From: Prochlorococcus marinus str. MIT 9211
GTDB lineage: Bacteria; Cyanobacteriota; Cyanobacteriia; PCC-6307; Cyanobiaceae
DNA: 64,000 bases
NCBI RefSeq assembly: GCF_000018585.1
Contig: NC_009976.1
Location: 677,982 to 741,981, forward strand
Direction of reading: 5' to 3'
A program made the position numbers and the translations under genes. Within the stretch, counting starts at the first letter, position 1. Every line of letters begins with the position of its first letter. This document shows, piece by piece, positions 1 to 64,000 of the stretch. The notes under the pieces were generated by a model. That model was not told the origin of the DNA. It saw only the letters and a list, made by a program, of their open reading frames with translations, and did not search any database.

Positions 1-113
1 GGGAGCAGTTGATGGGAAATCGTGTTGATTGTTGCCTGGATTAATAGAACAATCGTTGGTCTCGGGGCGGTTAGTAGCAAGAGTCAAGATCTTTTGATTC
101 AGTTAGTAAGAGC

Positions 114-149
114 ACGCTAACGCCACAAGTAGCGTCGGCAAGTTTTTTT
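114..149 (+). terminator. Weak possible terminator at the window start
   Basis: A 6-bp stem (ACGCTA at 114-119 with TAGCGT at 130-135) is followed a few bases later by a run of seven T (143-149). It could end a gene lying left of the window. The stem is short and the T run is not directly adjacent, so the call is weak. No gene could be assigned in the first 201 bases: the readable frames are short and match nothing I recognise. Confidence 0.3.
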
Positions 150-201
150 AACACCATTAACAGTGTATAAATGAGAACCCATACAGTGCGGCTTTTTATT
201 A

Positions 202-897
202 GTGCAACGTGTTACAGAACCAGAGCTTATGCTTAAAGCTTCTCAAGTTAATGCATATTCAGAGGCTGACTTTTCATCGAGTGATAACCAGCTTTTAGAA
301 GACTTCGAAAAATTTTTAATGGATTCAGGTAGGGAATTAGGACTAAAAAATTTAATTATTGATCTTGGATGTGGTCCAGGAAATATTACAGAGTTGCTAG
401 CCATGAAATGGCCACTAGCAAAAGTGGTTGGGATTGATGGCTCAGAGGAAATGTTGTCTGTGGCTAGAAGGAGGAGAAAGGACTTAATTCAAAAATACAA
501 TCTAAAAGGGCTTGTGTATTTTCAAAAAAATATCTCGTCAATTTACAGAGATCAAACAACCTTGGATGAATCTGCTCATGCAGTCGTTAGTAATAGCCTT
601 CTTCACCATATTCATAACCCATCAATTTTTTGGGAGGCTGTTAAGAAAATTTCTTTACCTAACTCTTGCCAATTTCATAGAGATTTACGTCGCCCCTATT
701 CAACTAAAGAAGCTTTAGTCTTACAGGAAAAATATCTTCCAGATGCCCCTAAAGTTTTAAAAGATGATTATCTAGCTTCTTTACATGCTTCGTTTACTGT
801 TATAGAAGTAAGAGATCAACTTCTCATGGCAGGGTTGGACAGCTTAAAAGTTTACGAAGTAGATGATCGCTATCTTGAAATTAAAGGATTCTTCTAA
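202..897 (+). CDS. Class I SAM-dependent methyltransferase
   Basis: This is a predicted cytosolic S-adenosylmethionine-dependent methyltransferase of the Rossmann-fold class; the substrate is unknown. The SAM-binding motif I is clear ([10 protein letters not shown] near residue 53), followed by an acidic end of strand 2 ([10 protein letters not shown]) and a motif IV-like [10 protein letters not shown] stretch. The C-terminal DLRRP and DDRYL motifs match a cyanobacterial family I know only as hypothetical methyltransferases. The start is a GTG at 202; an ATG at 229 is an alternative that would keep the SAM domain intact. It lies just upstream of prfC on the same strand, with a gap under 40 bases, so co-transcription is possible. 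Molecular function is fairly sure, biological role is not. Confidence 0.8.
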
Positions 898-936
898 TTC
901 CTTACTGGATTAATAAGTAATACTCTAAACCTATTG

Positions 937-2604
937 ATGAACTCCTTTTCCTCTACCAACGATCCCTCGAAATCAAATTCAGAAGACATATCTGGGATAG
1001 ACCTGCTTAATGCAGTTGATAAAAGGAGAAACTTTGCAATTATTTCTCATCCAGATGCCGGCAAGACAACTCTTACTGAAAAATTACTGCTATATGGTGG
1101 GGCTATTCAGCAAGCTGGTGCAGTAAAAGCTAGAGGCGAACAAAGAAAAGTTACTTCGGATTGGATGGAACTTGAAAAGCAAAGAGGGATATCTATTACT
1201 TCAACAGTTTTGCAATTTGCGTACAAGGGGATAACTATTAATTTATTAGATACTCCTGGCCACCAAGACTTCTCTGAAGACACTTATCGAACTCTGGCTG
1301 CTGCAGACAATGCAGTAATGCTTGAAGATGCTGCGAAAGGTCTGGAGCCGCAAACAAGGAAGTTGTTTGAAGTGTGCAGGCTTAGGAAAATACCTATTTT
1401 TACTTTTATAAATAAAATGGATAGGCCCGGACAAGAGCCTCTTTCATTATTGGATGAGATTGAGGCTGAATTAGGGCTTTCAACCTGGGCAGTTAATTGG
1501 CCTATTGGCAGTGGGGATCTTTTTCGAGGTCTTATTGATCGAAGCACTAGAGATGTCTTGATCTATACAAAAACAGAACGAGGCAAGCAGTCTATTGAGC
1601 AGCGTTATAAATTTGATGCTCCTGAGGTTAAAGAGTTAGTTGAAGATGATCTTTTACAAAAGGCTTTAGAAGAGATCAATTTATTAGATGAGGTTTCTGC
1701 ACAAAGGGATATAGGGCTAATTCATGCAGGCGAATTAACACCTGTTTTTTTTGGCTCTGCAATGACAAATTTTGGTGTAAAGCCATTCCTTGATACTTTC
1801 TTAGAACTTGCACAAGGACCAGTTGCAAGAAATAGTGCTAGTGGTCCTATTGATCCCACAACAGATTCTTTTAGTGGATTTGTTTTTAAACTTCAGGCAA
1901 ATATGGACCCTCGTCATAGAGATAGGATTGCTTTTGTTCGAGTTTGTAGTGGCCGTTTTAAAAAAGATATGACTGTTCGTCATGCTAGAACTGGAAAAAA
2001 TATTCGATTATCTAGACCACAAAAAATCTTTGCGAAAGATCGTGCAGTAGTAGAGGATGCTTATCCAGGGGATGTTATTGGATTGAACAATCCAGGGATG
2101 TTCTCAATTGGAGATACTCTTTATACAGGCCAACATATTGAATATGAAGGGATCCCATGCTTTAGTCCTGAAATATTCAGTTGGTTACGTAATCCCAATC
2201 CCTCCTCATTTAAAAATTTTAGGAAAGGAGTAAATGAGCTAAGAGAGGAGGGTGCTGTACAAATACTTTATGACAATGATCAAAGTAAAAGAGACCCTAT
2301 CCTGGCAGCGGTAGGACAACTTCAATTAGAAGTTGTTCAACATAGGCTGGAAAATGAATATGGCGTAGAGACAATATTAGAGCCACTGGGTTATCAAGTC
2401 GCAAGGTGGGTAGATGGAGGTTGGCCTGTACTTGAGGAGATAGGAAGAATTTTTAATTGCAAAACGGTACAGGACTCATGGCATAGACCAGTTCTGCTTT
2501 TTAAAAATGAATGGAATTTAAACCAACTAACCGAGGATCATCCAAATTTAATTTTGAGTACTGTCGCACCCGTTGTAAGTGGAGTAGATCCTATAAGTCT
2601 TTAG
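937..2604 (+). CDS. prfC: Peptide chain release factor 3 (RF-3)
   Basis: RF-3 is a translational GTPase that removes RF1/RF2 from the ribosome after peptide release. The GTPase motifs are visible: P-loop HPDAGKTT near residues 38-45, G3 DTPGHQDF near 105 and G4 NKMDR near 160. The beta-barrel domain II and the C-terminal RF3 domain follow, including the region with [16 protein letters not shown]. At about 555 residues it is a little longer than the E. coli protein because of a short N-terminal extension. Start: ATG at 937; a TTG directly before it at 934 is equally possible and changes one residue. No clear ribosome binding site is seen, which is common in this type of genome. Identification is secure. 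Confidence 0.97.
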
Positions 2605-2665
2605 GTATAACTTTATGTTTTTCTTATATAGTGTTTTTTCAGAGTAAATTTAGTTATTTAGAGTT

Positions 2666-3352
2666 TTGGCTGAAAAAGACTCAAGTCCTAATAGCTCTTC
2701 TGAAGATGCCTATTTAATGTTGGGCCTAGAGCCTGGTGCAAGTTTTGAGGAGGTTCAGCAAGCGAGGACTAATAAACTTTCTGAAATAGGCGATGATCCA
2801 ATTCTTAAAGCAAAGATCGAGTCCTCTTACGATGCTTTATTGATGAACAGCCTGAAGGCAAGGCAGCTTGGGAAAGTTAGTACTGCAGCAGTTAGTGCTT
2901 CTAATAAAGAAAAATTAAACAATGAAATAGCAGGTAATGTTGGAAGTTCTTTGTTGACACGAATAACTAACTTTAACTTTTCTGGGAAGAAAGGTGATTC
3001 CAAAGGATTTATCCCAAACTTAACTTTTCCAGAAGGACAGGGGCTGACGATTCGTTTAGCATTGGGATTGCTGGCTCTAGTAATTATATTAATTTCACCT
3101 AACGAAAGTATCGAGATAATTCTTTCGCTTTCAACTATTAGTTTGTTTATTAGTCAAGTAAGACGAGGGCGTGGAATTTTCCAGTCTTTAGGATGGAGTG
3201 TAGTCTTCCTTTCAGTTGGCTTGATATTTGGTGGACTTGTAGCCGGCGGTATTGTTACTAATATGTCTGACCACTCAAACTCTCTATCTACCGACAAAGT
3301 CGAAGGAGTAACTGCTGTAATTGCTTTATGGGTAGGATCCTTAGTACTATGA
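2666..3352 (+). CDS. CPP1-like J-domain-related membrane protein
   Basis: The N-terminal 60 residues (DAYLMLGLEPGASFEEVQQAR) resemble the divergent J-like domain of the cyanobacterial and plastid CPP1/CDF1 family. In plants these proteins act in chaperoning at the chloroplast envelope. No HPD triplet is present, so classical DnaK stimulation is unlikely. The C-terminal half carries three or four hydrophobic segments (roughly residues 125-228), so it is an integral membrane protein. The start used is TTG at 2666; the exact start is uncertain. It follows prfC by about 60 bases on the same strand. The family call comes from residue pattern and topology; the bacterial function is not known. Confidence 0.72.
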   Translation: MAEKDSSPNSSSEDAYLMLGLEPGASFEEVQQARTNKLSEIGDDPILKAKIESSYDALLMNSLKARQLGKVSTAAVSASNKEKLNNEIAGNVGSSLLTRITNFNFSGKKGDSKGFIPNLTFPEGQGLTIRLALGLLALVIILISPNESIEIILSLSTISLFISQVRRGRGIFQSLGWSVVFLSVGLIFGGLVAGGIVTNMSDHSNSLSTDKVEGVTAVIALWVGSLVL

Positions 3353-3379
3353 TAGATCAAATTATAAAATAAAAATATT

Positions 3380-4282
3380 TTATATATCAACTAAAGATCT
3401 TAATTCTTCTTCTTCAATTTGATAAACATTCTTGCAGAATTCACAAGTAATTTCTGCTTTCTTGTCCTCATTAAGAATACTCTTGATTTCGCTATTACCT
3501 AGAAGTTTAAGAGCTGAAATACTTCTATCTCTAGAGCATTTACAGCGATACTTTATTTCTTGCCTTGCGCTTGGACCTTTAACTATTTCTGGATTTAAGT
3601 TATAGAAGAGATCTTTTAAAAGCCCACTGAGGTTATCTTTATATTCAAAAAGTCTTTCACTAAAAGAAGTTATTGTATTGCAATTCTCTTCTAATAGTTC
3701 TGCTAATGAACGGTCTTGAGATGCTTTTGGAAGGATCTGTGCAATTAATCCACCTGAACAAACTAATTCCTTGTGCTTTATTTTCTCACCTACAAATACA
3801 GCAGATGGGGTTTGTTCAGAATGTAAAAGATAAGATGCAATATCTTCTCCAATTCCCCCTCCAACTAGTTCTACAGTGCTGCTATAGGGGTCGCCTTCCC
3901 CAATATCCCTAATTACATGTAGATACCCTTTTCCTGTTGCATTTGCAAAGTCAAAACAGTGATGTCCTTCTTTTGATTTAACAAGGTCTAGTTCAAGTGA
4001 TGGGTTGCCCAAAAAACCCCTGACAGAGCCGTCTCTGCAAGCATCTACTGTTAAACCTTTTATAGGACCATCTGATTGAATCTTAAGAGTAACTCTTCCA
4101 TGCAATACTTTCATAGAGCTTGCTAATAATAGACTTGCTGACATCGCCCTGCCCATTAGTGCAGATGTTAGGTAGGAAAGCTTGTGCCTGCTTTTGGCCT
4201 CTTTTAGAGCATTTGTTGTAATAGCTGCGACTAGCCTAATCCCTCCATTTGCGGCTGTTGCTCTTACTAAGGTATCGTTCAT
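3380..4282 (-). CDS. hslO: Redox-regulated chaperone Hsp33
   Basis: Hsp33 is a cytosolic holdase activated by oxidation: four C-terminal cysteines hold zinc when reduced and form disulfides under oxidative stress. Those cysteines are visible as CKC at about residues 247-249 and CEFC at 280-283. The N-terminal domain shows the usual features ([18 protein letters not shown] and [12 protein letters not shown]). Length, 300 residues, is normal. The gene converges on the CPP1-like gene with a gap under 30 bases. Such a chaperone fits a phototroph exposed to reactive oxygen, which is inference. Identification is secure. Confidence 0.95.
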
Positions 4283-4452
4283 TTACTTAAATTCATTTAA
4301 AGCTACTTTTTAATGCTATCTACTTTCCTATATATTTTATGAACTTTGGCCAAATTATCTATTATGAAATATTTAATATCATTTTATGGTATATGCCTAC
4401 TTTTTAAAAACTCTTTAGTGCTTCTCTTGAAGCGTATAATCTTTAGATTAAA

Positions 4453-5478
4453 ATGACTACTAAATCAAAATCATTTTATTTTAACCAAGCAAGGTTTGGC
4501 CTTATATGGTCTCTTGCTTATGCAAATTCACCGTCAAAATCCACTGTAATTCTTCTGCCAGAGCTAATATGCAATTCCTTAACAGATGTTTTATTTAGAG
4601 CAGGATATCAAATTACTTACTATAAAATAGATTCTACATTGAATCCGTGTGTAGAATCTATAGAAAAACATTTTTCTAAGACATCTGACATAAAGGCTTT
4701 GATTTATGTAAATTACTTTGGTATACCCGCAAAAGTGGAATTGATTAGAAAGTTATGTACAGAAAAAGATGTTTTATTAATTGAAGATAATAGTCATGGA
4801 TTTGGAGGTCAATTTGAAGGAAGCTACTTAGGAGAGAAAGGTGATATAAGTATTAGTTCACCTAGAAAATCTTATTCTTCTGCTATTGGAGGTGTCATTT
4901 CAATAAATTCAAAAAATCTTTTGCTAAATGATTTCAAAAACCAACCATATAATCAATTAAATTACAGTAAAATACCAATCACTCATATGCATAAGATTGA
5001 TAATATTTTTTTGCAGAGCATTAGGAATAATTTTAGAATAAAAAAGCTAAGTTTTATAGAACAAAATGACCCATATGCTTTTAGAGAAAAGCCTCCTAGA
5101 GATATTTACTTAGGACCAATTGCTGAAAAATATCGTTACTTTGTAGATTGGAAAATGATCAGGAAAACTAGGATTAACGGATGGAATTTGACAAGATCTA
5201 TGTGTAAAAAATTAGGTATTAAACCTATATTTGAAAATAGTATAGATCAATTATGTCCTTGGGCCTACCCTGCTTTCTGTAAAAATATTAATGAAAGGAA
5301 TGATTGGATCAAGTTTTTCTATAGTAGATCATTAGCAGCTTTTAGCTGGCCATGTTTGCCGAATGAACAGATCATTAGTAAAAAAGACGCCCTTGAATAT
5401 TGGAAAAATATAATTTGTATCCCTTTAAATAATATTAGTATTAGATCAGTCAAAAGAATATACAATAAGCTCTCCTGA
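4453..5478 (+). CDS. DegT/DnrJ-type PLP-dependent aminotransferase-like protein
   Basis: The fold of sugar aminotransferases (DegT/DnrJ/EryC1) is indicated by an N-terminal FNQARFGL segment, the VNYFGIPAKVELI stretch near residue 97, the conserved cofactor-contacting IEDNSHGFGG near 116, and a candidate PLP lysine in SSPRKSYSSAIGG near 140. Members usually transfer amino groups to nucleotide-linked ketosugars. At 341 residues it is slightly shorter than typical (370-400), and the second half is divergent, so the substrate cannot be predicted. Two following genes on the opposite strand also look sugar-related, which supports a role in surface polysaccharide or glycan decoration. Family confidence is good, exact activity is not established. 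Confidence 0.72.
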   Translation: MTTKSKSFYFNQARFGLIWSLAYANSPSKSTVILLPELICNSLTDVLFRAGYQITYYKIDSTLNPCVESIEKHFSKTSDIKALIYVNYFGIPAKVELIRKLCTEKDVLLIEDNSHGFGGQFEGSYLGEKGDISISSPRKSYSSAIGGVISINSKNLLLNDFKNQPYNQLNYSKIPITHMHKIDNIFLQSIRNNFRIKKLSFIEQNDPYAFREKPPRDIYLGPIAEKYRYFVDWKMIRKTRINGWNLTRSMCKKLGIKPIFENSIDQLCPWAYPAFCKNINERNDWIKFFYSRSLAAFSWPCLPNEQIISKKDALEYWKNIICIPLNNISIRSVKRIYNKLS

Positions 5479-5530
5479 AGGTTAATTTATTTATCATATT
5501 TAGTTTAATTATATTTAGATACTCCTCTAC

Positions 5531-6484
5531 TTAATTATATATTGACTTTAGAAACCATTTTATTTTTAAATATGATAGTGCTAGATCTTTCGTGTAACTA
5601 TCTATAGCTAGTATTTCTCTGTTTGGAGAGTAGTTTAATGTATGAGGCCCAATCCGTCTGCTCTCAGAGGAAAAATTAACTAGTTCATTTGTTTCTGAAA
5701 TTTTGGAATTATTATATGATTTATCTAGTAGCCAAATACCATCCCCGTAGGACTTTGAACGCATTTGCATAGGAAAGTATTCACATCCTCTGTATGTAAA
5801 GAGACCGCCAGCACTTCTCATTGTTTTACCTATTCCATTCACATTTGGAACTATATAAATATTTTTTTCTAATGTAAAGTTAAATTGATTTAACCCTTTT
5901 GTAGACCTAAATATATGTCGTACATGATCTTTACCTTCAATTGAAGTGCATAAAAGCCTTACACTCTCTTTATCTATTAAAATCACAGGGTCAATTATTG
6001 TATAGTCTCTTTCGGCTGAGTATTTATTAGTATAAATACGCTTTATTGAAAGTGTATTCATATCCTCTATCAGATAAATAGAAAGGCCCTTTTGAGTATG
6101 AGATTCTAAGGTGAGGTAAGTACGGCTATCTATTATAAATGTTCTAGGAAATGAATAATGATGTAAAGGGTCTAGGTCTAAGGAATTGTATTCGCCGCTA
6201 ATTAAATCATAAGAAAAGATACAACCACGCCCTGTAGTGGTTGATATACTTTCAAACAAAAGCATATTGTTAGTCAGAAAATAAGGATCTGCTGCTATAA
6301 TATGTTTTTTATCAGGTCTAGAGATTTTTAAAAATGAAAGATTTTTTGCAGACTCCATGTTGAATTTCCCGTTGTCTATTGAACTTATAAAATTATTGCT
6401 ACTAAGTAAGTAAATAGACCAATTCTCAAAATGCAGGTTGAGTAGTTTGCTATATAACTGTCTCAATTTATTAGTATAATTCAT
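5531..6484 (-). CDS. Sugar-active beta-propeller protein (glycosyl hydrolase family 43-like fold)
   Basis: The sequence follows the pattern of five-bladed propeller domains found in GH43-like enzymes and at the N-terminus of plant glucosamine inositolphosphorylceramide transferase: IIAADPYFLT near residue 62, LLFES, HHYSFPRTFI near 110, YLTLESHTQKG, then IDPVIL near 165 and a late GLFTYRGCEYFPMQ. These aromatic and acidic blade motifs bind or cleave glycans in known members. No signal peptide is evident. Its start overlaps the stop of the gene upstream (6481-7641) by four bases, so the two are translationally coupled. I infer a role in making or modifying a surface sugar; hydrolase versus transferase cannot be decided here. 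Confidence 0.6.
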   Translation of the reverse strand: MNYTNKLRQLYSKLLNLHFENWSIYLLSSNNFISSIDNGKFNMESAKNLSFLKISRPDKKHIIAADPYFLTNNMLLFESISTTTGRGCIFSYDLISGEYNSLDLDPLHHYSFPRTFIIDSRTYLTLESHTQKGLSIYLIEDMNTLSIKRIYTNKYSAERDYTIIDPVILIDKESVRLLCTSIEGKDHVRHIFRSTKGLNQFNFTLEKNIYIVPNVNGIGKTMRSAGGLFTYRGCEYFPMQMRSKSYGDGIWLLDKSYNNSKISETNELVNFSSESRRIGPHTLNYSPNREILAIDSYTKDLALSYLKIKWFLKSIYN

Positions 6485-7641
6485 TTTTTAGATATGGTTT
6501 TGAAAAGGTTAAGAACTGATTCCAACCTTCTAATAGCGAATCTTGCTATAGTTAAAATATATAAATTGGTCTTTATAGAATTTACTAGTCTTCGATAAAA
6601 ATAGTATATTAATCCTATAAATGTAGTTGGTTTTACGTAATCAACTAATAAATTATCTTTCCCAGCCCAATTATATTTATATGGCTCTTTACCAAGTGTA
6701 AAATCTATCGCCTTTACGTCATTTTCAAATGCTATATTAATTAGATGTTCTAATAATAGTCTCCCTGGAGAATATTTTATATAAGGCGTATCCATATATC
6801 CTGGATAGAGATAATATAATACTTCTTTATATTTGAGAGCCCAGCAAGCAGCAAGAACTTGTTTGTCTAATGTTATAGCTATGAGGTATGAACTTGAATT
6901 AGAAGCATCAGAATAGTCGTTAAAGGATGTATAGAAATTTATTAATGAGTAGATTTTTTCTGTAAATGATATCCCTAGAGACCTTGCTTTTCTTTCCAAT
7001 GAATTTGAAATCTTAGTAAAAATTTCAGTGTACTCTTCTTCTGTATATAGAAACTTATACTCTAGTTTTCCATATTCTTTAAGTCTTCTTGTGTATCGCT
7101 TATTATCTTTAACCATGCGTTTAGAAATATTGTTAAAGAATAAGTCTATATTTTCATGTTTACAGCTAGATACGCTTTCGACTTCTCCAGCTTTCAATGC
7201 ATTTATTTTTTCAAGACTCATTTGTTTGGGAATATTTTGATGCTTTAAAGGATACCTTTCTATCAGAAATGCATCATGTGGTGGCATTTCACTAATAACG
7301 ATTTTCCATAAATTAACTTTTTCTTCTGAAGTTAGCTTGTTCTCTATGATTAAAGGTAATTTATACTCTGCTAAATCTCTTCCTGCAAACCTCATTAAAT
7401 TAGCTGGACCATGACTTGTTAATTCAAGGGGAAATAGAGCTAAAGGATCATCTTGTTTTCTATAGACTATGTAGATGAAGATTTTAAGCTTTTTTTGTCT
7501 TTTTAATTCAAACTTATACCATCTTTGAAACCATTCATAGCTTTGAAATACTGTACATTCGCATTCTGATTCTATTCTTTTCCAAACAAATTCTAATCTA
7601 GGATCTGTGGCACTAAATGACTTTATTGATAAGAGTTTCAT
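6481..7641 (-). CDS. FemAB/CelD-like acyltransferase (BioF2-type GNAT fold)
   Basis: This 386-residue protein resembles the CelD/FemAB-like GNAT superfamily (acetyltransferase domain PF13480) associated with polysaccharide biosynthesis. Typical features are an N-terminal VFQSYEWFQRWYKF segment near residue 35, a central RRLKEYGKLEYKFLYTEEE region, and the C-terminal GRLLLEHLINIAFEND followed by IDFTLGKEPYKYNWAG near 310-330, which matches the family signature around fTlGdepYK. A hydrophobic stretch follows near 345. It is the first gene of a two-gene minus-strand unit with the beta-propeller gene, overlapping by four bases. The likely job is acylation of a surface glycan or its precursor, which is inference from family and context. 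Confidence 0.72.
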   Translation of the reverse strand: MKLLSIKSFSATDPRLEFVWKRIESECECTVFQSYEWFQRWYKFELKRQKKLKIFIYIVYRKQDDPLALFPLELTSHGPANLMRFAGRDLAEYKLPLIIENKLTSEEKVNLWKIVISEMPPHDAFLIERYPLKHQNIPKQMSLEKINALKAGEVESVSSCKHENIDLFFNNISKRMVKDNKRYTRRLKEYGKLEYKFLYTEEEYTEIFTKISNSLERKARSLGISFTEKIYSLINFYTSFNDYSDASNSSSYLIAITLDKQVLAACWALKYKEVLYYLYPGYMDTPYIKYSPGRLLLEHLINIAFENDVKAIDFTLGKEPYKYNWAGKDNLLVDYVKPTTFIGLIYYFYRRLVNSIKTNLYILTIARFAIRRLESVLNLFKTISKK

Positions 7642-7759
7642 TTTCTGATTACGTCGGTTCTTAAATATCTTTTGTTTTTTTTATTTTAATTATACTCCAG
7701 ACTTATTCTAGATAACTTAATACTAACCTGACTAGGGCATTTCATAGTTCTTTGATTGG

Positions 7760-8401
7760 TTAGGGCACTGTTTTGTGTAGCTTGCCATTTGTAAGTTCAT
7801 AAGACAAATGCTGTTTCTTTGTAAATAACTCTGGTTCATGACTGACAACTATCAAGACCCTTTCCTTTGACAGTTGGTTGATTAATTCTACGATCTCATC
7901 CCTGACAGACCAATCTAGCCCTGCAGTAGGCTCATCAAGTAAAAGTATTTTGGGCTCCCTTAGAAGCTGGACAGCGATTGCCAATCTCCTTTGCTGACCT
8001 CCACTCAACCATTCTGGAGGTCGTTTATAGTTTTCTGTCATCAGTCCTACTTTTTTTAGAGCTTTCTCCTGAATATCTATAGCTAATCGTCTATGACCTA
8101 GTCTTAACTCTTGTAAGATAGTCAACCCTATAAAATGTCTTTCTGGGAACTGAAAGACAACTCCGCAGAGTGACCTTCTCCTTCTTTCGTTTACTTGATT
8201 ACCATGCCAGGTTATCAATCCCCTTTGTGGTCGTGACAAACCACTTATGATTTCAATTAGACTTGTCTTGCCACTGCCGCTAGGGCCAAAAATGATTGTC
8301 GGCTCTCCAGTTTGAGCGCTTAGGGATATCGCCTTAAGTATAGGGCCTTCGGCAGTGGCTGGATGATAGTTAATTCCTTTCAGCTCTAGCATTGCAAACA
8401 C
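7760..8401 (-). CDS. ABC transporter ATP-binding protein, ECF/ABCI11-like
   Basis: A single nucleotide-binding domain of 213 residues with Walker A GPSGSGKTS near residue 39, Q-loop VVFQFPERHF near 81, signature LSGGQQRR near 133, Walker B ILLLDEPTAG near 152 and switch His in VVSHEPE. The FPERH Q-loop is like that of energy-coupling-factor ATPases (CbiO/EcfA), and the protein resembles the plastid ABCI11/NAP14 family of cyanobacterial descent, linked in plants to chloroplast metal homeostasis. No permease gene adjoins it, so its partner is unknown. It may start at ATG 8401 or at the in-frame ATG at 8392. ATPase identity is secure; substrate is not. Confidence 0.85.
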   Translation of the reverse strand: MFAMLELKGINYHPATAEGPILKAISLSAQTGEPTIIFGPSGSGKTSLIEIISGLSRPQRGLITWHGNQVNERRRRSLCGVVFQFPERHFIGLTILQELRLGHRRLAIDIQEKALKKVGLMTENYKRPPEWLSGGQQRRLAIAVQLLREPKILLLDEPTAGLDWSVRDEIVELINQLSKERVLIVVSHEPELFTKKQHLSYELTNGKLHKTVP

Positions 8402-8493
8402 TTAACAGGTGTGTGTCTAGTTCCCAGTAAGTTATTTCAGTTGTCAGAATAGTATCTTATTTTTATATCAAATAACAATTACTTTTAAGAGGA

Positions 8494-8946
8494 ATGGAAG
8501 TTCGCTTTCGTGAAGTAGACCCTTTTAACTGTTGGCTTTGGCTTCATTTTTCAGATGTACCTAGTGAAGGAGAGAGAAATTATTTAGATGGAATTTTCGA
8601 TAGCTGGTATGTTTTAGGTCGACTGGGGGGATTTAATTCAGAAAACCTTCAATCCCATTTGGCTGGTAATGAATTAAGTTGGATGACTTATGAGAGTCAA
8701 GATGCTTCTGCCATTATGCCGGCATTGATGCATAATTTAGGTCAAATGGAATACGAGGGTGCATGGGCCAGGTGCTGGGTTGATTTGGGGACATGTGATG
8801 CGATTGCAATCGATGTGTTGATTAATGCTCTTCTGCAGGTTAATGGTGACGTTATTAAGCTGGAAGAATTTATAATTGGAGGCGTAAATGATGATTGGCC
8901 GGTTGAAGATCACCCTGATGCAATTTTTACTTCTCCTAAGGAATAG
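8494..8946 (+). CDS. DUF3531 family protein
   Basis: A 150-residue soluble protein of the DUF3531 type, conserved in cyanobacteria and plastid-bearing plants. Characteristic stretches are WLWLHFSDVPSEGE near residue 15, the DSWYVLGRLGGFN segment near 37 and WARCWVDLGTCDAIAIDVL near 90. No catalytic residues can be proposed and no membrane segment is present. It is followed after two bases by the rsmE start, and then by the DUF92 gene, so the three probably form one transcript. Linkage with an rRNA methyltransferase does not by itself indicate function. The family is recognised with good confidence; function is unknown. Confidence 0.8.
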   Translation: MEVRFREVDPFNCWLWLHFSDVPSEGERNYLDGIFDSWYVLGRLGGFNSENLQSHLAGNELSWMTYESQDASAIMPALMHNLGQMEYEGAWARCWVDLGTCDAIAIDVLINALLQVNGDVIKLEEFIIGGVNDDWPVEDHPDAIFTSPKE

Positions 8947-8948
8947 TA

Positions 8949-9704
8949 GTGGCTGAATTGAGACGCCTATTGATAGGACAAGATCGTATAGAAAACATTG
9001 ATAAGAATGATAGGCTTTTATTATTGAAACCCAATGAGACTCATTATCTAACTAGAGTTTTACGACTAAAACCAGGAGATGAAATCTTTATAGTGAATGG
9101 GTATGGAAGTCTATGGAGAGGATGTCTAGAGAAATCAGATTCATTAACTCTTCTCTCTTCGCTAACTAATCCAGAAATATTTCATCAGAGAGCTAATCCT
9201 TTAATTTGCTTAGCTGTTGTATTGCCTAAGAAAGGGTTTGATGAAATTCTGAGGTTTTGCACCGAAGTTGGTGTTGATATCTTTCAGCCTCTTATATCTG
9301 AGCGCAGTATTAATCAAGATATTGGCATTCTTCGACTCAAACGTTGGCAATCCATAATAAATGAAGCCGTTGAGCAGTCTGAACGACTATGGATGCCTGA
9401 ACTAAGGCCCCCTATTCGCTTTCAAGATTGGGTAACAGAGTCATCGATAGGGGCCGTCTCCATTGGAACCACTCGAGAGAATAGGTATTGTGAGCTTGAA
9501 ACTTGGTTAGCACAATTGAGTAATGATTTAAGCCATGTATGGATAGCAATAGGGCCTGAGGGAGGGTGGAGCTCTACAGAGTTGTCTTTAGCTTTAAAGC
9601 ATGGTGCTCAATATGTGCAATTTGGAGAAACAATACTTAGAGTTTCGACAGCGGCAATTTGTTCTGCACAGCTTATGGCTTCTTGGAGAAGATTAAATTA
9701 TTAG
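8949..9704 (+). CDS. rsmE: 16S rRNA (uracil-1498-N3) methyltransferase
   Basis: RsmE is a SPOUT-class enzyme that methylates N3 of U1498 in the decoding region of 16S rRNA. Features seen: an N-terminal PUA-like part with HYLTRVLRLKPGDE near residue 31, the IFQPLISERSI segment near 112, and the knotted SAM site with IAIGPEGGWSSTEL near 198 and ILRVSTAAICSAQ near 231. Length of 251 residues is normal. GTG at 8949 is the start, two bases after the DUF3531 stop, implying translational coupling. Identification is secure. Confidence 0.93.
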   Translation: MAELRRLLIGQDRIENIDKNDRLLLLKPNETHYLTRVLRLKPGDEIFIVNGYGSLWRGCLEKSDSLTLLSSLTNPEIFHQRANPLICLAVVLPKKGFDEILRFCTEVGVDIFQPLISERSINQDIGILRLKRWQSIINEAVEQSERLWMPELRPPIRFQDWVTESSIGAVSIGTTRENRYCELETWLAQLSNDLSHVWIAIGPEGGWSSTELSLALKHGAQYVQFGETILRVSTAAICSAQLMASWRRLNY

Positions 9705-9707
9705 ACC

Positions 9708-10526
9708 TTGACTCTTTTTGCTTTTAGAGTTGTCGTGAGGAGACTTATTGATTGGTTTTTTTACTTGCTAGCTTTTTCTACACTTTCCCCAAACGAATGG
9801 CTTATTGCACTATTTTTGAACACTCTATTAATAACGCTCGCGCAGCGTCTGCCCATTTTAACTAAACTTGGATGGTTTCATGCAGGAGCTCTGGGGACAA
9901 TCCTTTGGGGATGCCTTGGCTGGAAAGGGTGGTTGTCAGTAGTTATTTACCTTTTTCTTGGCTCTCTTGTCACTAAGATTGGCTACACTTACAAGAAATC
10001 TAAAGGCATTGCAGAAGCAAGAGGTGGTAGTAGAGGGCCTGAGAATGTCTGGGGTTCAGCAGCAACAGGAGCTTTCTTGGCTGTGCTATTAAAAATTTTT
10101 GAAGGGGCGGGCCCACACTTAGAACTATTATGTATTGGCTTTGCCGCTAGCTTTGCAGCAAAATTGGCTGATACTTTTGGTAGTGAAATAGGGAAAAGAT
10201 GGGGACGCAGACCTCTCTTAATTACTACTTTTAAACGGGTTCCTGCTGGAACTGATGGAGCCATCAGTATTGCAGGCACATTCGCAAGCCTAGTTGGTAG
10301 CTTGTTGATGACATCTGTAATGAGCTTGCTTTCTTTTATTCCCAACGGATATGGCTTCCTGATTGTTGTTATATCAGCTTTTCTTGCAACTATTGCTGAG
10401 AGTTTCTTGGGCGCCTTAGTACAATTCCGTTTCAGATGGCTGACAAATGAACTTGTCAATAGTATCCAAACTAGTTTTGCAGCATCAATAGCAATACTTC
10501 TTGCTTATACAGTCAAAACTTATTAA
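9708..10526 (+). CDS. DUF92 membrane protein, phytyl-phosphate kinase (VTE6) homologue
   Basis: This 272-residue membrane protein belongs to the DUF92 family (TIGR00297). The plant member VTE6 phosphorylates phytyl phosphate to phytyl diphosphate, recycling chlorophyll-derived phytol into tocopherol or phylloquinone synthesis; a cyanobacterial homologue is expected to do the same. Visible features are about six hydrophobic segments, EARGGSRGPENVWGSAATGA near residue 103, KLADTFGSEIGKRWGRRP near 148 and the TFKRVPAGTDGAISIAGT segment near 172, all conserved in the family. It starts at TTG 9708, three bases after rsmE. Family secure; enzymatic role inferred from homology. Confidence 0.8.
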   Translation: MTLFAFRVVVRRLIDWFFYLLAFSTLSPNEWLIALFLNTLLITLAQRLPILTKLGWFHAGALGTILWGCLGWKGWLSVVIYLFLGSLVTKIGYTYKKSKGIAEARGGSRGPENVWGSAATGAFLAVLLKIFEGAGPHLELLCIGFAASFAAKLADTFGSEIGKRWGRRPLLITTFKRVPAGTDGAISIAGTFASLVGSLLMTSVMSLLSFIPNGYGFLIVVISAFLATIAESFLGALVQFRFRWLTNELVNSIQTSFAASIAILLAYTVKTY

Positions 10527-10577
10527 GTAGTCTAGAAAATATATATAGGCTTCTTTTTTAAGATTATGAGATTATGG

Positions 10578-11243
10578 TTATTTGTTTTTATTAAAGTCTA
10601 TCTCAGCCCAATTAACTAGTGAGCTCCAAGTAGAAACTTTTTGGTATATCCAATTGTGGCCATCAGAATTTAGATGTATGCCATCTGGCCCTATAAGGTT
10701 TTGCCACGAAGGTTCATTCCTCATTGCTTTGTAAGTAGGAAGAAAAGGTATATCTAACTCTAGACAACTCTCTTCTATTTGCCTTTCATAAATAGCACAG
10801 GCCTGGTTGGAGTACCACAGACATTGTGAGAATGGCATATGCTCCTCCTTGACAGGAGTAAGTCCTAGAACCATTACTCGTGTCTGCTTTTTAATATCCT
10901 TTAAAAGTCTTCCAAGGCCAAATCTAAATGCTTCAGATGATAGTTGGGGCCTGCCATCCTCTCTACCAATTTTTGCAGTGTCATTTAGACCTATTGAAAG
11001 TAGTAAGGCATCAGGAAATTTTCTTCTTAGTTCACCTCGACAAGTCCATTCTTGTTGCCATCGTTTTGCTACTTTTTCAAGTCCATCACCTCTGATGCCA
11101 AGCGGGTATATCACTGGAGCATCGGCTAGGTGCATCCAATTTTTTCTAAGCCGTTCACACCAACCACCTTCATTAACGTCTCCCCAGCCATAGACTGAAC
11201 TGTCGCCAATGACTATTAATTGCTTAGGTGACTTACTCATCAA
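10578..11243 (-). CDS. SGNH/GDSL-type esterase or lipase
   Basis: A 221-residue SGNH hydrolase. Block I holds the nucleophile serine in VIGDSSVYGWG near residue 13, block III the asparagine in LSIGLNDTA near 88, and block V the Asp-His pair in GPDGIHLNSDGH near 192. The block II glycine is less clear. Such enzymes deacylate lipids, carbohydrates or peptidoglycan-related substrates; the target here is unknown. No signal peptide is visible, suggesting a cytosolic role. It directly follows phnE on the same strand with no gap (its ATG abuts the phnE stop), so it is probably the last gene of the phn transcript. A link to phosphonate metabolism is unproven. Confidence 0.85.
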   Translation of the reverse strand: MMSKSPKQLIVIGDSSVYGWGDVNEGGWCERLRKNWMHLADAPVIYPLGIRGDGLEKVAKRWQQEWTCRGELRRKFPDALLLSIGLNDTAKIGREDGRPQLSSEAFRFGLGRLLKDIKKQTRVMVLGLTPVKEEHMPFSQCLWYSNQACAIYERQIEESCLELDIPFLPTYKAMRNEPSWQNLIGPDGIHLNSDGHNWIYQKVSTWSSLVNWAEIDFNKNK

Positions 11244-12815
11244 CTATGAATGTAACTTGAGATGGAGTAAAGGTTGCTTTGGTTTTATCTCTTTTAGTAG
11301 ATAATATTGAAGATGATCACTTAGTAACTCCCCTGTCAACGTAATAATCCCGAAAGTAGCCGTTAGAAGTATCACCTCAGACCAGTTGAAGGAACTTATT
11401 GATTCTCGTAATTGCCATCCCAGCCCAGAACCTCCTACTACACCAACAAGGACAGTTTCTCTTAGTATCACGTCAGTTCTATAGGCAGAATAGGCTAAAT
11501 AACTGTTGCTTTGAGGACAAATTCTTCCATAGAAAAAAGCTGATCTTTTATCTGCACCAAGTGACTTTATTGCATTAAAAATAGCAAGATCTTTGTTGTT
11601 AATACTTTCTTTTAGGATCCTACCCATAACGCCCATATTTTGAATCCCTAATGCCAATGAGGCTACTGCAATACTAGGGCTTGAACACATTAACAAAATA
11701 AGAGCTGATAAAGGCGCTGGTATAAGTCTGCAAACTATCCAGAGGAAGCTAATTACCTCTTCTCCTAATTTACTAGGCCAAAGTGATAAGAGGATTGGCG
11801 GAAGTCCGATTGCTATTCCAGCTGCAAATAAAGTTAGGCAAATAGTTTGAGATATTAAGCTTGCCCATGAAAGTTTATTGAATGAGTATATTAGCTCTTG
11901 TATAGAAGGGAGTTGAATTGGATAAAAGACTAATGATCTAGAGATTCCAAGATCTAGACTGTTTAGCCATAAGATGCTTACAACTAATAATATTAATATT
12001 GAGATTGATGCGGTAATTGTATAGTTAAAAATATTATTTAAATATAAACTTGGCGTTTGAATCCAGGTAATTACTTTTTCTAAAAAAAATAATATAATTC
12101 CAAGCATCCAAAGAGAAGTCCACATCTCATTGAATTCTAATGAGCGAATACTAAGTGTTAACTCGGTACCAATTCCACCAAGTCCAAATATCCCTAATAA
12201 TGTTGCTCCACGTAGTGCACATTCAAGTCGATAACCACCATATGTTCCTATGATAGGTATTATCTTAGGCGTTAATGCTGTTACAAGTGTTTCAAAAGGG
12301 CCTGCGCCACTATGCTTGCTTGCAACAAGACTTCTTATATCTAAACTGTTAATTTGCTCTGCAAATACCCTTGCAATTAAGGCTGAATATGGGATTGATA
12401 TCGAAATAATTGCAATATAAGGATTTAATCCAAAGACTTGTAAAAGGAGAAGTCCCCAGATTACTTCGTGAATTGCTCTAGGCACTGTTAATGAATACTT
12501 TAATATCTTGGACCAAAAGAGATTAACCTTGAATAACTCTGTAAAAATATTAGAAGTGATAACTCCCAGGAATATTCCATTTAGTAGACTAATAGCCCAG
12601 GCAATTATAGCTATAGAAATAGTAGTCTTAAGACTATTGAATGAACTTTCAATAACCAATCTATTAATAGATGGTTGAAATGCTGCAAGAAGAAACTTAA
12701 CTATAATATTAACCCCACCAGTATGAAAGCCTTCAACTAAGCTTTTGCCGACTGGAACTAGTGCTATGGCTGGCACTATTAGAAAAATTGGTTTTGCAAT
12801 ATTTAAAAGTCTCAA
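11244..12815 (-). CDS. phnE: Phosphonate/phosphite ABC transporter permease, fused double PhnE
   Basis: Inner-membrane permease of the PhnCDE importer. At 523 residues it is about twice a normal PhnE: each half is a complete permease-like domain. The cytoplasmic coupling loops are visible in both halves, GIFGLGGIGTELTL near residue 208 and VGVVGGSGLGWQLRES near 462. About six hydrophobic segments fall in each half. One polypeptide can thus supply both membrane domains. The gene follows phnC by two bases. The substrate could be phosphite, hypophosphite or a small phosphonate; sequence alone does not say. Fused PhnE proteins are, as I recall, usual in Prochlorococcus, but I could not check this. 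Confidence 0.88.
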   Translation of the reverse strand: MRLLNIAKPIFLIVPAIALVPVGKSLVEGFHTGGVNIIVKFLLAAFQPSINRLVIESSFNSLKTTISIAIIAWAISLLNGIFLGVITSNIFTELFKVNLFWSKILKYSLTVPRAIHEVIWGLLLLQVFGLNPYIAIISISIPYSALIARVFAEQINSLDIRSLVASKHSGAGPFETLVTALTPKIIPIIGTYGGYRLECALRGATLLGIFGLGGIGTELTLSIRSLEFNEMWTSLWMLGIILFFLEKVITWIQTPSLYLNNIFNYTITASISILILLVVSILWLNSLDLGISRSLVFYPIQLPSIQELIYSFNKLSWASLISQTICLTLFAAGIAIGLPPILLSLWPSKLGEEVISFLWIVCRLIPAPLSALILLMCSSPSIAVASLALGIQNMGVMGRILKESINNKDLAIFNAIKSLGADKRSAFFYGRICPQSNSYLAYSAYRTDVILRETVLVGVVGGSGLGWQLRESISSFNWSEVILLTATFGIITLTGELLSDHLQYYLLKEIKPKQPLLHLKLHS

Positions 12816-12817
12816 GA

Positions 12818-13555
12818 CTAGTTATAAAGCCAATTGAGATCTTTAGCTTCTAAGCTTTCTCTAGGGCTATCAAGGACAATCTGACCTTTTTTTATACCTA
12901 TAACACGTGTAAAATTATCTATTAATTCTGGCCTATGAAGACTTACTAAGCAGGTATCAGCTATATGCAGACAATCGACTGTTGTTTGCTTTAGTAAAAT
13001 ATTAAGTATCTTTCTGGACATATTAGGGTCTAAATTTGAAAGTGGCTCATCTACAAGTATTATCTCAGCCTGTTGTCGAAGTAACCTTGCAATAGCTACT
13101 CTCTGTCGCTGACCACCTGACAATCTCATTACTTGCGAATGAATTAAGTTCTGTTCTAAGTTGGCCGCTTCTATACAGGTATGACAGGCTTTCATGTCTA
13201 TCGAGCCTATTAAGTTTCTGAGAGCCCATAATAGATTATGTCTACCAAGCGCGCCAGAGTTTATGTTTTGGGCGACAGAAAGCTCTTCTATTAACCTTAG
13301 GTCTTGCCAGAGAGTCCCTATCTCTATTTTTCTTTCTCTTGGTAATAACTTTAGATCTTCTCCTTTAAATTTAACTACTCCATTTGTTGGGTCTATGCTC
13401 CCATTTGCAACAGCTATTAGTGTACTTTTCCCTGACCCACTCTTACCTAATACAGCGACCTTCTCTCCAGAAAATAGCTCTAACTTTATATGTTTAAGCC
13501 TATATTTATTTTGATCTTTAACATTTATATTAATTAGCTCTAGTAACTTTCTCAC
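12818..13555 (-). CDS. phnC: Phosphonate/phosphite ABC transporter ATP-binding protein
   Basis: ATPase of the PhnCDE importer, 245 residues. Walker A GKSGSGKST near residue 37, Q-loop GTLWQDLRLIEELSVAQN near 77, signature MRLSGGQRQRVAIARLL near 142, Walker B IILVDEPLSNLDP near 164, and a histidine switch in VSLHRPE near 205. The arrangement after the Q-loop (NINSGALGRHN) is typical of PhnC proteins. Its ATG at 13555 overlaps the phnD stop by four bases, and phnE follows after two, so the three are one operon. Identification is strong. Confidence 0.92.
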   Translation of the reverse strand: MRKLLELININVKDQNKYRLKHIKLELFSGEKVAVLGKSGSGKSTLIAVANGSIDPTNGVVKFKGEDLKLLPRERKIEIGTLWQDLRLIEELSVAQNINSGALGRHNLLWALRNLIGSIDMKACHTCIEAANLEQNLIHSQVMRLSGGQRQRVAIARLLRQQAEIILVDEPLSNLDPNMSRKILNILLKQTTVDCLHIADTCLVSLHRPELIDNFTRVIGIKKGQIVLDSPRESLEAKDLNWLYN

Positions 13556-14469
13556 TTGATTTTACCTAGCTGCCTACCAATTGTTTCTATGTCTCGATAT
13601 TGGTAGCTATATGCTGGTATGAACTTCTCAGCTCCAAAAAGTTCAAGAATAATTTTCTGGGATTTAGACTCTTTAGTAAAGCTTGTTAAAGTGTCTCTTA
13701 TCTTATTTGTAAAACCTTTTCCAAAACGCTCATCGATATTTGGTTGGGTAAGCCAGTGATAGTCAAAATAAGGAGGTGTACGCCAAATTACTTTGACTTT
13801 ACTAGTATCGATTTTATTTGTGGCAATGTTCTGTTTCCATACTTCTTCGTTAAGAGCACCAACTTCATAGGAACCACTTTGTACTAATGCCAATGTTGCA
13901 TCATGGCTTCCACTGAAGCCTGGCCTGCCACCTTTGAAATCTGTAATTCTAACGCCTGCTTTCTGTAGGAAATGTTGAGGCATAAGTCTACCGGATGTAG
14001 AACTCTCTGATCCGAAGGTAAACCTTCTCCCTTTTAGCAAACTCAAGTCCGAAAGATCTTTTATTAAGGGAAGATTGCTTTTTTGATTGGCTATAAAAAC
14101 ACTGTGAAACTTTGCATCAATATCTCTTTGTGCAACAACCCTAGCCCCAGGCTTTTGAATTCTTGCTTGTACACCAGTAAGCCCGCCAAACCATACAAGA
14201 TCAATACTTTCAGTTCTAAAGGCACTTACTGCTGCAGGATAATTTATTACGGGGATATATTTAACTTCTACATTTAGCTCTTTGCTCAACTCTCTTGCTA
14301 GTACAGTATGTAGTCGATTTAGGTGTTCTGGGTTTTGGTCTGGTATTGCGCTAATGATTAATCGCTCTTTTGCAAATGAGGATAGAGACGTATTTTGTAG
14401 TTGAAGTATTAGACAGAAGGTAAACCAAATAGCTCGCTTGAAGCGCTTATGGAAAAATGTAGAAATCAT
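13552..14469 (-). CDS. phnD: Phosphonate/phosphite-binding periplasmic protein
   Basis: Solute-binding protein of the PhnCDE system, about 305 residues. I place the start at ATG 14469, because it gives a basic N-terminus plus hydrophobic signal segment (RAIWFTFCLILQL) and avoids overlap with the gene upstream; a longer reading frame to 14565 would run into that gene. The mature part has the family pattern: LIISAIPDQNPEHLNRL, then DLVWFGGLTGVQAR near residue 100, FHSVFIANQ, and FTFGSESSTSGRLMP near 160, the loop that contacts the ligand. It begins eight bases after the aspC-like stop, so it may be co-transcribed with it. Ligand (phosphite versus phosphonate) is not decided. Confidence 0.9.
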   Translation of the reverse strand: MISTFFHKRFKRAIWFTFCLILQLQNTSLSSFAKERLIISAIPDQNPEHLNRLHTVLARELSKELNVEVKYIPVINYPAAVSAFRTESIDLVWFGGLTGVQARIQKPGARVVAQRDIDAKFHSVFIANQKSNLPLIKDLSDLSLLKGRRFTFGSESSTSGRLMPQHFLQKAGVRITDFKGGRPGFSGSHDATLALVQSGSYEVGALNEEVWKQNIATNKIDTSKVKVIWRTPPYFDYHWLTQPNIDERFGKGFTNKIRDTLTSFTKESKSQKIILELFGAEKFIPAYSYQYRDIETIGRQLGKIK

Positions 14470-14477
14470 GTAGGTGA

Positions 14478-15659
14478 TCAAATTAGTTGTGTTATCAGTT
14501 TTTCGAGACGTGCAATACCTTCTTTGATTGTATCTTCTGAAACTGCACAAGATAATCTTACGCACCGATCTTCTCCAAAGGCAATGCCAGGAATTATTGC
14601 TAGCCCTACTTTCTCCAAGGCTAATTTGCAGAAACTTAGTGAGTTTGGAAGTGACGGGGCTAATTCTGGGAATGCATAAAACGCACCTTTCTGTGGAATT
14701 AACGAAATTCCATTAATACTATTAAGCCCTTTAGTAAGTATTTCTCTTCGTTCGTTATAGCTTCTACTCATTGTTTTTATAGATTCCTTTGGCCCTAGAA
14801 GTGCAGCAAGGGCACCACGTTGAGCAAAGCTACATACATTACTCGTACTTTGGCTTTGTAATGCGATGGCAGTTTTAATAAATTCTTTTGGGCCAGCTAA
14901 GTACCCTATTCGCCAACCTGTCATCGCCCATGCTTTGGCGAATCCGTTAACAATAAATATTCTTTCTCTTAAGTCTGGAGCAATCGCTGCAAGACTATGA
15001 TGCGATTCATTTTCAGATATTAGATATTCATAAATTTCATCAGTCATCACTAGGAGTTGTTTATTCCTGCGTAATACCTCAGCAATAGAGATAAGCTCTT
15101 CTTTTTGAATTACTCGACCTGTCGGATTGCAAGGAGAATTAAGTATTAAGAGTTTTGTTCTGTTTGTAATCTTCTCTTCTAGTTTTTCAGAACTTAATTT
15201 AAAGCCATCTTTGGGTGATGTGTGTAAGGGTACTGGTATCGCACCTGCTAGCTTTGCTATCTCTGGGTAACTCAGCCAGTAAGGAGAGGGGATCAACACT
15301 TCGTCCCCTGGGTTAAGGATTATCTGAAATAAGTTGAAAATGGCTTGTTTCCCACCATTAGTTATAAGAATGTTTTCTGCTTTTGATGGGACGTTATTCG
15401 AGGTTGTGAGTTTTTGTGCAATAGCCTCTCTGAGTTCTGGATCGCCAGCAGCTGGACCATATCTTGTAATGCCATTTCTTAGAGCTTCTATTGCTGCATT
15501 TACAATGTAATTTGGTGTATCAAAGTCTGGTTCGCCAGCGCTAAGGCTGCATATATCTTTCCCTTCCTTTTTTAGTAACTTTGCTCGAGCACTGATCTCT
15601 AATGTCAATGAGAGCTGTAATTCTTGTGTTCTTTCGGAGATCAGATGTGATTTACTCAT
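14478..15659 (-). CDS. aspC: Aspartate/aromatic aminotransferase class I
   Basis: Class I PLP aminotransferase of 393 residues, closest to aspartate aminotransferases of the prokaryotic (subgroup 1-gamma) type. Key sites: LSAGEPDFDTP near residue 37, substrate-site GPAAGDPELREAIA near 66, NSPCNPTGRV near 172, MTDEIYEYL near 204, PLP lysine in FAKAWAMTGWRIGY near 236 and RLSCAVSEDTI near 371. I chose ATG 15659 (MSKSHLISER) over an upstream in-frame ATG at 15695, since the family normally starts shortly before the SERTQ motif. It supplies aspartate from oxaloacetate and glutamate. Substrate range could include prephenate, not testable here. Confidence 0.88.
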   Translation of the reverse strand: MSKSHLISERTQELQLSLTLEISARAKLLKKEGKDICSLSAGEPDFDTPNYIVNAAIEALRNGITRYGPAAGDPELREAIAQKLTTSNNVPSKAENILITNGGKQAIFNLFQIILNPGDEVLIPSPYWLSYPEIAKLAGAIPVPLHTSPKDGFKLSSEKLEEKITNRTKLLILNSPCNPTGRVIQKEELISIAEVLRRNKQLLVMTDEIYEYLISENESHHSLAAIAPDLRERIFIVNGFAKAWAMTGWRIGYLAGPKEFIKTAIALQSQSTSNVCSFAQRGALAALLGPKESIKTMSRSYNERREILTKGLNSINGISLIPQKGAFYAFPELAPSLPNSLSFCKLALEKVGLAIIPGIAFGEDRCVRLSCAVSEDTIKEGIARLEKLITQLI

Positions 15660-15752
15660 TTTCTGGTATGTTCTCAAAGAAGTTCTCTTAATCAAGACAT
15701 TTTGCCTGATTCTGTGACCTGAATTACCTAAATCAGTTATATAAAGTCTTGA

Positions 15753-16154
15753 ATGAATAAGATTGAGCCTAATTTTATTATTTCTTCTGACCAGCCTGAA
15801 AAGCTTGCTGAGTTTTATGGATTAGTTTTTGGAGGCAAAGTTTCTAAAGGCATCAATAATAACCATTATTCGATTACTTTCAAAAGGGGACTTAAAATAC
15901 ACATCTACCGTCCATCTAACTCTCAAACTTTTGTTCATAGGTCGACTCAATCTGTAGCTATTTGTTTTCAAGAGGAACCCTCAGATAATCCATCGTTAGT
16001 AATAAAGGAATGGTACAAAAGGATTTTGCCTTTAGGAGGGAGCCGTTTGGAGGGACCTAGAGAAGAGGAATTTGGTTCTGAAATGTGGATGACTGATCCG
16101 GAGGGGAATAACTTTTTGGTGTTTGTTCCCAATAACCTCTGTAATCATTCATAA
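15753..16154 (+). CDS. VOC-superfamily (glyoxalase/dioxygenase fold) protein
   Basis: A 133-residue single-module vicinal-oxygen-chelate protein. The pattern of an N-terminal NFIISSDQPEKLAEFYGLVFG strand-helix (residues 6-26) followed by a C-terminal EMWMTDPEGNNFLVFVP strand near 110 is diagnostic of the fold. Metal ligands cannot be fixed with certainty, so it may be an enzyme or a binding protein. It is divergent from the aminotransferase gene and is followed by the uracil-DNA glycosylase gene after 27 bases on the same strand. The real substrate is unknown. Confidence 0.75.
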   Translation: MNKIEPNFIISSDQPEKLAEFYGLVFGGKVSKGINNNHYSITFKRGLKIHIYRPSNSQTFVHRSTQSVAICFQEEPSDNPSLVIKEWYKRILPLGGSRLEGPREEEFGSEMWMTDPEGNNFLVFVPNNLCNHS

Positions 16155-16181
16155 AATAAGAAAGCATAAAGCTCACTTAAA

Positions 16182-16757
16182 TTGTCAAAAAGCGATTTAT
16201 CTCAACCAAATATTTCCGAGCAACTATGCAATTGTCTGGAACCTTGCTCTAAAGTTGTTGTAGGCAGGGGCAATCCTTCCGCTCACTTAATGCTTGTTGG
16301 AGAGGCCCCTGGAGCAAAAGAGGAATTGCTAGGCAAGCCTTTTGTTGGAAGATCTGGCAAAGTTTTAGATAATTTATTGGAAGTGGTGGGGATTGATCAT
16401 CAAAAAGATATTTATATCTGTAATGTAATGAAGTCTAGACCCCCTAATAATAGAAGGCCTACTAGGGCCGAGATAGCAAAACACCTCCCTTGGTTAGTCC
16501 ATCAAATCAAGCTTGTAAAACCCTTTGTTATTGTTTTAGCTGGAGCTACTGCTTTAGAAACATTTTTAGAAATAAAAACCAAAATCACTGTATTAAGAGG
16601 CACATGGCAAAATTGGAGAGGAATAGCAGTTATGCCAATTTTTCACCCTTCTTACCTACTTAGAAATCCCTCGAATGCGAAGGGATCTCCTCTTGAACTC
16701 ACAAGATCAGATTTATTCGAGGTCAGAAAAAGAATGGAGACCTATCAGATTCTTTAG
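16182..16757 (+). CDS. Family 4-type uracil-DNA glycosylase lacking part of the Fe-S cysteines
   Basis: A 191-residue uracil-DNA glycosylase of the UDG family 4 type, which removes uracil from DNA. Catalytic motifs are present: LVGEAPGAKEE near residue 38, FVGRSGKVLDNLL near 54 and FHPSYLLRN near 155. Family 4 enzymes bind a 4Fe-4S cluster with two N-terminal cysteines and two later ones. Here cysteines 16, 18 and 22 occur at the N-terminus, but the usual Cys in the KCRPP motif is Ser85 (KSRPP) and the usual next Cys aligns with His101. The cluster is therefore probably lost or altered. Start is TTG 16182. Comparison with the canonical motif is from memory. Confidence 0.85.
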   Translation: MSKSDLSQPNISEQLCNCLEPCSKVVVGRGNPSAHLMLVGEAPGAKEELLGKPFVGRSGKVLDNLLEVVGIDHQKDIYICNVMKSRPPNNRRPTRAEIAKHLPWLVHQIKLVKPFVIVLAGATALETFLEIKTKITVLRGTWQNWRGIAVMPIFHPSYLLRNPSNAKGSPLELTRSDLFEVRKRMETYQIL

Positions 16758-16794
16758 AAATGCCACTCTCATTTTCCAAATCGAGAATTGACTT

Positions 16795-18033
16795 ATGACT
16801 TCAGTTTCTTCCCTAGAATTGAACTCCGAATTGCTCTCTCGTCGGTACAGCACTCAGATTCACCGGCGCCCAACAAGGACTGTAATGGTAGGTGACATAC
16901 CTATTGGTAGTGCGCATCCTGTTAGTGTCCAGTCAATGATTAACGAAGATACATTAGATATAGAAGCTTCTACTGCTGCCATTCGCAGATTGCATGAAAT
17001 TGGCTGTGAAATCGTTCGATTAACTGTCCCATCACTTTCTCATGCGAAGGCGGTTGGGGAAATCAAGCAGAAACTAGAAAGAAATTATAAACCTGTCCCT
17101 TTGGTCGCAGATGTTCACCATAACGGTATGAAAATAGCTCTGGAAGTTGCTAAGCATGTAGACAAAGTAAGAATTAACCCTGGCCTTTTTGTTTTTGAAA
17201 CCCCCGATCCTAATAGAACAGAATTCTCTGAGGAAGAGATGCAGTTAATAAAAGAAAAGATAGTTTCTAAATTTGAACCAATAGTAAATACTCTTAAAGC
17301 TCAAAATAAAGCCTTAAGAATAGGAGTTAACCACGGTTCCTTGGCTGAAAGGATGTTGTTTGCTTATGGCGATACCCCTTTAGGGATGGTTGAATCAGCA
17401 ATGGAGTTTGTTCGAATTTGTGATTCTTTAGACTTCCATAATATTGTTATATCTATGAAAGCTTCTAGGCCGCCAGTAATGCTTGCTGCATATAGAATGA
17501 TGGCTGACAGAATGGATAAAGAAGGCTTTAATTATCCATTACATCTAGGAGTAACTGAAGCAGGTGATGGGGATTATGGAAGAATTAAAAGTACAGTAGG
17601 TATAGGTACTCTTTTGTCTGAGGGTATAGGTGATACGATCAGAGTTTCTCTCACCGAAGCTCCTGAGAAAGAGATACCAGTAGCATATTCAATATTACAA
17701 ACTGTCGGTTTAAGGAAGACGATGGTTGAATATATAAGCTGTCCTAGTTGTGGAAGAACATTGTTTAATCTTGAAGAAGTAGTAGCTAAAGTTAGAGATG
17801 CTACTTCTCATTTAACAGGCTTAGATATTGCTGTTATGGGATGTATTGTTAATGGTCCTGGAGAGATGGCAGATGCAGACTATGGTTATGTAGGAAAGGG
17901 GAAGGGAGTTATTGCTCTTTATCGTGGTAGAGACGAAATTCGTAAAGTTCCCGAGGAGGATGGTGTTAGTGCTTTAGTTGACTTAATAAAGCAAGATGGT
18001 AAATGGCTTGAACCTGAAGAAGCGAAATTATGA
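16795..18033 (+). CDS. ispG: 4-hydroxy-3-methylbut-2-enyl diphosphate synthase
   Basis: IspG (GcpE) is the 4Fe-4S enzyme of the MEP pathway that converts methylerythritol cyclodiphosphate to HMBPP, feeding carotenoid, quinone and phytol synthesis. Seen: [16 protein letters not shown] and PVSVQSM near residue 42, LVADVHHN near 102, KVRINPG, and the cluster-binding cysteines in SCPSCGRT near 305 and [20 protein letters not shown] near 347. The length of 412 residues and the middle section fit the cyanobacterial form, which in photosynthetic organisms takes electrons from ferredoxin. The ctpA start overlaps its stop by four bases. Identification is secure. Confidence 0.97.
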
Positions 18034-19382
18034 TATTAAAATCAAATCAAAACACTCTTTCTTTTATAGGCAATAAGCTAAGCAAAACCTTACCCTTTTT
18101 TAACGGTTTATTACTATTAGCAGCTATTTCTCTCCCAGCTCTCTCATTACCTAGGAACACATCTTTGGTTATAAGAGACAGCCCTAAGGAGGTATTAGAC
18201 CAAGTTTGGCAAATTATATATAGAGAGTATTTGGACTCAAATGGAAATTATAATGATGAATCTTGGCTAAAATTAAGGAAAAAAGTACTGTCAAATAAAT
18301 ATTACGATTCTGCAGAAGCTTATGAAGCAATTGTATCTATGCTCAAAAGTCTAAAGGATCCATACACTAGGTTTTTAGATCCTAAGGATTACAAAGAAAT
18401 GCGGATAGATACTTCGGGAGAACTTATGGGTATCGGTATTCAATTATCTTTAAATGAAGAGACTAATGAACTCGTAATTGTAGCTCCTATAGAGGACACG
18501 CCGGCCTTTAAAGCTGGTATTCAACCTAATGACATCATTGTCTCAATAGATGATACTGATACAGATGGAATGAGCATTGATGGAGCAGTTAAATTAATCC
18601 GAGGTGAAAAGGGAACTAAGGTTACCTTGGGAATAATTAGAGGAACTCAATACTTAAAGGTACCTTTGATAAGGAGTCGAATAGAGATTCGATCTGTCAT
18701 TAGCAGATTAAATGAAACTAGTAATGGTGGAACTATCGGATATATAAGGCTTAAACAATTTAGTGCTAATGCAGCAACAGAAATGAGATCAGCTATTATT
18801 AAGTTAGAGGAGCAAAAATCTCAAGGTTATATTTTAGATTTAAGAGGTAATCCCGGAGGTTTGCTTGAAGCAAGTATAGATATTGCTAGGCAATGGCTAA
18901 ATACTGGAATAATCGTAAGTACTCTTACCAAAGATGGCATAAATGATTTTAGACGAGCTACTGGAAATGCATTAACGAATAAACCACTTGTAGTTTTAGT
19001 TAATGAAGGATCTGCTAGTGCAAGTGAAATATTAGCTGGGGCAATTCAGGATAATAAAAGGGGTATTCTTGTTGGGTCTAAAACCTTTGGGAAAGGTCTT
19101 GTTCAGTCAGTTAGGCCTTTAGTGGATGGATCTGGCATAACAGTCACAGTTGCTAAATATTTAACACCTAATGGAACTGATATTAATAAAAATGGGATTA
19201 AGCCCGACATAAAAGCATCTCTTAACCTAAATAATAATAAATCTTTCTCTGCCATTGATTTAGGTACTTCTAAGGATAGCCAGTATGTTGTTGCTGAGAC
19301 AGCTTTATCACGAATAATGTTTAATCTAAATAGTACAAGTTATAAGCAAAATACAGCAAATCTTTCTTTTGCACTAAAATAA
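18030..19382 (+). CDS. ctpA: Carboxyl-terminal processing protease (S41)
   Basis: A 450-residue tail-specific protease. An N-terminal hydrophobic signal/anchor (residues about 18-40, ending near ALSLP) exports it to the lumen or periplasm. A PDZ domain lies at about 115-190 ([30 protein letters not shown] is the carboxylate-binding strand area), and the S41 domain follows with the catalytic serine in [10 protein letters not shown] near 331 and lysine in KTFGKG near 356. In cyanobacteria CtpA removes the C-terminal extension of the photosystem II D1 protein; several paralogues exist, so this could be CtpA, B or C. Its ATG overlaps the ispG stop, so the two are coupled. Protease class is secure, paralogue is not. 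Confidence 0.88.
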
Positions 19383-19390
19383 TAAAACTA

Positions 19391-19957
19391 CTATTTGTCT
19401 ATCCTTTTATACCCAATCCAGTCTGGAATCATTTGCTGACTTCTATTTTGTAAATCTGGCTCTAATATTACTTCCCAATTACCTTTTAAACCATCTTTTA
19501 TACCTTTTGAGTAATACCCTTTTATTAGTTGAATGTCATCGCAATGCTTATTTTTAAAATTTTCAACCCACCTTTCTTTGGCTATTTGTTTGGCTTTTTG
19601 CTTGTTGGTAGCTACAATTAAATTAAAATTATGTTTTTCATAGAGGTCATTTATCGCATATGCTCCTAGATTTACGAACCATAGGCTCTTAGGAGAACTA
19701 CTGCTCTTTGATTTATTCTGTAAATTAGTTAAACTTTTAATTCTTACGATATAACCATCAATATATTCAACCTTGATATAGCTATCAATATGGAGTCCAT
19801 GTAATTTACCAAACCAATCTTGTTGTAATTGCAAGAATGTATCTTCGATATTTTTGCCAATGACCCACCTCACATCATGTAGCTCGATGTTGAAACCTTT
19901 TGCTCTTCCCCCAAGAACAACTATATATAGTGACTTGTCTAAGTAACTAACCTCCAT
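19391..19957 (-). CDS. DUF1543 domain protein
   Basis: A 188-residue protein with the DUF1543 pattern, seen near residues 9-40 as LYIVVLGGRAKGFNIELHDVRWVIG and continuing to GLHIDSYIKVEYIDGY, and again as a weaker copy in the second half (FVNLGAYAINDLYEKHNFNLIV, residues about 88-110). It thus looks like a tandem duplication of one module, as is usual in this family. No catalytic residues, signal peptide or membrane span are seen. It converges on ctpA with nine bases between the stops. Function is unknown. Confidence 0.75.
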   Translation of the reverse strand: MEVSYLDKSLYIVVLGGRAKGFNIELHDVRWVIGKNIEDTFLQLQQDWFGKLHGLHIDSYIKVEYIDGYIVRIKSLTNLQNKSKSSSSPKSLWFVNLGAYAINDLYEKHNFNLIVATNKQKAKQIAKERWVENFKNKHCDDIQLIKGYYSKGIKDGLKGNWEVILEPDLQNRSQQMIPDWIGYKRIDK

Positions 19958-20086
19958 GAAACTTTTGATAATCAGTCTATTAACTTAAGTATTTTAGTAG
20001 AATAATATTCGTTGAAAATTAAAGAAGTATAAACAATCTTGATTTATAACTTATGTTAGTCAATTGTCTTGATTTATAAATTCAAA

Positions 20087-21025
20087 TTAGCTCATTTCTA
20101 ACATTTTTTTTATGGGCTTTAGTGCTCGTATTCTTATATCTTCTTTTATTTCGATCTCAGGCTGCATAGTCTCTAGGCAACTTAATAGCTTTTCAATTGT
20201 GTTAAGTCTCATGTATGGGCATTCATTACAGCTACATCCATTAATACCTGGTACATCAAAAAACTTTTTTTGGGGCTCTTTTATTTTCATTTGATGTAAT
20301 ATGCCTGGCTCAGTTAAAACTATAAATTCACTTGAATTGCTATTTTGTATATAATCAAGCAATCTACTAGTTGAACCAATAAAATTAGATAAGTCTAACA
20401 AATTTTGCTGACATTCTGGATGGGCAATAATTTCTGCATTGGGATGATTAATTTTTAGTTTAAGGACTTCTTCTTCACTGAATGTTTCGTGGACAATGCA
20501 TGAGCCATCCCATAGGTTCATTTTCCTACCACTTTGCTTTTCTACCCAACGGCCTAGATTTTTGTCTGGAGCAAATATAATATTTACATCTCTAGGAATT
20601 TGTTTTACTAATTCAACTGCATTACTACTTGTGCATATTAAGTCACTTTGGGCTTTAATAGCGGCGGAACAATTTATATAACTAATTACATAATGGTCTG
20701 AACTCTTATTGCAAAACTTTCTAAATGCATCTTCTGGGCAATCATCTGCCAGCGAACAACCAGCATCCAAATCTGGAATTAATACAGTTTTATTAGGACT
20801 TAGGATTTTTGCTGTTTCAGCCATGAAATGTACACCGCAGAAAACTATTACTTCAGCATTTGTTTTTGCAGCTTTACGAGATAGATCCAATGAATCCCCA
20901 ATAAAGTGCGCTAAATCCTGAATCTCTGGATCTTGGTAGTAATGAGCAAGAATAATTGCATTTTTTTCTCTACACAGCAGCTCAATCTTTTCTCTGATAA
21001 CTTCCCGTCGCTTGGGAACCGGCAT
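20087..21025 (-). CDS. nadA: Quinolinate synthase
   Basis: NadA condenses iminoaspartate with dihydroxyacetone phosphate to quinolinate in NAD synthesis, using a 4Fe-4S cluster. Features: [24 protein letters not shown] near residue 25, [14 protein letters not shown] near 82 (first cluster Cys), [11 protein letters not shown] near 202 (second), and [12 protein letters not shown] near 269 (third), plus EPGILHQM near 238. The 312-residue length is normal. The partner nadB and nadC are not in the window. It is divergent from the metallophosphoesterase gene. Identification is secure. Confidence 0.96.
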
Positions 21026-21095
21026 AGCCGTCTGATTGCTTGGAGCCTTTGAAAGCAGTTTCTTTTAGGCAATTTGGGGCAGTATAGAGTCTGGC

Positions 21096-21962
21096 TTGCT
21101 AATCATTGGTTTGAGAGTAATTAATCTCGCAATTGCAGGGGACCTTCATGGCTCTTGGGTGGCAAAAGACAAAGAACTTTTGATTCAGTTATGCCCTGAC
21201 GCAGTGCTCTTTGTAGGGGATCTATCCGACGGGGGGGACTTGAGATTAATTAAGGCTATTAATTCTGTTCCAATACCTTCTGCAGTGATATTGGGTAATC
21301 ATGACAGAGGTTTAGAACCTTCTGGTTATCTTTTGCAGCAACAGTTGACTGTGTTGGGGGAAAGAGATTGCTCTTGGCGGCTGCGTGGATGGTCGGAGCC
21401 ACCTTTATCTGTAGTAGGTGCTCGTCCATGCAGTCCTGGTGGTGGTTATTATTTGTCAAATCAGGTTAAAGGTGTTTTTGGACCTGTCTCTTTGGAGGAA
21501 TCTGTTGCGCGAATATATAAATCTGCTTTAAAAGCGGCTGAAGAATTTCCTTTGGTGTTGCTAGCTCATGCCGGTCCCACTGGCTTAGGTTCAGATGCTT
21601 CAAGTTTATGTGGTAGAGATTGGAAGATTCCAGCAATTGACTGGGGTGATCAGGATCTATCCATGGCTATTGATTTGATTAGGAAAAAGAGAAAGATTGA
21701 TCTTGTCGTTTTTGGTCATATGCATCATCAGTTAAAACGAGGTAGGGGAAATAGAAAAACTTTTGTAATTGATCAATTTGGGACAGCCTATTTAAATGCT
21801 GCTTGCGTTCCCAGAAGGAAGCAAGATGAATTTGGTAATTGGTTATCTCATTTCTCTTGGGCTAAATTTATTAATGGGAAACTTGCCCATGTCTCTCACC
21901 GTTGGTTTAGGGAAGATTCTTCTATTGCATTCCAAGAGACCTTATATCAAATTAATATATAA
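21096..21962 (+). CDS. Calcineurin-type metallophosphoesterase (TIGR04168-like)
   Basis: A 288-residue predicted phosphoesterase with a two-metal site: AGDLHGSW near residue 14, VGDLSDGGD near 41, LGNHDRG near 66, LAHAGPTGLG near 156 and FGHMHHQL near 207. The family is conserved in cyanobacteria and plants, with no assigned substrate that I know. The reading frame begins at TTG 21096, but a TTG at 21111 (LRVINLAIAG) is an equally good start just before the first metal motif. The intergenic space with nadA is only about 70 bases and must hold both promoters. Fold secure; substrate unknown. Confidence 0.83.
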   Translation: MLIIGLRVINLAIAGDLHGSWVAKDKELLIQLCPDAVLFVGDLSDGGDLRLIKAINSVPIPSAVILGNHDRGLEPSGYLLQQQLTVLGERDCSWRLRGWSEPPLSVVGARPCSPGGGYYLSNQVKGVFGPVSLEESVARIYKSALKAAEEFPLVLLAHAGPTGLGSDASSLCGRDWKIPAIDWGDQDLSMAIDLIRKKRKIDLVVFGHMHHQLKRGRGNRKTFVIDQFGTAYLNAACVPRRKQDEFGNWLSHFSWAKFINGKLAHVSHRWFREDSSIAFQETLYQINI

Positions 21963-21964
21963 GC

Positions 21965-22783
21965 TTATTCATTGGATTTATTTTTTTTAACTCCAGTCTC
22001 ACTTTTACTTAAGGTGGATTTAGCGAAAATATAAGCTGCTATGGCTGATGTCATAAATGCCAATATATTCCTTAGTAGTGGAAGAAATTCACTTGTTCTA
22101 GTAACAACTTGTGCTATACCAATTACACCAAATGGAATGATCCAAATCGGGGAGACTAGTAATAACCACTTCCAAGCAATAAGCTGATCCTCATTTCTAG
22201 GAGATCCTGCAATACCAGCAATAAAACCTCCTAATATTGATGCTGCTAAAGTCCAAAGCCATTGCTCTTTAGGGAGACCTGGTACTTTTTGGCAGCCACC
22301 TTTGTCTAAGCAAAATTCGACAGATTTAACAGCACCAATTATTGCTAAATCCTCTCCATTATCTCTAACGTAAAATTGATTTCCAAAACGGGTTTGCAAT
22401 TCAACCCAAAATGTTCTTGGCATTAAGGTAAAGTATGCGTCTCCAACATTGAAATTCAGTAGATTCCCCCCTCTAGGATCCGCCACTAATAGAAGAGTCC
22501 TTTCGTCCAGATCCCAGTATTCTTTTATTGCTTTTCCAGGTGTATTTTCAAATTGAGTAAGCACTCTTATCTTCCATCCAGTATTAGCCTCATATTCGTT
22601 GATAGAACTTTCTAACCTTTCAATTTGATTTGGATTGAAGGATTTTGCTAAATCCAATACAGGAGTTGAATAGTTAGGTAAAAGATTAGGATTGTCAAAT
22701 GCGTATACAGAATTACAAAAGATAAAAGAACATATTAGTGTTAAAAGGGTTGTTAATAGAGTTAGTCTTTGCAGTGATTTCAT
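21965..22783 (-). CDS. TPM-domain thylakoid protein, Psb32-like
   Basis: An N-terminal signal peptide (MKSLQRLTLLTTLLTLICSF, residues 1-20) is followed by a TPM domain at about 40-165 (PVLDLAKSFNPNQIERLESS, then LLLVADPRGGN near 100). Two or three hydrophobic segments follow (about 180-245). This architecture matches the cyanobacterial Psb32 protein and its plant relative TLP18.3, which assist photosystem II repair after light damage; the TPM domain in plants has acid phosphatase activity. The protein should sit in the thylakoid membrane with its TPM domain lumenal. It converges on the metallophosphoesterase gene with two bases between stops. Role is inferred from family. Confidence 0.78.
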   Translation of the reverse strand: MKSLQRLTLLTTLLTLICSFIFCNSVYAFDNPNLLPNYSTPVLDLAKSFNPNQIERLESSINEYEANTGWKIRVLTQFENTPGKAIKEYWDLDERTLLLVADPRGGNLLNFNVGDAYFTLMPRTFWVELQTRFGNQFYVRDNGEDLAIIGAVKSVEFCLDKGGCQKVPGLPKEQWLWTLAASILGGFIAGIAGSPRNEDQLIAWKWLLLVSPIWIIPFGVIGIAQVVTRTSEFLPLLRNILAFMTSAIAAYIFAKSTLSKSETGVKKNKSNE

Positions 22784-22816
22784 TTTTTATTTTTTTAATT
22801 AAGGATACTCATTCCA

Positions 22817-24022
22817 ATGGACAGCAAGCTTGCGCAATGTCCTGATTGGCTTGTTCATCATTTTACAGAAGCTGGAGGTGGTCTTAGCTTCTGCAAATAT
22901 ATGAATTTAGCGCTTAATGACCCTGCTAATGGCGCATATTCCACTGGCAAGATAAATATAGGTATTAAAGGCGACTTTGTTACATCACCTAGCTTGACGC
23001 CGGATTTTGGGGAGTTGCTTTCATTTCAGTTAATTGAATGGTTAGATCAATTGATGGCCTCTACTAAATTCTCAGAAAAGTTAGTTGTAATTGATATTGG
23101 CCCGGGTGAAGGTGATTTGACTTTTGATTTGATAGCGGCTTTACAAAAATTCTCGCCATCCATGCTGAGAAGAATTCAGTTTATATTAGTTGAGATCAAT
23201 GAGGGAATGAAATTACGACAGAAAAAGAAACTTGAGCAGTTCCCCTCTTCATTGATAAGGTGGGCTAGCTTAGAAGAACTCTCTAGGACTTCACAAGTCG
23301 GAGTTATCATTGCCCACGAAATACTTGATGCATTACCTGTCGAAAGAGTTGTCTATAAGAACAATAAGTTGTATCAGCAAGGAGTTAAATTGATTGAAGA
23401 TTCTGGTAATTACTTTTTAGACTATTTTGATTTGCCGTTACCGAATAAGCTGAATCACTTTATAAGAGATCTAAGCGATTATTGCAAGGTAAATATTCCT
23501 CCTGATAAAGCAGCCGAGGGATGGTCTACAGAATTACATACGAATTTAAATAGTTGGTTCGAGAAAATTTCTAAATCTTTGGATTATGGCCTTGTATTAG
23601 TAATAGACTATGCTTTAGAAGCAAAACGTTATTACCATGTTAATAGAGATTTAGGTTCAATAGTCTCTTATAAAAATCAGTGCTGTACTTTTAATGTCTT
23701 AAAAGATGCCGGACTATGTGACATTACAAGCCATCTTTGTATAGAGTCGATGCAAATTTATGCAAGTAAGCATAATTTATTTAGTAAAGGCATAGTAAGG
23801 CAAGGTCAAGCTCTGTTGGCTTTAGGATTGGCTGATATTTTAAGTTCTTTAGCACAGGCCGATAATGTTGACTTGCCTACTGTGCTTAGAAGAAGAGAAG
23901 CTCTTCTTAGGTTGGTTGACCCTATTGCTTTAGGGGATCTCAGGTGGCAGGTTTTTGAGTTAAATAAAAATAGAAATGTATATAATTTTGACATAAAATC
24001 AAGGCTGTTATATGAACCTTAA
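22817..24022 (+). CDS. MidA/NDUFAF7-family SAM-dependent methyltransferase (DUF185)
   Basis: A 401-residue protein of the DUF185 family. Seen: the N-terminal SFCKYMNLALNDPANGAYST segment near residue 23, the SFQLIEWLDQL helix near 70, motif I VVIDIGPGEGDLTFDLI near 95, IAHEILDALPVERV near 171 and LVIDYALEAKRYYH near 255. The mitochondrial member NDUFAF7 dimethylates an arginine of complex I. In cyanobacteria a comparable role at the NDH-1 complex is plausible but untested. It is divergent from the Psb32-like gene. Family is confident, substrate inferred. Confidence 0.85.
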   Translation: MDSKLAQCPDWLVHHFTEAGGGLSFCKYMNLALNDPANGAYSTGKINIGIKGDFVTSPSLTPDFGELLSFQLIEWLDQLMASTKFSEKLVVIDIGPGEGDLTFDLIAALQKFSPSMLRRIQFILVEINEGMKLRQKKKLEQFPSSLIRWASLEELSRTSQVGVIIAHEILDALPVERVVYKNNKLYQQGVKLIEDSGNYFLDYFDLPLPNKLNHFIRDLSDYCKVNIPPDKAAEGWSTELHTNLNSWFEKISKSLDYGLVLVIDYALEAKRYYHVNRDLGSIVSYKNQCCTFNVLKDAGLCDITSHLCIESMQIYASKHNLFSKGIVRQGQALLALGLADILSSLAQADNVDLPTVLRRREALLRLVDPIALGDLRWQVFELNKNRNVYNFDIKSRLLYEP

Positions 24023-24027
24023 CCTAT

Positions 24028-25140
24028 TTATTTGGATGCTAACTTCTGAAGTGCTTGTTTGATTTCATTGACGGTAAAATTTTTAATAATTTCTACTTTC
24101 CCAATTTCAGTTGGAACGATAAAGTTGATCTCACCATCTTTAACTTTTTTATCACTTTTAAGTATTTCTATAACATCTTCAGCACAAACCCTTGGCCAAA
24201 TTGTAGGCAACCCTGCTTGACACAGAACCTTACGTTGTCTTTCTAGGTCGCTAATATTCCATATGTTTCGCTCTAAAGCTAGTTGACCTATGGCGATCAT
24301 GCCCATAGAAACAGCTTCACCGTGAAGCCATGTACCATAGCCACATAAAGCTTCAATCGCATGTCCAAATGTATGACCATAATTAAGTACAGCTCGTATG
24401 CCACCCTCTCGCTCATCTAGTTCTACGATATGTGCTTTAGTTTGAACGGACCTTTGGATTATCTCCAATAAAAATCTGTCAGTAAGTGTTTCTAGCTTGT
24501 CAAGTCTTGGTGCATCTTCCAGTTTCCGGAATAACTTTTTGTCACTAATAACACCATATTTGATGACTTCTGCCATCCCAGCTTTGAATTCACGTTCGGG
24601 CAGGGTTTTTAATGTTATTGGATCAATCAGAACTAGTTTTGGCTGATGAAACGCACCTATTAGGTTCTTCCCTTTGGGATGGTTGACTCCCGTTTTGCCT
24701 CCAACAGAGGCATCAACCATGGCTAGTAAAGTTGTAGGAACTTGTACAAAAGAAACTCCTCTTAGCCAGGTAGCAGCTGCAAAGCCTGTCATATCGCCAA
24801 TAACTCCACCCCCAAGGGCAATCATTAATGAACCCCTTTCAAGTCTTGATGTGTAAGCAGCATTGTGAATATCAGATATGGTTGCGAGATTCTTTCTTTC
24901 TTCCCCTGCTTTTATCTCAATTAAGGTTGGGTTGAAGCCATTGTCACTTAGGTTGTGAATAAACTCTTTTCCATAGTGGACTGAAACATCTTTATTGGTA
25001 ACTACAAGAACTTTTGTTGCTTTCTTGAAGCCTATTTTTTTTAACTCTTCGCCTATTCGCGCTAAACCATTTTTCTTAATTACAACTTCATATGGGTTGT
25101 GAGCTAATTTTATTTTTATTCGGATTGAGTTTTGGTTCAC
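24028..25140 (-). CDS. aroB: 3-dehydroquinate synthase
   Basis: AroB performs the second shikimate-pathway step, converting DAHP to 3-dehydroquinate with NAD and a metal ion. Signature stretches: ALGGGVIGDMTGFAAATWLR near residue 108, PTTLLAMVDASVGGKTGVN near 134, KNLIGAFHQPK near 158, EVIKYGVI near 190, the metal ligands in LNYGHTFGHAIEAL near 258 and WLHGEAVSMGM near 274. Length of 370 residues is normal. It converges on the MidA-like gene with only five bases between the stops. Identification is secure. Confidence 0.97.
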   Translation of the reverse strand: MNQNSIRIKIKLAHNPYEVVIKKNGLARIGEELKKIGFKKATKVLVVTNKDVSVHYGKEFIHNLSDNGFNPTLIEIKAGEERKNLATISDIHNAAYTSRLERGSLMIALGGGVIGDMTGFAAATWLRGVSFVQVPTTLLAMVDASVGGKTGVNHPKGKNLIGAFHQPKLVLIDPITLKTLPEREFKAGMAEVIKYGVISDKKLFRKLEDAPRLDKLETLTDRFLLEIIQRSVQTKAHIVELDEREGGIRAVLNYGHTFGHAIEALCGYGTWLHGEAVSMGMIAIGQLALERNIWNISDLERQRKVLCQAGLPTIWPRVCAEDVIEILKSDKKVKDGEINFIVPTEIGKVEIIKNFTVNEIKQALQKLASK

Positions 25141-25207
25141 AATATTAGAGATGATTTTGGAGATTTCTCATCTAACTTTATTGAGCTTGACTCATTAACC
25201 TGAATGT

Positions 25208-26407
25208 ATGAGAAATGAATCATTAACAAGAAATAACAAAGTAGGCCCAACAGTTGGTGTCGTTGGTGGAGGACAACTTGCGCAGATGTTGGCTAAAGCT
25301 GCCAGAGAGAGAGGGATTGATTTAATTGTTCAGACTGGATTGAGGAGTGACCCTGCCGTTCAATATGCTAAGGGATTAGTACTTTCGGATACAAGCGATA
25401 TTAATGGAACAAAAGAACTTGCAAGCAAATGTAGCTGCTTGACCTTTGAGAATGAATGGATTGATGTAACGTCTCTCTCTTCGCTGGCTAACGATAGCTC
25501 CTTATTTCAGCCTAGCTTAAATTCAATTAAGCCATTAGTAGACAAACTTTCTCAAAGAAAGCTTTTAAACGATTTGAATATCCCTGGTCCAGAATGGCTG
25601 CCCCTAGCATGTATTAAAAAAAAGGATTTAGAGCTTCCAGACGGTTGGGCATATCCAGTAATGGCAAAGGCAGGTAAAGGAGGATATGACGGTAAAGGAA
25701 CAAGAGTTATAAATGATGCCAATGAACTTAAGGAGCTGTTTTTCTCTGTTGATGTTTCTAATTGGTTCTTAGAGAAATGGATTAGCTATCAAAAAGAGTT
25801 GGCAATTGTTGTCAGTCGAGATACCTGTGGACGAATAAACTCTTATCCCTTAACAGAGACTTTCCAACATAAGCAAGTCTGTGATTGGGTTGTTGCACCT
25901 GCGAATGTAAGTCATTCAGTCCTTGTCACGGCTTATAACGTAGGTGCTTCGTTATTGAGAGAGCTAAATTATGTAGGTGTACTTGCGATTGAATTCTTTT
26001 ATGGGGATGAGGGATTGCTCGTCAATGAAATAGCCCCACGTACTCACAACTCTGCTCATTTTACAATTGACGCATGCAGTAGTAGTCAATTTGACCAACA
26101 AATATGCATAGCTGCCGGTCTACCAGCCCCTCCGGTTAAATTAGTCGTACCAGGCGCAATCATGATCAATTTGTTAGGCTTGCGAGGCAAAGCAAATTCC
26201 TTAGATGAACGATTGGAGAAGTTAAAGCAAATAAATGGCGCAAAACTTCATTGGTATTCTAAAGATAAAGTCTTGCCTGGAAGAAAATTAGGTCATTTAA
26301 CAGTTCCCTTACTCGATTTAGACCCCACTTCAAGAATTAATAAGGCGACAAGCATTTTAAAAAAAGTAAGAGCAATCTGGCCCTTTTTTGTTCCCGATAT
26401 CAATTAG
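25208..26407 (+). CDS. purK: N5-carboxyaminoimidazole ribonucleotide synthase
   Basis: PurK is an ATP-grasp enzyme that carboxylates AIR to N5-CAIR in purine synthesis. Visible: N-terminal VGVVGGGQLAQMLAKAA near residue 17, ATP-grasp PVMAKAGKGGYDGKGT near 145, LEKWISYQKELAIVVSR near 182 and LVNEIAPRTHNSAHFTIDAC near 273, which closes the active site. At 399 residues it is slightly longer than E. coli PurK, as usual in cyanobacteria. The 6S RNA gene directly follows on the same strand, a linkage described in Synechococcus. Identification is secure. Confidence 0.96.
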   Translation: MRNESLTRNNKVGPTVGVVGGGQLAQMLAKAARERGIDLIVQTGLRSDPAVQYAKGLVLSDTSDINGTKELASKCSCLTFENEWIDVTSLSSLANDSSLFQPSLNSIKPLVDKLSQRKLLNDLNIPGPEWLPLACIKKKDLELPDGWAYPVMAKAGKGGYDGKGTRVINDANELKELFFSVDVSNWFLEKWISYQKELAIVVSRDTCGRINSYPLTETFQHKQVCDWVVAPANVSHSVLVTAYNVGASLLRELNYVGVLAIEFFYGDEGLLVNEIAPRTHNSAHFTIDACSSSQFDQQICIAAGLPAPPVKLVVPGAIMINLLGLRGKANSLDERLEKLKQINGAKLHWYSKDKVLPGRKLGHLTVPLLDLDPTSRINKATSILKKVRAIWPFFVPDIN

Positions 26408-26411
26408 ATTG

Positions 26412-26600
26412 ACTTTGGACTACCTTGTTGGTGAAGACCTTCCTTAAGTGCTCTGATCTGACTCTTTTTCGACTTGTGGAGACTGTCGTGACGGTGAAGT
26501 AAACCAGTCTAGTAACTGGAAATGGAACCTCGCTTTGACTCCTCTTCTGGTTAATCCAGGTCGATGCTCTGAGGTCTCACGGCAAGGTGGTCTTGTACTT
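26412..26600 (+). ncRNA. ssaA: 6S RNA (ssaA)
   Basis: 6S RNA binds RNA polymerase by mimicking an open promoter. The placement immediately downstream of purK is the arrangement reported for cyanobacteria. In the sequence the closing stem is visible: GACTACCTTG at 26418-26427 pairs with CAAGGTGGTC at 26583-26592 (one G-U pair), enclosing about 155 bases able to form a long interrupted rod; a terminator hairpin follows. No plausible protein is encoded on either strand. Ends are approximate. An alignment to the cyanobacterial 6S covariance model would settle it. Confidence 0.82.
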
Positions 26601-26609
26601 TTCATGATT

Positions 26610-26633
26610 GCAGGACCTAGCCTGCTGGTTTTT
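26610..26633 (+). terminator. Terminator downstream of 6S RNA
   Basis: GCAGG at 26610-26614 pairs with CCTGC at 26621-26625 around a 6-base loop, followed by TGG and a T run. It is well placed to end the 6S RNA or purK-6S transcript. Confidence 0.65.
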
Positions 26634-26734
26634 AAATGAGGGCACTTTCTAATAAAAAACACTCATTATTCCCAGGAATTTACCATTGACGATTGGTAGC
26701 ACAGATGTACTATTGCAGAGTTGCTTTGTTTGTT

Positions 26735-26878
26735 ATGGCAAGATTCGTTGTCAGCATTATTTCTGCTTTAGCTTCAATTCCTTTATCCTCTCTTCTCAGG
26801 TGCTCAAGAGAGCTTAAAAGACAATCAACTAATGAAGCTTGGCGTTCTTATTCTAAAAGGTATTCAACAAGGTGCTAG
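26735..26878 (+). CDS. Small basic hypothetical protein
   Basis: A 47-residue open frame starting at ATG 26735 (an upstream TTG at 26693 would extend it to 61). It has a hydrophobic N-terminal part (FVVSIISALASIPL) and a strongly basic, Ser/Arg-rich tail ending in STRC. No family is recognised. It lies between 6S RNA and the GNAT gene on the same strand and may be a real small membrane-associated protein, or a chance frame; codon use looks compatible with coding but this is weak evidence. Confidence 0.35.
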   Translation: MARFVVSIISALASIPLSSLLRCSRELKRQSTNEAWRSYSKRYSTRC

Positions 26879-26927
26879 CACTTAGTTCAGATCAGCTATT
26901 CAATTCGAATTTTAGAAAAATTGGTTC

Positions 26928-27443
26928 ATGGCTAAAAAAATTTCTCTTAAGTCAAGCAAGCTAGCCATTCGTCGAATAGTTCAACAAGATCATGATGCCC
27001 TTAAAAATGTATATGTTGAATCTATTGAATTTCAGGGTTCCGGTCTTTATTCCACACAACAAATTCAAGCTTGGTCCTCAAAAGCATTGCTGCCTAATGC
27101 GTTCAAGAACATATTTGACGAGGGTAGTGGATGGTTGAGTCTTGAAGACCAGGACATTGCCTCTTTTGCTTTTAGATACCCAAATAATCGCCTAGCTCTT
27201 TTGTATACCCTAAATAAATATTCAAGAAGAGGTCATGCGACTAAACTTTTGCGTCAAATAGAACTTGATGCCTTTAATGACGGTCAGGAATGCTTGGTAA
27301 CAGAGGCGAGTTTACTTAGCCAGCCGTTGTTGCTAAAGCTTGGATGGCAAACAGTTAGCTCAGAGAAGATTATGATTGCAGGTATTTATTTCCAACGTTT
27401 TCGTATGCGTAAATTAATAATCCCCCTAAAGCCTCGCTCCTAG
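26928..27443 (+). CDS. GNAT-family N-acetyltransferase
   Basis: A 171-residue acetyltransferase of the GNAT superfamily, which transfers acetyl from acetyl-CoA to an amine. The N-terminal LAIRRIVQQDHDALKNVYVE strand-helix (residues 13-32) and the acetyl-CoA loop in LYTLNKYSRRGHATKLLRQI (near 90-109) are visible; the Q/R-x-x-G-x-A motif is present as RRGHAT. The closing motif GWQTVSSE near 145 also fits. Substrate (small molecule, antibiotic-like amine or protein) cannot be told. It lies upstream of the histone-like gene on the same strand, but the shared position says little about function. Confidence 0.78.
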   Translation: MAKKISLKSSKLAIRRIVQQDHDALKNVYVESIEFQGSGLYSTQQIQAWSSKALLPNAFKNIFDEGSGWLSLEDQDIASFAFRYPNNRLALLYTLNKYSRRGHATKLLRQIELDAFNDGQECLVTEASLLSQPLLLKLGWQTVSSEKIMIAGIYFQRFRMRKLIIPLKPRS

Positions 27444-27522
27444 AGCCTCATAATTTTTTACGCCACTATTTGTAAGTTATACCAACAATGTGCTAGATGT
27501 TGAATATAGATAACTACTTTTA

Positions 27523-28035
27523 ATGTCTCAACTAACAATCAAAGTCAGTGCAAAGGCTGATGCCTTGATCGCCACACTGCAAAAAGAGATCTTTAACCGT
27601 CGTCGCAAAAAGGTTACGCCTCAAGGAGTTGTAGAGACTCTTGTCGAGAGTGGTGCAAAATCTCAGTCTGATAAACGTTATGCAGCTTCTTGGAAAAACC
27701 TAATCAAGGACATTGAGAAGGCAGCTAGGCAGACTGAGGTTCATGGTAATAAACCTGCCAACGTCAGCTCTGAAGAATGGGCAATGCTTCTTGCTCATCG
27801 TACTCGCAAGGCATCTTCAGCAAGAAAATCCCCTGCAAAGAAACCAGCAGCAAAGAAAGCTACAGCAAAGAAAGCTACAGCAAAGAAAGCTACAGCAAAG
27901 AAAGCTACAGCAAAGAAACCAGCAGCAACAAAGAAGGTAGAAGCAAAGAAACCAGCAGCAGCTTCCCAAGCAACAGCAAAGCCAAGAAAAGCTAGACGTG
28001 CAAGAAGGGCTCCTGCTGCTCCAGCAGCTAAATAG
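27523..28035 (+). CDS. Lys/Ala-rich histone-like DNA-binding protein
   Basis: The protein has 170 residues in two parts. Residues 1-90 form a compact, probably globular region (LTIKVSAKADALIATLQKE, then RKKVTPQGVVETLVESGA), suggestive of a small DNA-binding or dimerisation unit. Residues 100-170 are a disordered tail rich in Lys, Ala, Pro and Arg, with repeated KKATA units and a final RRARRAP cluster, like histone H1 tails and bacterial H1-like proteins. A role in nucleoid compaction is inferred from composition. The tail is encoded by direct 15-base repeats, so copy number may vary between strains. A perfect 44-base palindrome follows the stop. Confidence 0.7.
   Translation: MSQLTIKVSAKADALIATLQKEIFNRRRKKVTPQGVVETLVESGAKSQSDKRYAASWKNLIKDIEKAARQTEVHGNKPANVSSEEWAMLLAHRTRKASSARKSPAKKPAAKKATAKKATAKKATAKKATAKKPAATKKVEAKKPAAASQATAKPRKARRARRAPAAPAAK
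27850..27909 (+). repeat. Four direct 15-bp repeats inside the histone-like gene
   Basis: The unit GCAAAGAAAGCTACA occurs four times in perfect tandem (27850-27864, 27865-27879, 27880-27894, 27895-27909), flanked by degenerate copies. Each unit encodes the pentapeptide AKKAT, so unit gain or loss keeps the reading frame. The perfect identity suggests recent slippage or recombination. Confidence 0.9.
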
Positions 28036-28042
28036 CGATCTT

Positions 28043-28086
28043 TTGTCAGGACGTTAAGCCTCTTAAGAGGCTTAACGTCCTGACAA
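28043..28086. repeat. Perfect 44-bp palindrome after the histone-like gene
   Basis: Arms of 22 bases (28043-28064 and 28065-28086) are exactly complementary with no spacer, centred on CTCTTAAGAG. As RNA it would form a long stem closing the 3' end of the histone-like mRNA. No T run follows on the plus strand, so it is not a standard intrinsic terminator, though it may still act in termination or 3'-end protection. Confidence 0.9.
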
Positions 28087-28178
28087 TCAACTTAATTTCT
28101 ATTAATACGACCAGGAGATCTTTCCTTTTAACCTCTTATAAAAAAAACTGCGCACTTTTTATATTGCAAGAAAATTTC

Positions 28179-28394
28179 CTATCGGGTTCTTTTTTGGGAT
28201 TCAAACCATCTGTAGGCTAGGTATCCGGTAAGAAAGATAAGGAATACAGGAGTTAGTTGCTTTAATGTGAGCCAGATTCCATAAGCAAAAATTGGTAATA
28301 AGCAGAGTCTTTTGAACTTCAATTTTTCTTGACTAGTCATGTATTTCCAACGAGGAAATGTCCAGCGATAAAATATTTGCTTCACTATCGCCAC
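28179..28394 (-). CDS. Small membrane protein, hypothetical
   Basis: A 71-residue predicted protein with a basic N-terminus (FYRWTFPRWKYMTSQEKLK) and two hydrophobic segments (about residues 31-41 and 47-60), ending in a charged tail (FESQKRTR). It overlaps the upstream small membrane gene (28385-28594) by ten bases on the same strand, which supports both being real and co-translated. No family recognised. An opposite-strand open frame across the same DNA looks less protein-like and was rejected. Confidence 0.6.
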   Translation of the reverse strand: MAIVKQIFYRWTFPRWKYMTSQEKLKFKRLCLLPIFAYGIWLTLKQLTPVFLIFLTGYLAYRWFESQKRTR

Positions 28395-28594
28395 CTAATA
28401 CGATCAGGCCTTTTTTGCTCAATCTTTTTTAGGAAGAGAATTATTCCGGCAATACTCAAAGGTCCAAGAATTGCTACTACGGCAATGAAGGTTTTGATCG
28501 AAGGAGCTAAACCGATTATCGAATTATTAATTGCTTCAGTGCTAAGGGTAGGGACAATACCAGTAAGTTTTGCCAAGTCAATAGTCAGATTCAT
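28385..28594 (-). CDS. Small membrane protein, hypothetical
   Basis: A 69-residue protein. An amphipathic N-terminal half (LAKLTGIVPTLSTEAINNS) leads into one strong membrane span (residues about 37-56, TFIAVVAILGPLSIAGIILF), followed by a basic tail (KKIEQKRPDRIRWR), so the tail is probably cytosolic. It is the upstream member of a two-gene pair with 28179-28394. Function is unknown. Confidence 0.6.
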   Translation of the reverse strand: MNLTIDLAKLTGIVPTLSTEAINNSIIGLAPSIKTFIAVVAILGPLSIAGIILFLKKIEQKRPDRIRWR

Positions 28595-28807
28595 ATCAGT
28601 AAAGCGAGGAAGTCAATTTTCTTAGGGATCTCTTGTAATTATTTTAAAGACTAAAGCACACACCCAGAAGAGAAAAATCTAGTATTAACAAAGCACCTTC
28701 TATAAATTCCAGGATTGTTTTCCTTGAGAAGAGGTTTTTAATTCATATATGCTTTCATTTGTATCAACTGAGAGAAATAATTAACTTTTTTTAAGAAACA
28801 ATCACCC

Positions 28808-28813
28808 TATAAT
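28808..28813 (+). promoter_or_regulatory. Consensus -10 box (TATAAT)
   Basis: A perfect TATAAT lies six bases before the ATG of the 55-residue frame at 28819. Such spacing implies a nearly leaderless mRNA, or that translation begins at the second ATG (28825). No convincing -35 is seen, as is common in picocyanobacteria. Confidence 0.45.
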
Positions 28814-28818
28814 GGGAT

Positions 28819-28986
28819 ATGAGTATGGAAAAATTAAATACAAACAGTCAAAGAGGTTTTAGAAACGTGTCAGCAGCACTCAAAGCAAAATCAAAAGGCT
28901 TGAAAAAAAAGCAAAAGCCTTCTAAAACTGATGCAGAGAGATTGGCAGAAAAATTGTACAAAGAAATTAAGCTTGCTTGGCATTAA
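28819..28986 (+). CDS. Small basic hypothetical protein
   Basis: A 55-residue frame that starts MSMEKLNTNSQRGFRN, has a Lys-rich middle (ALKAKSKGLKKKQKPSK), then an amphipathic helix (ERLAEKLYKEIKLAWH). A perfect TATAAT box precedes it. The high lysine content suggests nucleic-acid or membrane-surface binding, but nothing identifies a family. Second in-frame ATG at 28825 is an alternative start. Confidence 0.55.
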   Translation: MSMEKLNTNSQRGFRNVSAALKAKSKGLKKKQKPSKTDAERLAEKLYKEIKLAWH

Positions 28987-29065
28987 GAAAATTCAGCTAA
29001 TACAACCAATTAATAATAAATTTGAGTTTTACCTTTAGTTTTTAGAGTTCAAGTATTGAGAGCTA

Positions 29066-29263
29066 TTAGTAGCCTAACCAATGCAAAATAGATTTTGCAT
29101 CTAAAATTTTTCCACACTCTTCGGCAAACTCTTCGTAGTCAGCACCATGCTCGCTTAGAAGTGCATTGGCATCTCTCTGTGATAAACAACCATTAACAGT
29201 TGTGCATGCCATAACATCGGCTACATATATGGTTTCATAAACCAAAGAAGAAGTAGTTTCCAT
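29066..29263 (-). CDS. Small acidic hypothetical protein
   Basis: A 65-residue protein (METTSSLVYETIYVADVMAC at its start) with two or three cysteines and an acidic middle (HGADYEEFAEECGK). I chose ATG 29263 because a GAAGG sequence sits six bases upstream; in-frame ATGs at 29269 and 29314 would lengthen it. The pattern TVNGCLSQRDANALLSEHG suggests a helical, soluble protein. No family is recognised; it resembles the lineage-specific small proteins of picocyanobacteria in size and composition. Confidence 0.55.
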   Translation of the reverse strand: METTSSLVYETIYVADVMACTTVNGCLSQRDANALLSEHGADYEEFAEECGKILDAKSILHWLGY

Positions 29264-29468
29264 AATCATCCTTCTTGAGCTTTTTGAAGATACAAGAAAA
29301 AACAAAAAATGCAAGTAGCAGTGTTTCTATTCGTATTAATTGGCTCTGTTGAGCAAGCCCCTTCATAGTTGCTTGTGGAGGGCTTTTCCCTTGTATGGCG
29401 GATCTAAGCATTCTTTCTAAATGGACCCTCAAAAGATTAAATCCTAAGAAACCAGTTGCTCCGCACAA
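29235..29468 (-). CDS. Doubtful small hypothetical protein
   Basis: A 77-residue open frame, overlapping the start of the previous gene in another frame. It has a basic first half (RMLRSAIQGKSPPQATMKGL) and a hydrophobic stretch (IETLLLAFFVFSCIF, residues about 47-61). The better start may be the internal ATG giving MLRSAIQGKS. The combination of basic segment and span is compatible with a small membrane protein, but no homology is visible and overlap with the better-supported neighbour makes it doubtful. Confidence 0.25.
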   Translation of the reverse strand: MCGATGFLGFNLLRVHLERMLRSAIQGKSPPQATMKGLAQQSQLIRIETLLLAFFVFSCIFKKLKKDDYGNYFFFGL

Positions 29469-29923
29469 AAAATTAATCGCCTAGTTCTACAGTTAAGTTT
29501 TAGTCATGTCTACAAAGAATTTTCTAGATATACCTCTAAGTCGCAATTGTTATGCCAAAGGATATCATTATCGAATTCTCAAAGTTTATTCTCTATAGGC
29601 TAATAGCCAAACCCTATTCAATGTCTCAACTTAAAGATTCAAATAGTTGCAAGTATCGATGCTCGACCAGTTCAAAGCAACAATGAGCCCTGAAGCACCT
29701 AAGCCAAATAGATATATAGAATCACCTAAATGCTATAGCTAATACAAATTTCACTACTATGCAAGGACTCAGGAATCTTTTCGAAAATATTTGAAAAGGC
29801 TAGGAATTAAGAGCGTTTTCCCTGATTTTGCATCTTTGTTCAATGCCTGTGCATTCAACGAATGAAGCTTAGCTAGAAGGACCTGCCAAAGGCAACGAAG
29901 ATCGCAGCGCTATCGACAATACT

Positions 29924-29978
29924 TTGAACAAGTCTATTTTCAATTGTTGTTGAGGCATTAGTTTATAGACTTGTTCAA
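29924..29978. repeat. Inverted repeat, 13-bp arms
   Basis: TTGAACAAGTCTA at 29924-29936 is exactly complementary to TAGACTTGTTCAA at 29966-29978, with a 29-base loop. There is no T run. It lies directly upstream of the 47-residue frame at 29980. Role unknown. Confidence 0.75.
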
Positions 29979-29979
29979 T

Positions 29980-30123
29980 ATGCCTAGGTGGCTGCTTGCT
30001 CGAGAGTATGCATATATAAAAATAGTTCGAGATGCAGTAAATGCCTTGGAGCATCAAATGGTTTTGATGGATGCTTCATTGCTTCAAAAAGGCTTTACAA
30101 AGGTTGAGGGGTTGTTGGCATAG
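29980..30123 (+). CDS. Doubtful 47-residue peptide
   Basis: An ATG-started frame of 47 residues with a basic start (MPRWLLAREYAYIKIVRDAV) and an amphipathic remainder (LEHQMVLMDASLLQKGFTKV). It follows an inverted repeat by one base. No family is recognised and no ribosome binding site is seen; it may be a remnant of a larger protein. Confidence 0.22.
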   Translation: MPRWLLAREYAYIKIVRDAVNALEHQMVLMDASLLQKGFTKVEGLLA

Positions 30124-30283
30124 TTTTATTTATGCAATTGTCTTTAGTGAACAAACTCTGCCTATCGAAAATGACTTCTGTTGGACTTTATTAGTTTGAT
30201 TTACTTGCAAATTTTTTTTTTAGTCAACTAAAGTTCAACAAATTAGTCTTATAGGCTTCTAATTGATTTACCTATGCAGATTT

Positions 30284-30400
30284 TCAAATATCATCTTCTG
30301 ACTGTGACTTTAAATAGGCCTTTATTCCTAGATTAATACTTAGAAGAATAAGTATGATTACTAGTAAGGGTGCGCTTTGGCTAAAGATCTCTATCAACAT
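30284..30400 (-). CDS. Single-span small membrane peptide
   Basis: A 38-residue frame: MLIEIFSQSAP, then one clean membrane span (LLVIILILLSINLGI) and a polar tail (KAYLKSQSEDDI). Architecture resembles the many short membrane proteins of thylakoids, but no known photosystem subunit matches. It is divergent from the gene at 30454, about 50 bases away. Short length keeps the confidence low. Confidence 0.42.
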   Translation of the reverse strand: MLIEIFSQSAPLLVIILILLSINLGIKAYLKSQSEDDI

Positions 30401-30453
30401 GATTGAATCTTACTCTAGTTCTAATAGCATCTTAGATTATATTAATAACTACA

Positions 30454-30816
30454 ATGAATAATCTTCTGATTCAATCTTTGCTTCTTATTGTCGGTTCGAT
30501 AGGAACTATAGCGGCCTTTTGGTATTTGTTTTCCAGTAACACGAAAACCAAAAAGAGTTTTATCTCTAAGGATGGTACAAGTTTTCGTGATCAGGAATCA
30601 TGCGATAATTATGAGGTTATTTGCGAGAGATTCACAGGCTTTTTTGACGAAGAAGCTTTAAGAACCAATAAAAAGAAAAATGATTTGACTGGCTTAAGAA
30701 TTGCTTTCATAAAATTGCTTAAGAGTGACGGTTTTCAAGACGTTAAAACTATGATCAAGTACAAAGATGATTTTAGGAAATTAGCAGATTTATTTGAATT
30801 AGATTCGGTTGCTTGA
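30454..30816 (+). CDS. Hypothetical N-terminally anchored protein
   Basis: A 120-residue protein with one N-terminal membrane span (LLIQSLLLIVGSIGTIAAFWYLF, residues 4-26, quoted here only to mark the span) and a soluble, charged remainder (ISKDGTSFRDQESCDNYEVI, then LRIAFIKLLKSDGFQDVKT near 84). Two cysteines occur near residues 50 and 57. Family not recognised. The soluble part is probably cytosolic by the positive-inside rule, since the Lys-rich stretch follows the span. Confidence 0.65.
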   Translation: MNNLLIQSLLLIVGSIGTIAAFWYLFSSNTKTKKSFISKDGTSFRDQESCDNYEVICERFTGFFDEEALRTNKKKNDLTGLRIAFIKLLKSDGFQDVKTMIKYKDDFRKLADLFELDSVA

Positions 30817-30985
30817 ACTCACCAAAATCATTGCCTAATAACTTGTAATCCATACCACCTATTAATAGGCTGAATTTTTGATTGGCAAGAGAATTACCCA
30901 TAAAGGCCTTTTAGACTTGTAGAGCGACACAAACAATTGACTACAAGAAAAATTTTACTATAGTACAAGTGTACGCATAGTTTTT

Positions 30986-31255
30986 ATGGGAGCTAAGAAA
31001 GCCTTGGATATACCAGACGGTTGGCTGTTGGACCCTAAGGGTAATTGGCTACTCCTATTTCATAAGGACATTGCTCCCAAGGATGCCTCCCCTCAGTTTT
31101 ATATGGACAAGTGGGAAGCAACACAACTCGGGACTCCTTTTAAGTTTAAAAATAGGAGAAAGGTCAATCTAGAACCGGCACTTGAGACTTGGAGAGAGCT
31201 GATTGACAATGGTTGGAGACATATCAACAACCAATATGGCAAGTCTATTCTTTGA
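30986..31255 (+). CDS. DUF1651 family protein
   Basis: An 89-residue protein with the DUF1651 pattern: DGWLLDPKGNWLLLFHKD near residue 11, a central LGTPFKFKNRRKVNLEPA near 50 and the closing WRELIDNGWRHI near 69. The family is, as far as I know, nearly restricted to marine Synechococcus and Prochlorococcus and often occurs in several copies. No function is assigned. The conserved Trp and Gly-Trp residues suggest a small beta-rich fold. A start at GTG or TTG upstream is not needed; ATG 30986 fits the family. Confidence 0.78.
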   Translation: MGAKKALDIPDGWLLDPKGNWLLLFHKDIAPKDASPQFYMDKWEATQLGTPFKFKNRRKVNLEPALETWRELIDNGWRHINNQYGKSIL

Positions 31256-31352
31256 AGCGTCAAGTTTCGTTTCTTGGAAACTATCTTTTTCTTGTGGAAT
31301 AGTTCCATTCTCTTATTTTTGTTAGTATTTAAATGTAAGTATTTTTTGGTTA

Positions 31353-31604
31353 ATGAAAAAAGTAAAGTATCCAGAAATTGCCCCATGGGATGGAGGCCCT
31401 AATCAGATACATGAAAGCAATGACGAGTGGGTTATGCAAAAGGGAATGTTGGAGGTTATTTTCAGCAGAAATAAGTTAGACAGTAATTACTTCCATATCA
31501 GAAGAGGTGAAAAGGAAGAGCAAGTATTCACTTTTCAAGCTCGTTATCTATATCAGGAATTGGTCGATAAGGGATTTATTCTTCAAGGTAAAATTAAGAA
31601 CTAA
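31353..31604 (+). CDS. Small hypothetical protein
   Basis: An 83-residue soluble protein (MKKVKYPEIAPWDGGPNQIH at its start) with mixed charged residues (FHIRRGEKEEQVFTFQ near residue 47) and a C-terminal LYQELVDKGFILQGKI. The overall look resembles the DUF1651 neighbour in ending with an amphipathic helix and GF/GW turn, but similarity is too weak to claim the same family. It lies about 100 bases downstream of that gene on the same strand. Confidence 0.6.
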   Translation: MKKVKYPEIAPWDGGPNQIHESNDEWVMQKGMLEVIFSRNKLDSNYFHIRRGEKEEQVFTFQARYLYQELVDKGFILQGKIKN

Positions 31605-31614
31605 TTTCTCTTTG

Positions 31615-31962
31615 CTAGCAGAAGTCTCTCAGTTCTTTCCATTTTGCCAGGCCAGACTCTATATTAGATAAATCGTTGGTTGAACCACTAATCTCGAATG
31701 CTTTGATTAGTGATTCAGTCCCTTTGATCCCGTAAATAGCAGCCTTGCGCTGGTTAACGCATCCTTCTAGCTCGTCACCTTGCTTAAACTCATTTTCCGC
31801 TTCTTTAAGGTATTTGCTTGCTAACTCACTATTCTCAGTCCATATTTCCATGTATTCTCTAAACTTCTGCGAGGGAGTTGCAAGAGCAGGTTTAGCTAAT
31901 TGAATAAACAATAAAATGATTATGGATATTACTAGTATAGTTTTACTCATTGGTAATTTCAT
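31615..31962 (-). CDS. Exported hypothetical protein
   Basis: A 115-residue protein with a clear signal peptide (TILVISIIILLFIQLAKPAL, residues 8-27, cleavage probably after ALA). The mature part is helical and acidic (YMEIWTENSELASKYLKEAE near 38) with two cysteines near residues 68 and 115, which could form a disulfide in the periplasm or lumen. The final residue is cysteine. No family is recognised. It converges on the gene at 31353. Confidence 0.65.
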   Translation of the reverse strand: MKLPMSKTILVISIIILLFIQLAKPALATPSQKFREYMEIWTENSELASKYLKEAENEFKQGDELEGCVNQRKAAIYGIKGTESLIKAFEISGSTNDLSNIESGLAKWKELRDFC

Positions 31963-32042
31963 TTTTCTTTTGGAAAATTCTTTAACTTAGGTGGGGTATT
32001 TGTTTTATATTCTATATTTAATTAGAAAAGAAGTCTGAAACT

Positions 32043-32672
32043 ATCGCTAATCAGGACGAAAGACTCTTTTTCCCTGCTACTCAGCGTAACAGAGTTGCTA
32101 TAGCAAATTCAATCTCTGAGTATATTCCATGCAGTGGGACTGTGCTTGAAATAGCAAGTGGAAGTGGTGAACATGCTGTTTTCTTTCAAACTATCTTCAA
32201 TCATATTACTTGGCAAACTAGTGATCCACATAAAACTAATAGAAATAGCATCCTATCTTGGATAATCTCTGAGGGATTAACTAGTAGGATGAAAGAGCCA
32301 TTAGATATTGATGTCAATATTGTTCCTTGGCAAGTTTCCAACTATTTAAGTTCAAGGATTAGAGCGATAGTATGTATAAACATGATCCATGTCACAGAAT
32401 GGTCTTCTACTTTATCTCTTTTCAATGAAGCCCTTAATCATCTTAAGAAGGGTGATCCACTTATCATTTATGGCCCATTTAAAAGAAATGGGAGATATAC
32501 AAGTATTAGCAACGAGAATTTTGATAAATCATTGAAGATTATAGATTCAAATTGGGGACTGCGAGATCTTGATCTAATTAATAAGTTAGCAATAGATCTT
32601 GGCTATAATAATTTAAACATTATTGATATGCCTGCAAATAATTTCTTGGCTGTTTATAGGAAAAACCTATAA
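32043..32672 (+). CDS. DUF938 SAM-dependent methyltransferase-like protein, no ordinary start codon
   Basis: The protein belongs to DUF938: QDERLFFPATQRNR near its start, then LEIASGSGEHAVFF (motif I), WQTSDPHKTNR, and ICINMIHVTEWSS. The homology starts well upstream of the first usable start codon in frame (GTG 32142). Between an in-frame TAA at 32019 and that GTG there is no ATG, GTG or TTG. A non-standard start such as ATC 32043 (purine-rich AAAAGAAG just upstream), or a frameshift in this DNA, is required to include the N-terminus. From GTG alone (176 residues) the conserved QDERL region would be lost. Coordinates here assume ATC. Confidence 0.7.
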   Translation: MANQDERLFFPATQRNRVAIANSISEYIPCSGTVLEIASGSGEHAVFFQTIFNHITWQTSDPHKTNRNSILSWIISEGLTSRMKEPLDIDVNIVPWQVSNYLSSRIRAIVCINMIHVTEWSSTLSLFNEALNHLKKGDPLIIYGPFKRNGRYTSISNENFDKSLKIIDSNWGLRDLDLINKLAIDLGYNNLNIIDMPANNFLAVYRKNL

Positions 32673-32723
32673 TTGATTTTCATAATTTAACTTAATTAAT
32701 TTGTTAACTCTAAACCAATATTT

Positions 32724-33362
32724 TTAAAATAAGCTCATTTGATAGCTTTTCTTTGTGGATAACATTGGTTTTACAATCCAGCCTTCTGGGCTCCATTTAT
32801 CTAAAAGAATTCTTTCCAAGGTTCTTAATTCAAGAGCATCTTTTTGTTTAATCCAGTAATTCTCAAACCCCATAGAGATTATGAGTGGCATTCGAGAATG
32901 AATAGGCTTAACAAGATTATTTGATTGTGTTGTGATCACAGAACAAGTGTCTATTTCTGATCCGTCCGCACTAATCCATCTATTCCAAAGGCCAGCCAGC
33001 CAAAATACAGCAGAATCTTTTCTCTTTATTAGATGGCTTTTTTCATAAAAGGCAGATGCAGGGATTAGACAGCGATGATGCCTCCAAGCATTTCTAAAAG
33101 TGGGTTTATCTAAAATTGTTTCGGCTCTTGCATTAAATGGTTTAGGACATTTCTCTAAATTCTTGGCCCAACTAGGGATTAGACCCCATAGCATCAAGGA
33201 AGCAGAAGTCTTCTCACCTTCGGCTTTTAAGGAAAGGATTGGTTCAGATGGTCTGATTAGCTCACGAGGTTGATAATTCTTTTTATGCTTTGAGCTTAAG
33301 CTGTTCTTTATTGGTCGAGGCAGATTTTCCAGGTCAACTGAGAGTGAGTAAGTTCCACACAT
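32724..33362 (-). CDS. SOS response-associated peptidase (SRAP; YedK/HMCES family)
   Basis: SRAP proteins form a covalent link with abasic sites in single-stranded DNA through the N-terminal cysteine. Here translation must start at ATG 33362 so that Cys follows the initiator Met (MCGTYSLS); a longer frame to 33422 would bury that cysteine and run through a hairpin. Other landmarks: WGLIPSWAKN near residue 62, FNARAETILDKPTF near 76, CLIPASAFYEK near 96, and THSRMPLI-like HSRMPLIIS near 158. A length of 212 residues fits. Just 19 bases upstream of the start ends a strong terminator-like hairpin, so expression may be controlled by attenuation. Confidence 0.88.
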   Translation of the reverse strand: MCGTYSLSVDLENLPRPIKNSLSSKHKKNYQPRELIRPSEPILSLKAEGEKTSASLMLWGLIPSWAKNLEKCPKPFNARAETILDKPTFRNAWRHHRCLIPASAFYEKSHLIKRKDSAVFWLAGLWNRWISADGSEIDTCSVITTQSNNLVKPIHSRMPLIISMGFENYWIKQKDALELRTLERILLDKWSPEGWIVKPMLSTKKSYQMSLF

Positions 33363-33381
33363 TCTTAAGACGAGAACAAAT

Positions 33382-33412
33382 AAAAAAAAACCCTCGGCAA
33401 CTACTCCGAAGG
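33382..33412 (-). terminator. Intrinsic terminator-like hairpin immediately upstream of the SRAP gene
   Basis: Read on the minus strand, CCTTCGG (33412-33406) pairs with CCGAGGG (33397-33391) around an 8-base loop and is followed by nine T (33390-33382). The SRAP start codon lies only 19 bases further, leaving no room for a promoter between. It is either the end of a small upstream transcript or an attenuator. Confidence 0.75.
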
Positions 33413-33447
33413 AATGTCTCAACTATCTGCATCTAAGCTTATATAGC

Positions 33448-33522
33448 TTAATTAAGCAATGCCTTCTCTAGAGAAATCATTGTCAGTGAATTGTTGGTAA
33501 ACTGAATAATAAAATCAGACAT
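33448..33522 (-). CDS. Possible 24-residue leader peptide
   Basis: A minus-strand frame MSDFIIQFTNNSLTMISLEK... of 24 residues lies upstream of the terminator at 33382-33412. It could be a leader peptide controlling the hairpin, or chance. No ribosome binding site is evident. The rest of 33423-33718 shows no other gene; the phrase TTGATAGTGGTG occurs twice there, about 100 bases apart. Confidence 0.25.
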   Translation of the reverse strand: MSDFIIQFTNNSLTMISLEKALLN

Positions 33523-33718
33523 CTAAGAAAGCTTGATAGTGGTGCCAAGTCTTTGGAAGGAACAAGCAGTAGTGACTAGATGAGCTTTCATCAATAATGA
33601 AGACTTGTCAGCAAGCTTTAGAAGAAGGTATTTGATAGTGGTGTTTCTTTAACTGGTACTTCCACTCACATAATTTATAAAAATCGTTTATCTTGCATGA
33701 AATTTCAAAGAATTAAAG

Positions 33719-33880
33719 TTGATCAACGAGTTTTTAGTGCTTCTATTCTCTGGGATCTTGGCCTTTTTAGGGATCAAGATACTTTTTTCAGGTTTTGATG
33801 ATGATGACAGTGGTAATGGAGGAGATGGAGGTCTTATGCAACCTGTTTTAGACCCAGCATTAGCAGCTTCTCAGGCTTAG
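33719..33880 (+). CDS. Small membrane protein with acidic Gly-rich linker
   Basis: A 53-residue frame from TTG 33719: one N-terminal span (FLVLLFSGILAFLGIKILF), then an acidic and glycine-rich linker (FDDDDSGNGGDGG) and a short C-terminal hydrophobic piece (MQPVLDPALAASQA). Such a biased composition is unlikely by chance. The acidic linker could bind a cation or a basic partner. Family not recognised; the start codon is uncertain. Confidence 0.58.
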   Translation: MINEFLVLLFSGILAFLGIKILFSGFDDDDSGNGGDGGLMQPVLDPALAASQA

Positions 33881-33972
33881 TTAAGTCATATAGGCTTAAT
33901 ATTTTTTGTGGCAAATAACACAGTAGACAAATTAATTAAAAAGAAATTTACTTTTATCTAGAAAAATATTTA

Positions 33973-34152
33973 CTAATTTTTTGGATAAAGCCTTGCTATT
34001 TTCTCGGCTTGTAATGTCTCTTTTCTTTTCTTGGCTTTTGCTTCATTCAGTCTCCGTAATAATATCCCTGGAAGAAACCAAATCACTCCAAAAAAAACAA
34101 ACATGAAAATTGGGTTTCTAATTGTTGTCTCTGCAAGGATATCAAGCATCAT
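33973..34152 (-). CDS. Small membrane protein, hypothetical
   Basis: A 59-residue frame from ATG 34152 (a second ATG follows immediately). It has an N-terminal MMLDILAETTIRNP segment, one span (IFMFVFFGVIWFLPGILL) and a long basic helix (RRLNEAKAKKRKETLQAEKI). It sits about 60 bases downstream of the GT39-like gene on the same strand and may be transcribed with it. No family recognised, but composition and context are convincing for a coding gene. Confidence 0.58.
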   Translation of the reverse strand: MMLDILAETTIRNPIFMFVFFGVIWFLPGILLRRLNEAKAKKRKETLQAEKIARLYPKN

Positions 34153-34214
34153 TAAATTTATTCCTTTAATAATCTAGCTAATAAATCTATAAGTGTCTTG
34201 CTGGAAGAATATTT

Positions 34215-36329
34215 TTAACTAGTCGAGCTATCAATTTGAGTAATTGCCTCTTTTAGTGAATTATAGGTAGATGTAATCCTCCATAATCCTCCAGAAAAGA
34301 TATAGCTAATATCATTAATTGCTTTGAGAACAGGATCATCATGTGCCCTTAGTGAATTACTTGATATTGAATAAGCTTGCCATGGATTCCAATTTGCAAG
34401 ATTTACTATAGAACGATAAGCACTTGGCCACGGATTGCTCTGGAGTAAGCTTTCAAGCTTTGAGAAATGGAAATCAGCTTCCCTTGGTCTGTTTTCAAGA
34501 ATGGCAAGCAAGCCCAAGCTCCAATGTGCATTAGTATCCTCAGGATTTTCGCCTAGCTTCTTCAAGGATAGCTCTCTTACTATTGCTTGATACTTTTTAT
34601 GTCCATCAATCATATGTTGAACAGCAATGATATCAAAGACTCTTTTTACTCCTATAGGACCTTCTTCTAACCCTTTGGCTAATACTTGGAAAGAATCCGC
34701 GAAATTAGTATAATTAACAAATTGCGGTTTTCTTTTCCATAGAGAATATTGACCACCCTTTACTCGATTAAATTCTTTGATTTTATAGAAATAATTACTG
34801 CTTCGCACTGCATGATCTAAAGCGTAAGCCGATGGTCGTACTGAATTTCCAGTAGAGATATCACCTTCAGCAAGAAGAATCCATTCACATTGTTTCAGAC
34901 ATGGCTCTATATCGCTAGAGTGTTTACCCAGCTGCCTAGCTATTATGTTGGTACCGTTCCTTCTTCCATAATAACTAATATTATGCTGGTTTAATTCTGC
35001 AAAACTTGGAACCACAATTACTGTAAGACTCTCATTATCCTCAGACATTAAACGAACCTCATTTATTATATTTTCAATCTGCCAATCCTTATGTCTATTT
35101 GTACTGGAAAGACTGATTTTTCTCATTAAAGGAAGTGAAGATATTATAATAGAGGGAATAACTATTAAGGTAACAAAATAAGTAATCTTTGATAGCTTTT
35201 TAAATAAGAACTTGCCAAATTCGTACCAACCAAAAGATAAGATTATGATTAATAATGGCAATATGGGAGTTATGTAACGTGGATCTTTATTTGGAACTAT
35301 TGTCGTAAGGAACCAGCAAAAGATGGAATTAAATACCAGCCATTTAAAGAAAAAACTATCTGCTGTAAATACTTTACCTAGCTGTTCATTACTATTGTAG
35401 ATCTTTAACTCTTTAATTCTCTTAATGAAGTGGAAAATTAAACCACTTAGACCAATTATAAAAAAGAATATACCTATTTGCTTAGGTATAATACTGAAAT
35501 AATAAGTCCACCCATCTAAATTAAATATAGACGGGTCTCCCTCATTGATAGCAGATGAAATAACAGCCCTATTTGTTCCGCTAATAACTGTAATCCAATT
35601 GTGTTTAAACCAAGGCAGAATGCTGCTAAATGTAATGAATAAAAAGTAAAATATTTGCCTGTTATTAATTTCTTTTGTATTTACTACTTTAATAATTGCC
35701 CATATAACTGAGGGAAATAATATTAGCAATGAGCTTTGCTTAATTAGAAGGGCAATTGAACAGCAAGCTGCTGCTATATAGACTCTATTTTTATTGTTAT
35801 CACTATCAGGTTTCACCCAAGAACCTAGTTGCCATATTGCCAAGGTTGTTGCAGCACATAGAGGCATCTCTAGAACATAATTCAACCTTAAGGCGACAAG
35901 AGCAGGAGCTATAGATACAAATATGACTGATATGCAGCTAAAAAACCTTCCATTTAGTTTAGCCCCTATGCCTGCAACACTAAATAGTAGTAATCCATGC
36001 CAAATACTTAGGCTCCAGGCAGCGTCTTTAGGAGCATCACCCGAAAATGCAATTATTGTTCCATTTACAAATGAGGCTAAAGGTGGAATTTTTGGAGAAT
36101 GGCTTATTAGTCCTCTAAAGCCTTCCCATGCCCCACCTTGTAATACCCCAAGCGCTCTACCATGAGAAAGAGCACTATTTAAATAATCTGCCTGATCCCA
36201 TGCAGGAACTAAATTACTATTGTTCCACCAAGTTCGATCATAATATGTAGAAATGATCCATATGATGGCAATTAGTCCCCAAAAAAGAAGTTTTTTGTTG
36301 ATCCTATAAAGCGGTCTAAATAATTCCAT
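34215..36329 (-). CDS. GT39/ArnT-like membrane glycosyltransferase with C-terminal helical extension
   Basis: A 704-residue polytopic protein with about ten to twelve membrane spans in residues 12-410. The first external loop has an acidic motif (PAWDQADYLNSA near residue 42) like the catalytic Asp pair of lipid-linked-sugar transferases of the GT39/GT83 (dolichyl-mannose, ArnT) superfamily. Another recognisable section is KDPRYITPILPLL near 349. Residues about 410-704 are soluble; ALEEGP...ENPEDTNAHWSLGLLAILENRP near 590-620 resembles a TPR repeat. The enzyme probably adds a sugar from a polyprenyl-phosphate donor to a periplasmic or outer-surface acceptor. The acceptor is unknown; pilins nearby are candidates by position only. 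Confidence 0.72.
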   Translation of the reverse strand: MELFRPLYRINKKLLFWGLIAIIWIISTYYDRTWWNNSNLVPAWDQADYLNSALSHGRALGVLQGGAWEGFRGLISHSPKIPPLASFVNGTIIAFSGDAPKDAAWSLSIWHGLLLFSVAGIGAKLNGRFFSCISVIFVSIAPALVALRLNYVLEMPLCAATTLAIWQLGSWVKPDSDNNKNRVYIAAACCSIALLIKQSSLLILFPSVIWAIIKVVNTKEINNRQIFYFLFITFSSILPWFKHNWITVISGTNRAVISSAINEGDPSIFNLDGWTYYFSIIPKQIGIFFFIIGLSGLIFHFIKRIKELKIYNSNEQLGKVFTADSFFFKWLVFNSIFCWFLTTIVPNKDPRYITPILPLLIIILSFGWYEFGKFLFKKLSKITYFVTLIVIPSIIISSLPLMRKISLSSTNRHKDWQIENIINEVRLMSEDNESLTVIVVPSFAELNQHNISYYGRRNGTNIIARQLGKHSSDIEPCLKQCEWILLAEGDISTGNSVRPSAYALDHAVRSSNYFYKIKEFNRVKGGQYSLWKRKPQFVNYTNFADSFQVLAKGLEEGPIGVKRVFDIIAVQHMIDGHKKYQAIVRELSLKKLGENPEDTNAHWSLGLLAILENRPREADFHFSKLESLLQSNPWPSAYRSIVNLANWNPWQAYSISSNSLRAHDDPVLKAINDISYIFSGGLWRITSTYNSLKEAITQIDSSTS

Positions 36330-36555
36330 TATAAAAGAGCTTAGTTTGCCGACCCTAATGGAAGGGTGAAGGACAATAGATGTATCCTAAAACAAGGTTT
36401 ACACATGTGACAAATATATTCATCTTATAAGGAACTAGAACTAAGTTTTGATATTAAAAGTCTATTTAACTTACTTTTATGAAAATAATAGATAGTTTAT
36501 CGATATATATAAGCCTCTTATATTTACACAATTTTATAGAACTTTATTTATCAAA

Positions 36556-36969
36556 CTAACTCTTCAGATTATTTATCATTTCTTCAATCTCGCCTCTTTT
36601 GAGATTGTCAGATGAACCAATTAAATAACCACACTTTTCCATGATATCTGACTCGATACTGCTAATTAGATCTCTAGGGTTGGTTGACCCTGTAATGGCG
36701 TTGTTTGTGTTTTCCTGACTATTCTCACCTAGAGCAAACCTCATAGCACTTTCGTCCGACAATCCAAAACCAAGAGAATTGCAGAACTTTTTAGAAATAT
36801 TTTTCGAAGCCTTACTTTCTATAGATAATGCATTTGCTGCTTGAACTTCTTGAAAAGCTATAGAAATTTTAGAAACAGGTATAAAAATTATAATAGTCAG
36901 AAAGATTATTCCAAGCATCGTAAAGTAATTATGGAACAAAATCTTTCGAAGGTATTCTAGGATGATCAT
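36556..36969 (-). CDS. Hypothetical membrane-anchored protein
   Basis: A 137-residue protein with one hydrophobic N-terminal segment (MLGIIFLTIIIFIPVSKISI, residues 18-37) and a polar remainder (ANALSIESKASKNISKKFCN near 45, then LISSIESDIMEKCGYL near 101). Two cysteines at about residues 63 and 114 could pair if the domain is exported. It has several acidic residues near the C-terminus. Family not recognised; it lies between the GT39-like gene and the DUF3104 gene, about 220 bases upstream of the former. Confidence 0.58.
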   Translation of the reverse strand: MIILEYLRKILFHNYFTMLGIIFLTIIIFIPVSKISIAFQEVQAANALSIESKASKNISKKFCNSLGFGLSDESAMRFALGENSQENTNNAITGSTNPRDLISSIESDIMEKCGYLIGSSDNLKRGEIEEMINNLKS

Positions 36970-37127
36970 AAAAAGTCTTCGCTGCCTTTGATATTAATCC
37001 TTGGAAATGCTTTTTCTCCATTTAATAAATAATTCACAAGGATCTCTTTATATAAGTTAAATTTTCATACTTAAAAATTAAAAGTAGATTCCATAGCTAA
37101 TTAGACTCTCTCTTATAAGGCCTTTGC

Positions 37128-37442
37128 ATGTGTACAGATTCTTCATTAAGCAAAAAAAGAAGGGTCGGGCTAGAACAGATGTATTATTCTAGTCCGACTC
37201 TTCTTTTTACGGTGTCTTCCGTGGTTGAAGATCTTCACAATATTAAAAGGGGAGACTACGTTCTCGTTCAGCGGGAGGCCGATAAAGATTGGTATATTGC
37301 CGAGATAATTGCATGTATAGAAGGGCCAAGGATTCCAGAAGATTGGACCTTTTTCCAGGTTCACAATATAGATACAGGTTTTATAGAGCTAATCAGTACT
37401 GACTATGTTAAAGGAATAGTAAAGACTAGAAACACCTATTAA
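37128..37442 (+). CDS. DUF3104 family protein
   Basis: The C-terminal 70 residues carry the DUF3104 pattern known from Prochlorococcus and marine Synechococcus: VEDLHNIKRGDYVLVQREAD, then WYIAEIIACIEG, FFQVHNIDTGFIELISTDYV. The fold is probably a small beta barrel. The start is uncertain: the frame opens at ATG 37128, but the first 28 codons overlap a perfect 22-bp hairpin (37154-37208); starts at GTG 37212 (VSSVVEDL) would lie just after that hairpin and encode about 77 residues. If so, the hairpin is in the mRNA leader. Function unknown. Confidence 0.72.
   Translation: MCTDSSLSKKRRVGLEQMYYSSPTLLFTVSSVVEDLHNIKRGDYVLVQREADKDWYIAEIIACIEGPRIPEDWTFFQVHNIDTGFIELISTDYVKGIVKTRNTY
37154..37208. terminator. 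Strong hairpin with U-run ends at the 5' end of the DUF3104 gene
   Basis: Arms 37154-37175 and 37187-37208 are complementary over all 22 positions as RNA (two G-U pairs), with an 11-base loop. The right arm ends in five T; on the other strand the stem ends in seven T. It therefore looks like a bidirectional intrinsic terminator lying inside the annotated start of the DUF3104 frame. Confidence 0.7.
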
Positions 37443-37536
37443 GAATACTAGGCTTGCTTTTGCATGGTCAGCATTAGACCAGATTTTAGATCCATGTCTT
37501 ACTTGTTGATTTAATTGTTCTATGGACTGCTAACCT

Positions 37537-37716
37537 TTAGCCTATTAACCTAAATAAATAATAGATAAGTATTGAGACCGCTAGTGATATAGCCCAATTA
37601 ATAAGTCTTTTCGTTCTTGAAACGTCTCTTGGATCTTTCCCTGAGTAAAATTGATATGTAAAATTCCCCCATAGGCTAAGTAAAACAGTACAGATAAAAA
37701 CTATTAGTAGTTTCAT
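37537..37716 (-). CDS. Small two-span membrane protein, hypothetical
   Basis: A 59-residue frame from ATG 37716: a first hydrophobic segment with a cysteine (LLIVFICTVLLSLWG), a polar hinge (FYSGKDPRDVSRTKRL) and a second span (NWAISLAVSILIYYLFRLIG). The clean hairpin topology and good start argue for a real gene. No match to a known photosynthetic small subunit. It is divergent from the pilus operon that starts at 37837; a relation to it is not shown. Confidence 0.6.
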   Translation of the reverse strand: MKLLIVFICTVLLSLWGNFTYQFYSGKDPRDVSRTKRLINWAISLAVSILIYYLFRLIG

Positions 37717-37836
37717 CTTGGCGATTAACTTGGATTATTTGTTTATTAGTATTAAAGAGTATACGCATAATAGTTTCTTATTCCGTAGATTCATAAATTA
37801 GCAGATATGATCTAGTGAATCTAGATAAATGCCTAT

Positions 37837-38244
37837 ATGGGATCCAGAAGAACCAAGATCGTAGCAAGCGTTTTCATGGGAATCAACGTGGCATTTACTC
37901 CCTTAGTTAATTCCCAAGCGTTATTTATTCAAGATCATCAATTGATAAGCCATAATGTGCACCCAGATAAATCTAAGGATGTACCATCAAGATTCGATAA
38001 TGAATCGTATGGCCACACCAGAACCACTGTTCCTTCTCAAACATCTCAATATCAATTGCGAGAATTATTTGGGTTGGGAACAGGTCGTCAGTTCTCAGGG
38101 TTTGGGTTCCCTGATGCAACTTCTAATTGGGACGCCGAATCCATACACATACTTTATGAAGAGGTAATGGATCGGCAAATCCTTGACCGGCCAATTCAAA
38201 CCAATGATATTCGGTCACCTTTCCAATCTTCTATTGGTGACTAG
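37837..38244 (+). CDS. Exported protein of unknown family, first gene of the pilus operon
   Basis: A 135-residue protein with an N-terminal signal-like segment (IVASVFMGINVAFTPLVNSQ, residues 8-27). The mature part is polar, with His and Ser/Thr-rich stretches and an RELFGLGTGRQFSGFGFPDA motif near residue 75. Its stop is followed four bases later by the secretin start, so the two are co-transcribed. By position it could be a pilotin or a periplasmic secretin helper, but nothing in the sequence identifies it, and no lipobox cysteine is seen. That role is a guess from context. Confidence 0.68.
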   Translation: MGSRRTKIVASVFMGINVAFTPLVNSQALFIQDHQLISHNVHPDKSKDVPSRFDNESYGHTRTTVPSQTSQYQLRELFGLGTGRQFSGFGFPDATSNWDAESIHILYEEVMDRQILDRPIQTNDIRSPFQSSIGD

Positions 38245-38248
38245 CTTT

Positions 38249-39976
38249 ATGAATAAGAAATATAAGGACAACTTGCTATTTCCATTAAATACCTTGTCTG
38301 TATTTAGCAGGTACTTCTCTGTACTCCTCATTATATTTGTATCTTCTTTTTCGGGAGATGTACTTCAAGCAAGTGGATCTAGGTCTAAGGATAAAACAAC
38401 ATCTAACTCAATTAATAAAAATAATTTAATTTTTGACGCAAGCAGAAAAAATCGGGGTCCCCAAGCTCCACCTCTTGGTGGAATGGCAGTTGGTGAAATA
38501 TTTATAAATAGTAGAGGATTTGTTGACTTAGAAGGTCCTAAGACAACTATTACTTTAGTAAAAGCAAGTCCAATAGATTCATTGCTTACATTATCTAGGA
38601 TTGCTAACTATGGATTCCTTCATGTGAAGGATAACGTAGATGAATCTTCTGATAAAAGTACAGATTTAGTAACTCTTTCATTTAGAGAAGAAAATTACCA
38701 AAAGGTATTGAATAGTATACTTTTAGCTGCTGGACTTCAAGGAAAGCAAGAAGGAAATATACTAATGGTCGGTAAAGATGTTTTAAGTAAAAGTTTTGGA
38801 CCTCAGGTTTCTAGGGTTTATCGCTTAAATCAAGTATCTGCTTCAGCAGCAGCAGACTATTTAGGAAGCTTAGGAGCAAAAATGACAAAAGTCTGGACTA
38901 AAACCAATATGTTTAGTGGATCTGAAAGTACTGATGGTATATCAACAGCTACAAATGGAAACCCAGATGAGATTTTCTCTTATACTTCTAATATAGGACC
39001 TCTTAGAGGCTTAATAGGAACTACTGATAGTCGACTTCAGACAATTACTCTGATTGGGGACCCATATTTAGTCTCAATTGCAGAAAAGTATTTAAAACAA
39101 TTGGATCTTCGCCAAAGACAAGTTGCTTTGTCAGTAAAGGTAATAGATGTACTTTTAAACAATACTACTGATATGAAGAACGCATTCGAATATGGAATTG
39201 GGGATAACTACATTATTAATTCAGAGTCTAAAGGATTGATGTATATGTTTGGTAATAAGTCATTCTCTCCAACTGATTTTTCTGTCACAGATTCATTTTC
39301 TCTAGCAAGTAGGAAGTTTATGGGTTGGTTTAGATCTAAGGTCCTAACCAATAATGCAAAAATACTTGCTAACCCCACTTTGATTCTGGGTGAAAGTCAG
39401 GAAGAGATACTTGGTGGATCAGAAGTATCTGGATCTCTAGGTTTAGGCGACTCAACTATTGGACGACCTTGGGCGAATGAAGGTTTTGTAAAAGTAGGTA
39501 CATCTGTTGTTACTAATTACACTATTTCTAGTGCTGAGGATGGTTCAACTTTATGCGAGCCTCAGACTGATATTGCAGGAATAACTTTTGGAGCAAAAGT
39601 CCATAAAATTGATGATAATGGTTATGTAACATTTAGCCTTAGCCCTAATATATCTGCAGTATCTGAGACACAATCAATAGGTGACTGTGGAAATATATCT
39701 ACCTTAAGCATTAGACGTCTTGATACAGGTAACATAAGAGTTCGAGATGGAGATACTCTTGTTTTGACTGGTGTAATAAAAGAGGATGATACAAAGGCAA
39801 TTACTAAGACACCCGTCCTGGGTGATATCCCATTGTTTGGAAGATTATTTCGAACCAACTCTACTGTGAGAAAAAAGAGTGAACTTATTATTATGGTTAC
39901 CCCAAAAGTTATAAAAGACAGCTTAACTTATAGTAAAACTAATGATACTACGTTATCTGATGTGAATAATAGATGA
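38249..39976 (+). CDS. pilQ: Type IV pilus secretin
   Basis: The secretin forms the outer-membrane ring through which the pilus passes. I choose ATG 38249 (MNKKYKDN), four bases after the previous stop; an earlier frame start at 38183 would overlap that gene. A signal peptide covers roughly residues 20-42. Domain order: N0/STN-like region (SLLTLSRIANYGFLHV near 105), N1-type module ending in LKQLDLRQRQVALSVKVIDV, then the secretin core with LTNNAKILANPTLILG near 365 and the signature VRDGDTLVLTGVIKEDDT followed by VPVLGDIP-like TPVLGDIPLFGRLFR near 525-545. At 575 residues it is shorter than many cyanobacterial PilQ, with fewer N-terminal AMIN domains. Confidence 0.92.
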   Translation: MNKKYKDNLLFPLNTLSVFSRYFSVLLIIFVSSFSGDVLQASGSRSKDKTTSNSINKNNLIFDASRKNRGPQAPPLGGMAVGEIFINSRGFVDLEGPKTTITLVKASPIDSLLTLSRIANYGFLHVKDNVDESSDKSTDLVTLSFREENYQKVLNSILLAAGLQGKQEGNILMVGKDVLSKSFGPQVSRVYRLNQVSASAAADYLGSLGAKMTKVWTKTNMFSGSESTDGISTATNGNPDEIFSYTSNIGPLRGLIGTTDSRLQTITLIGDPYLVSIAEKYLKQLDLRQRQVALSVKVIDVLLNNTTDMKNAFEYGIGDNYIINSESKGLMYMFGNKSFSPTDFSVTDSFSLASRKFMGWFRSKVLTNNAKILANPTLILGESQEEILGGSEVSGSLGLGDSTIGRPWANEGFVKVGTSVVTNYTISSAEDGSTLCEPQTDIAGITFGAKVHKIDDNGYVTFSLSPNISAVSETQSIGDCGNISTLSIRRLDTGNIRVRDGDTLVLTGVIKEDDTKAITKTPVLGDIPLFGRLFRTNSTVRKKSELIIMVTPKVIKDSLTYSKTNDTTLSDVNNR

Positions 39977-39980
39977 AATC

Positions 39981-40685
39981 ATGGCTAATCTTATGAATAA
40001 CTATTCGTCAATTGACGTATTGAGAGCAAGAAGAACTAACTCTAGAAAAAACAGATCTTATTTTAACGCTACTAAAAAGTTAGTTAGGAAAGGAAGTTAT
40101 TTAGGAATTGGTATTATCACTATAGTAATCTCTTCTTTTATTCTTATTTATTCAAGAATAATGCTGTATGAGAGGGAAAAAACTAGTCTTGAAAGTTATG
40201 TTAGAGAATATGATTTATTAGAGAAGAAGCTGAATGTTGAATCTAATAGGATGAAGGATTTAGCAAGTTTTAATTCCAAGTTAGTAAAGGACATAGCTAA
40301 TATAATTTCCAACTCGGCTTTTCTAAAAGAAATTAGTAACATAATCCCTTCAGGTATTAAATTAACCTCTCTTTCTATAAAAGGTGGTAAAATTGTTTTA
40401 GAGGGATTAGCAGTTGAGGATAAAGGAGTTGAGGCTATTAATAGGTTTGTTATAAAATTAGCCAGTTCGAAATTCTTCAAGCCAGCTATTATTATTGATA
40501 ATATTAAAAATGAAGGTCAACTGGCAAGTTTAGACGAAGGCGATGGATTTAACTTGAGGTTTAAAATTCTTGGAGAAGTTAGTTCAGAGGTGACTCCATT
40601 AGACAAGTTAACTTTATTAGAGTTGGGATCATATGGTATGGCTAATAGGATTGATTATCTGGAATCCCAGGGGCTTAATCAATGA
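39981..40685 (+). CDS. pilN: Type IV pilus alignment protein PilN
   Basis: PilN is an inner-membrane bitopic protein that binds PilM in the cytosol and pairs with PilO. The 234-residue protein has a short cytosolic N-terminus containing SSIDVLRARRTNS (the part that would contact PilM; the usual form is INLLP), a single span (LGIGIITIVISSFILIYSRI, residues about 39-58), a coiled coil (about 62-110, ESYVREYDLLEKKLNVESN) and a ferredoxin-like domain with SGIKLTSLSIKGGKIVLEG near 127. It lies four bases after pilQ and overlaps pilO by four bases. The call rests on architecture and context; sequence is divergent. Confidence 0.78.
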   Translation: MANLMNNYSSIDVLRARRTNSRKNRSYFNATKKLVRKGSYLGIGIITIVISSFILIYSRIMLYEREKTSLESYVREYDLLEKKLNVESNRMKDLASFNSKLVKDIANIISNSAFLKEISNIIPSGIKLTSLSIKGGKIVLEGLAVEDKGVEAINRFVIKLASSKFFKPAIIIDNIKNEGQLASLDEGDGFNLRFKILGEVSSEVTPLDKLTLLELGSYGMANRIDYLESQGLNQ

Positions 40686-41389
40686 AAGGTGATCTATTAA
40701 CTGAAAAATCTACGAATCGAATTCTTACTCCTGAAAGAGCATCCTTTTATATACCTATAATAACTTCTGCTTCATTATCAATCATTCTTTTATTTTCATT
40801 AGTAGTTCCCTTCACTGTTAATATGAACAAGACATATTATGAACTTAAGGAATATAAAAGAAAGAAATTAGAGTATAGCAAATTAGAAAACCAGTATGCT
40901 ATTATTAATAGTAAGTATAATCAATTAAGCTCAACCAAGAATCAGATTATAACTTTGTTGGCAGGCGAAAATAGTTTAGACACTTTGCTCGCAAAGATTA
41001 ATACTATTTGTTCTAATAACTTTGTTCAGATAGTAAGCTTAAAGCCTGGAAAGATTGAGAGATATGTAGCACCAGTACCTACCCCAGAAAGCAAGAAATC
41101 AAAACGAAGAAAATCTAGAAGAAAGAAAAAGTCCAATACTAAAAAAGTACTCTCCACTAAATTAGACCCATTTTTATCAGAAGGAATAGAAAAATATTCA
41201 GCAGATTTAGTTCTTTCTGCTTCCTTTAATAATATTCTTGAATTTATACGTGACCTTGAAAATATGGAGAATATAATTCTTACAAAGGATTTATCCTTTA
41301 CTTCAGACTCGGTAAGTTCTGATGATGATACAAGCTTGTTAAATATTCAATTCAAAATTATTGCTTATGGTAAGCAATTAAGACTTTAA
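40682..41389 (+). CDS. pilO: Type IV pilus alignment protein PilO
   Basis: A 235-residue partner of PilN. One span near residues 22-42 (IPIITSASLSIILLFSLVVP) leads into a coiled coil (YYELKEYKRKKLEYSKLENQ near 54) and a periplasmic domain. An inserted very basic segment (SKKSKRRKSRRKKKS at about 138-152) is unusual for PilO. The later IEKYSADLVLSASFNNILEF and GKQLRL match the closing part of the family. ATG 40682 overlaps the pilN stop (ATGA). Identification is by topology, size and position. Confidence 0.78.
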   Translation: MKGDLLTEKSTNRILTPERASFYIPIITSASLSIILLFSLVVPFTVNMNKTYYELKEYKRKKLEYSKLENQYAIINSKYNQLSSTKNQIITLLAGENSLDTLLAKINTICSNNFVQIVSLKPGKIERYVAPVPTPESKKSKRRKSRRKKKSNTKKVLSTKLDPFLSEGIEKYSADLVLSASFNNILEFIRDLENMENIILTKDLSFTSDSVSSDDDTSLLNIQFKIIAYGKQLRL

Positions 41390-41404
41390 ATATATAGATA
41401 AATT

Positions 41405-41857
41405 ATGAGTTATTTGTATGCTGGGATGGGTATAGCTATGATGAGTGGTATAGTAGCTATGCTTCAAATAGCATATAATATTAATAATCTTAGTCCAATT
41501 AATTATCAAGTAGAATCCAATTATCAAAAGGAAACCTTAGCTATAGAGTTTGATCTTGAATCACTAATCGCTATTGAAGAGATTAAATCAGATACTGAAG
41601 AGATAGATAATATTTGCGACGAGATAATATCGAGATCTTCTAGATCAGGCTATTTGTTAGATCCTTCAAATACCGATATATCCGACAATTATGGATTCCT
41701 AGATGATAGATTTTCAGATTCATGTATTGTAGTTAATGCAGATATAAGACATAGAGTAATTATTTCTCATAATAATGATGAATATAATTATTACTCATGT
41801 ATTTATGATCCATTCTCTATTTATACTAACTACTGTACTTTTGAAGAGATAGATTAA
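41405..41857 (+). CDS. Pilin-like protein without the prepilin cleavage motif
   Basis: A 150-residue protein with a hydrophobic N-terminal helix (LYAGMGIAMMSGIVAMLQIA, residues 4-23) and an acidic, Asp/Ser/Tyr-rich remainder with about four cysteines (NICDEI, DSCIVV, YYSCIYD, NYCTFEE). The layout is like a minor pilin, but no Gly-Phe-Thr-Leu/Glu+5 leader is seen. The family is not recognised. It lies 15 bases after pilO, followed two bases later by the next small gene, so it belongs to the pilus operon. Confidence 0.62.
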   Translation: MSYLYAGMGIAMMSGIVAMLQIAYNINNLSPINYQVESNYQKETLAIEFDLESLIAIEEIKSDTEEIDNICDEIISRSSRSGYLLDPSNTDISDNYGFLDDRFSDSCIVVNADIRHRVIISHNNDEYNYYSCIYDPFSIYTNYCTFEEID

Positions 41858-41859
41858 TA

Positions 41860-42081
41860 ATGATTCAATCACTTGTAGGAGCTATTATTATGTCTATGGC
41901 CACAGCCTCACTTTTAATTGCAATACAAGTTGGCGAAGGAGCTCTGAATAATTCCAAGCGTTTAGCTTTATCCAGGCATGAGAAGTTAATTATCAATAGA
42001 GCTGGTTATTCTGATACCCAGAAAATCAAGAATCTTAAGTTAGAGATCTATACCCATATAGAACAACTTTTGGAAGATTAA
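41860..42081 (+). CDS. Short pilin-like protein
   Basis: A 73-residue protein with an N-terminal hydrophobic helix (QSLVGAIIMSMATASLLIAI, residues 3-22) and a short polar tail (RHEKLIINRAGYSDTQKIKN). The QSLVGAI start resembles the mature N-terminus of minor pilins (GxSLVExxx), but the usual Glu at +5 is Gly here and there is no leader peptide. Lack of Glu5 is known in GspK-type tip pseudopilins; that parallel is only suggestive. It lies two bases after 41405-41857 and 24 bases before the next prepilin. Confidence 0.6.
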   Translation: MIQSLVGAIIMSMATASLLIAIQVGEGALNNSKRLALSRHEKLIINRAGYSDTQKIKNLKLEIYTHIEQLLED

Positions 42082-42105
42082 ATAGATGAGTAAAAACTAT
42101 AAATT

Positions 42106-42639
42106 ATGAAATATCGAATTAATCATAATCTTCTACGTAATAAGGGAATGACTCTTCCTGAAGTGGTTCTTTCTGTCGCTATGCTATCTGCATTTTCTGC
42201 AGTTTTTGTAATAGTTACACAATTTACTGCATCTTTCTATAAGCCTAGATCTCGACCAGTGGGAGTAGAGCCCTATGATTTTATTAATGACTATAATACT
42301 TTACTTATTAAAATGGACAGAATTTCTTACATACTTAATCAACCTGGCTATTCAAAAGAGGAAATATTAGACTTGAATTGTACTGATAAACCTTATGGAC
42401 CTTATGACGACGATGGTTGGGACTTGCCTGGAGCTGATATACCGAAGACTCCAGTTGGGTATAAGATATGCATAAAACCAAGCTCGGATATGCCTGAAAG
42501 TGATTTGGTCGAATTAATTTCTAATAAGGAAGGAGCCAAGCCAGGGATTTACATACTTTATGCTATTCCAGTTAATGGAGTATCTGGAGAATCTTTGCCT
42601 GTTAGGCGTATTTTCTGCAGACCACAACCTTTTTGTTGA
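42106..42639 (+). CDS. Minor prepilin
   Basis: A 177-residue type IV prepilin. The leader MKYRINHNLLRNKG (14 residues) ends in the Gly of the PilD cleavage site, followed by mature MTLPEVVLSVAMLSAFSAVF with Glu at +5. The mature domain has several cysteines (LNCTDK, ICIKPS, FCRPQPFC at the very end), with the C-terminal pair able to form the usual pilin disulfide loop. It is probably a minor (tip or priming) pilin because the main pilin gene is elsewhere in the locus. pilM follows within about ten bases. Confidence 0.85.
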   Translation: MKYRINHNLLRNKGMTLPEVVLSVAMLSAFSAVFVIVTQFTASFYKPRSRPVGVEPYDFINDYNTLLIKMDRISYILNQPGYSKEEILDLNCTDKPYGPYDDDGWDLPGADIPKTPVGYKICIKPSSDMPESDLVELISNKEGAKPGIYILYAIPVNGVSGESLPVRRIFCRPQPFC

Positions 42640-42647
42640 AAAGTATT

Positions 42648-44519
42648 ATGGCCACTACAGACCTTACTCGGAAAATTTCATCTTTAACCCTAAAAGATAT
42701 ACTTAAAAAATTACAAGATTATAGAAAGCAGATTTCTCATAGAGTTGTACTCATTGACTTCAGAGTTGATGAGATAAATATAGCTGTTGCTAGTTCTGGC
42801 GATAAAAACAATATAAATTTTAATAAGTTCGTTCGAATTGACATTCCACCAGAGGCTTTGGATAAGTCTATCCCAACAGATACTAATCTGATGGCAGAAC
42901 TTCTTAAGGATGTCCTTGAAGAGAATGGTGTTTTATCTCTAAAATGCTCAATAGTTTTGTCATCTGACACTACCTATACAAGACTTATTGATATTCCTTC
43001 TGACTTAAACGATCAGCAAGCTTATAAATATGTTTCTGACCCTTCTTCTGTTCTCCAAATACCTATACCTTTGACTAAATCAGATTTCGATATAAGTTCT
43101 ACTTCGTTCCATCCTAAAAACATTAATGGAACTACACTTAAAAAGTATTTTTTAAGCTCAATTCCAAAGAAGTCTAGCGATACAATAATATCTACATTGT
43201 TTTCTGCTGGTCTTGATGTATGTACTATTGATTTCAATTTTCTATGCCAATTGCGCCTTATAAATAATCATATAAGTTCATTAGGAGATAATAATTACAT
43301 CGTTTTACTAGAACTTGTAGGAGAATGTACGCACATGATATTGGCTGATAGCTCAGGCCCTATATTTATTGATCGCCTAGCCTCAATAAAGAATTATAAT
43401 GACATCTCCTATAATACCAAGGATCTCTATGAATCTTCTTCAGTAAAAGATAATGGCTCTCCTTCTAGCAAAAGATCTATGAAAATATCTAAGCTTGATC
43501 TTCGTGTTTTAGTAAGAGAATTAAAAAAATCAATTCGTTTGTTTTTTAAAGAAAATTCCTTAAAAGGTACTGTAAGTGTTTACCTCTCTGGAGTAAACAG
43601 CCAACACGAGGATATTGTTAACTCTTTAGGTGAATCATTAAACCTACCAGTACATTTAATCTCACCAGTCCATTCCCCAGGTATTGGCAAAGTAAATTTT
43701 GACCCTACAAAATTTTCACCTCAAGGTATCTCTAGATTACTTGGACTTGGCTTATCTTTGATTGATCAGAGATCATCATCATATAAGACTCACTCCGTTA
43801 ATTCAAATATAGTCGAATCCTACATTCCAGATAAGCTAAGAATAATTAGCGCATTAGATAATTCTAAATCTGACCCTTCATTTAAGAATGTAAACAAAAC
43901 CAACTTAATTCCTAAGCAAGGTAAATCAAACCTCATCGATCTATCGAATCAATCTTATAATAATCAACAAATATCAGAAGAGATTACTAGTACATCCATA
44001 CAGCAATTAAACTCTAAACAGCCTCTTGAAAATAAGCCTTTTGACACTATAGATAAACCTTCTATACCAACTCTTGCTTCTAGTACTAATAATCCTTTAT
44101 CTAGTACTAAAAATAATAGCATTTCAGCATCTAATTTGGAAAATCCAAATTTAAAATATACTAAAGAATCTAATCACAAAATAATCCCCTCTGGTAAAGA
44201 CATTCCTCTTGAGCTCAGAGACAATGAAGGACTAACAAGTTCAGAAACAAAGCCTATAGTTAATTCATCAATTTCAATTAATAATGAAGGCTTCAAAACA
44301 TCTGAAGGACCCCACTCAGAGAATCTCTCTGAGGAAACTTCTAAGTTTTCAATGGATGCCTCTTTTTTAGGTATAGATCAAGATATTTCAGAATCAATGG
44401 CATCTCAGGAAGAAATCACATTAACTAATGAATCAAAGGATTTAGTGGATGATAAAGATGATGCAACTGAATTTAGGATGGATACTACTTTTCTCGATAT
44501 AGAAGAAAATAATGATTGA
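42648..44519 (+). CDS. pilM: Type IV pilus actin-like ATPase PilM with long disordered tail
   Basis: PilM is the cytosolic actin-like protein that binds PilN. The start is taken as ATG 42648; a TTG at 42633 would overlap the gene before. Residues about 30-385 cover the actin-like fold, with HRVVLIDFRVDEINIAVASS near 31 (phosphate-binding strand), LVGECTHMILADSSGPIFID near 225 and GTVSVYLSGVNS near 308. Typical PilM ends near 360 residues; here another ~235 residues follow, poor in order and rich in Ser, Asn, Lys and Thr, ending in two copies of a motif (FSMDASFLGI and FRMDTTFLDI). Those copies may be docking peptides. Actin-like identity is fairly good, tail function unknown. Confidence 0.78.
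   Translation: MATTDLTRKISSLTLKDILKKLQDYRKQISHRVVLIDFRVDEINIAVASSGDKNNINFNKFVRIDIPPEALDKSIPTDTNLMAELLKDVLEENGVLSLKCSIVLSSDTTYTRLIDIPSDLNDQQAYKYVSDPSSVLQIPIPLTKSDFDISSTSFHPKNINGTTLKKYFLSSIPKKSSDTIISTLFSAGLDVCTIDFNFLCQLRLINNHISSLGDNNYIVLLELVGECTHMILADSSGPIFIDRLASIKNYNDISYNTKDLYESSSVKDNGSPSSKRSMKISKLDLRVLVRELKKSIRLFFKENSLKGTVSVYLSGVNSQHEDIVNSLGESLNLPVHLISPVHSPGIGKVNFDPTKFSPQGISRLLGLGLSLIDQRSSSYKTHSVNSNIVESYIPDKLRIISALDNSKSDPSFKNVNKTNLIPKQGKSNLIDLSNQSYNNQQISEEITSTSIQQLNSKQPLENKPFDTIDKPSIPTLASSTNNPLSSTKNNSISASNLENPNLKYTKESNHKIIPSGKDIPLELRDNEGLTSSETKPIVNSSISINNEGFKTSEGPHSENLSEETSKFSMDASFLGIDQDISESMASQEEITLTNESKDLVDDKDDATEFRMDTTFLDIEENND
44346..44504 (+). repeat. Duplicated C-terminal peptide motif in PilM
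   Basis: The codons at 44346 onward encode FSMDASFLGID and those at 44472 onward encode FRMDTTFLDIE, about 42 residues apart, in an otherwise low-complexity tail. The shared pattern is F-x-M-D-x-x-F-L-x-I. It suggests a short linear binding motif present twice. Confidence 0.7.
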
Positions 44520-44557
44520 TTAACCCTATTGCATAACAAATGCCACGATAATTTGTA

Positions 44558-45715
44558 TCAACCCATTTTATTGATAAGATCGAACATAGGTAGGTATAAA
44601 GCTACAACAATTGTTCCTACAATAATAGCTACTACAAATATTACTAGTGGTTCCATCGCTTTAGTTAGAGCTGAAACTGTTTCCTCTACTTCACGCTTAT
44701 AAAAGTCCGATAAATTTTCTAGCATAAATGATAACTCCCCTGTTTCTTCGCCAATCCTTATCATTGAGAACATTAGCCTAGGCATGACTTTAGATAGTGA
44801 AAGCGCATAGCTTAATGACTGCCCCTGTTGAATCATCGTCACTGACTTTTTAATTGCAATTTTGATTATTTCATTGCCCGATGCAGAAAGACATCTTTCT
44901 AAACTTTCTACGAGTGGTACTCCTGAGTTAACTAAGGTACTTAATGTGTCACTCATTGATGCAATTTCTGATCTAAGAATTAAATCACCAAATAGTGGTA
45001 CTTTAAGTATTAATCTATCTATAACTTCCCGGCCTGACTTGTTAGAATAAATAGTCTTTATAAAGTAAATTACTATAAATATTGTGATTGGAGCCCCAAC
45101 AAGAAACCCTGTTGATGTAACTATATTAGACAGTAACAACATAAATGCTGTTAGCCCAGGTAATTCAGCACCTAAGCCATCAAATAATTCCTTAAATGTT
45201 GGAACTATAAATATCAATAAAGCTAAGCTAATAGTAACTGCAAGAACTAAAACAACTAAAGGGTATACCAAAGCACCAGTGATTTGTCCTTTGAGCTTTG
45301 CATTGGCTTCAAGCAATAAGGCTATCCGCTCAAGAACTTTAGATAGTATTCCACCAGCTTCTCCAGCTTCAATTAAACCGATTGTTATCGGTGCGAATAT
45401 TCTTGGATATATTCTCAGGCAGCTTGAAAGTTCTTGGCCACCACTCAATCTTCTTGATATATCAAATATACAGGCAGCAAATTTTTTGTTTATCATATTC
45501 TCTGAAAGTAATTCGAGACCCTGGGCTAAAGGAACACCACTTTGAAGCATTACAGAAAGTTGTCTAAAGAAAACTAAAAGATCTTTTTGATTTACCTTTA
45601 ATTTTGAATTAGGTGCAAGATAGCTATTACTTAAAGTGGATTTTCTATTATTAGAATTATCTGCGGAATCATTTTTTAAAGTGGAGTTGTTATTAGCCGA
45701 GCCATATTTAGCCAT
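44558..45715 (-). CDS. pilC: Type IV pilus platform protein PilC
   Basis: PilC is the inner-membrane platform on which the PilB and PilT motors act. The 385-residue protein has two GspF domains: VFFRQLSVMLQSGVPLAQGLELL near residue 50 and ASMSDTLSTLVNSGVPLVESLE near 250, each followed by a span (ALVYPLVVLVLAVTISLALL near 147 and VIFVVAIIVGTIVVALYLP near 358). The N-terminal 40 residues are Asn/Ser-rich and short. The gene ends 11 bases before nothing downstream on this strand: it converges on pilM (38 bases between stops) and starts 11 bases after pilT ends. Identification is strong. Confidence 0.93.
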   Translation of the reverse strand: MAKYGSANNNSTLKNDSADNSNNRKSTLSNSYLAPNSKLKVNQKDLLVFFRQLSVMLQSGVPLAQGLELLSENMINKKFAACIFDISRRLSGGQELSSCLRIYPRIFAPITIGLIEAGEAGGILSKVLERIALLLEANAKLKGQITGALVYPLVVLVLAVTISLALLIFIVPTFKELFDGLGAELPGLTAFMLLLSNIVTSTGFLVGAPITIFIVIYFIKTIYSNKSGREVIDRLILKVPLFGDLILRSEIASMSDTLSTLVNSGVPLVESLERCLSASGNEIIKIAIKKSVTMIQQGQSLSYALSLSKVMPRLMFSMIRIGEETGELSFMLENLSDFYKREVEETVSALTKAMEPLVIFVVAIIVGTIVVALYLPMFDLINKMG

Positions 45716-45726
45716 TCTATATCCTC

Positions 45727-46770
45727 TTATTCGTCTATAGCCTTAGTTACAGATGCCTTACTTAAAGCCAGTTCCTTAGTAATCAATCCTTGGGCAACTA
45801 AATCATTTAGACATTGCTCTAATGTATTCATTCCATCATTGCTACCTGTTTGCAGTTGTGAATAGATTTGGCTTACTTTTCTCTCTCTTATAAGGTTACC
45901 TATTGCAGGTGTATTTATTAGCAGCTCGTAGGCAAGTGATCTTTTCCCTAAAGTGTTCTTACATAATGTTTGAGACATAATTCCAGCAAGTGATGTTGAG
46001 ACTTGCAACCTAGCTTGTTCTTGTTGATCACCAGGAAAAACATCTACGATTCTTTCTACTGTTTTTGCAGCAGAGGATGTATGTAATGTACCCAAAACTA
46101 AATGTCCAGTCTCTGCTGCAGTTATGGCCAGTTGTATTGTTTCAAGGTCTCTCATCTCTCCTATATAAATAACATCTGGATCTTCCCTAAGCGCAGCTTT
46201 TAAAGCTCTTGCGAAGGAATCTGTATCTCTTTTTACCTCTCTTTGATGAATGATTGAGTTTTCTGTATGTTCGAAAATAAACTCAATAGGATCTTCAATT
46301 GTAAGTATATGCCTTTTCTGTGTCTCTAGTATGCAATTTATAAAAGCAGCTAATGTTGTTGATTTCCCTGATCCTGTGGGTCCTGTACACAAAACCATAC
46401 CTCTTTCTAATTTTGATAACTTTATAAAAGGCTCTGGAAGGCCTAGATCTTGCCATTTAGGAAGGTTGTCTGGTAATAATCTTAAAGTTAAACATCTCTT
46501 TTCATTTGCAATGTAAGCATTGATTCTTAATCTTGAAAGACCTTCTATACTAGTTGAACTATCTAAATCTCCTAATTCATTAAATTCATTTACTTTTTCT
46601 TTTCCTAGTAACTCCATCATCAGGTTATCCATATCTTGGCTCCGCAACTTTTGACCACTTATCTTAATATCAGAATTTACCCTAACTGCAATTGGAGAAC
46701 CTTCTTCAAGATGTATGTCTGAAGAACCTGCTTTCATGGCATAGCTAACAATTTCTCTGGAGATGCTCAT
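45727..46770 (-). CDS. pilT: Pilus retraction ATPase
   Basis: PilT is the hexameric ATPase that pulls the pilus back. In 347 residues it shows the N-terminal GSSDIHLEEGSPIAVRVN near residue 15, Walker A GPTGSGKSTTLAA near 128, Asp box ILTIEDPIEFIFEH near 153, Walker B ALREDPDVIYIGEMRDLETI near 189 and the HLVLGTLHTSSAAKT His box near 216. The AIRAALREDPD form and the C-terminal GMNTLEQCLNDLVAQGLI are PilT-type rather than PilB-type. It lies between pilB and pilC. Presence of PilT implies dynamic, retractable pili, as needed for DNA uptake or twitching. Identification is strong. Confidence 0.95.
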   Translation of the reverse strand: MSISREIVSYAMKAGSSDIHLEEGSPIAVRVNSDIKISGQKLRSQDMDNLMMELLGKEKVNEFNELGDLDSSTSIEGLSRLRINAYIANEKRCLTLRLLPDNLPKWQDLGLPEPFIKLSKLERGMVLCTGPTGSGKSTTLAAFINCILETQKRHILTIEDPIEFIFEHTENSIIHQREVKRDTDSFARALKAALREDPDVIYIGEMRDLETIQLAITAAETGHLVLGTLHTSSAAKTVERIVDVFPGDQQEQARLQVSTSLAGIMSQTLCKNTLGKRSLAYELLINTPAIGNLIRERKVSQIYSQLQTGSNDGMNTLEQCLNDLVAQGLITKELALSKASVTKAIDE

Positions 46771-46786
46771 GGTTTATCTATTTAAG

Positions 46787-48439
46787 TTAGTCATCTGATT
46801 TACAAACCCTCTCAAGCTCTGAAAGAGTAGTAAGTTGTTCCTTGACTAATTCTACTCCATATTTCATTAAAGTAAGCATTTCATTATTATCTACAGCCAT
46901 TTCCTCGATTTCCTTATCAGTCTTATTGCTAGTTATAGCATTTTGGATTGGTCTATTTATTACTAATAACTCATAAGCACCAACCCTACCTTTATATCCT
47001 GTCCCAGAACAGTGACCGCAGAGAGTTCCTTCTCTCTTTCGCTGTTCTTTTTCTTCGCTTGAAAGTACATTTGCATACCTTATAGGTGTATTAGGGCGTA
47101 TACCAGTTATTTGAGACTCATTATTATTAATTGGTCTTTGAACACTACACTCTGGACATACCCTCCTCAATAAACGCTGCGCTAATACGCCTCTAACTGA
47201 GGCGTTTAATTTATATTTAGGGACTTCCATGTCAAGTAGCCTTGTTAATGAACTGGAAGATGTATTTGCATGCAGTGTTGTAAATACTAAATGTCCAGTT
47301 TCTGCTGCATCCATAGAAGATTCTGCTGTTTCTGGATCCCTCGTTTCTCCAATTAATATAACGTCAGGATCTTGACGAAGGAATGTTCGAAGTAAATTTG
47401 CAAATGTTTGATTTTTGGCTCTATTAACTTGATGTTGCATTATATCCCCCGAAAGATCGTATTCAATAGGGTCTTCTGCTGTTACAATTTTAAGTTCTCC
47501 ATTGTCTTTTTCTCTCAATGCTGCTGCTAGAGTTGTTGATTTGCCAGACCCTGTTGGTCCAGAAACTATAACTATACCATTTGTGTTATTTATTATCTTT
47601 CTAAATTCATTCCTGACTTTCTCAATATGTATTAGAACATCTAAATTTAGTACTGAGGCATCGCTGTTTAGAATCCTAAGTACCATTCCTTCCCCATATT
47701 TACCAGGAGCAGTTGAGCATCTGAACTCCATTCGATTACCTTCATATTGTCTTAGGATCTTTCCATCTTGACTAGCCCTTCTCTCTGCTATATCCATATG
47801 CGCCATGTTTTTTAAACAAGCTATTAATTGAATACCAGCCCTCTTTGGCATAGATAAGAACTTTTGCATAACTCCATCTCTTCTTACCCTTATTTTATAA
47901 TTATCGATCTTTGGCTCTATATGTATATCAGATACATTTGACCTGCATGTATTTATCAATATCATTCCAGCTGCTCTTTGTGTTTTGCTTTCTAGCATTT
48001 CATTACTTAGATCCTCAGTCTCATCGACTAATTCTTCTTCTTCTATATCATCAAATTCCAAAGAGAAATCATCATCATTACCTTCAGTAGCAGTATCTTG
48101 TAAGGCTGCTATTACTGCCTCTTCAGTAAATTCAGAAATTTCAATACCTTCTCCACTTATAAACCTTTCCTCAGCTGCCAAATCAAGTATTTCTTTAATT
48201 TTCTCTGGTGATCTCTCTACAAATTTACATTCTAATCCTGATTGATTTATCCTTTCCTTAATTGTGTTTCCAATCGTTCCTAAGAAAACAATATTACCAA
48301 CGGCTATTGTGATAACCCCAGGACTAGGTGGTAATGATGGTTCAATACCAAGAGGCACAACTAAGTTATCTCTACACCACTGGAGTGAAAAATATTGATC
48401 TACTAAATTCCTTATAGAAGTAACTGAGAATTGAGACAT
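46787..48439 (-). CDS. pilB: Pilus extension ATPase
   Basis: PilB powers pilus extension. The 550-residue protein has an N-terminal MshEN-like region (about 1-150, with an acidic stretch near 125-140), then Walker A VSGPTGSGKSTTLAAAL near 297, Asp box TAEDPIEYDLSGDIMQHQV near 323, Walker B LRQDPDVILIGETRDPETA near 358 and the His box LVFTTLHANTSSSSL near 384. The four-cysteine zinc site typical of extension ATPases is present (VCPECS near 427 and LCGHCSGTG near 470). Its ATG overlaps the stop of the upstream Cys-rich prepilin by one base. Identification is strong. Confidence 0.95.
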   Translation of the reverse strand: MSQFSVTSIRNLVDQYFSLQWCRDNLVVPLGIEPSLPPSPGVITIAVGNIVFLGTIGNTIKERINQSGLECKFVERSPEKIKEILDLAAEERFISGEGIEISEFTEEAVIAALQDTATEGNDDDFSLEFDDIEEEELVDETEDLSNEMLESKTQRAAGMILINTCRSNVSDIHIEPKIDNYKIRVRRDGVMQKFLSMPKRAGIQLIACLKNMAHMDIAERRASQDGKILRQYEGNRMEFRCSTAPGKYGEGMVLRILNSDASVLNLDVLIHIEKVRNEFRKIINNTNGIVIVSGPTGSGKSTTLAAALREKDNGELKIVTAEDPIEYDLSGDIMQHQVNRAKNQTFANLLRTFLRQDPDVILIGETRDPETAESSMDAAETGHLVFTTLHANTSSSSLTRLLDMEVPKYKLNASVRGVLAQRLLRRVCPECSVQRPINNNESQITGIRPNTPIRYANVLSSEEKEQRKREGTLCGHCSGTGYKGRVGAYELLVINRPIQNAITSNKTDKEIEEMAVDNNEMLTLMKYGVELVKEQLTTLSELERVCKSDD

Positions 48440-49731
48440 TATTTCTGTTTATACCAACATCCGCAAATAGAAGCTTTCTTTCTATACTTCTTATCTTTAT
48501 TACATTTTTTAGTGGGATTAGAAGGACAGCATTTTAAACCTTGATTATCTGTATATGTTTTCTTAGGACATATATTGCCTCTTTTATCTGTTTCTTTCTC
48601 TTTCTTTTGCTTATTTCGATTGTCTTCCTCTCTCTTCTTCTTATCTGCTTCTATTTGTTTTAATTTAGCGTCATAGTCAACAGAGTTCAATATTTCCCCA
48701 TCATACACAAATATCTTATTGCCACAAGGCTCTTTAATGCCATCAGCTGGCTTAATTACATATTCTCCCTTATGACTAGTTGTTTTTATTCTAGATCTAT
48801 CTTTTTCGCATTGAGACTTCTTCATGTCTTCATTTTTCTCTTCCCATTCTTCAAAACTTGTTAATATGTCTCCAGAGTGAAACCAATAGAGTTGACCTCC
48901 ACATTGAGGGTCTAAAGTTTGACCTTCTCCTTCTTCACTTTTTTTATTATTCTTTTGTTTAGCCATATCTTTAGTCCAGTCTTTACATTGATCACCATAT
49001 TTCTTTTGTCTAGCTACTTCTACCTCATCACAACTTCTATAAGATTTACCTTCAAATAAACAAATTCCTTGGTCTTCACAAGCGCCCATATCTTCATCAT
49101 TTACTGGTGCCCTCCATGTTTTTACTGGACCAGTTGCCTTGTTTATTTGTTTGTTATTGAAGTTTGTAGTGCATTTGTTTCTTTCTTCTGCAATTAGATT
49201 AAGACGATCAATTCTGGCTTGTGCTTCTTCACTTAAACCACAATTTTCTCCAGCCCATCCTCTGCATGAAGGTAAGCTTCTTGGGTTAGGTGAATCTGAA
49301 GGAGTTGCACCTTTAAATACTTTTACTGAACCTGTTTTATCATCTTCATAAATTCGAAACTGCATTTCATAGAGCAGATCTTTGTCCTTATTATTTAATG
49401 GTTTGACTGCTAGAGTCTCACAATTATTGTTTTTAGGATCTAATTGGTAACCCAGTGTCGCCAATTTCTGATCACTTAGGTACTCTGGTACTTTTTCTTT
49501 TAACTCAGTTATGTCTGTCGATACCCTGTATTGCCCAAGGCAATCTGCAGCATATGAATTCATCAATGCTTTGGTCTCTTCTATCCTAGACAATTTAACT
49601 GTATTAATTATGTTAGGTATAGCAAAACTGCTTAAGGCAGATAATACAGCCATTACAACTGCTACTTCTATTAGGGTAAAACCATTGTCTGGCTGATTCT
49701 TATTACTTAGTGGATTGTTTTTTTGTTTCAT
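48439..49731 (-). CDS. Large Cys-rich prepilin with three internal repeats
   Basis: A 430-residue prepilin. Leader (17 residues) ends in Gly17; mature start is FTLIEVAVVMAVLSAL with Glu at +5, so PilD should process it. The pilin-like part reaches about residue 150. Beyond it are three related units of about 60 residues (roughly 187-248, 249-307, 308-365), each with a Cys, a central CxxxxLFEG/LYWFHSG/IFVYDGE-type strand followed by S-x-x-E/D and a charged helix. A Lys/Glu-rich linker (366-385) and a final Cys cluster (LKCCPSNPTKKC, ICGCW) follow. About twenty cysteines suggest disulfide bonds outside the cell. An adhesive tip role is inferred; family not recognised. Confidence 0.8.
   Translation of the reverse strand: MKQKNNPLSNKNQPDNGFTLIEVAVVMAVLSALSSFAIPNIINTVKLSRIEETKALMNSYAADCLGQYRVSTDITELKEKVPEYLSDQKLATLGYQLDPKNNNCETLAVKPLNNKDKDLLYEMQFRIYEDDKTGSVKVFKGATPSDSPNPRSLPSCRGWAGENCGLSEEAQARIDRLNLIAEERNKCTTNFNNKQINKATGPVKTWRAPVNDEDMGACEDQGICLFEGKSYRSCDEVEVARQKKYGDQCKDWTKDMAKQKNNKKSEEGEGQTLDPQCGGQLYWFHSGDILTSFEEWEEKNEDMKKSQCEKDRSRIKTTSHKGEYVIKPADGIKEPCGNKIFVYDGEILNSVDYDAKLKQIEADKKKREEDNRNKQKKEKETDKRGNICPKKTYTDNQGLKCCPSNPTKKCNKDKKYRKKASICGCWYKQK
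48637..49173 (-). repeat. Three protein-level repeats in the Cys-rich prepilin gene
   Basis: Residues 187-248, 249-307 and 308-365 of the prepilin align around GICLFEGKSYRSCDEVE, GQLYWFHSGDILTSFEEWE and NKIFVYDGEILNSVDYDAK, each preceded by a Cys about 35 residues earlier and followed by a charged helix. DNA-level identity is low, so the duplication is old. Confidence 0.68.
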
Positions 49732-49914
49732 GAATTAATCTTTAAATGAATAGTTTAAGATTTTTTTTACGATACATCCTCTTTTATACACCTAGCAATA
49801 TGAGGCTCTAATGTCAACTTTAATGTAACTTATTTATATTTATTTTCTGGCCTGTGCTCTAGTCAGAAGGAATTAACGTGGTATAGGTTTCGGTTGATTA
49901 ATAACAAGCCATAG

Positions 49915-50430
49915 CTAGTAGCTATAAGAAAGCTGATATTGTTTGCCTTTAAGAGATAGCGTAACATTTTGATTGGCTACATCAATTCTTTTTACTTTTA
50001 CTCCCATAGGTAACAATTGAGTTGTTTTCCCTCCTATTTGACCTTCTTCTAATGAGCCGCTTCTTTTTCTATACTCTACAAGAGCGAATTTTTTCTTCTC
50101 GGTAGCAATGATACCTTTTAACTTAAGGCTTGGGGATAAGATACCGCTAGATGAATCAGAATATTCAGAGAAAGGATCTGATTTACCAAATGTTCCAGAT
50201 GATTGAAGGTCAGTAGAGGTTTCTAATTTTAAGAACTGATTTTTTTTAGGAGTTTCAGTAGGAGTAGTAATTTTACCTATACTTTTAACTTTAAGAGCTT
50301 TTGCTTGATTACTTCTTTGAGGGATATCAATCTTGAAGTTATCAACCTTTTCTTTCGATGTACAACCAGTCAATGCTAATAATAGGGTTAAGGTAGTGAT
50401 TCTTGAAATTAAGTAGATTGTCTTTCTCAT
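49915..50430 (-). CDS. PilP-like pilus lipoprotein
   Basis: A 171-residue predicted lipoprotein: signal peptide with lipobox LTGC (Cys near residue 23), then a Ser/Lys-rich linker and a C-terminal small beta domain with LSPSLKLKGIIATEKKKFAL near 96, GQIGGKTTQLLPMGVKVKRI near 129 and VTLSLKGKQYQLS near 154. This is the pattern of PilP/GspC HR-type domains, which link PilNO to the secretin. PilP is normally encoded with pilMNOQ; here it stands between two pilin genes. The assignment is from pattern and context, and a sequence search should be able to confirm it. Confidence 0.62.
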   Translation of the reverse strand: MRKTIYLISRITTLTLLLALTGCTSKEKVDNFKIDIPQRSNQAKALKVKSIGKITTPTETPKKNQFLKLETSTDLQSSGTFGKSDPFSEYSDSSSGILSPSLKLKGIIATEKKKFALVEYRKRSGSLEEGQIGGKTTQLLPMGVKVKRIDVANQNVTLSLKGKQYQLSYSY

Positions 50431-50507
50431 AGATATTTAAATAATCTATTGATAGATTGTAGTTCTTTCTATTATTAACTAATTAAATAAAATGAATAAT
50501 ATGCTCA

Positions 50508-51014
50508 TTACCAGGTCCATTGGTTATTGCCTTCTCCCTGAGGCTCTATACATGTAAGGTATTCATTCGCACCTTCCTCATCAGCTCCATCGCATTCTTT
50601 TACAATTTCTCCAGTGGCCTGATCATACGTAATTGCAAAAGTTGGAAGAACTCCGGCGGCGTGTATACCTTCAGCTTCAAAACATCCCTCTTGATCTTCC
50701 GCTAAAGGTTCTATTGCGTATCCTGTGTAATCACCATTAAAGGCATTTATCTCAGCAAATTCCGGTATATTTTCAGGATCATCTAGATAAGCTACTACAC
50801 ATTCTTTAATACCGTTAACCAAGCCATTCTTAACAGCGGAAATTTGAGCCTTTGATTGGACTGATATAAAGTTTGGGATTGCTACTGCTGACAAAATCGC
50901 CAGAACTGCAATTACAACAACAAGCTCAACTAATGAAAAGCCTTTGTTACCAGGCTTAGAACTTAAAACCTTCCTTACTCTTGGGTTTTTTAGATATTCA
51001 TGTAATAGGTTCAT
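50508..51014 (-). CDS. pilA: Major type IV pilin (PilA)
   Basis: A 168-residue prepilin. A long leader of 25 residues (ending KPGNKG) precedes the mature FSLVELVVVIAVLAILSAVA with Glu at +5; long leaders are usual in cyanobacterial PilA. The helix continues to AIPNFISVQSKAQISAVKNG, and the globular part is acidic (about 20 Asp/Glu) with four cysteines (KECVVAY, EGCFEAE, KECDGAD, LTCIEPQ) suited to disulfide loops. The closing WTW is unusual. It is the best candidate for the main fibre subunit because of size and independent 5' region of about 90 bases shared with divergent pilD. Confidence 0.88.
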   Translation of the reverse strand: MNLLHEYLKNPRVRKVLSSKPGNKGFSLVELVVVIAVLAILSAVAIPNFISVQSKAQISAVKNGLVNGIKECVVAYLDDPENIPEFAEINAFNGDYTGYAIEPLAEDQEGCFEAEGIHAAGVLPTFAITYDQATGEIVKECDGADEEGANEYLTCIEPQGEGNNQWTW

Positions 51015-51107
51015 TTAAAAAAACTAGAGAAACTAGTAAAGTCTATGCTCTTAATATGAATGAAAGACTGTTTTATGTCAACAAGTACTATTTATTTTAA
51101 ATGATCA

Positions 51108-51911
51108 ATGGATATTCCAAGCTATCTTTGCTTTGTGATAGGAGCTTGTTTTGGCAGCTTTATTTCGGTTGTAGCTAGACGACTCCCTCAAAATGAGTCT
51201 CCAGTATTTCCCAGAAGCTATTGCCCTAACTGCACAGTAAAGATAAAATGGTTTGACAATATTCCTATACTTAGTTGGATACTTCTAAGAGGAAGATGTC
51301 GTAATTGCAGCTATAAAATAAGTCTTGTCTATCCTTTTGTTGAGTTTTTTACAGGCGTTTTATTTGTATTGTGTAAATATAGTCATAAGATTAACACCAT
51401 AAATATTAATGACGTAACTTATCTATTGTTAGGTTGGTGTCTTGTTACAGTACTATTCTCCCTATCTTTAATAGATATTTATTCTTTATGGTTACCTGAA
51501 TCATTGCTTAGGCTTGGCGGCATCTTCGGGATTATTCATGCTTTTAGTTATCTTTATAGTTACTCTAATTATTATATTGTAGTGGATTATTTATTCGCTT
51601 CAGTTATGAGTTATTACTTCTTTGAAGTGATCCGTTTAAGTGCAAGAAAAATATTAAAGAAGGATGCACTAGGAGATGGAGACTCAAAGCTTATTGCAAT
51701 GCTTGGTCTATGGAATGGAATAATAGGATCTTATTTTACAATAGTTCTAGCTTTTGTATCCGCTTCAATTTATGCAATTGTAGCTATATCATTTAAACAA
51801 TTAAAGCTCGGTCAAGCATATCCACTAGGTCCGTTTATAGCATTGTCGGGACTTTTTGTTTGGATATTCGGTAATGACTTTCTTATGGTTCAACTTCTAA
51901 AGCTAAGTTAA
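51108..51911 (+). CDS. pilD: Prepilin peptidase / N-methyltransferase
   Basis: PilD cleaves prepilin leaders after Gly and methylates the new N-terminus. The 267-residue membrane protein starts with GACFGSFISVVARRLPQNES near residue 12, has the zinc-type CPNC (near 39) and CRNCSYK (near 64) pairs of the methyltransferase loop, and the two aspartates of the aspartyl protease: LSLIDIYSLWLPE near 126 and the signature ALGDGDSKLIAMLG near 184. Seven or eight spans are seen. It is divergent from pilA and should process the four prepilins of this locus. Identification is strong. Confidence 0.94.
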   Translation: MDIPSYLCFVIGACFGSFISVVARRLPQNESPVFPRSYCPNCTVKIKWFDNIPILSWILLRGRCRNCSYKISLVYPFVEFFTGVLFVLCKYSHKINTININDVTYLLLGWCLVTVLFSLSLIDIYSLWLPESLLRLGGIFGIIHAFSYLYSYSNYYIVVDYLFASVMSYYFFEVIRLSARKILKKDALGDGDSKLIAMLGLWNGIIGSYFTIVLAFVSASIYAIVAISFKQLKLGQAYPLGPFIALSGLFVWIFGNDFLMVQLLKLS

Positions 51912-52091
51912 AATAAACCTATAACTTTTATATTAAATGAATATTATATAAATAAAATTATCACTTTAAATATGAATCTTGTCTTATAACTATAGGTGCA
52001 ACTTATTCTTTTTTAAATAGGACTTTTGTAAAATAAGCTTTTTATTGCTTTATTCTATATAAGTATTCTATTGCTTGATTTAATATGATAA

Positions 52092-52122
52092 AAAAAAACC
52101 TCCACAAAGTGGAGGTTTTTTT
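52092..52122. terminator. Bidirectional terminator between pilD and porin
   Basis: CCTCCAC (52099-52105) pairs with GTGGAGG (52109-52115) around AAA. Seven T follow on the plus strand and a longer A run precedes it, so it works on both strands, ending pilD and the porin mRNA. The remainder of 51912-52153 shows no gene. Confidence 0.9.
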
Positions 52123-52153
52123 ATGAGGAGTTTTGTTTAGTTAGTGGTAATCG

Positions 52154-53506
52154 TTAGAACTTAAAGGTAGTTTCAACGACTGCGCCTGTTTCATCTTCAC
52201 CACCAGCTACCTCTTGAGTAAAGAGACCAGGTCGTACAGAGATGCCATCGGCAACATCCCAGTTGTAGTAAACCTCGAAGGCTGCAAGTTCATTGGTTTC
52301 ATCATCAATGACTTGATAAGCAGCACTAAGGGTTCCTGGGCCCCAACCATCGTAGTCAGCAGCTATGTACCAAGAGTCATTGTCGGCAGCACCTTCATTC
52401 TCTTGGGTGTCATAACCTGCACTGAAGCGTGGGAAATCTTCTGGCTCCCAGTAGAGACCCCATCCCCATGAGTCGTAGTCAGTAGTGTCTGAGCCGTTTT
52501 TGTCTCCGGAAGACAGGATGACTCCACCACCCCAACCGTCTCCGTCGTAACCGATAGATCCGGTTATAACATCGTCTCCTTCTCTAGTTAAAATACCATT
52601 GCTGGCATCATCACCATCGTCAAAGACTGCGGAAATTGAAGCATTCCACTTGTTGTCGAAGAAGTAAGTAGCACCAACACCAGGACCTTCTTCAGTCTCG
52701 GCTCTGGAGTACTCATGAGGTGTTATATAAAACTCAGCTGAATAGCTTGAAAGCTTAGCTGAAATAATATCATCCTGATCCATCAAAGGACCTGCAGTAA
52801 CTCTGAAGTCACCGACTGGGAATGAATAGGTAAGCTTATCAATCTGAAGCTGATTTGTTGTTCCCTCTGCGCTATCTAAAACGTTTAGGGGCTGGGTGCC
52901 TGCATTACCAGCAATAACTGCTACATCAAGTGAATCTTCTCCAGAAAAACTTGTAGACATATCAATGCCATAGGCATAGATAGAATGAAGTTTTTCGCCA
53001 GAAGTAGAGTCGTCAACAGCACCTACGGTGAATGTTGCACTACCTGAAATTAATGTGGTGTTAGCAAATGTACCAGCATTTACTTCGTTAAGTCTGTATT
53101 CAAGCCCATCAACACGACCTTTGAGAATGGCCATTTCTGAACCAAATTCGTTGGATAGACGTGCAGCATCTTGACTTAGACCTTGGCCACTAGCCACAAG
53201 TCCGCCTTCAAGGCATGAATTTATAAGTGAGGCAGCTTCATAACGAGTAAGAGCTTGACCTGACTTAAGGTTTTGACTGTAGGCATTACCTACACAACCA
53301 TAGCTTTCGCTTAGGTTTTGGAGAGCTGTATAAGCCCAATCCCCTGGAACAACGTCTGAGAACTGAGCTGTGGTTTCAACATGCTGCTCTTCTAGGCCGG
53401 CATAATTACCAACATCTTGGATGTTGACCTCTGCTGCATTTGCAGCTAAAGGAGCCATTAAACCCAAAGCAGCAGGAGCTACCAGCAAGCGCTGGAAAAG
53501 CTTCAT
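52154..53506 (-). CDS. som: SLH-domain outer-membrane porin (Som/OprB-like)
   Basis: A 450-residue porin. Signal peptide residues 1-24 (ending in LAANAAEV); an S-layer homology domain near residues 48-105 (FSDVVPGDWAYTALQNLSES and GQALTRYEAASLINSCL) anchors it to peptidoglycan-linked polymers. A short coiled coil (RLSNEFGSEMAILKGRVDGL near 118) precedes a beta-barrel with alternating aromatic/Gly strands and a final TGAVVETTFKF, where the C-terminal Phe is typical. It lets small solutes enter. The mRNA leader contains GTGTGAGGA just before the ATG, matching the Yfr1 sRNA seed, so it may be repressed by Yfr1. Confidence 0.92.
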   Translation of the reverse strand: MKLFQRLLVAPAALGLMAPLAANAAEVNIQDVGNYAGLEEQHVETTAQFSDVVPGDWAYTALQNLSESYGCVGNAYSQNLKSGQALTRYEAASLINSCLEGGLVASGQGLSQDAARLSNEFGSEMAILKGRVDGLEYRLNEVNAGTFANTTLISGSATFTVGAVDDSTSGEKLHSIYAYGIDMSTSFSGEDSLDVAVIAGNAGTQPLNVLDSAEGTTNQLQIDKLTYSFPVGDFRVTAGPLMDQDDIISAKLSSYSAEFYITPHEYSRAETEEGPGVGATYFFDNKWNASISAVFDDGDDASNGILTREGDDVITGSIGYDGDGWGGGVILSSGDKNGSDTTDYDSWGWGLYWEPEDFPRFSAGYDTQENEGAADNDSWYIAADYDGWGPGTLSAAYQVIDDETNELAAFEVYYNWDVADGISVRPGLFTQEVAGGEDETGAVVETTFKF

Positions 53507-53510
53507 TTGG

Positions 53511-53521
53511 ATTCCTCACAC
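53511..53521 (-). promoter_or_regulatory. Putative Yfr1 sRNA binding site overlapping the porin ribosome binding site
   Basis: In the porin mRNA the bases just upstream of the ATG read GTGTGAGGAAT. They can pair with the conserved Yfr1 core ACUCCUCACAC in nine consecutive positions, with one mismatch before a further pair. The site covers the AGGA ribosome-binding element. Yfr1 repression of som porin mRNAs is reported for Prochlorococcus MED4; the assignment here is by sequence match. Confidence 0.72.
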
Positions 53522-53840
53522 TAAGGACATCCAATTATAGCCTTGGATCTTGTTGAGAAATCTCTGTCTGCATCCACTTTCTCTAATGTCTACTTACTTG
53601 ACTTAGTGAAATTTGCTAGCAAAAAAATACTATTGGAGATTTTTCTCATAAAACTAGAGAGAAATAGTTTATATACAGAATTTAATTTTACTTCCTTAAG
53701 CCTTAAATTTAAAGGAAAAGGGACTTTGAAAAAAAACTTGCGAAATGGCTATGTTTATAAATTTTATAAAGTAAATAAGGCACTAGCTTAAATTGAGAAA
53801 AGCTCTAAAATATACAATATATTTTATTGACATAGTGGAC
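53522..53840. other. Intergenic region upstream of the porin, no convincing gene
   Basis: About 320 bases without a supported gene. It should carry the porin promoter on the minus strand. A plus-strand frame from TTG 53543 to 53791 exists but has no convincing protein features, and a TTG at 53793 only extends the next gene. Confidence 0.5.
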
Positions 53841-54050
53841 ATGCCTCAATTAACTAACCTCACTAGCCTATCAAGATTTGATACTTTACATAAAAATTTT
53901 AGAGGCCTATTTTTAATCATTAGTTTTGTAGGAGTATTGATTTCAGTTTCATACTTGAAAATTCTTTTTCCTCTTTTTATTATGATCTTTCTATTATTTT
54001 ACATATATAAGCAATCTCTGACAGACATCATTCACTATGAATCTAAGTAG
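53841..54050 (+). CDS. Small membrane protein, hypothetical
   Basis: A 69-residue frame from ATG 53841 (MPQLTNLTSLSRFDTLHKNF at its start) with two adjoining hydrophobic stretches (GLFLIISFVGVLISVSYL and LFPLFIMIFLLFYIY), then a polar tail (KQSLTDIIHYESK). A TTG 53793 would lengthen it without adding features. Family unknown. Confidence 0.48.
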   Translation: MPQLTNLTSLSRFDTLHKNFRGLFLIISFVGVLISVSYLKILFPLFIMIFLLFYIYKQSLTDIIHYESK

Positions 54051-54109
54051 AGGATAGATTTTCGCAAGTCATAATTTGGTAAACATGCCTAGTAAATATA
54101 CACTATTTT

Positions 54110-54298
54110 CTAACTAGACTTATGTTCTATTTCCTTACGCTTCTCGTGCATATCTTCTAACTCATCATAAATAAGCTTTAATTTATTTTTTATCATTTCG
54201 GCTGACTGTAAATTGTCAAGAGACTGCATTACCTTTATAAGGTTATCTTTAGCATCGACAATTCGCCTGCACTCTTGACTTCCTGCCTCATATGACAT
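54110..54298 (-). CDS. Small coiled-coil protein, hypothetical
   Basis: A 62-residue soluble protein (MSYEAGSQECRRIVDAKDNL at its start) with heptad-like helices (LIKVMQSLDNLQSAEMIKNK, then LIYDELEDMHEKRKEIEHKS). One Cys at residue 10. It is likely a helical hairpin or dimer. No family is recognised; size and composition suit lineage-specific picocyanobacterial small proteins. Confidence 0.58.
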   Translation of the reverse strand: MSYEAGSQECRRIVDAKDNLIKVMQSLDNLQSAEMIKNKLKLIYDELEDMHEKRKEIEHKSS

Positions 54299-54466
54299 AA
54301 AAAAACCTATAAAAACTTAATCTATAAACTCTACTCAGGCTTTCTGTATCTGTTGATACATTGATCATATAGGAATGATCGGGATCTAGTTTTCATTTTT
54401 AGATTTTCGCTTTTATCTTTGGGAATCGACCCGGGATTTAAGCAAAAACAGGGCTCAGGAATAAAA

Positions 54467-54553
54467 CTATCCTATTGTTACAGCCACCAAAAAGGTAGTA
54501 CTCATAAGGATGAGACCAATTGAGGCCATAGCCGCTAGGAGTGATATATTCAT
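54467..54553 (-). CDS. Possible 28-residue single-span peptide
   Basis: A very short frame (MNISLLAAMASIGLILMSTT followed by FLVAVTIG) that is one complete membrane span, preceded by a plausible ATG context. Thylakoid complexes include such subunits, but this sequence matches none that I can recall (not PetG, PetL, PetM, PsbI, PsbM, PsbT, PsaM, PsaJ). Conservation in related genomes would be needed. Confidence 0.33.
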   Translation of the reverse strand: MNISLLAAMASIGLILMSTTFLVAVTIG

Positions 54554-54616
54554 TCGAAGAATTTAAATCTAAAGAAATTATAAGGAAAATCACTGCATTG
54601 TTTTTCTCAATCCAGA

Positions 54617-55216
54617 TTATTTGTAATAAAAGAGTCTGATTGCTGTCAAATGCCAGTCAATTATATTTTTTCTTCTCCACAGGCTAATAACCTTCCTGTT
54701 ATTTTCTGGTATTTTACTCTCTAAAATAAATATATTTGGCGATTTATAATAAAGACTAATTTTCTGTTTTTGAAAATCATTTGACTGTACCTTTGAAATA
54801 TTCTGTTTGTTTACTAATTTAGTCATTTCCACTTCTTCTGATCCACTATTATCTATTAAGTCACCAGTATAAAGAAGAACTCTTAAACCATTTGGATTCA
54901 CGGTCGACTCGATCATAACTTCACTAACCTTTTTGATTAATGGCTTAAGAATCAGTAATTGAAGTTCACTAATAGTAGGACTTTCCTCTTTCTCTAATAT
55001 CCTTGTCATAACTTCTTTCTGAACCTCTTTTTCAAGACTTTTTCTTACCTTTTTATAGTTTATAAATTTGTTGGCTTTTTCTATGTCTCTTCTTTCTATA
55101 GCATTCTTTAGTGAAATAATTGAAATATACGGTGTGGCATATATATATCCAGTAGTAATAGTAAATAAAGCTAAAATAAAAAAAAGCTTAGTAGATTTTA
55201 GTTTTTTAAACACCAT
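54617..55216 (-). CDS. DUF2939 family protein
   Basis: A 199-residue protein with an N-terminal span (LFFILALFTITTGYIYATPY, residues 11-30) and the DUF2939 pattern: SIISLKNAIERRDIEKANKF, then INYKKVRKSLEKEVQKEVMT (residues 32-72). Between residues 85 and 160 comes a helix plus beta stretch (LQLLILKPLIKKVSEVMIES). The conserved portion places the soluble domain outside or in the periplasm. Function of the family is not known. It is followed on the same strand, upstream, by the 63-residue gene at 55234. Confidence 0.7.
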   Translation of the reverse strand: MVFKKLKSTKLFFILALFTITTGYIYATPYISIISLKNAIERRDIEKANKFINYKKVRKSLEKEVQKEVMTRILEKEESPTISELQLLILKPLIKKVSEVMIESTVNPNGLRVLLYTGDLIDNSGSEEVEMTKLVNKQNISKVQSNDFQKQKISLYYKSPNIFILESKIPENNRKVISLWRRKNIIDWHLTAIRLFYYK

Positions 55217-55233
55217 TAAATAAAAAATATGAT

Positions 55234-55425
55234 TTAAATAAGACCTTCTTCCTCGAGTGTCTTTCTTTTTCTTAAAGCTTGATTTACTTTACCAGCGACA
55301 AATGGTATAAATTTTGAATATTTGTCTAATTCTATTCTTTCTTTTAGGCTAACTGAGTCGCCAAGGCTTATTTTATCAATTAAAGCCTCTAAGCGTCTTC
55401 TTGTTTCTGTAGTAAGAAGTCTCAA
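55234..55425 (-). CDS. Small basic helical protein, hypothetical
   Basis: A 63-residue protein (MRLLTTETRRRLEALIDKIS at its start) made of amphipathic helices with SLGDSVSLKERIELDKYSKF and ending QALRKRKTLEEEGLI. The pattern resembles small helical proteins conserved across marine picocyanobacteria. The start at ATG 55425 is preceded by an AAGGTT. It lies 17 bases upstream of the DUF2939 gene on the same strand, so the two may be one transcript. No function proposed. Confidence 0.62.
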   Translation of the reverse strand: MRLLTTETRRRLEALIDKISLGDSVSLKERIELDKYSKFIPFVAGKVNQALRKRKTLEEEGLI

Positions 55426-55461
55426 GGTTAAATTATAACAGTAATTATATTATAGATATAA

Positions 55462-55818
55462 TTACTGTTCCCTCTCTAAGATATAAAGTATTTCTTCACC
55501 AAGAATATCAGGCACTGTTATTCTGCAGCCTTTGTCTAGGGTTATATCGCAATCATCATTTGCTTTCTTGGTTTTCCAGCTACAGGCAACTTCAGAAGTG
55601 CTTGAATCAACTATTTCCCACCCTTCATCTAGATATTTTTGTATTGTTTCTCTGTTGCAGGAAATTGATACCTCAAGGGTTTCCTTTAACTTGACTTCAC
55701 TTTGAATCTCTTCTGTTGGGTCTGACTTGAAATTCAGCCTATCTTTAATTGGGCATCCCCCAAGAAGTAATGCTATAGGTATTAGTGTGACTATTCTCAG
55801 CTTGTACAAGTTACCCAT
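55462..55818 (-). CDS. Predicted lipoprotein, hypothetical
   Basis: A 118-residue lipoprotein candidate: basic start, hydrophobic core (IVTLIPIALLLGGC) with lipobox LLGGC at residues 18-22. The mature part is acidic with five further cysteines (SCNRETI, ACSWKT, DDCDITL, KGCRITV), probably disulfide-bonded, and a YLDEGWEIVDSSTSE stretch near 63. No family recognised. It should be anchored to the periplasmic face of a membrane. Confidence 0.68.
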   Translation of the reverse strand: MGNLYKLRIVTLIPIALLLGGCPIKDRLNFKSDPTEEIQSEVKLKETLEVSISCNRETIQKYLDEGWEIVDSSTSEVACSWKTKKANDDCDITLDKGCRITVPDILGEEILYILEREQ

Positions 55819-55914
55819 TCAGTCAATGAAGTTAAACAATAGTATTATAATATTATTTATTCTTTCCAATATTGTGAGTTTAATAACATCTAGAATTTAA
55901 ATTTAACAGAAAAG

Positions 55915-56112
55915 TTACTTCTTAGACTTCTTAGCAGATTTAGGGTCAACTATTTGCAGCAATGTTTCCATGTCTGTCATAAGTGTCTTGACTTGGTCAG
56001 CTTCTGGAAGTTTTAGCTCATCGGTAACTGCGAGATGAATTGTTCTAAGCTCAGACCTTAACTTTTTAAGGTGCTTCTTTACTTCTTCTTTTTTTTCTTT
56101 TGCGGTTGCCAT
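55915..56112 (-). CDS. Small Lys-rich coiled-coil protein, hypothetical
   Basis: A 65-residue protein: MATAKEKKEEVKKHLKKLRS, then ELRTIHLAVTDELKLPEADQ, a helix (VKTLMTDMETLLQIV) and a Lys-rich end (DPKSAKKSKK). It is strongly helical and charged, with no cysteine. No family is recognised. Clear ATG start, and a putative hairpin with a T run on the opposite strand lies about 20 bases upstream. Confidence 0.6.
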   Translation of the reverse strand: MATAKEKKEEVKKHLKKLRSELRTIHLAVTDELKLPEADQVKTLMTDMETLLQIVDPKSAKKSKK

Positions 56113-56129
56113 TTTTGTTTACTTGGTTA

Positions 56130-56156
56130 AGGGCCTTTTAACTCAGCCCTTTTTTC
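56130..56156 (+). terminator. Weak hairpin with T run
   Basis: GGGC pairs with GCCC around an 11-base loop and six T follow on the plus strand (about 56130-56156). No plus-strand gene is known upstream of it, so it may end an antisense or small RNA, or be chance. The rest of 56113-56389 shows no gene. Confidence 0.3.
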
Positions 56157-56389
56157 TTAACTATATCATGCAAAGCATTTATTTGCTATCTACCAAATCA
56201 TATATCCAAGTAGTATTATAGAATCTAATTGATAAGGTCTATTTTCTTTCTAAATGCTTAGTTTTGCCTACGAGAAAATTTGGGTACCTATTTTAGGTAG
56301 GACCCTTTATATTTTTTCTTCTCTAATAGAAGGGAAGAGAACCTTAGAAAAGCCAACATATAATATTAAGTATACAAAAGTTAATTCTA

Positions 56390-56806
56390 CTAATCTAAAA
56401 AATTAGTCATATTTCCTCCATTACAGTAATGAACTGCTGAAGCAATGTTATTAGATGTTTCATAATCATTTCTATCTAGGAATTCTATTGTTTTCTTCAC
56501 ACAAAGATTGTTGTTATTAGCTTGCTTAAATATTGGCTTGCTATATAAAATTGCTAGGATAAGTATAGGAATAATTTTGTAAATACGAATATTTTTAGAA
56601 AAATGTGATTGAGACTTTTTCTTTAAATCTAAGATCTTCAATAATAGATTTTCTGGTAATCCCAGCTGAACGAAAAAAAGTTCTATCCACCAAGGCAATC
56701 GTTTGGAATCTTTTCTCTTTAAGGATGTCGGCTTTCTTTTAGACCTCTTATCGTCTTTAGCCTCACTCATTTGCTTTTGGCTTGCACTGCCTTCACTCAT
56801 TGCCAT
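56390..56806 (-). CDS. Hypothetical protein with one membrane segment
   Basis: A 138-residue protein. The N-terminal 40 residues are charged (SEAKDDKRSKRKPTSLKRKD), followed by WWIELFFVQLGLPENLLLKI near residue 40 and a span (IYKIIPILILAILYSKPI, about 75-92). The end (CVKKTIEFLDRNDYETSNNI) holds two cysteines, the second in YCNGG. Family unknown. The first ATG codons (56806 and 56800) are both usable. Confidence 0.6.
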   Translation of the reverse strand: MAMSEGSASQKQMSEAKDDKRSKRKPTSLKRKDSKRLPWWIELFFVQLGLPENLLLKILDLKKKSQSHFSKNIRIYKIIPILILAILYSKPIFKQANNNNLCVKKTIEFLDRNDYETSNNIASAVHYCNGGNMTNFLD

Positions 56807-56963
56807 AAAGTAAAATATTTATAATATTACTGGAATTTGGCTAAATTATCACTATGATGTAAATTATTTGAGTAAACTTAACTTGCATTGATGTGAATTA
56901 TTTATAGTGAAAATCTTGAATTTCCTTTTTTTATACTGTAGTCTTTAAGAAACCTATAATTAA

Positions 56964-57233
56964 ATGGCAAAAAGAAGAAGGAAATTATCCAAAGACTATG
57001 AAAAGCTGATCTCAAAATCAGAACGAGAGGTTGAGCTTTATATAGCAAAAATCAATGATATAGATGACGATGATATAAGGACAGAATATACAATAGCTTT
57101 TTCAGCAGTCAAATCTAAGCTTGATTATATAAAAAGTGCTTATACATCAATAGGATATAACGAAGACTCAGATACTTTGATGCTACTTTATCAGGAAAGC
57201 CTAAAGAACTTTATTAGTGAATATGAGATCTAG
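56964..57233 (+). CDS. Small helical hypothetical protein
   Basis: An 89-residue soluble protein. A basic start (MAKRRRKLSKDYEKLISKSE) leads to acidic helices (REVELYIAKINDIDDDDIRT, then YTIAFSAVKSKLDYIKSAYT). The alternating pattern suggests a helical bundle. No cysteine. Family not recognised. It is followed 20 bases later by the exported protein gene at 57254 on the same strand. Confidence 0.6.
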   Translation: MAKRRRKLSKDYEKLISKSEREVELYIAKINDIDDDDIRTEYTIAFSAVKSKLDYIKSAYTSIGYNEDSDTLMLLYQESLKNFISEYEI

Positions 57234-57259
57234 TTTTTATCTAGTTATTTCCCTTGACT

Positions 57260-57679
57260 ATGGTTACTTCTAAATATTTCTTTTCACGATCAATACATCT
57301 CTTACTAATTATATTTGGTTCTTTCAATAAATCAATTCTTTCTTCTGTGGCTAGTCCACATGATTCTCTATATTCTTACAGTAATCCGATTAATTACTAT
57401 TCAAATTTATCTGTTTCCCAATCTCGTAATAAAAGTCATTCAATGAGGCAATTTGGACCAGTATATTTAGATTTAAATAATTATCAAACTCAAAGTCAGA
57501 ACTATATATTGCCGGCAGAGAATATCGCTAACTACAAAATTTATTTAGCTATAAGCTGTATAAAAAATGTTATTAATGTTACAGACACTGAATACAAATG
57601 GAAAGGCTGGATTGCTCCGAATCAGCCTTTTGAATATAATCTAATTAATACTTTCTGCAGGTCCATAAAAAGAGACTAA
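57260..57679 (+). CDS. Exported Tyr/Ser-rich hypothetical protein
   Basis: A protein of about 139 residues from ATG 57260 (an upstream TTG at 57254 is possible). A signal-like segment (SIHLLLIIFGSFNKSILSSV) precedes a mature region rich in Tyr, Ser and Asn (YSYSNPINYYSNLSVSQSRN). Two cysteines (AISCIKN and FCRSIKR) could pair. A WKGWIAPNQPFEY stretch near the end is distinct. No family is recognised; extracellular or periplasmic location is inferred from the signal peptide and composition. Confidence 0.6.
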   Translation: MVTSKYFFSRSIHLLLIIFGSFNKSILSSVASPHDSLYSYSNPINYYSNLSVSQSRNKSHSMRQFGPVYLDLNNYQTQSQNYILPAENIANYKIYLAISCIKNVINVTDTEYKWKGWIAPNQPFEYNLINTFCRSIKRD

Positions 57680-57728
57680 AAAGACAAAAGTATCTTGCCT
57701 AAAGGATAATAAAATTTTCTTAGATAAC

Positions 57729-57953
57729 TCAACCTTTGTAAGGTATTACTCTAATCTTAATAGGTGCATCTGTAGGTTTTTTTTGAATTCTTTTATTAAA
57801 CCTCACTCCTTCAAACTCTCTCATACACATTGTAAAACTTCTAGCTTTCTTGCATAATCTAATTACTTCAACTCTATCAATAGCTAAAATAGGCGATTCT
57901 ATTAATGTTAAGCCTAATAGAGCCGCAAATAAACTTGCTCTCTTTTGTCTCAT
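57729..57953 (-). CDS. Small exported hypothetical protein
   Basis: A 74-residue protein with a signal peptide (ASLFAALLGLTLIESPILAI, residues 6-25). The mature part is basic, with a Cys pair (LCKKARSFTMCMREF, cysteines near 33 and 42) likely disulfide-bonded, and a tail IKVRVIPYKG-like end (APIKIRVIPYKG). No family is recognised. It converges on the exported protein at 57260. Confidence 0.6.
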   Translation of the reverse strand: MRQKRASLFAALLGLTLIESPILAIDRVEVIRLCKKARSFTMCMREFEGVRFNKRIQKKPTDAPIKIRVIPYKG

Positions 57954-58052
57954 TAACCGTTATTCTAGATTTATTAAGATTTTATCAGAAAACTAGAAAA
58001 TATCTCCCCTTTTTTTTATTTACACTATCATTCAAAAAAAAAACTATCTACT

Positions 58053-58193
58053 ATGCCCACTAGGAATAATGACTTAGACCAGGCTATGGATGAAATTAAG
58101 GAAGAATTATTAAAGGAAATGTTTGAATCTATAAACGTAACCGATAAACTTAAATTCTCAGATATGGCTTTTATAGGTAGTGAACCTGCTTAA
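58053..58193 (+). CDS. Small acidic hypothetical protein
   Basis: A 46-residue frame from ATG 58053: MPTRNNDLDQAMDEIKEELL followed by KEMFESINVTDKLKFSDMAF and IGSEPA. Helical and acidic with a hydrophobic end. Its stop overlaps by four bases the stop of the DUF2103 gene on the other strand. Good ATG and composition, no family recognised. Confidence 0.5.
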   Translation: MPTRNNDLDQAMDEIKEELLKEMFESINVTDKLKFSDMAFIGSEPA

Positions 58194-58465
58194 TTTAATA
58201 TTGATTCCAACTCTTTAAGCAAATCTGATTCATTAAGCTTAGTAGTTATATAAATTTCTTGAGCTTGACTACCTTTCCTTGCAACTAATTTAAATCCACC
58301 AATTGTTTTCCTTGTTAGCTTTATTTTAAGTTTTGGGCTGTTTGATCGAGTTTTAGATAAAACTGATGGAGTTATTGATTTTATTTTATAATTTTTAGCT
58401 AATTTTTTGAGAATATCAATCAGGCCTTTTATGTGAGTGCTATGAGTTAGTACGACTCTTCCCAT
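58190..58465 (-). CDS. DUF2103 family protein
   Basis: A 91-residue protein matching DUF2103, which Pfam describes as a predicted metal-binding family (from memory): GRVVLTHSTHIKGLIDILKK (residues 2-21) and IKSITPSVLSKTRS near 28, then IKLTRKTIGGFKLVARKGSQ near 47 and QEIYITTKLNESDLL near 69. The His-Ser-Thr-His motif may hold the metal. No signal peptide. It is divergent from petN, about 80 bases away. Function unknown. Confidence 0.68.
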   Translation of the reverse strand: MGRVVLTHSTHIKGLIDILKKLAKNYKIKSITPSVLSKTRSNSPKLKIKLTRKTIGGFKLVARKGSQAQEIYITTKLNESDLLKELESILN

Positions 58466-58516
58466 TTTTAAGCCATTTAGCTAGAGTCTATTGCGCAACG
58501 GGGGGGCGTAATAGGC

Positions 58517-58542
58517 TATACTTAATAAAATAATAGTATAAT
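58517..58542 (+). promoter_or_regulatory. Possible petN promoter elements
   Basis: Upstream of petN two -10-like boxes are seen, TATACT at 58517-58522 and TATAAT at 58537-58542. The second would leave a leader of only a few bases; the first gives a leader of about 18. A run of seven G at 58500-58506 precedes them. Which one is used cannot be told. Confidence 0.35.
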
Positions 58543-58546
58543 CAAA

Positions 58547-58648
58547 ATGCTTTTTACTTTTGCTTGGGCATCATTGGCTGCAATCTTTACCTTTTCAATA
58601 GCAATGGTTGTTTGGGGAAGAAATGGAGATGGCACAATTGATTTCTAA
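58547..58648 (+). CDS. petN: Cytochrome b6f complex subunit PetN
   Basis: PetN is a 33-residue single-span subunit needed for stability of the cytochrome b6f complex in the thylakoid membrane. The sequence [20 protein letters not shown] followed by [13 protein letters not shown] has the diagnostic features: FAWASLAA, one span, and the terminal WGRNGDGT. It is too short for most automatic gene finders. A second short membrane gene overlaps its end in another frame. Identification is strong from the conserved pattern. Confidence 0.93.
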
Positions 58649-58781
58649 TTATATCTCTTATTTTCAAGGTTTTGGCTTTAATACATATCTTTCTTTGATA
58701 ACTTTTTCACTGCTCTTATTTATAACTTTTTCAGTTGCCTATATATCTTATGTAGACTTTAAGGATAAAAGGAGAAAGTAA
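58623..58781 (+). CDS. Small membrane protein overlapping petN
   Basis: A frame of 52 residues from ATG 58623 (or ATG 58629) that overlaps the last 26 bases of petN in a different frame. Topology: polar start ([20 protein letters not shown]), one span ([19 protein letters not shown]) and a basic tail ([11 protein letters not shown]). The overlap with petN suggests translational coupling and possible association with the cytochrome b6f complex, which is only inference. Family not recognised. Confidence 0.5.
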
Positions 58782-58790
58782 ACCTATAAA

Positions 58791-59456
58791 TCACTGGCCT
58801 GGCTTTGTTCTTGATACCCTTTCTTTGTTCCTCCTCTTCTCATCTTTTATATTCATTTCTATTAGTTCCAGGGCCTTTTCTATTTTATCTAGACTGCTCT
58901 TATATAAGTTTACATCTTTCTCGACCCTCTCCTTTGTATAGCCAAAGTTATTTACCAAGTCAAGATATGAGTTTTCCGTAGCCTCTTCTTTATTGAAACC
59001 ATTACTTTGCATATCTACTAATTTATAGATTCCAATAGCAATTATTCTTGAATAGTGATTATTTTTATTGATTAGTTTGTAGGTACTTTCTTTTTCATCT
59101 CTATTATTGTCAGTAATTAATGATTTTATTTCATTTGTATTTAAACCATTAGCCAATTTTTTTGCTTCTAATGCTATTTGTTCTAAGTTTGATGCTGAAA
59201 AACCTGTACACTTACATATTGCTTCTAGAAGTATTCCTTTCTGATTCTCTGGTTTATATCCCTTGGTGAAGTCTAAAAAAATACTTGTTAAACCTATTGC
59301 AAATACACCGTCTGCTACAAATCTTTCTTGGTTCTTAAGCAAATTTAGTTCCACTATCAATTCGTCTACCAACCGTCTATAAACCGCTGGTACTACAAAA
59401 GGAAATTCCTTATGGAATATCGCTTTACTTTCGGATACCGTTAGTCGCTGACGCAA
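58791..59456 (-). CDS. thf1: Photosystem II biogenesis protein Psb29/Thf1
   Basis: Psb29 (Thf1) supports photosystem II assembly and, in cyanobacteria, the FtsH protease that repairs it. The 221-residue protein shows the family pattern: RLTVSESKAIFHKEFPFVVP near residue 4, AVYRRLVDELIVELNLLKNQ near 23, FVADGVFAIGLTSIFLDFTK near 43 and GYKPENQKGILLEAICKCTG near 65. The C-terminal 40 residues are Lys/Glu-rich. It is divergent from clpP with about 40 bases between starts, and ftsH lies close by, matching the functional link. Identification is good. Confidence 0.85.
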   Translation of the reverse strand: MRQRLTVSESKAIFHKEFPFVVPAVYRRLVDELIVELNLLKNQERFVADGVFAIGLTSIFLDFTKGYKPENQKGILLEAICKCTGFSASNLEQIALEAKKLANGLNTNEIKSLITDNNRDEKESTYKLINKNNHYSRIIAIGIYKLVDMQSNGFNKEEATENSYLDLVNNFGYTKERVEKDVNLYKSSLDKIEKALELIEMNIKDEKRRNKERVSRTKPGQ

Positions 59457-59497
59457 TTTTCATAATTTAATTCTTAAAAGACCATAGCTCTAGCTGA

Positions 59498-60124
59498 TTG
59501 CCAGTTAATATCGTGGAAACCGATCAAGTTTCGATGATCCCTATTGTAATTGAAGAGTCAGGTCGAGGAGAAAGAGCCTTTGATATTTATTCCCGGCTTT
59601 TAAGAGAGAGAATTATATTTCTAGGTGAACCTGTAACTAATGATTCTGCTAATAGGATTGTTGCTCAGCTTTTGTTTTTAGAAGCCGAGGACCCTGAAAA
59701 GGATATTTTCTTATACATAAACTCTCCTGGGGGTTCAGTTTATGATGGTTTAGGTATCTTCGATACAATTGAGCACGTAAAGCCCGACGTTCATACCGTA
59801 TGTGTTGGACTTGCAGCAAGCATGGGTGCTTTTCTTCTTTGTGCAGGAGCAAAGGGCAAGAGAAGTAGTCTTAAGCATTCAAGAATAATGATTCACCAAC
59901 CTCTTGGAGGAGCAAGAGGCCAGGCAAGTGATATAAGAATCCAAGCAGATGAGATCCTTTTTCTTAAAGATCGACTAAATAATGAGTTGGCTGAGAGAAC
60001 AGGCCAGCCAATTGAAAGGATTTCTCAAGATACTGATAGAGATTTTTATATGTCACCTGATGAAGCACTTGAATATGGAATTATAGATAACATCTTCAAT
60101 AAAAGGCCAGTTAATATTGTTTAA
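59498..60124 (+). CDS. clpP: ATP-dependent Clp protease proteolytic subunit
   Basis: ClpP is the barrel-forming serine peptidase that works with ClpC/ClpX. The catalytic triad is present: Ser in [14 protein letters not shown] near residue 108, His in [16 protein letters not shown] near 131 and Asp in [15 protein letters not shown] near 180. The 208-residue length is usual, with an N-terminal VPIVIE-type motif ([18 protein letters not shown] near 13). Cyanobacteria have several paralogues (clpP1-3, clpR); full triad excludes ClpR, but the exact paralogue is not fixed. The start is TTG 59498; an ATG at 59534 (MIPIVIEE) is an alternative used by many ClpP. Identification is secure. Confidence 0.93.
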
Positions 60125-60134
60125 CTTCTTATAA

Positions 60135-62048
60135 CTATATGACTATATTCTCAACATTTTTCTTGTCTGGTATCTCACAATAATTTGATAATATTTCCCT
60201 AAATTCATCTCCATCTATAGTTTCTTTCTCAACCAATACCTCTACTAATCCATCCATTGCTGCTTTGTTATTATTTACTATATCTAGTGTCTCTCTATAA
60301 CACTTTTTAACTATCTCTCTAACTTGATCATCAATTTGCTTGGCAATAGCATCTGAATTATCACTTCTTGTCATTAGGTCTCTGCCAATAAAAACTTCTT
60401 GAGAGCTATTCTCCAATGATATTGGTCCTAAGTCGCTCATCCCAAACTTGGTTACCATTTGCCTGGCCATTGAAGCAACTTGTTGAATATCCCCACCTGC
60501 ACCAGTTGTAACTTCTGCATTTCCGAAAATCACATCTTCTGCAGCTCTTCCTCCTAAAGCACCCATGATTCTAGCTTTTAGTTGTGCTTTACTTACTAAC
60601 ATTTGGTCATCATCTGGAGAGAACCAAGTCAGTCCTTTTGCTTGACCTCTTGGTATAAGAGTTACCTTCTGCACGGGGTCATGATCTTTCACAAGAGTAC
60701 CAATAAGCGCATGGCCAACTTCGTGATAAGCAATCAGTCGTTTGCTTCTTCCATCGGTGAGAGGCTGCCCTTCCATTCCAGCAATTATTCTATCTACGGC
60801 ATCATCTATTTCCGTAATACCTATAAAATCTTTTCTTCTTCTTGCAGTTAATATTGCCGCTTCATTTAGTAGGTTCGCTAGATCTGCCCCTGTAAAACCT
60901 GGTGTCCTTCGAGCTATATTTTCAAGTGAAAGTACCTTGTCTAATTTCTTGTTCCTAGAATGTACCTTTAAGATAGAAAGTCTTCCTTTAATATCTGGAG
61001 CATCAACAGATACTTGCCTGTCAAATCTCCCTGGTCTCATAAGTGCTGAATCTAGTACGTCTGGTCTATTTGTTGCTGCAATAATAATGATTCCACTGTT
61101 ACCTTCAAATCCATCCATTTCTGTAAGTAATTGATTAAGAGTTTGCTCCCTTTCGTCATTTCCACCTCCGATTCCAGCTCCTCTTTGTCTCCCTACAGCA
61201 TCAATTTCATCAATAAATATTAGGCAAGGACTATTCTCTTTTGCACGTTTAAACAAGTCTCTTACCCGACTTGCTCCTACTCCTACAAACATCTCAACAA
61301 ATTCTGAGCCTGAAAGAGAAAAGAAAGGTACACCTGCTTCTCCTGCTATTGCCTTTGCTAGAAGAGTTTTACCTGTTCCAGGAGGGCCCACTAAAAGAAC
61401 ACCTTTAGGAATTTGAGCACCTACAGAAGTAAAACGTTCAGGTTGTTTCAAGAAGGTCACCACCTCTTCTAAATCTTGCTTGGCTTCATTAACGCCGGCC
61501 ACATCGTCAAACTTGACTCCAGTTTCAGCTTCCATAGCAAATCTTGCCTTTGTTTTGCCGAATTGCATTGCCTGCCCTGGTCCACCAGGCATAGAATTGG
61601 ATCTTCTAGCAAGAAAGACTAGACCTACTATTAATAATATTGGGAAGATAAGATTACCTATTATTCCTAGAGCAGGTGGGGCCGTTCTTGGCGGATGAAC
61701 ATCAAAGCTTATACCTTCGCTTTTTAATTTATTTATAAGTTCAGGTGCTAGCCCTGGTAGATCAACCCTTATTCTTTGAACTCTGTTGTCTAGTTCTGGA
61801 TCTATTGCTTCAACTACAGCATTACGACCACCCTCATAAATATCAACGGATGTCACTCTTCCTGCATTGATGTAATCAATAAAACGCCCGTAACTCATTT
61901 TTGAAACAGCTGAGTTTCTAGTAGCAAGTGAGCTACTGCTTTGATTTAGAGCAGTTGTGTCTCCATTACCTAGTATTTGCCAGCTTATAAGAACAACCAT
62001 CCCAATAGGCAGCAACCATAGAAGTATTAGCTTTACTCTCTGATTCAT
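60135..62048 (-). CDS. ftsH: ATP-dependent zinc metalloprotease FtsH
   Basis: FtsH is the thylakoid AAA+ protease that degrades damaged membrane proteins, in particular photosystem II D1. In 637 residues it has two spans (about 9-26 and 127-147), an intervening lumenal domain, Walker [17 protein letters not shown] near 220, Walker [17 protein letters not shown] near 271, the second region of homology ([20 protein letters not shown]) near 330, and the zinc site [12 protein letters not shown] near 436, with the third ligand later in the peptidase domain. The sequence is of the thylakoid FtsH2/FtsH3 type. It converges on clpP (ten bases between stops). A stem-loop lies about 50 bases upstream of its ATG. 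Identification is secure. Confidence 0.96.
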
Positions 62049-62100
62049 GAAAAAATAAAATCTTATGTCATTCTAAGAGTTTATAAGACCTTTACGTTGA

Positions 62101-62119
62101 GTGGGGATTTGCTCCCCAC
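62101..62119. other. Stem-loop in the ftsH leader
   Basis: GTGGGGA (62101-62107) pairs with TCCCCAC (62113-62119) around TTTGC. It lies between the MacB-like gene and ftsH. In the direction of ftsH transcription the T run comes before rather than after the stem, so it is not a normal terminator for that strand; it may be an mRNA leader element. Confidence 0.55.
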
Positions 62120-62159
62120 AAAAAATCCTTTAATTAGCTTTGGCTTTGAGAGTAATTTC

Positions 62160-63389
62160 TTATAGGCTTCTTAGAGCTACAATTGGGTCAAGCCTCGCAG
62201 CTCTTCTAGCTGGTAATACACCAAAAACTAATCCAATAGATCCTGATAAGGAGACAGTTAGCATAATTACCTTCGCACCTATTTGAGCTGGTAATGGAGT
62301 GATTAAAGCTACAGCGCCTACAGAACTAACGCCTACCAAAGTTCCAATTAGCCCACCTAATATAGAGAGAATAAGAGACTCTATTAAAAATTGAATTAAT
62401 ATATCTGAGCTTCTTGCACCTAGGGCCTTCCTTAAACCTATTTCCTCTGTTCGTTCACTTACAGAAACTAGCATTATGTTCATAATACCAATCCCACCTA
62501 CTATTAATGATATTCCTCCTATAGCCGCCAGCATTAATGTAAGCCCACCAGTAATATTTGATACAATATTTAGTGCATCTTTTTGAGATCTAACAGCAAA
62601 GTCATCATCCTTAGTTATCTTATGTCTTTGACGAAGTAGATTGGTTATTTGAAACTTTGCTTTGTTAATTGACTGTTCATTAAGAGCTTCAATACTTATA
62701 AAGCTTAAACTGATTCCATAAGTAGGGTCCTTCCCGGAGATTCTATTAACCATTGTGTTTAATGGTATATACACATTCTTATCTTGGTTATTTCCGAATA
62801 CGGCACCTTTAGGTTCCATAATACCGATAATTTCAAATGATTGGTCCTTTATTCTTAATTTTTTTCCTATAGCCTGATTTCTCATAAAAAGGTCTTTATT
62901 AAGATCGGAACCTATTACAGCTACATTTCTTGCTGACTTTAAATCTTCTTTAGTAATGAATCTCCCATTAGCGATATCAAAACTTCGGACTTGAAGGAAA
63001 TTAGGAGTTATACCTAGAATTGAAGAGCTAAAGCTTTTTGATTTATATTGAACCACTTCACTTGATGAAATTTGTGGAGCGACTCTTTTAACAGAAGGTA
63101 CCTGTTCTTTTATAGCTTCTGCATCTTTTAAGACAAGATTCTTTGGGAATGCAACACCTCTACGTCTAGTGTCATTATTCCCTGGAACTATAAAAAGTAC
63201 ATTGGCTCCTAGATTACTTAACTGGTTAGAAGCAAGATTTTGAGCGCCTTTGCCAACTCCTACTAAAGTAATTACAGAAGCATTCCCAATTACAATTCCA
63301 AGCATTGTTAATAGGCTTCTTAACTTATTCGATTTAAGTGTCCGAATGGACATTATCAATGTTTCTTTAACTGATACTTTGCTAGCCAT
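62160..63389 (-). CDS. MacB-like ABC transporter permease
   Basis: A 409-residue protein with the MacB/FtsX architecture: N-terminal span with LRSLLTMLGIVIGNASVITL near residue 22, a long extracytoplasmic MacB_PCD domain (about 45-270, NQLSNLGANVLFIVPGN near 56) and a C-terminal FtsX unit with three spans (GGISLIVGGIGIMNIMLVSV near 292, ERTEEIGLRKALGARSSDIL, LIGTLVGVSSVGAVALI near 350). Such permeases drive mechanotransmission on periplasmic partners and can export peptides, lipids or toxins. The ATPase and adaptor are not in the window. It follows pyk with 18 bases between, on the same strand. Confidence 0.88.
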   Translation of the reverse strand: MASKVSVKETLIMSIRTLKSNKLRSLLTMLGIVIGNASVITLVGVGKGAQNLASNQLSNLGANVLFIVPGNNDTRRRGVAFPKNLVLKDAEAIKEQVPSVKRVAPQISSSEVVQYKSKSFSSSILGITPNFLQVRSFDIANGRFITKEDLKSARNVAVIGSDLNKDLFMRNQAIGKKLRIKDQSFEIIGIMEPKGAVFGNNQDKNVYIPLNTMVNRISGKDPTYGISLSFISIEALNEQSINKAKFQITNLLRQRHKITKDDDFAVRSQKDALNIVSNITGGLTLMLAAIGGISLIVGGIGIMNIMLVSVSERTEEIGLRKALGARSSDILIQFLIESLILSILGGLIGTLVGVSSVGAVALITPLPAQIGAKVIMLTVSLSGSIGLVFGVLPARRAARLDPIVALRSL

Positions 63390-63407
63390 TTATATTTTTA
63401 AATCTTT

Positions 63408-64000
63408 TTAATCGTTAAGAATTTCACCTCTACAAATAGTCCCTTCCTTTAGGACTAGTGTGACCATATCACCATCTCTTAGGATATCTGTAGCACCTTT
63501 TACATTATATATTGTTGGCACAGTATTATTATTTTCTATATTTAAGGTTCCTTCTAATATAATTCCTGCTGCATATTTCAAAGCTTGAGAATAATTATTA
63601 ATATTTTTATCTAAAACTAATATTTCACCTTTCTTCAATTCGGATAAATCTTTTTGTTCCTTTGCAATTCTCACTTTCCCACAAACAGAATTATTGCCTT
63701 CAGAATTTCCACGGGCAACTATGTCATTAACTATGCCAACCTTTATTAGGTCAGTTGATCCACTTACTCCAGTTATTGTGCCAGCTGTTTGGACCACAAG
63801 AGCACCTGGCTTAAGTAAGCCCATACCCTGGGCCATCTCCATGGCTAAGTTAAATGTTTTAGTTGTAGTTTCTTGTTCTTTAATAACTATTGGAGTAACT
63901 CCCCAAACTAATTGGAGCCTTCTTGCAACATCAGTTTCATTAGTTACAGCAACTATAGGGGTTGGAGGCCTGAATTTGCTTACATTATGAGCAGTTGAAC
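63408..64000 (-). CDS. pyk: Pyruvate kinase, C-terminal part (gene cut by window end)
   Basis: The open frame continues to the window edge on the minus strand, with its start beyond 64000. The visible 196 residues hold the C-terminal domain of pyruvate kinase (KFRPPTPIVAVTNETDVARR, LQLVWGVTPIVIKEQETTTK, MEMAQGMGLLKPGALVVQTA) followed by a further domain of about 110 residues (GVSGSTDLIKVGIVND..., VLDKNINNYSQALKYAAGII), the PEP-utiliser/phosphohistidine-like extension known in many cyanobacterial and bacterial pyruvate kinases. It makes pyruvate and ATP from PEP in glycolysis. Identification is good although partial; the ATG at 63842 is internal. Confidence 0.88.
   Translation of the reverse strand, partial: STAHNVSKFRPPTPIVAVTNETDVARRLQLVWGVTPIVIKEQETTTKTFNLAMEMAQGMGLLKPGALVVQTAGTITGVSGSTDLIKVGIVNDIVARGNSEGNNSVCGKVRIAKEQKDLSELKKGEILVLDKNINNYSQALKYAAGIILEGTLNIENNNTVPTIYNVKGATDILRDGDMVTLVLKEGTICRGEILND

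Follow-up and report, generated by a model that had tools for sequence, protein, structure and literature searches.

The type IV pili (T4P) of canonical cyanobacteria, as in Synechocystis PCC 6803 and S. elongatus, have a type IVa architecture with a near-universal pilMNOQ cluster, pilBTC kept together and pilP apart from pilMNOQ, the usual arrangement in cyanobacteria (PMC12288463). T4P were reported in 2021 from about a quarter of marine picocyanobacteria, with pilA1 present in 33% of Prochlorococcus isolates, every LLIII and LLIV isolate examined among them, and in ~24% of single cells; the pilus of Synechococcus WH7803 keeps cells suspended and lowers grazing (PMC7994388). This PilA1-type pilus of WH7803 and MIT9313 comprises PilQ, B, T, C, D, MNO and PilA with minor pilins, all of which are also found in the locus described here, in the same ecological group and again with patchy presence (PMC7994388).

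We analysed a window of 64,000 nucleotides from Prochlorococcus marinus str. MIT 9211, at positions 677,982-741,981 of the complete genome (1,688,963 bp). A complete and intact type IVa pilus gene set occupies 38249-51911 and consists of PilQ, N, O, M, C, T, B, P and D together with one major and no fewer than two minor pilins, recognised with Pfam and NCBIfam profiles and, for PilP, by fold. The run pilQ-N-O-x2-s-minor pilin-M (forward) converges with the run pilA-P-modular pilin-B-T-C (reverse) at 44519/44558, and pilD (forward) is divergent from pilA:

37837-38244, forward: 135-aa ORF just 5' of pilQ, family not recognised; conserved only in its genus
38249-39976, forward: pilQ, outer-membrane secretin; PF00263 1e-27, Secretin_N 3e-6; 75-81% identity within the genus
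39981-40685, forward: pilN, alignment complex; PF05137 3e-8
40682-41389, forward: pilO, alignment complex; PF04350 1e-5
41405-41857, forward: x2, single-TM protein specific to type I (defined below) with conserved cysteines, candidate minor subunit; kept in 15 type I loci
41860-42081, forward: 73-aa ORF (s) with a hydrophobic start; a small ORF recurs at the same place in type I loci
42106-42639, forward: minor pilin (177 aa) with GMTLxE leader and conserved FCRPxxxC end; TIGR02532 over cut-off (genome search), alignment of 16
42633-44519, forward: pilM, actin-like ring in the cytoplasm, its C-terminal tail long and of low complexity; TIGR01175 2e-16, PF11104 1e-7
44558-45715, reverse: pilC, inner-membrane platform; PF00482 (T2SSF) 3e-55
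45727-46770, reverse: pilT, retraction ATPase; TIGR01420 421 bits against a cut-off of 319, Walker A GPTGSGKS
46787-48439, reverse: pilB, short (550 aa) extension ATPase, marker of the type I lineage; PF00437 (T2SSE) 5e-100, own clade in the PilB tree
48439-49731, reverse: 430-aa modular pilin, built of a pilin domain and a Cys-rich array of helices and hairpins; candidate adhesive or tip subunit; N_methyl 1e-5, model pLDDT 79, pilin Z 7.9
49915-50430, reverse: pilP, HR-domain lipoprotein; by fold, Z 9.1 to PilP and Z 10.4 to GspC
50508-51014, reverse: pilA, major pilin with GFSL leader; N_methyl 5e-8, PDB type IV pilins by profile
51108-51911, forward: pilD, prepilin peptidase; PF06750 (A24_N) 6e-32, PF01478 (Peptidase_A24) 5e-11
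26500-59400, no strand: variable interval holding the pilus here; syntenic ends are a purK-like gene (25208-26407) and the block 54110-62048, which enclose other genes in high-light strains

The secretin, PilC, PilB, PilM, N, O and P are thus encoded together, along with the retraction ATPase PilT, a prepilin peptidase and a major pilin with a short leader, a GFxxxE start and type IV pilin kinship; judged by this content, the gene set is that of a type IVa pilus and not of a type II secretion system. The original prediction of a complete T4P set with both an extension motor (PilB) and a retraction motor (PilT) was borne out, all the named genes being open and above chance by profile. The first part of the range originally given, 37837-38244, proved to be a separate 135-aa ORF and not secretin. 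The pilQ ORF itself opens at TTG 38183, and its start is most likely ATG 38249 because same-genus orthologues are 573-574 aa long.

In fold comparison, residues 97-171 of the lipoprotein matched the HR domains of PilP (2y4y, Z 9.1) and GspC (3oss, Z 10.4), relatives that a sequence search of solved structures with the PilP alignment had missed, and its earlier PilP-like assignment stands. Class III leaders were found in three ORFs of the window, namely PilA, the 430-aa modular pilin and the 177-aa GMTLxE pilin, and the two short ORFs beside the latter may be further minor subunits. The PilA profile matched Geobacter, Thermus, Pseudomonas and Neisseria pilins well ahead of GspG. In the modular pilin, residues 17-174 form a pilin domain (best Z 7.9, gonococcal pilin), and behind it comes an array of helix/hairpin units that carry conserved cysteines; this C-terminal array gave no clear structural match, and only the pilin part is well tested. 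Outside the window, the same genome carries three further pilin-like ORFs, at ~1.349 and 1.364 Mb.

The gene set is under purifying selection, as shown by low dN/dS ratios (e.g. 0.04 for pilB), values that are rough because dS is near saturation. Frames are also open in relatives, with pilin and motor genes uninterrupted in the close ones; together with the low dN/dS this shows that the machine is retained. The expectation that it has a selected use is supported.

To place this machine among its relatives, 300 genomes of the family were searched with the window PilB and the neighbourhoods of the matches were compared. Two classes emerged: one with 61-89% identity in 23 genomes including its own (hereafter type I), and one with ~43% identity and mostly longer ORFs in most of the remaining genomes (type II, canonical). 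Type I loci nearly always had the gene order of the window, whereas in type II loci pilMNOQ was next to a pilBTC that diverged from it. The PilB tree gave type I as a single clade (SH-aLRT 100) that excluded type II and the other cyanobacteria, and among the matches listed from 386 genomes of the phylum, PilB proteins outside the family did not pass 50% identity. These comparisons show that the window pilus belongs to a distinct monophyletic T4P lineage of marine picocyanobacteria, seen only there. The tree places type I next to the type II of picocyanobacteria; the two branches are long (1.85 and 0.96), and the pairing may be long-branch attraction.

Type I is marked by the order Q-N-O-x2-s-pilin-M opposite A/P-modular pilin-B-T-C, by a pilD close to them, by its short PilB and by its GFSL pilin. 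It shares the type IVa architecture, the grouped BTC and the separate pilP of canonical cyanobacteria but has minor subunits inside Q-N-O-...-M in place of pilMNOQ, a PilB of 550 aa against ~670-690 in other cyanobacteria and, in the window genome, no ComEC. The canonical-type PilB, PilT and PilC that were sampled are ~43, 50 and 37% identical to their type I counterparts, and canonical loci keep the pilMNOQ order with no convergence of MNOQ and BTC, whereas type I is convergent. In WH7803, by contrast, the pilus genes are scattered over the genome and the pilin is GFTLxE; type I is clustered, with GFSL. The layout had been called odd, and its two convergent runs, divergent pilD and terminal pilM are indeed there, not as a local oddity but as the recurring signature of a distinct lineage; likewise, the PilP-like gene does lie away from pilMNOQ, a placement that is usual in cyanobacteria and not unusual as had been supposed (PMC12288463).

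The major pilin begins GFSL[IV]ELV[VI]V[IV]AVLA[IV]L in 19 of 19 type I sequences aligned, and type II major-kind pilins begin GFTLVELIVVV (AFTL in one). Six of 48 published PilA1 sequences, five of them from Prochlorococcus, have GFSLxE and not GFTLxE (PMC7994388). Given that GFSL goes with type I and GFTL with type II, the published split probably marks two machines.

We then compared the genomic sites of the pili among 17 genomes of the genus that holds high-light strains. One interval is bounded on the left by a conserved block with tRNA-Ser(TGA) and on the right by a block made of a 64-aa ORF, an 88-aa ORF, nrdJ, a methyltransferase and prfC. In G244, only 884 bp separate the tRNA from the right block. 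The interval holds a whole type II pilus in G095 and G201, the other type II sublineage in opposite orientation in G190, and type I in G166, G251, G228 and G219, its left edge lying outside the compared stretches in G190, G166, G251 and G228. Other cargo is found there in G135, G151, G017, G210, G237 and G178. It is also found in G116, G263 and G287, which have their type II pilus at another place. Proteins of the right flank share 90-97% identity between G190 and the type I carriers, as against 41-43% for PilB, 51-54% for PilT and 35-38% for PilC. Type I adjoins nrdJ in seven named genomes (AG-402-N10, AG-459-E08, AG-418-K17, AG-355-P07, MIT 9201, AG-418-F16 and AG-422-K10), with tRNA-Ser at the opposite edge of the cassette in AG-355-P07 and AG-422-K10; in AG-892-J18, tRNA-Ser is at the edge of the cassette and the nrdJ side is off the contig. 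MIT 9201 is G228, and the other named type I genomes are additional. Close relatives are thus shown to differ in carrying type I, type II or neither, and both types, in two orientations, lie in a single interval of high-light genomes, one that is without a pilus in sister strains.

Cargo at this site adjoins tRNA-Ser(TGA), and partial tRNA-Ser copies of 33-73 bp occur there in five genomes (G219, G210, G017, G201 and G263), fragments of a kind typical of repeated integration. The tycheposons and tRNA genomic islands of Prochlorococcus (cited in PMC10872708) likewise combine variable cargo at a tRNA, repeated tRNA-Ser fragments and high-light strains. In contrast to them, the cargo here is a whole pilus machine, no tyrosine recombinase was recognised beside the pilus cassettes among the ORFs searched by profile, and the window copy is not at a tRNA. 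No att repeat pair enclosing a whole cassette was seen, which, like the lack of a recognised recombinase beside the cassettes, weighs against the exchange reading.

On a core tree of rpoB-rpoC1-rpoC2 from 30 genomes with oriented loci (states I, IIa, IIb or none), the pilus state changed at least 13 times, against a mean of 14.3 for shuffled labels, 42 of 200 shuffles doing as well. Sister strains differed, with type II in G095 but no pilus in G244, IIa in G287 but IIb in G116, and type I in G129 but no pilus in G056. Pilus type is thus largely decoupled from core phylogeny.

Altogether, these results favour cassette exchange for the lineage at the high-light site. For the window copy, exchange is only suggested because this copy is fixed in its genus (same position in 3 of 3 genomes), is ~40 kb from nrdJ, and no tRNA is found in the 64-kb window; it does lie within a variable interval, between the purK-like gene and the block 54110-62048, where high-light genomes have other genes. 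A marine picocyanobacterial ancestor could instead have had both machines, of which lineages lost one or both, with cassette exchange playing a minor part. Some Synechococcus do retain both types (clearly in four genomes, a fifth having a second PilC fragment), and type I subclades largely follow genera in the PilB tree; part of the pattern is therefore due to old vertical descent with loss. As the main account, however, we find this unlikely, given that two type II sublineages and type I occupy the same tRNA-Ser/nrdJ interval in two orientations between flanks more than 90% identical, and that core-tree sister strains differ in pilus type. A bolder reading, to which we give somewhat less than even odds, is that of two separate T4P machines in marine picocyanobacteria, of which the type I cassette, confined to this group, would move into islands such as tRNA-Ser/nrdJ and swap with the canonical one, making pilus identity a strain-level trait comparable to a surface antigen and selected by phages or grazers. 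In the reading that we prefer, whole cassettes would be exchanged at tRNA-Ser/nrdJ through integration and recombination, perhaps aided by the tRNA-using elements of these cells.

As the open literature yielded no assay of a type I pilus, its function is argued by analogy. Suspension with grazer defence is in our judgement its likeliest use, though at less than even odds; staying in suspension, among the uses originally proposed, is thereby kept by analogy with the pilus of another lineage. The pilus could also be mainly an attachment fibre for particles, chitin or other cells, with the 430-aa modular pilin as adhesin: pilins with a large Cys-rich extension are typically tip or adhesive subunits, PilT is kept so that retraction under load is possible, and an orphan pilin with beta-propeller repeats exists in the genome. 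We nevertheless regard this as rather improbable, as structure comparison recognised no known adhesin fold in the 430-aa pilin, tested relatives use their pilus while planktonic (PMC7994388), and MIT9211 and SS120 showed no growth on filters and none that was robust in pour plates, which hardly suggests surface life (PMC8888907).

A competence pilus, DNA uptake having been another proposed use, is very doubtful. T4P do serve DNA uptake in other cyanobacteria (PMC12288463), but this genome lacks ComEC, and so do all 45 Prochlorococcus-type genomes that were searched, irrespective of pilus state, while it was found in 11 of 13 Synechococcus and in the S. elongatus control. DprA gave only a sub-threshold fragment in the genome (18.2 bits against a cut-off of 29.6, in a 179-aa frame). 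Transformation-type DNA uptake is unlikely because of these two results, and a competence system was rejected on ComEC. The weakest alternative, a type II secretion system with pseudopilins, can be dismissed as barely credible: although the GspD and GspE models score slightly higher on the secretin and PilB than the PilQ and PilB models do, none of them reaching its cut-off (GspD 101.8/351 bits, GspE 376/630), and although the HR fold is common to PilP and GspC, the GspG model reaches 28.9/88.9 bits, PilT is over its cut-off, PilM, PilN, PilO and PilP are separate genes, the major pilin is nearest to type IV pilins with GspG last, and the profile check did not assign the set to type II secretion. 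Viral carriage was rejected as well, no close PilB relative being found in the viral contigs scanned. Hfq (PF17209) had no match in 52 genomes, a search that also missed the S. elongatus control and so carries no information.

In the retractable-pilus reading that we prefer, PilD would process the prepilins, and PilB with PilC would polymerise PilA. The tip probably carries the minor and modular pilins. PilMNOP would join the platform and the secretin PilQ, with PilT retracting the fibre. The fibre would have no role in ComEC-type DNA uptake and would be an appendage for drag, suspension and defence against grazing, as the PilA1 pilus (type II) of WH7803 is; its exposed pilin part would have diversified, perhaps against phages or grazers. 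Overall, we consider it fairly likely that the locus specifies a self-contained retractable type IVa pilus of a distinct type I lineage, with exchanged cassettes and, by analogy, a suspension and anti-grazing use.

The presence of T4P here is confirmed and is not new, since such pili and their role in suspension and against grazing were published in 2021 (PMC7994388). The surprise first expressed at T4P in a small picocyanobacterium was overstated, as that work reported them, with a function, in marine picocyanobacteria including every LLIII and LLIV isolate examined (PMC7994388). Neither the type I lineage nor the way it alternates with the canonical machine at one site seems to have been described in the open literature searched, most subscription journals being outside the search.

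Few photosynthetic organisms are as abundant or as streamlined as Prochlorococcus, and we know of no genetics for it. If the whole 14-kb pilus machines of two lineages swap at one site while the core is nearly fixed, pili would be a rapidly selected ecological trait. If so, published pilA1 surveys would mix two machines, one of them tested, and nearly matched natural strains with no pilus, type I or type II would allow the function of the pilus in sinking, grazing, phage entry and attachment to be tested without genetics.

Beside the type I cluster in the window lies a SomA-like porin gene (52154-53506, minus strand), and the type I clusters of G219, a high-light genome, and of Prochlorococcus AG-418-F16 are likewise flanked by a porin, a distant relative. 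In G251 and G219 the stretch that separates the type I cluster from nrdJ, a right-flank gene of the high-light pilus site, carries genes for a TgpA-like transglutaminase, an AAA-ATPase-like protein and other neighbours; related genes also adjoin type II clusters (fetched stretches L055 and L056).

TgpA-like transglutaminase groups
L039 7518-12024, minus strand, TgpA-like transglutaminase group
L113 3904-8400, TgpA-like transglutaminase group

Type I PilM ends in a C-terminal tail made up of near-identical tandem repeats (L039 2-379; L040 1-366), and contig ends fall within pilM in each of three high-light genomes, G166, G251 and G228.

Type I-like PilB genes were also found standing alone, without pilT or pilC, in stretches L038 (10841-12598), L035, L053, L054, L073, L075 and L077, some of them adjoining a pilin gene or close to tRNA-Ser or tRNA-Pro. 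The solitary gene of G219 is flanked by a partial and a full tRNA-Ser, and between these copies it looks as if it were a small independent element.

Three extra pilin-like ORFs lie far from the pilus machine in the MIT 9211 genome, at ~1.349 and ~1.364 Mb. One, of 572 aa, combines a pilin leader with beta-propeller (PD40) repeats, and a tyrosine-recombinase-like gene lies ~1 kb away.

Distant pilin-like ORFs of MIT 9211 (~1.349 / 1.364 Mb region)
L162 5710-6360, minus strand, pilin-like ORF
L163 4869-6587, minus strand, pilin-like ORF
L163 6890-7477, minus strand, pilin-like ORF

The type II cluster encodes a 465-aa protein (L058 1360-2757, plus strand) in which a pilin is joined to a von Willebrand A domain; this protein, likely an adhesive tip, has no counterpart in the type I cluster.
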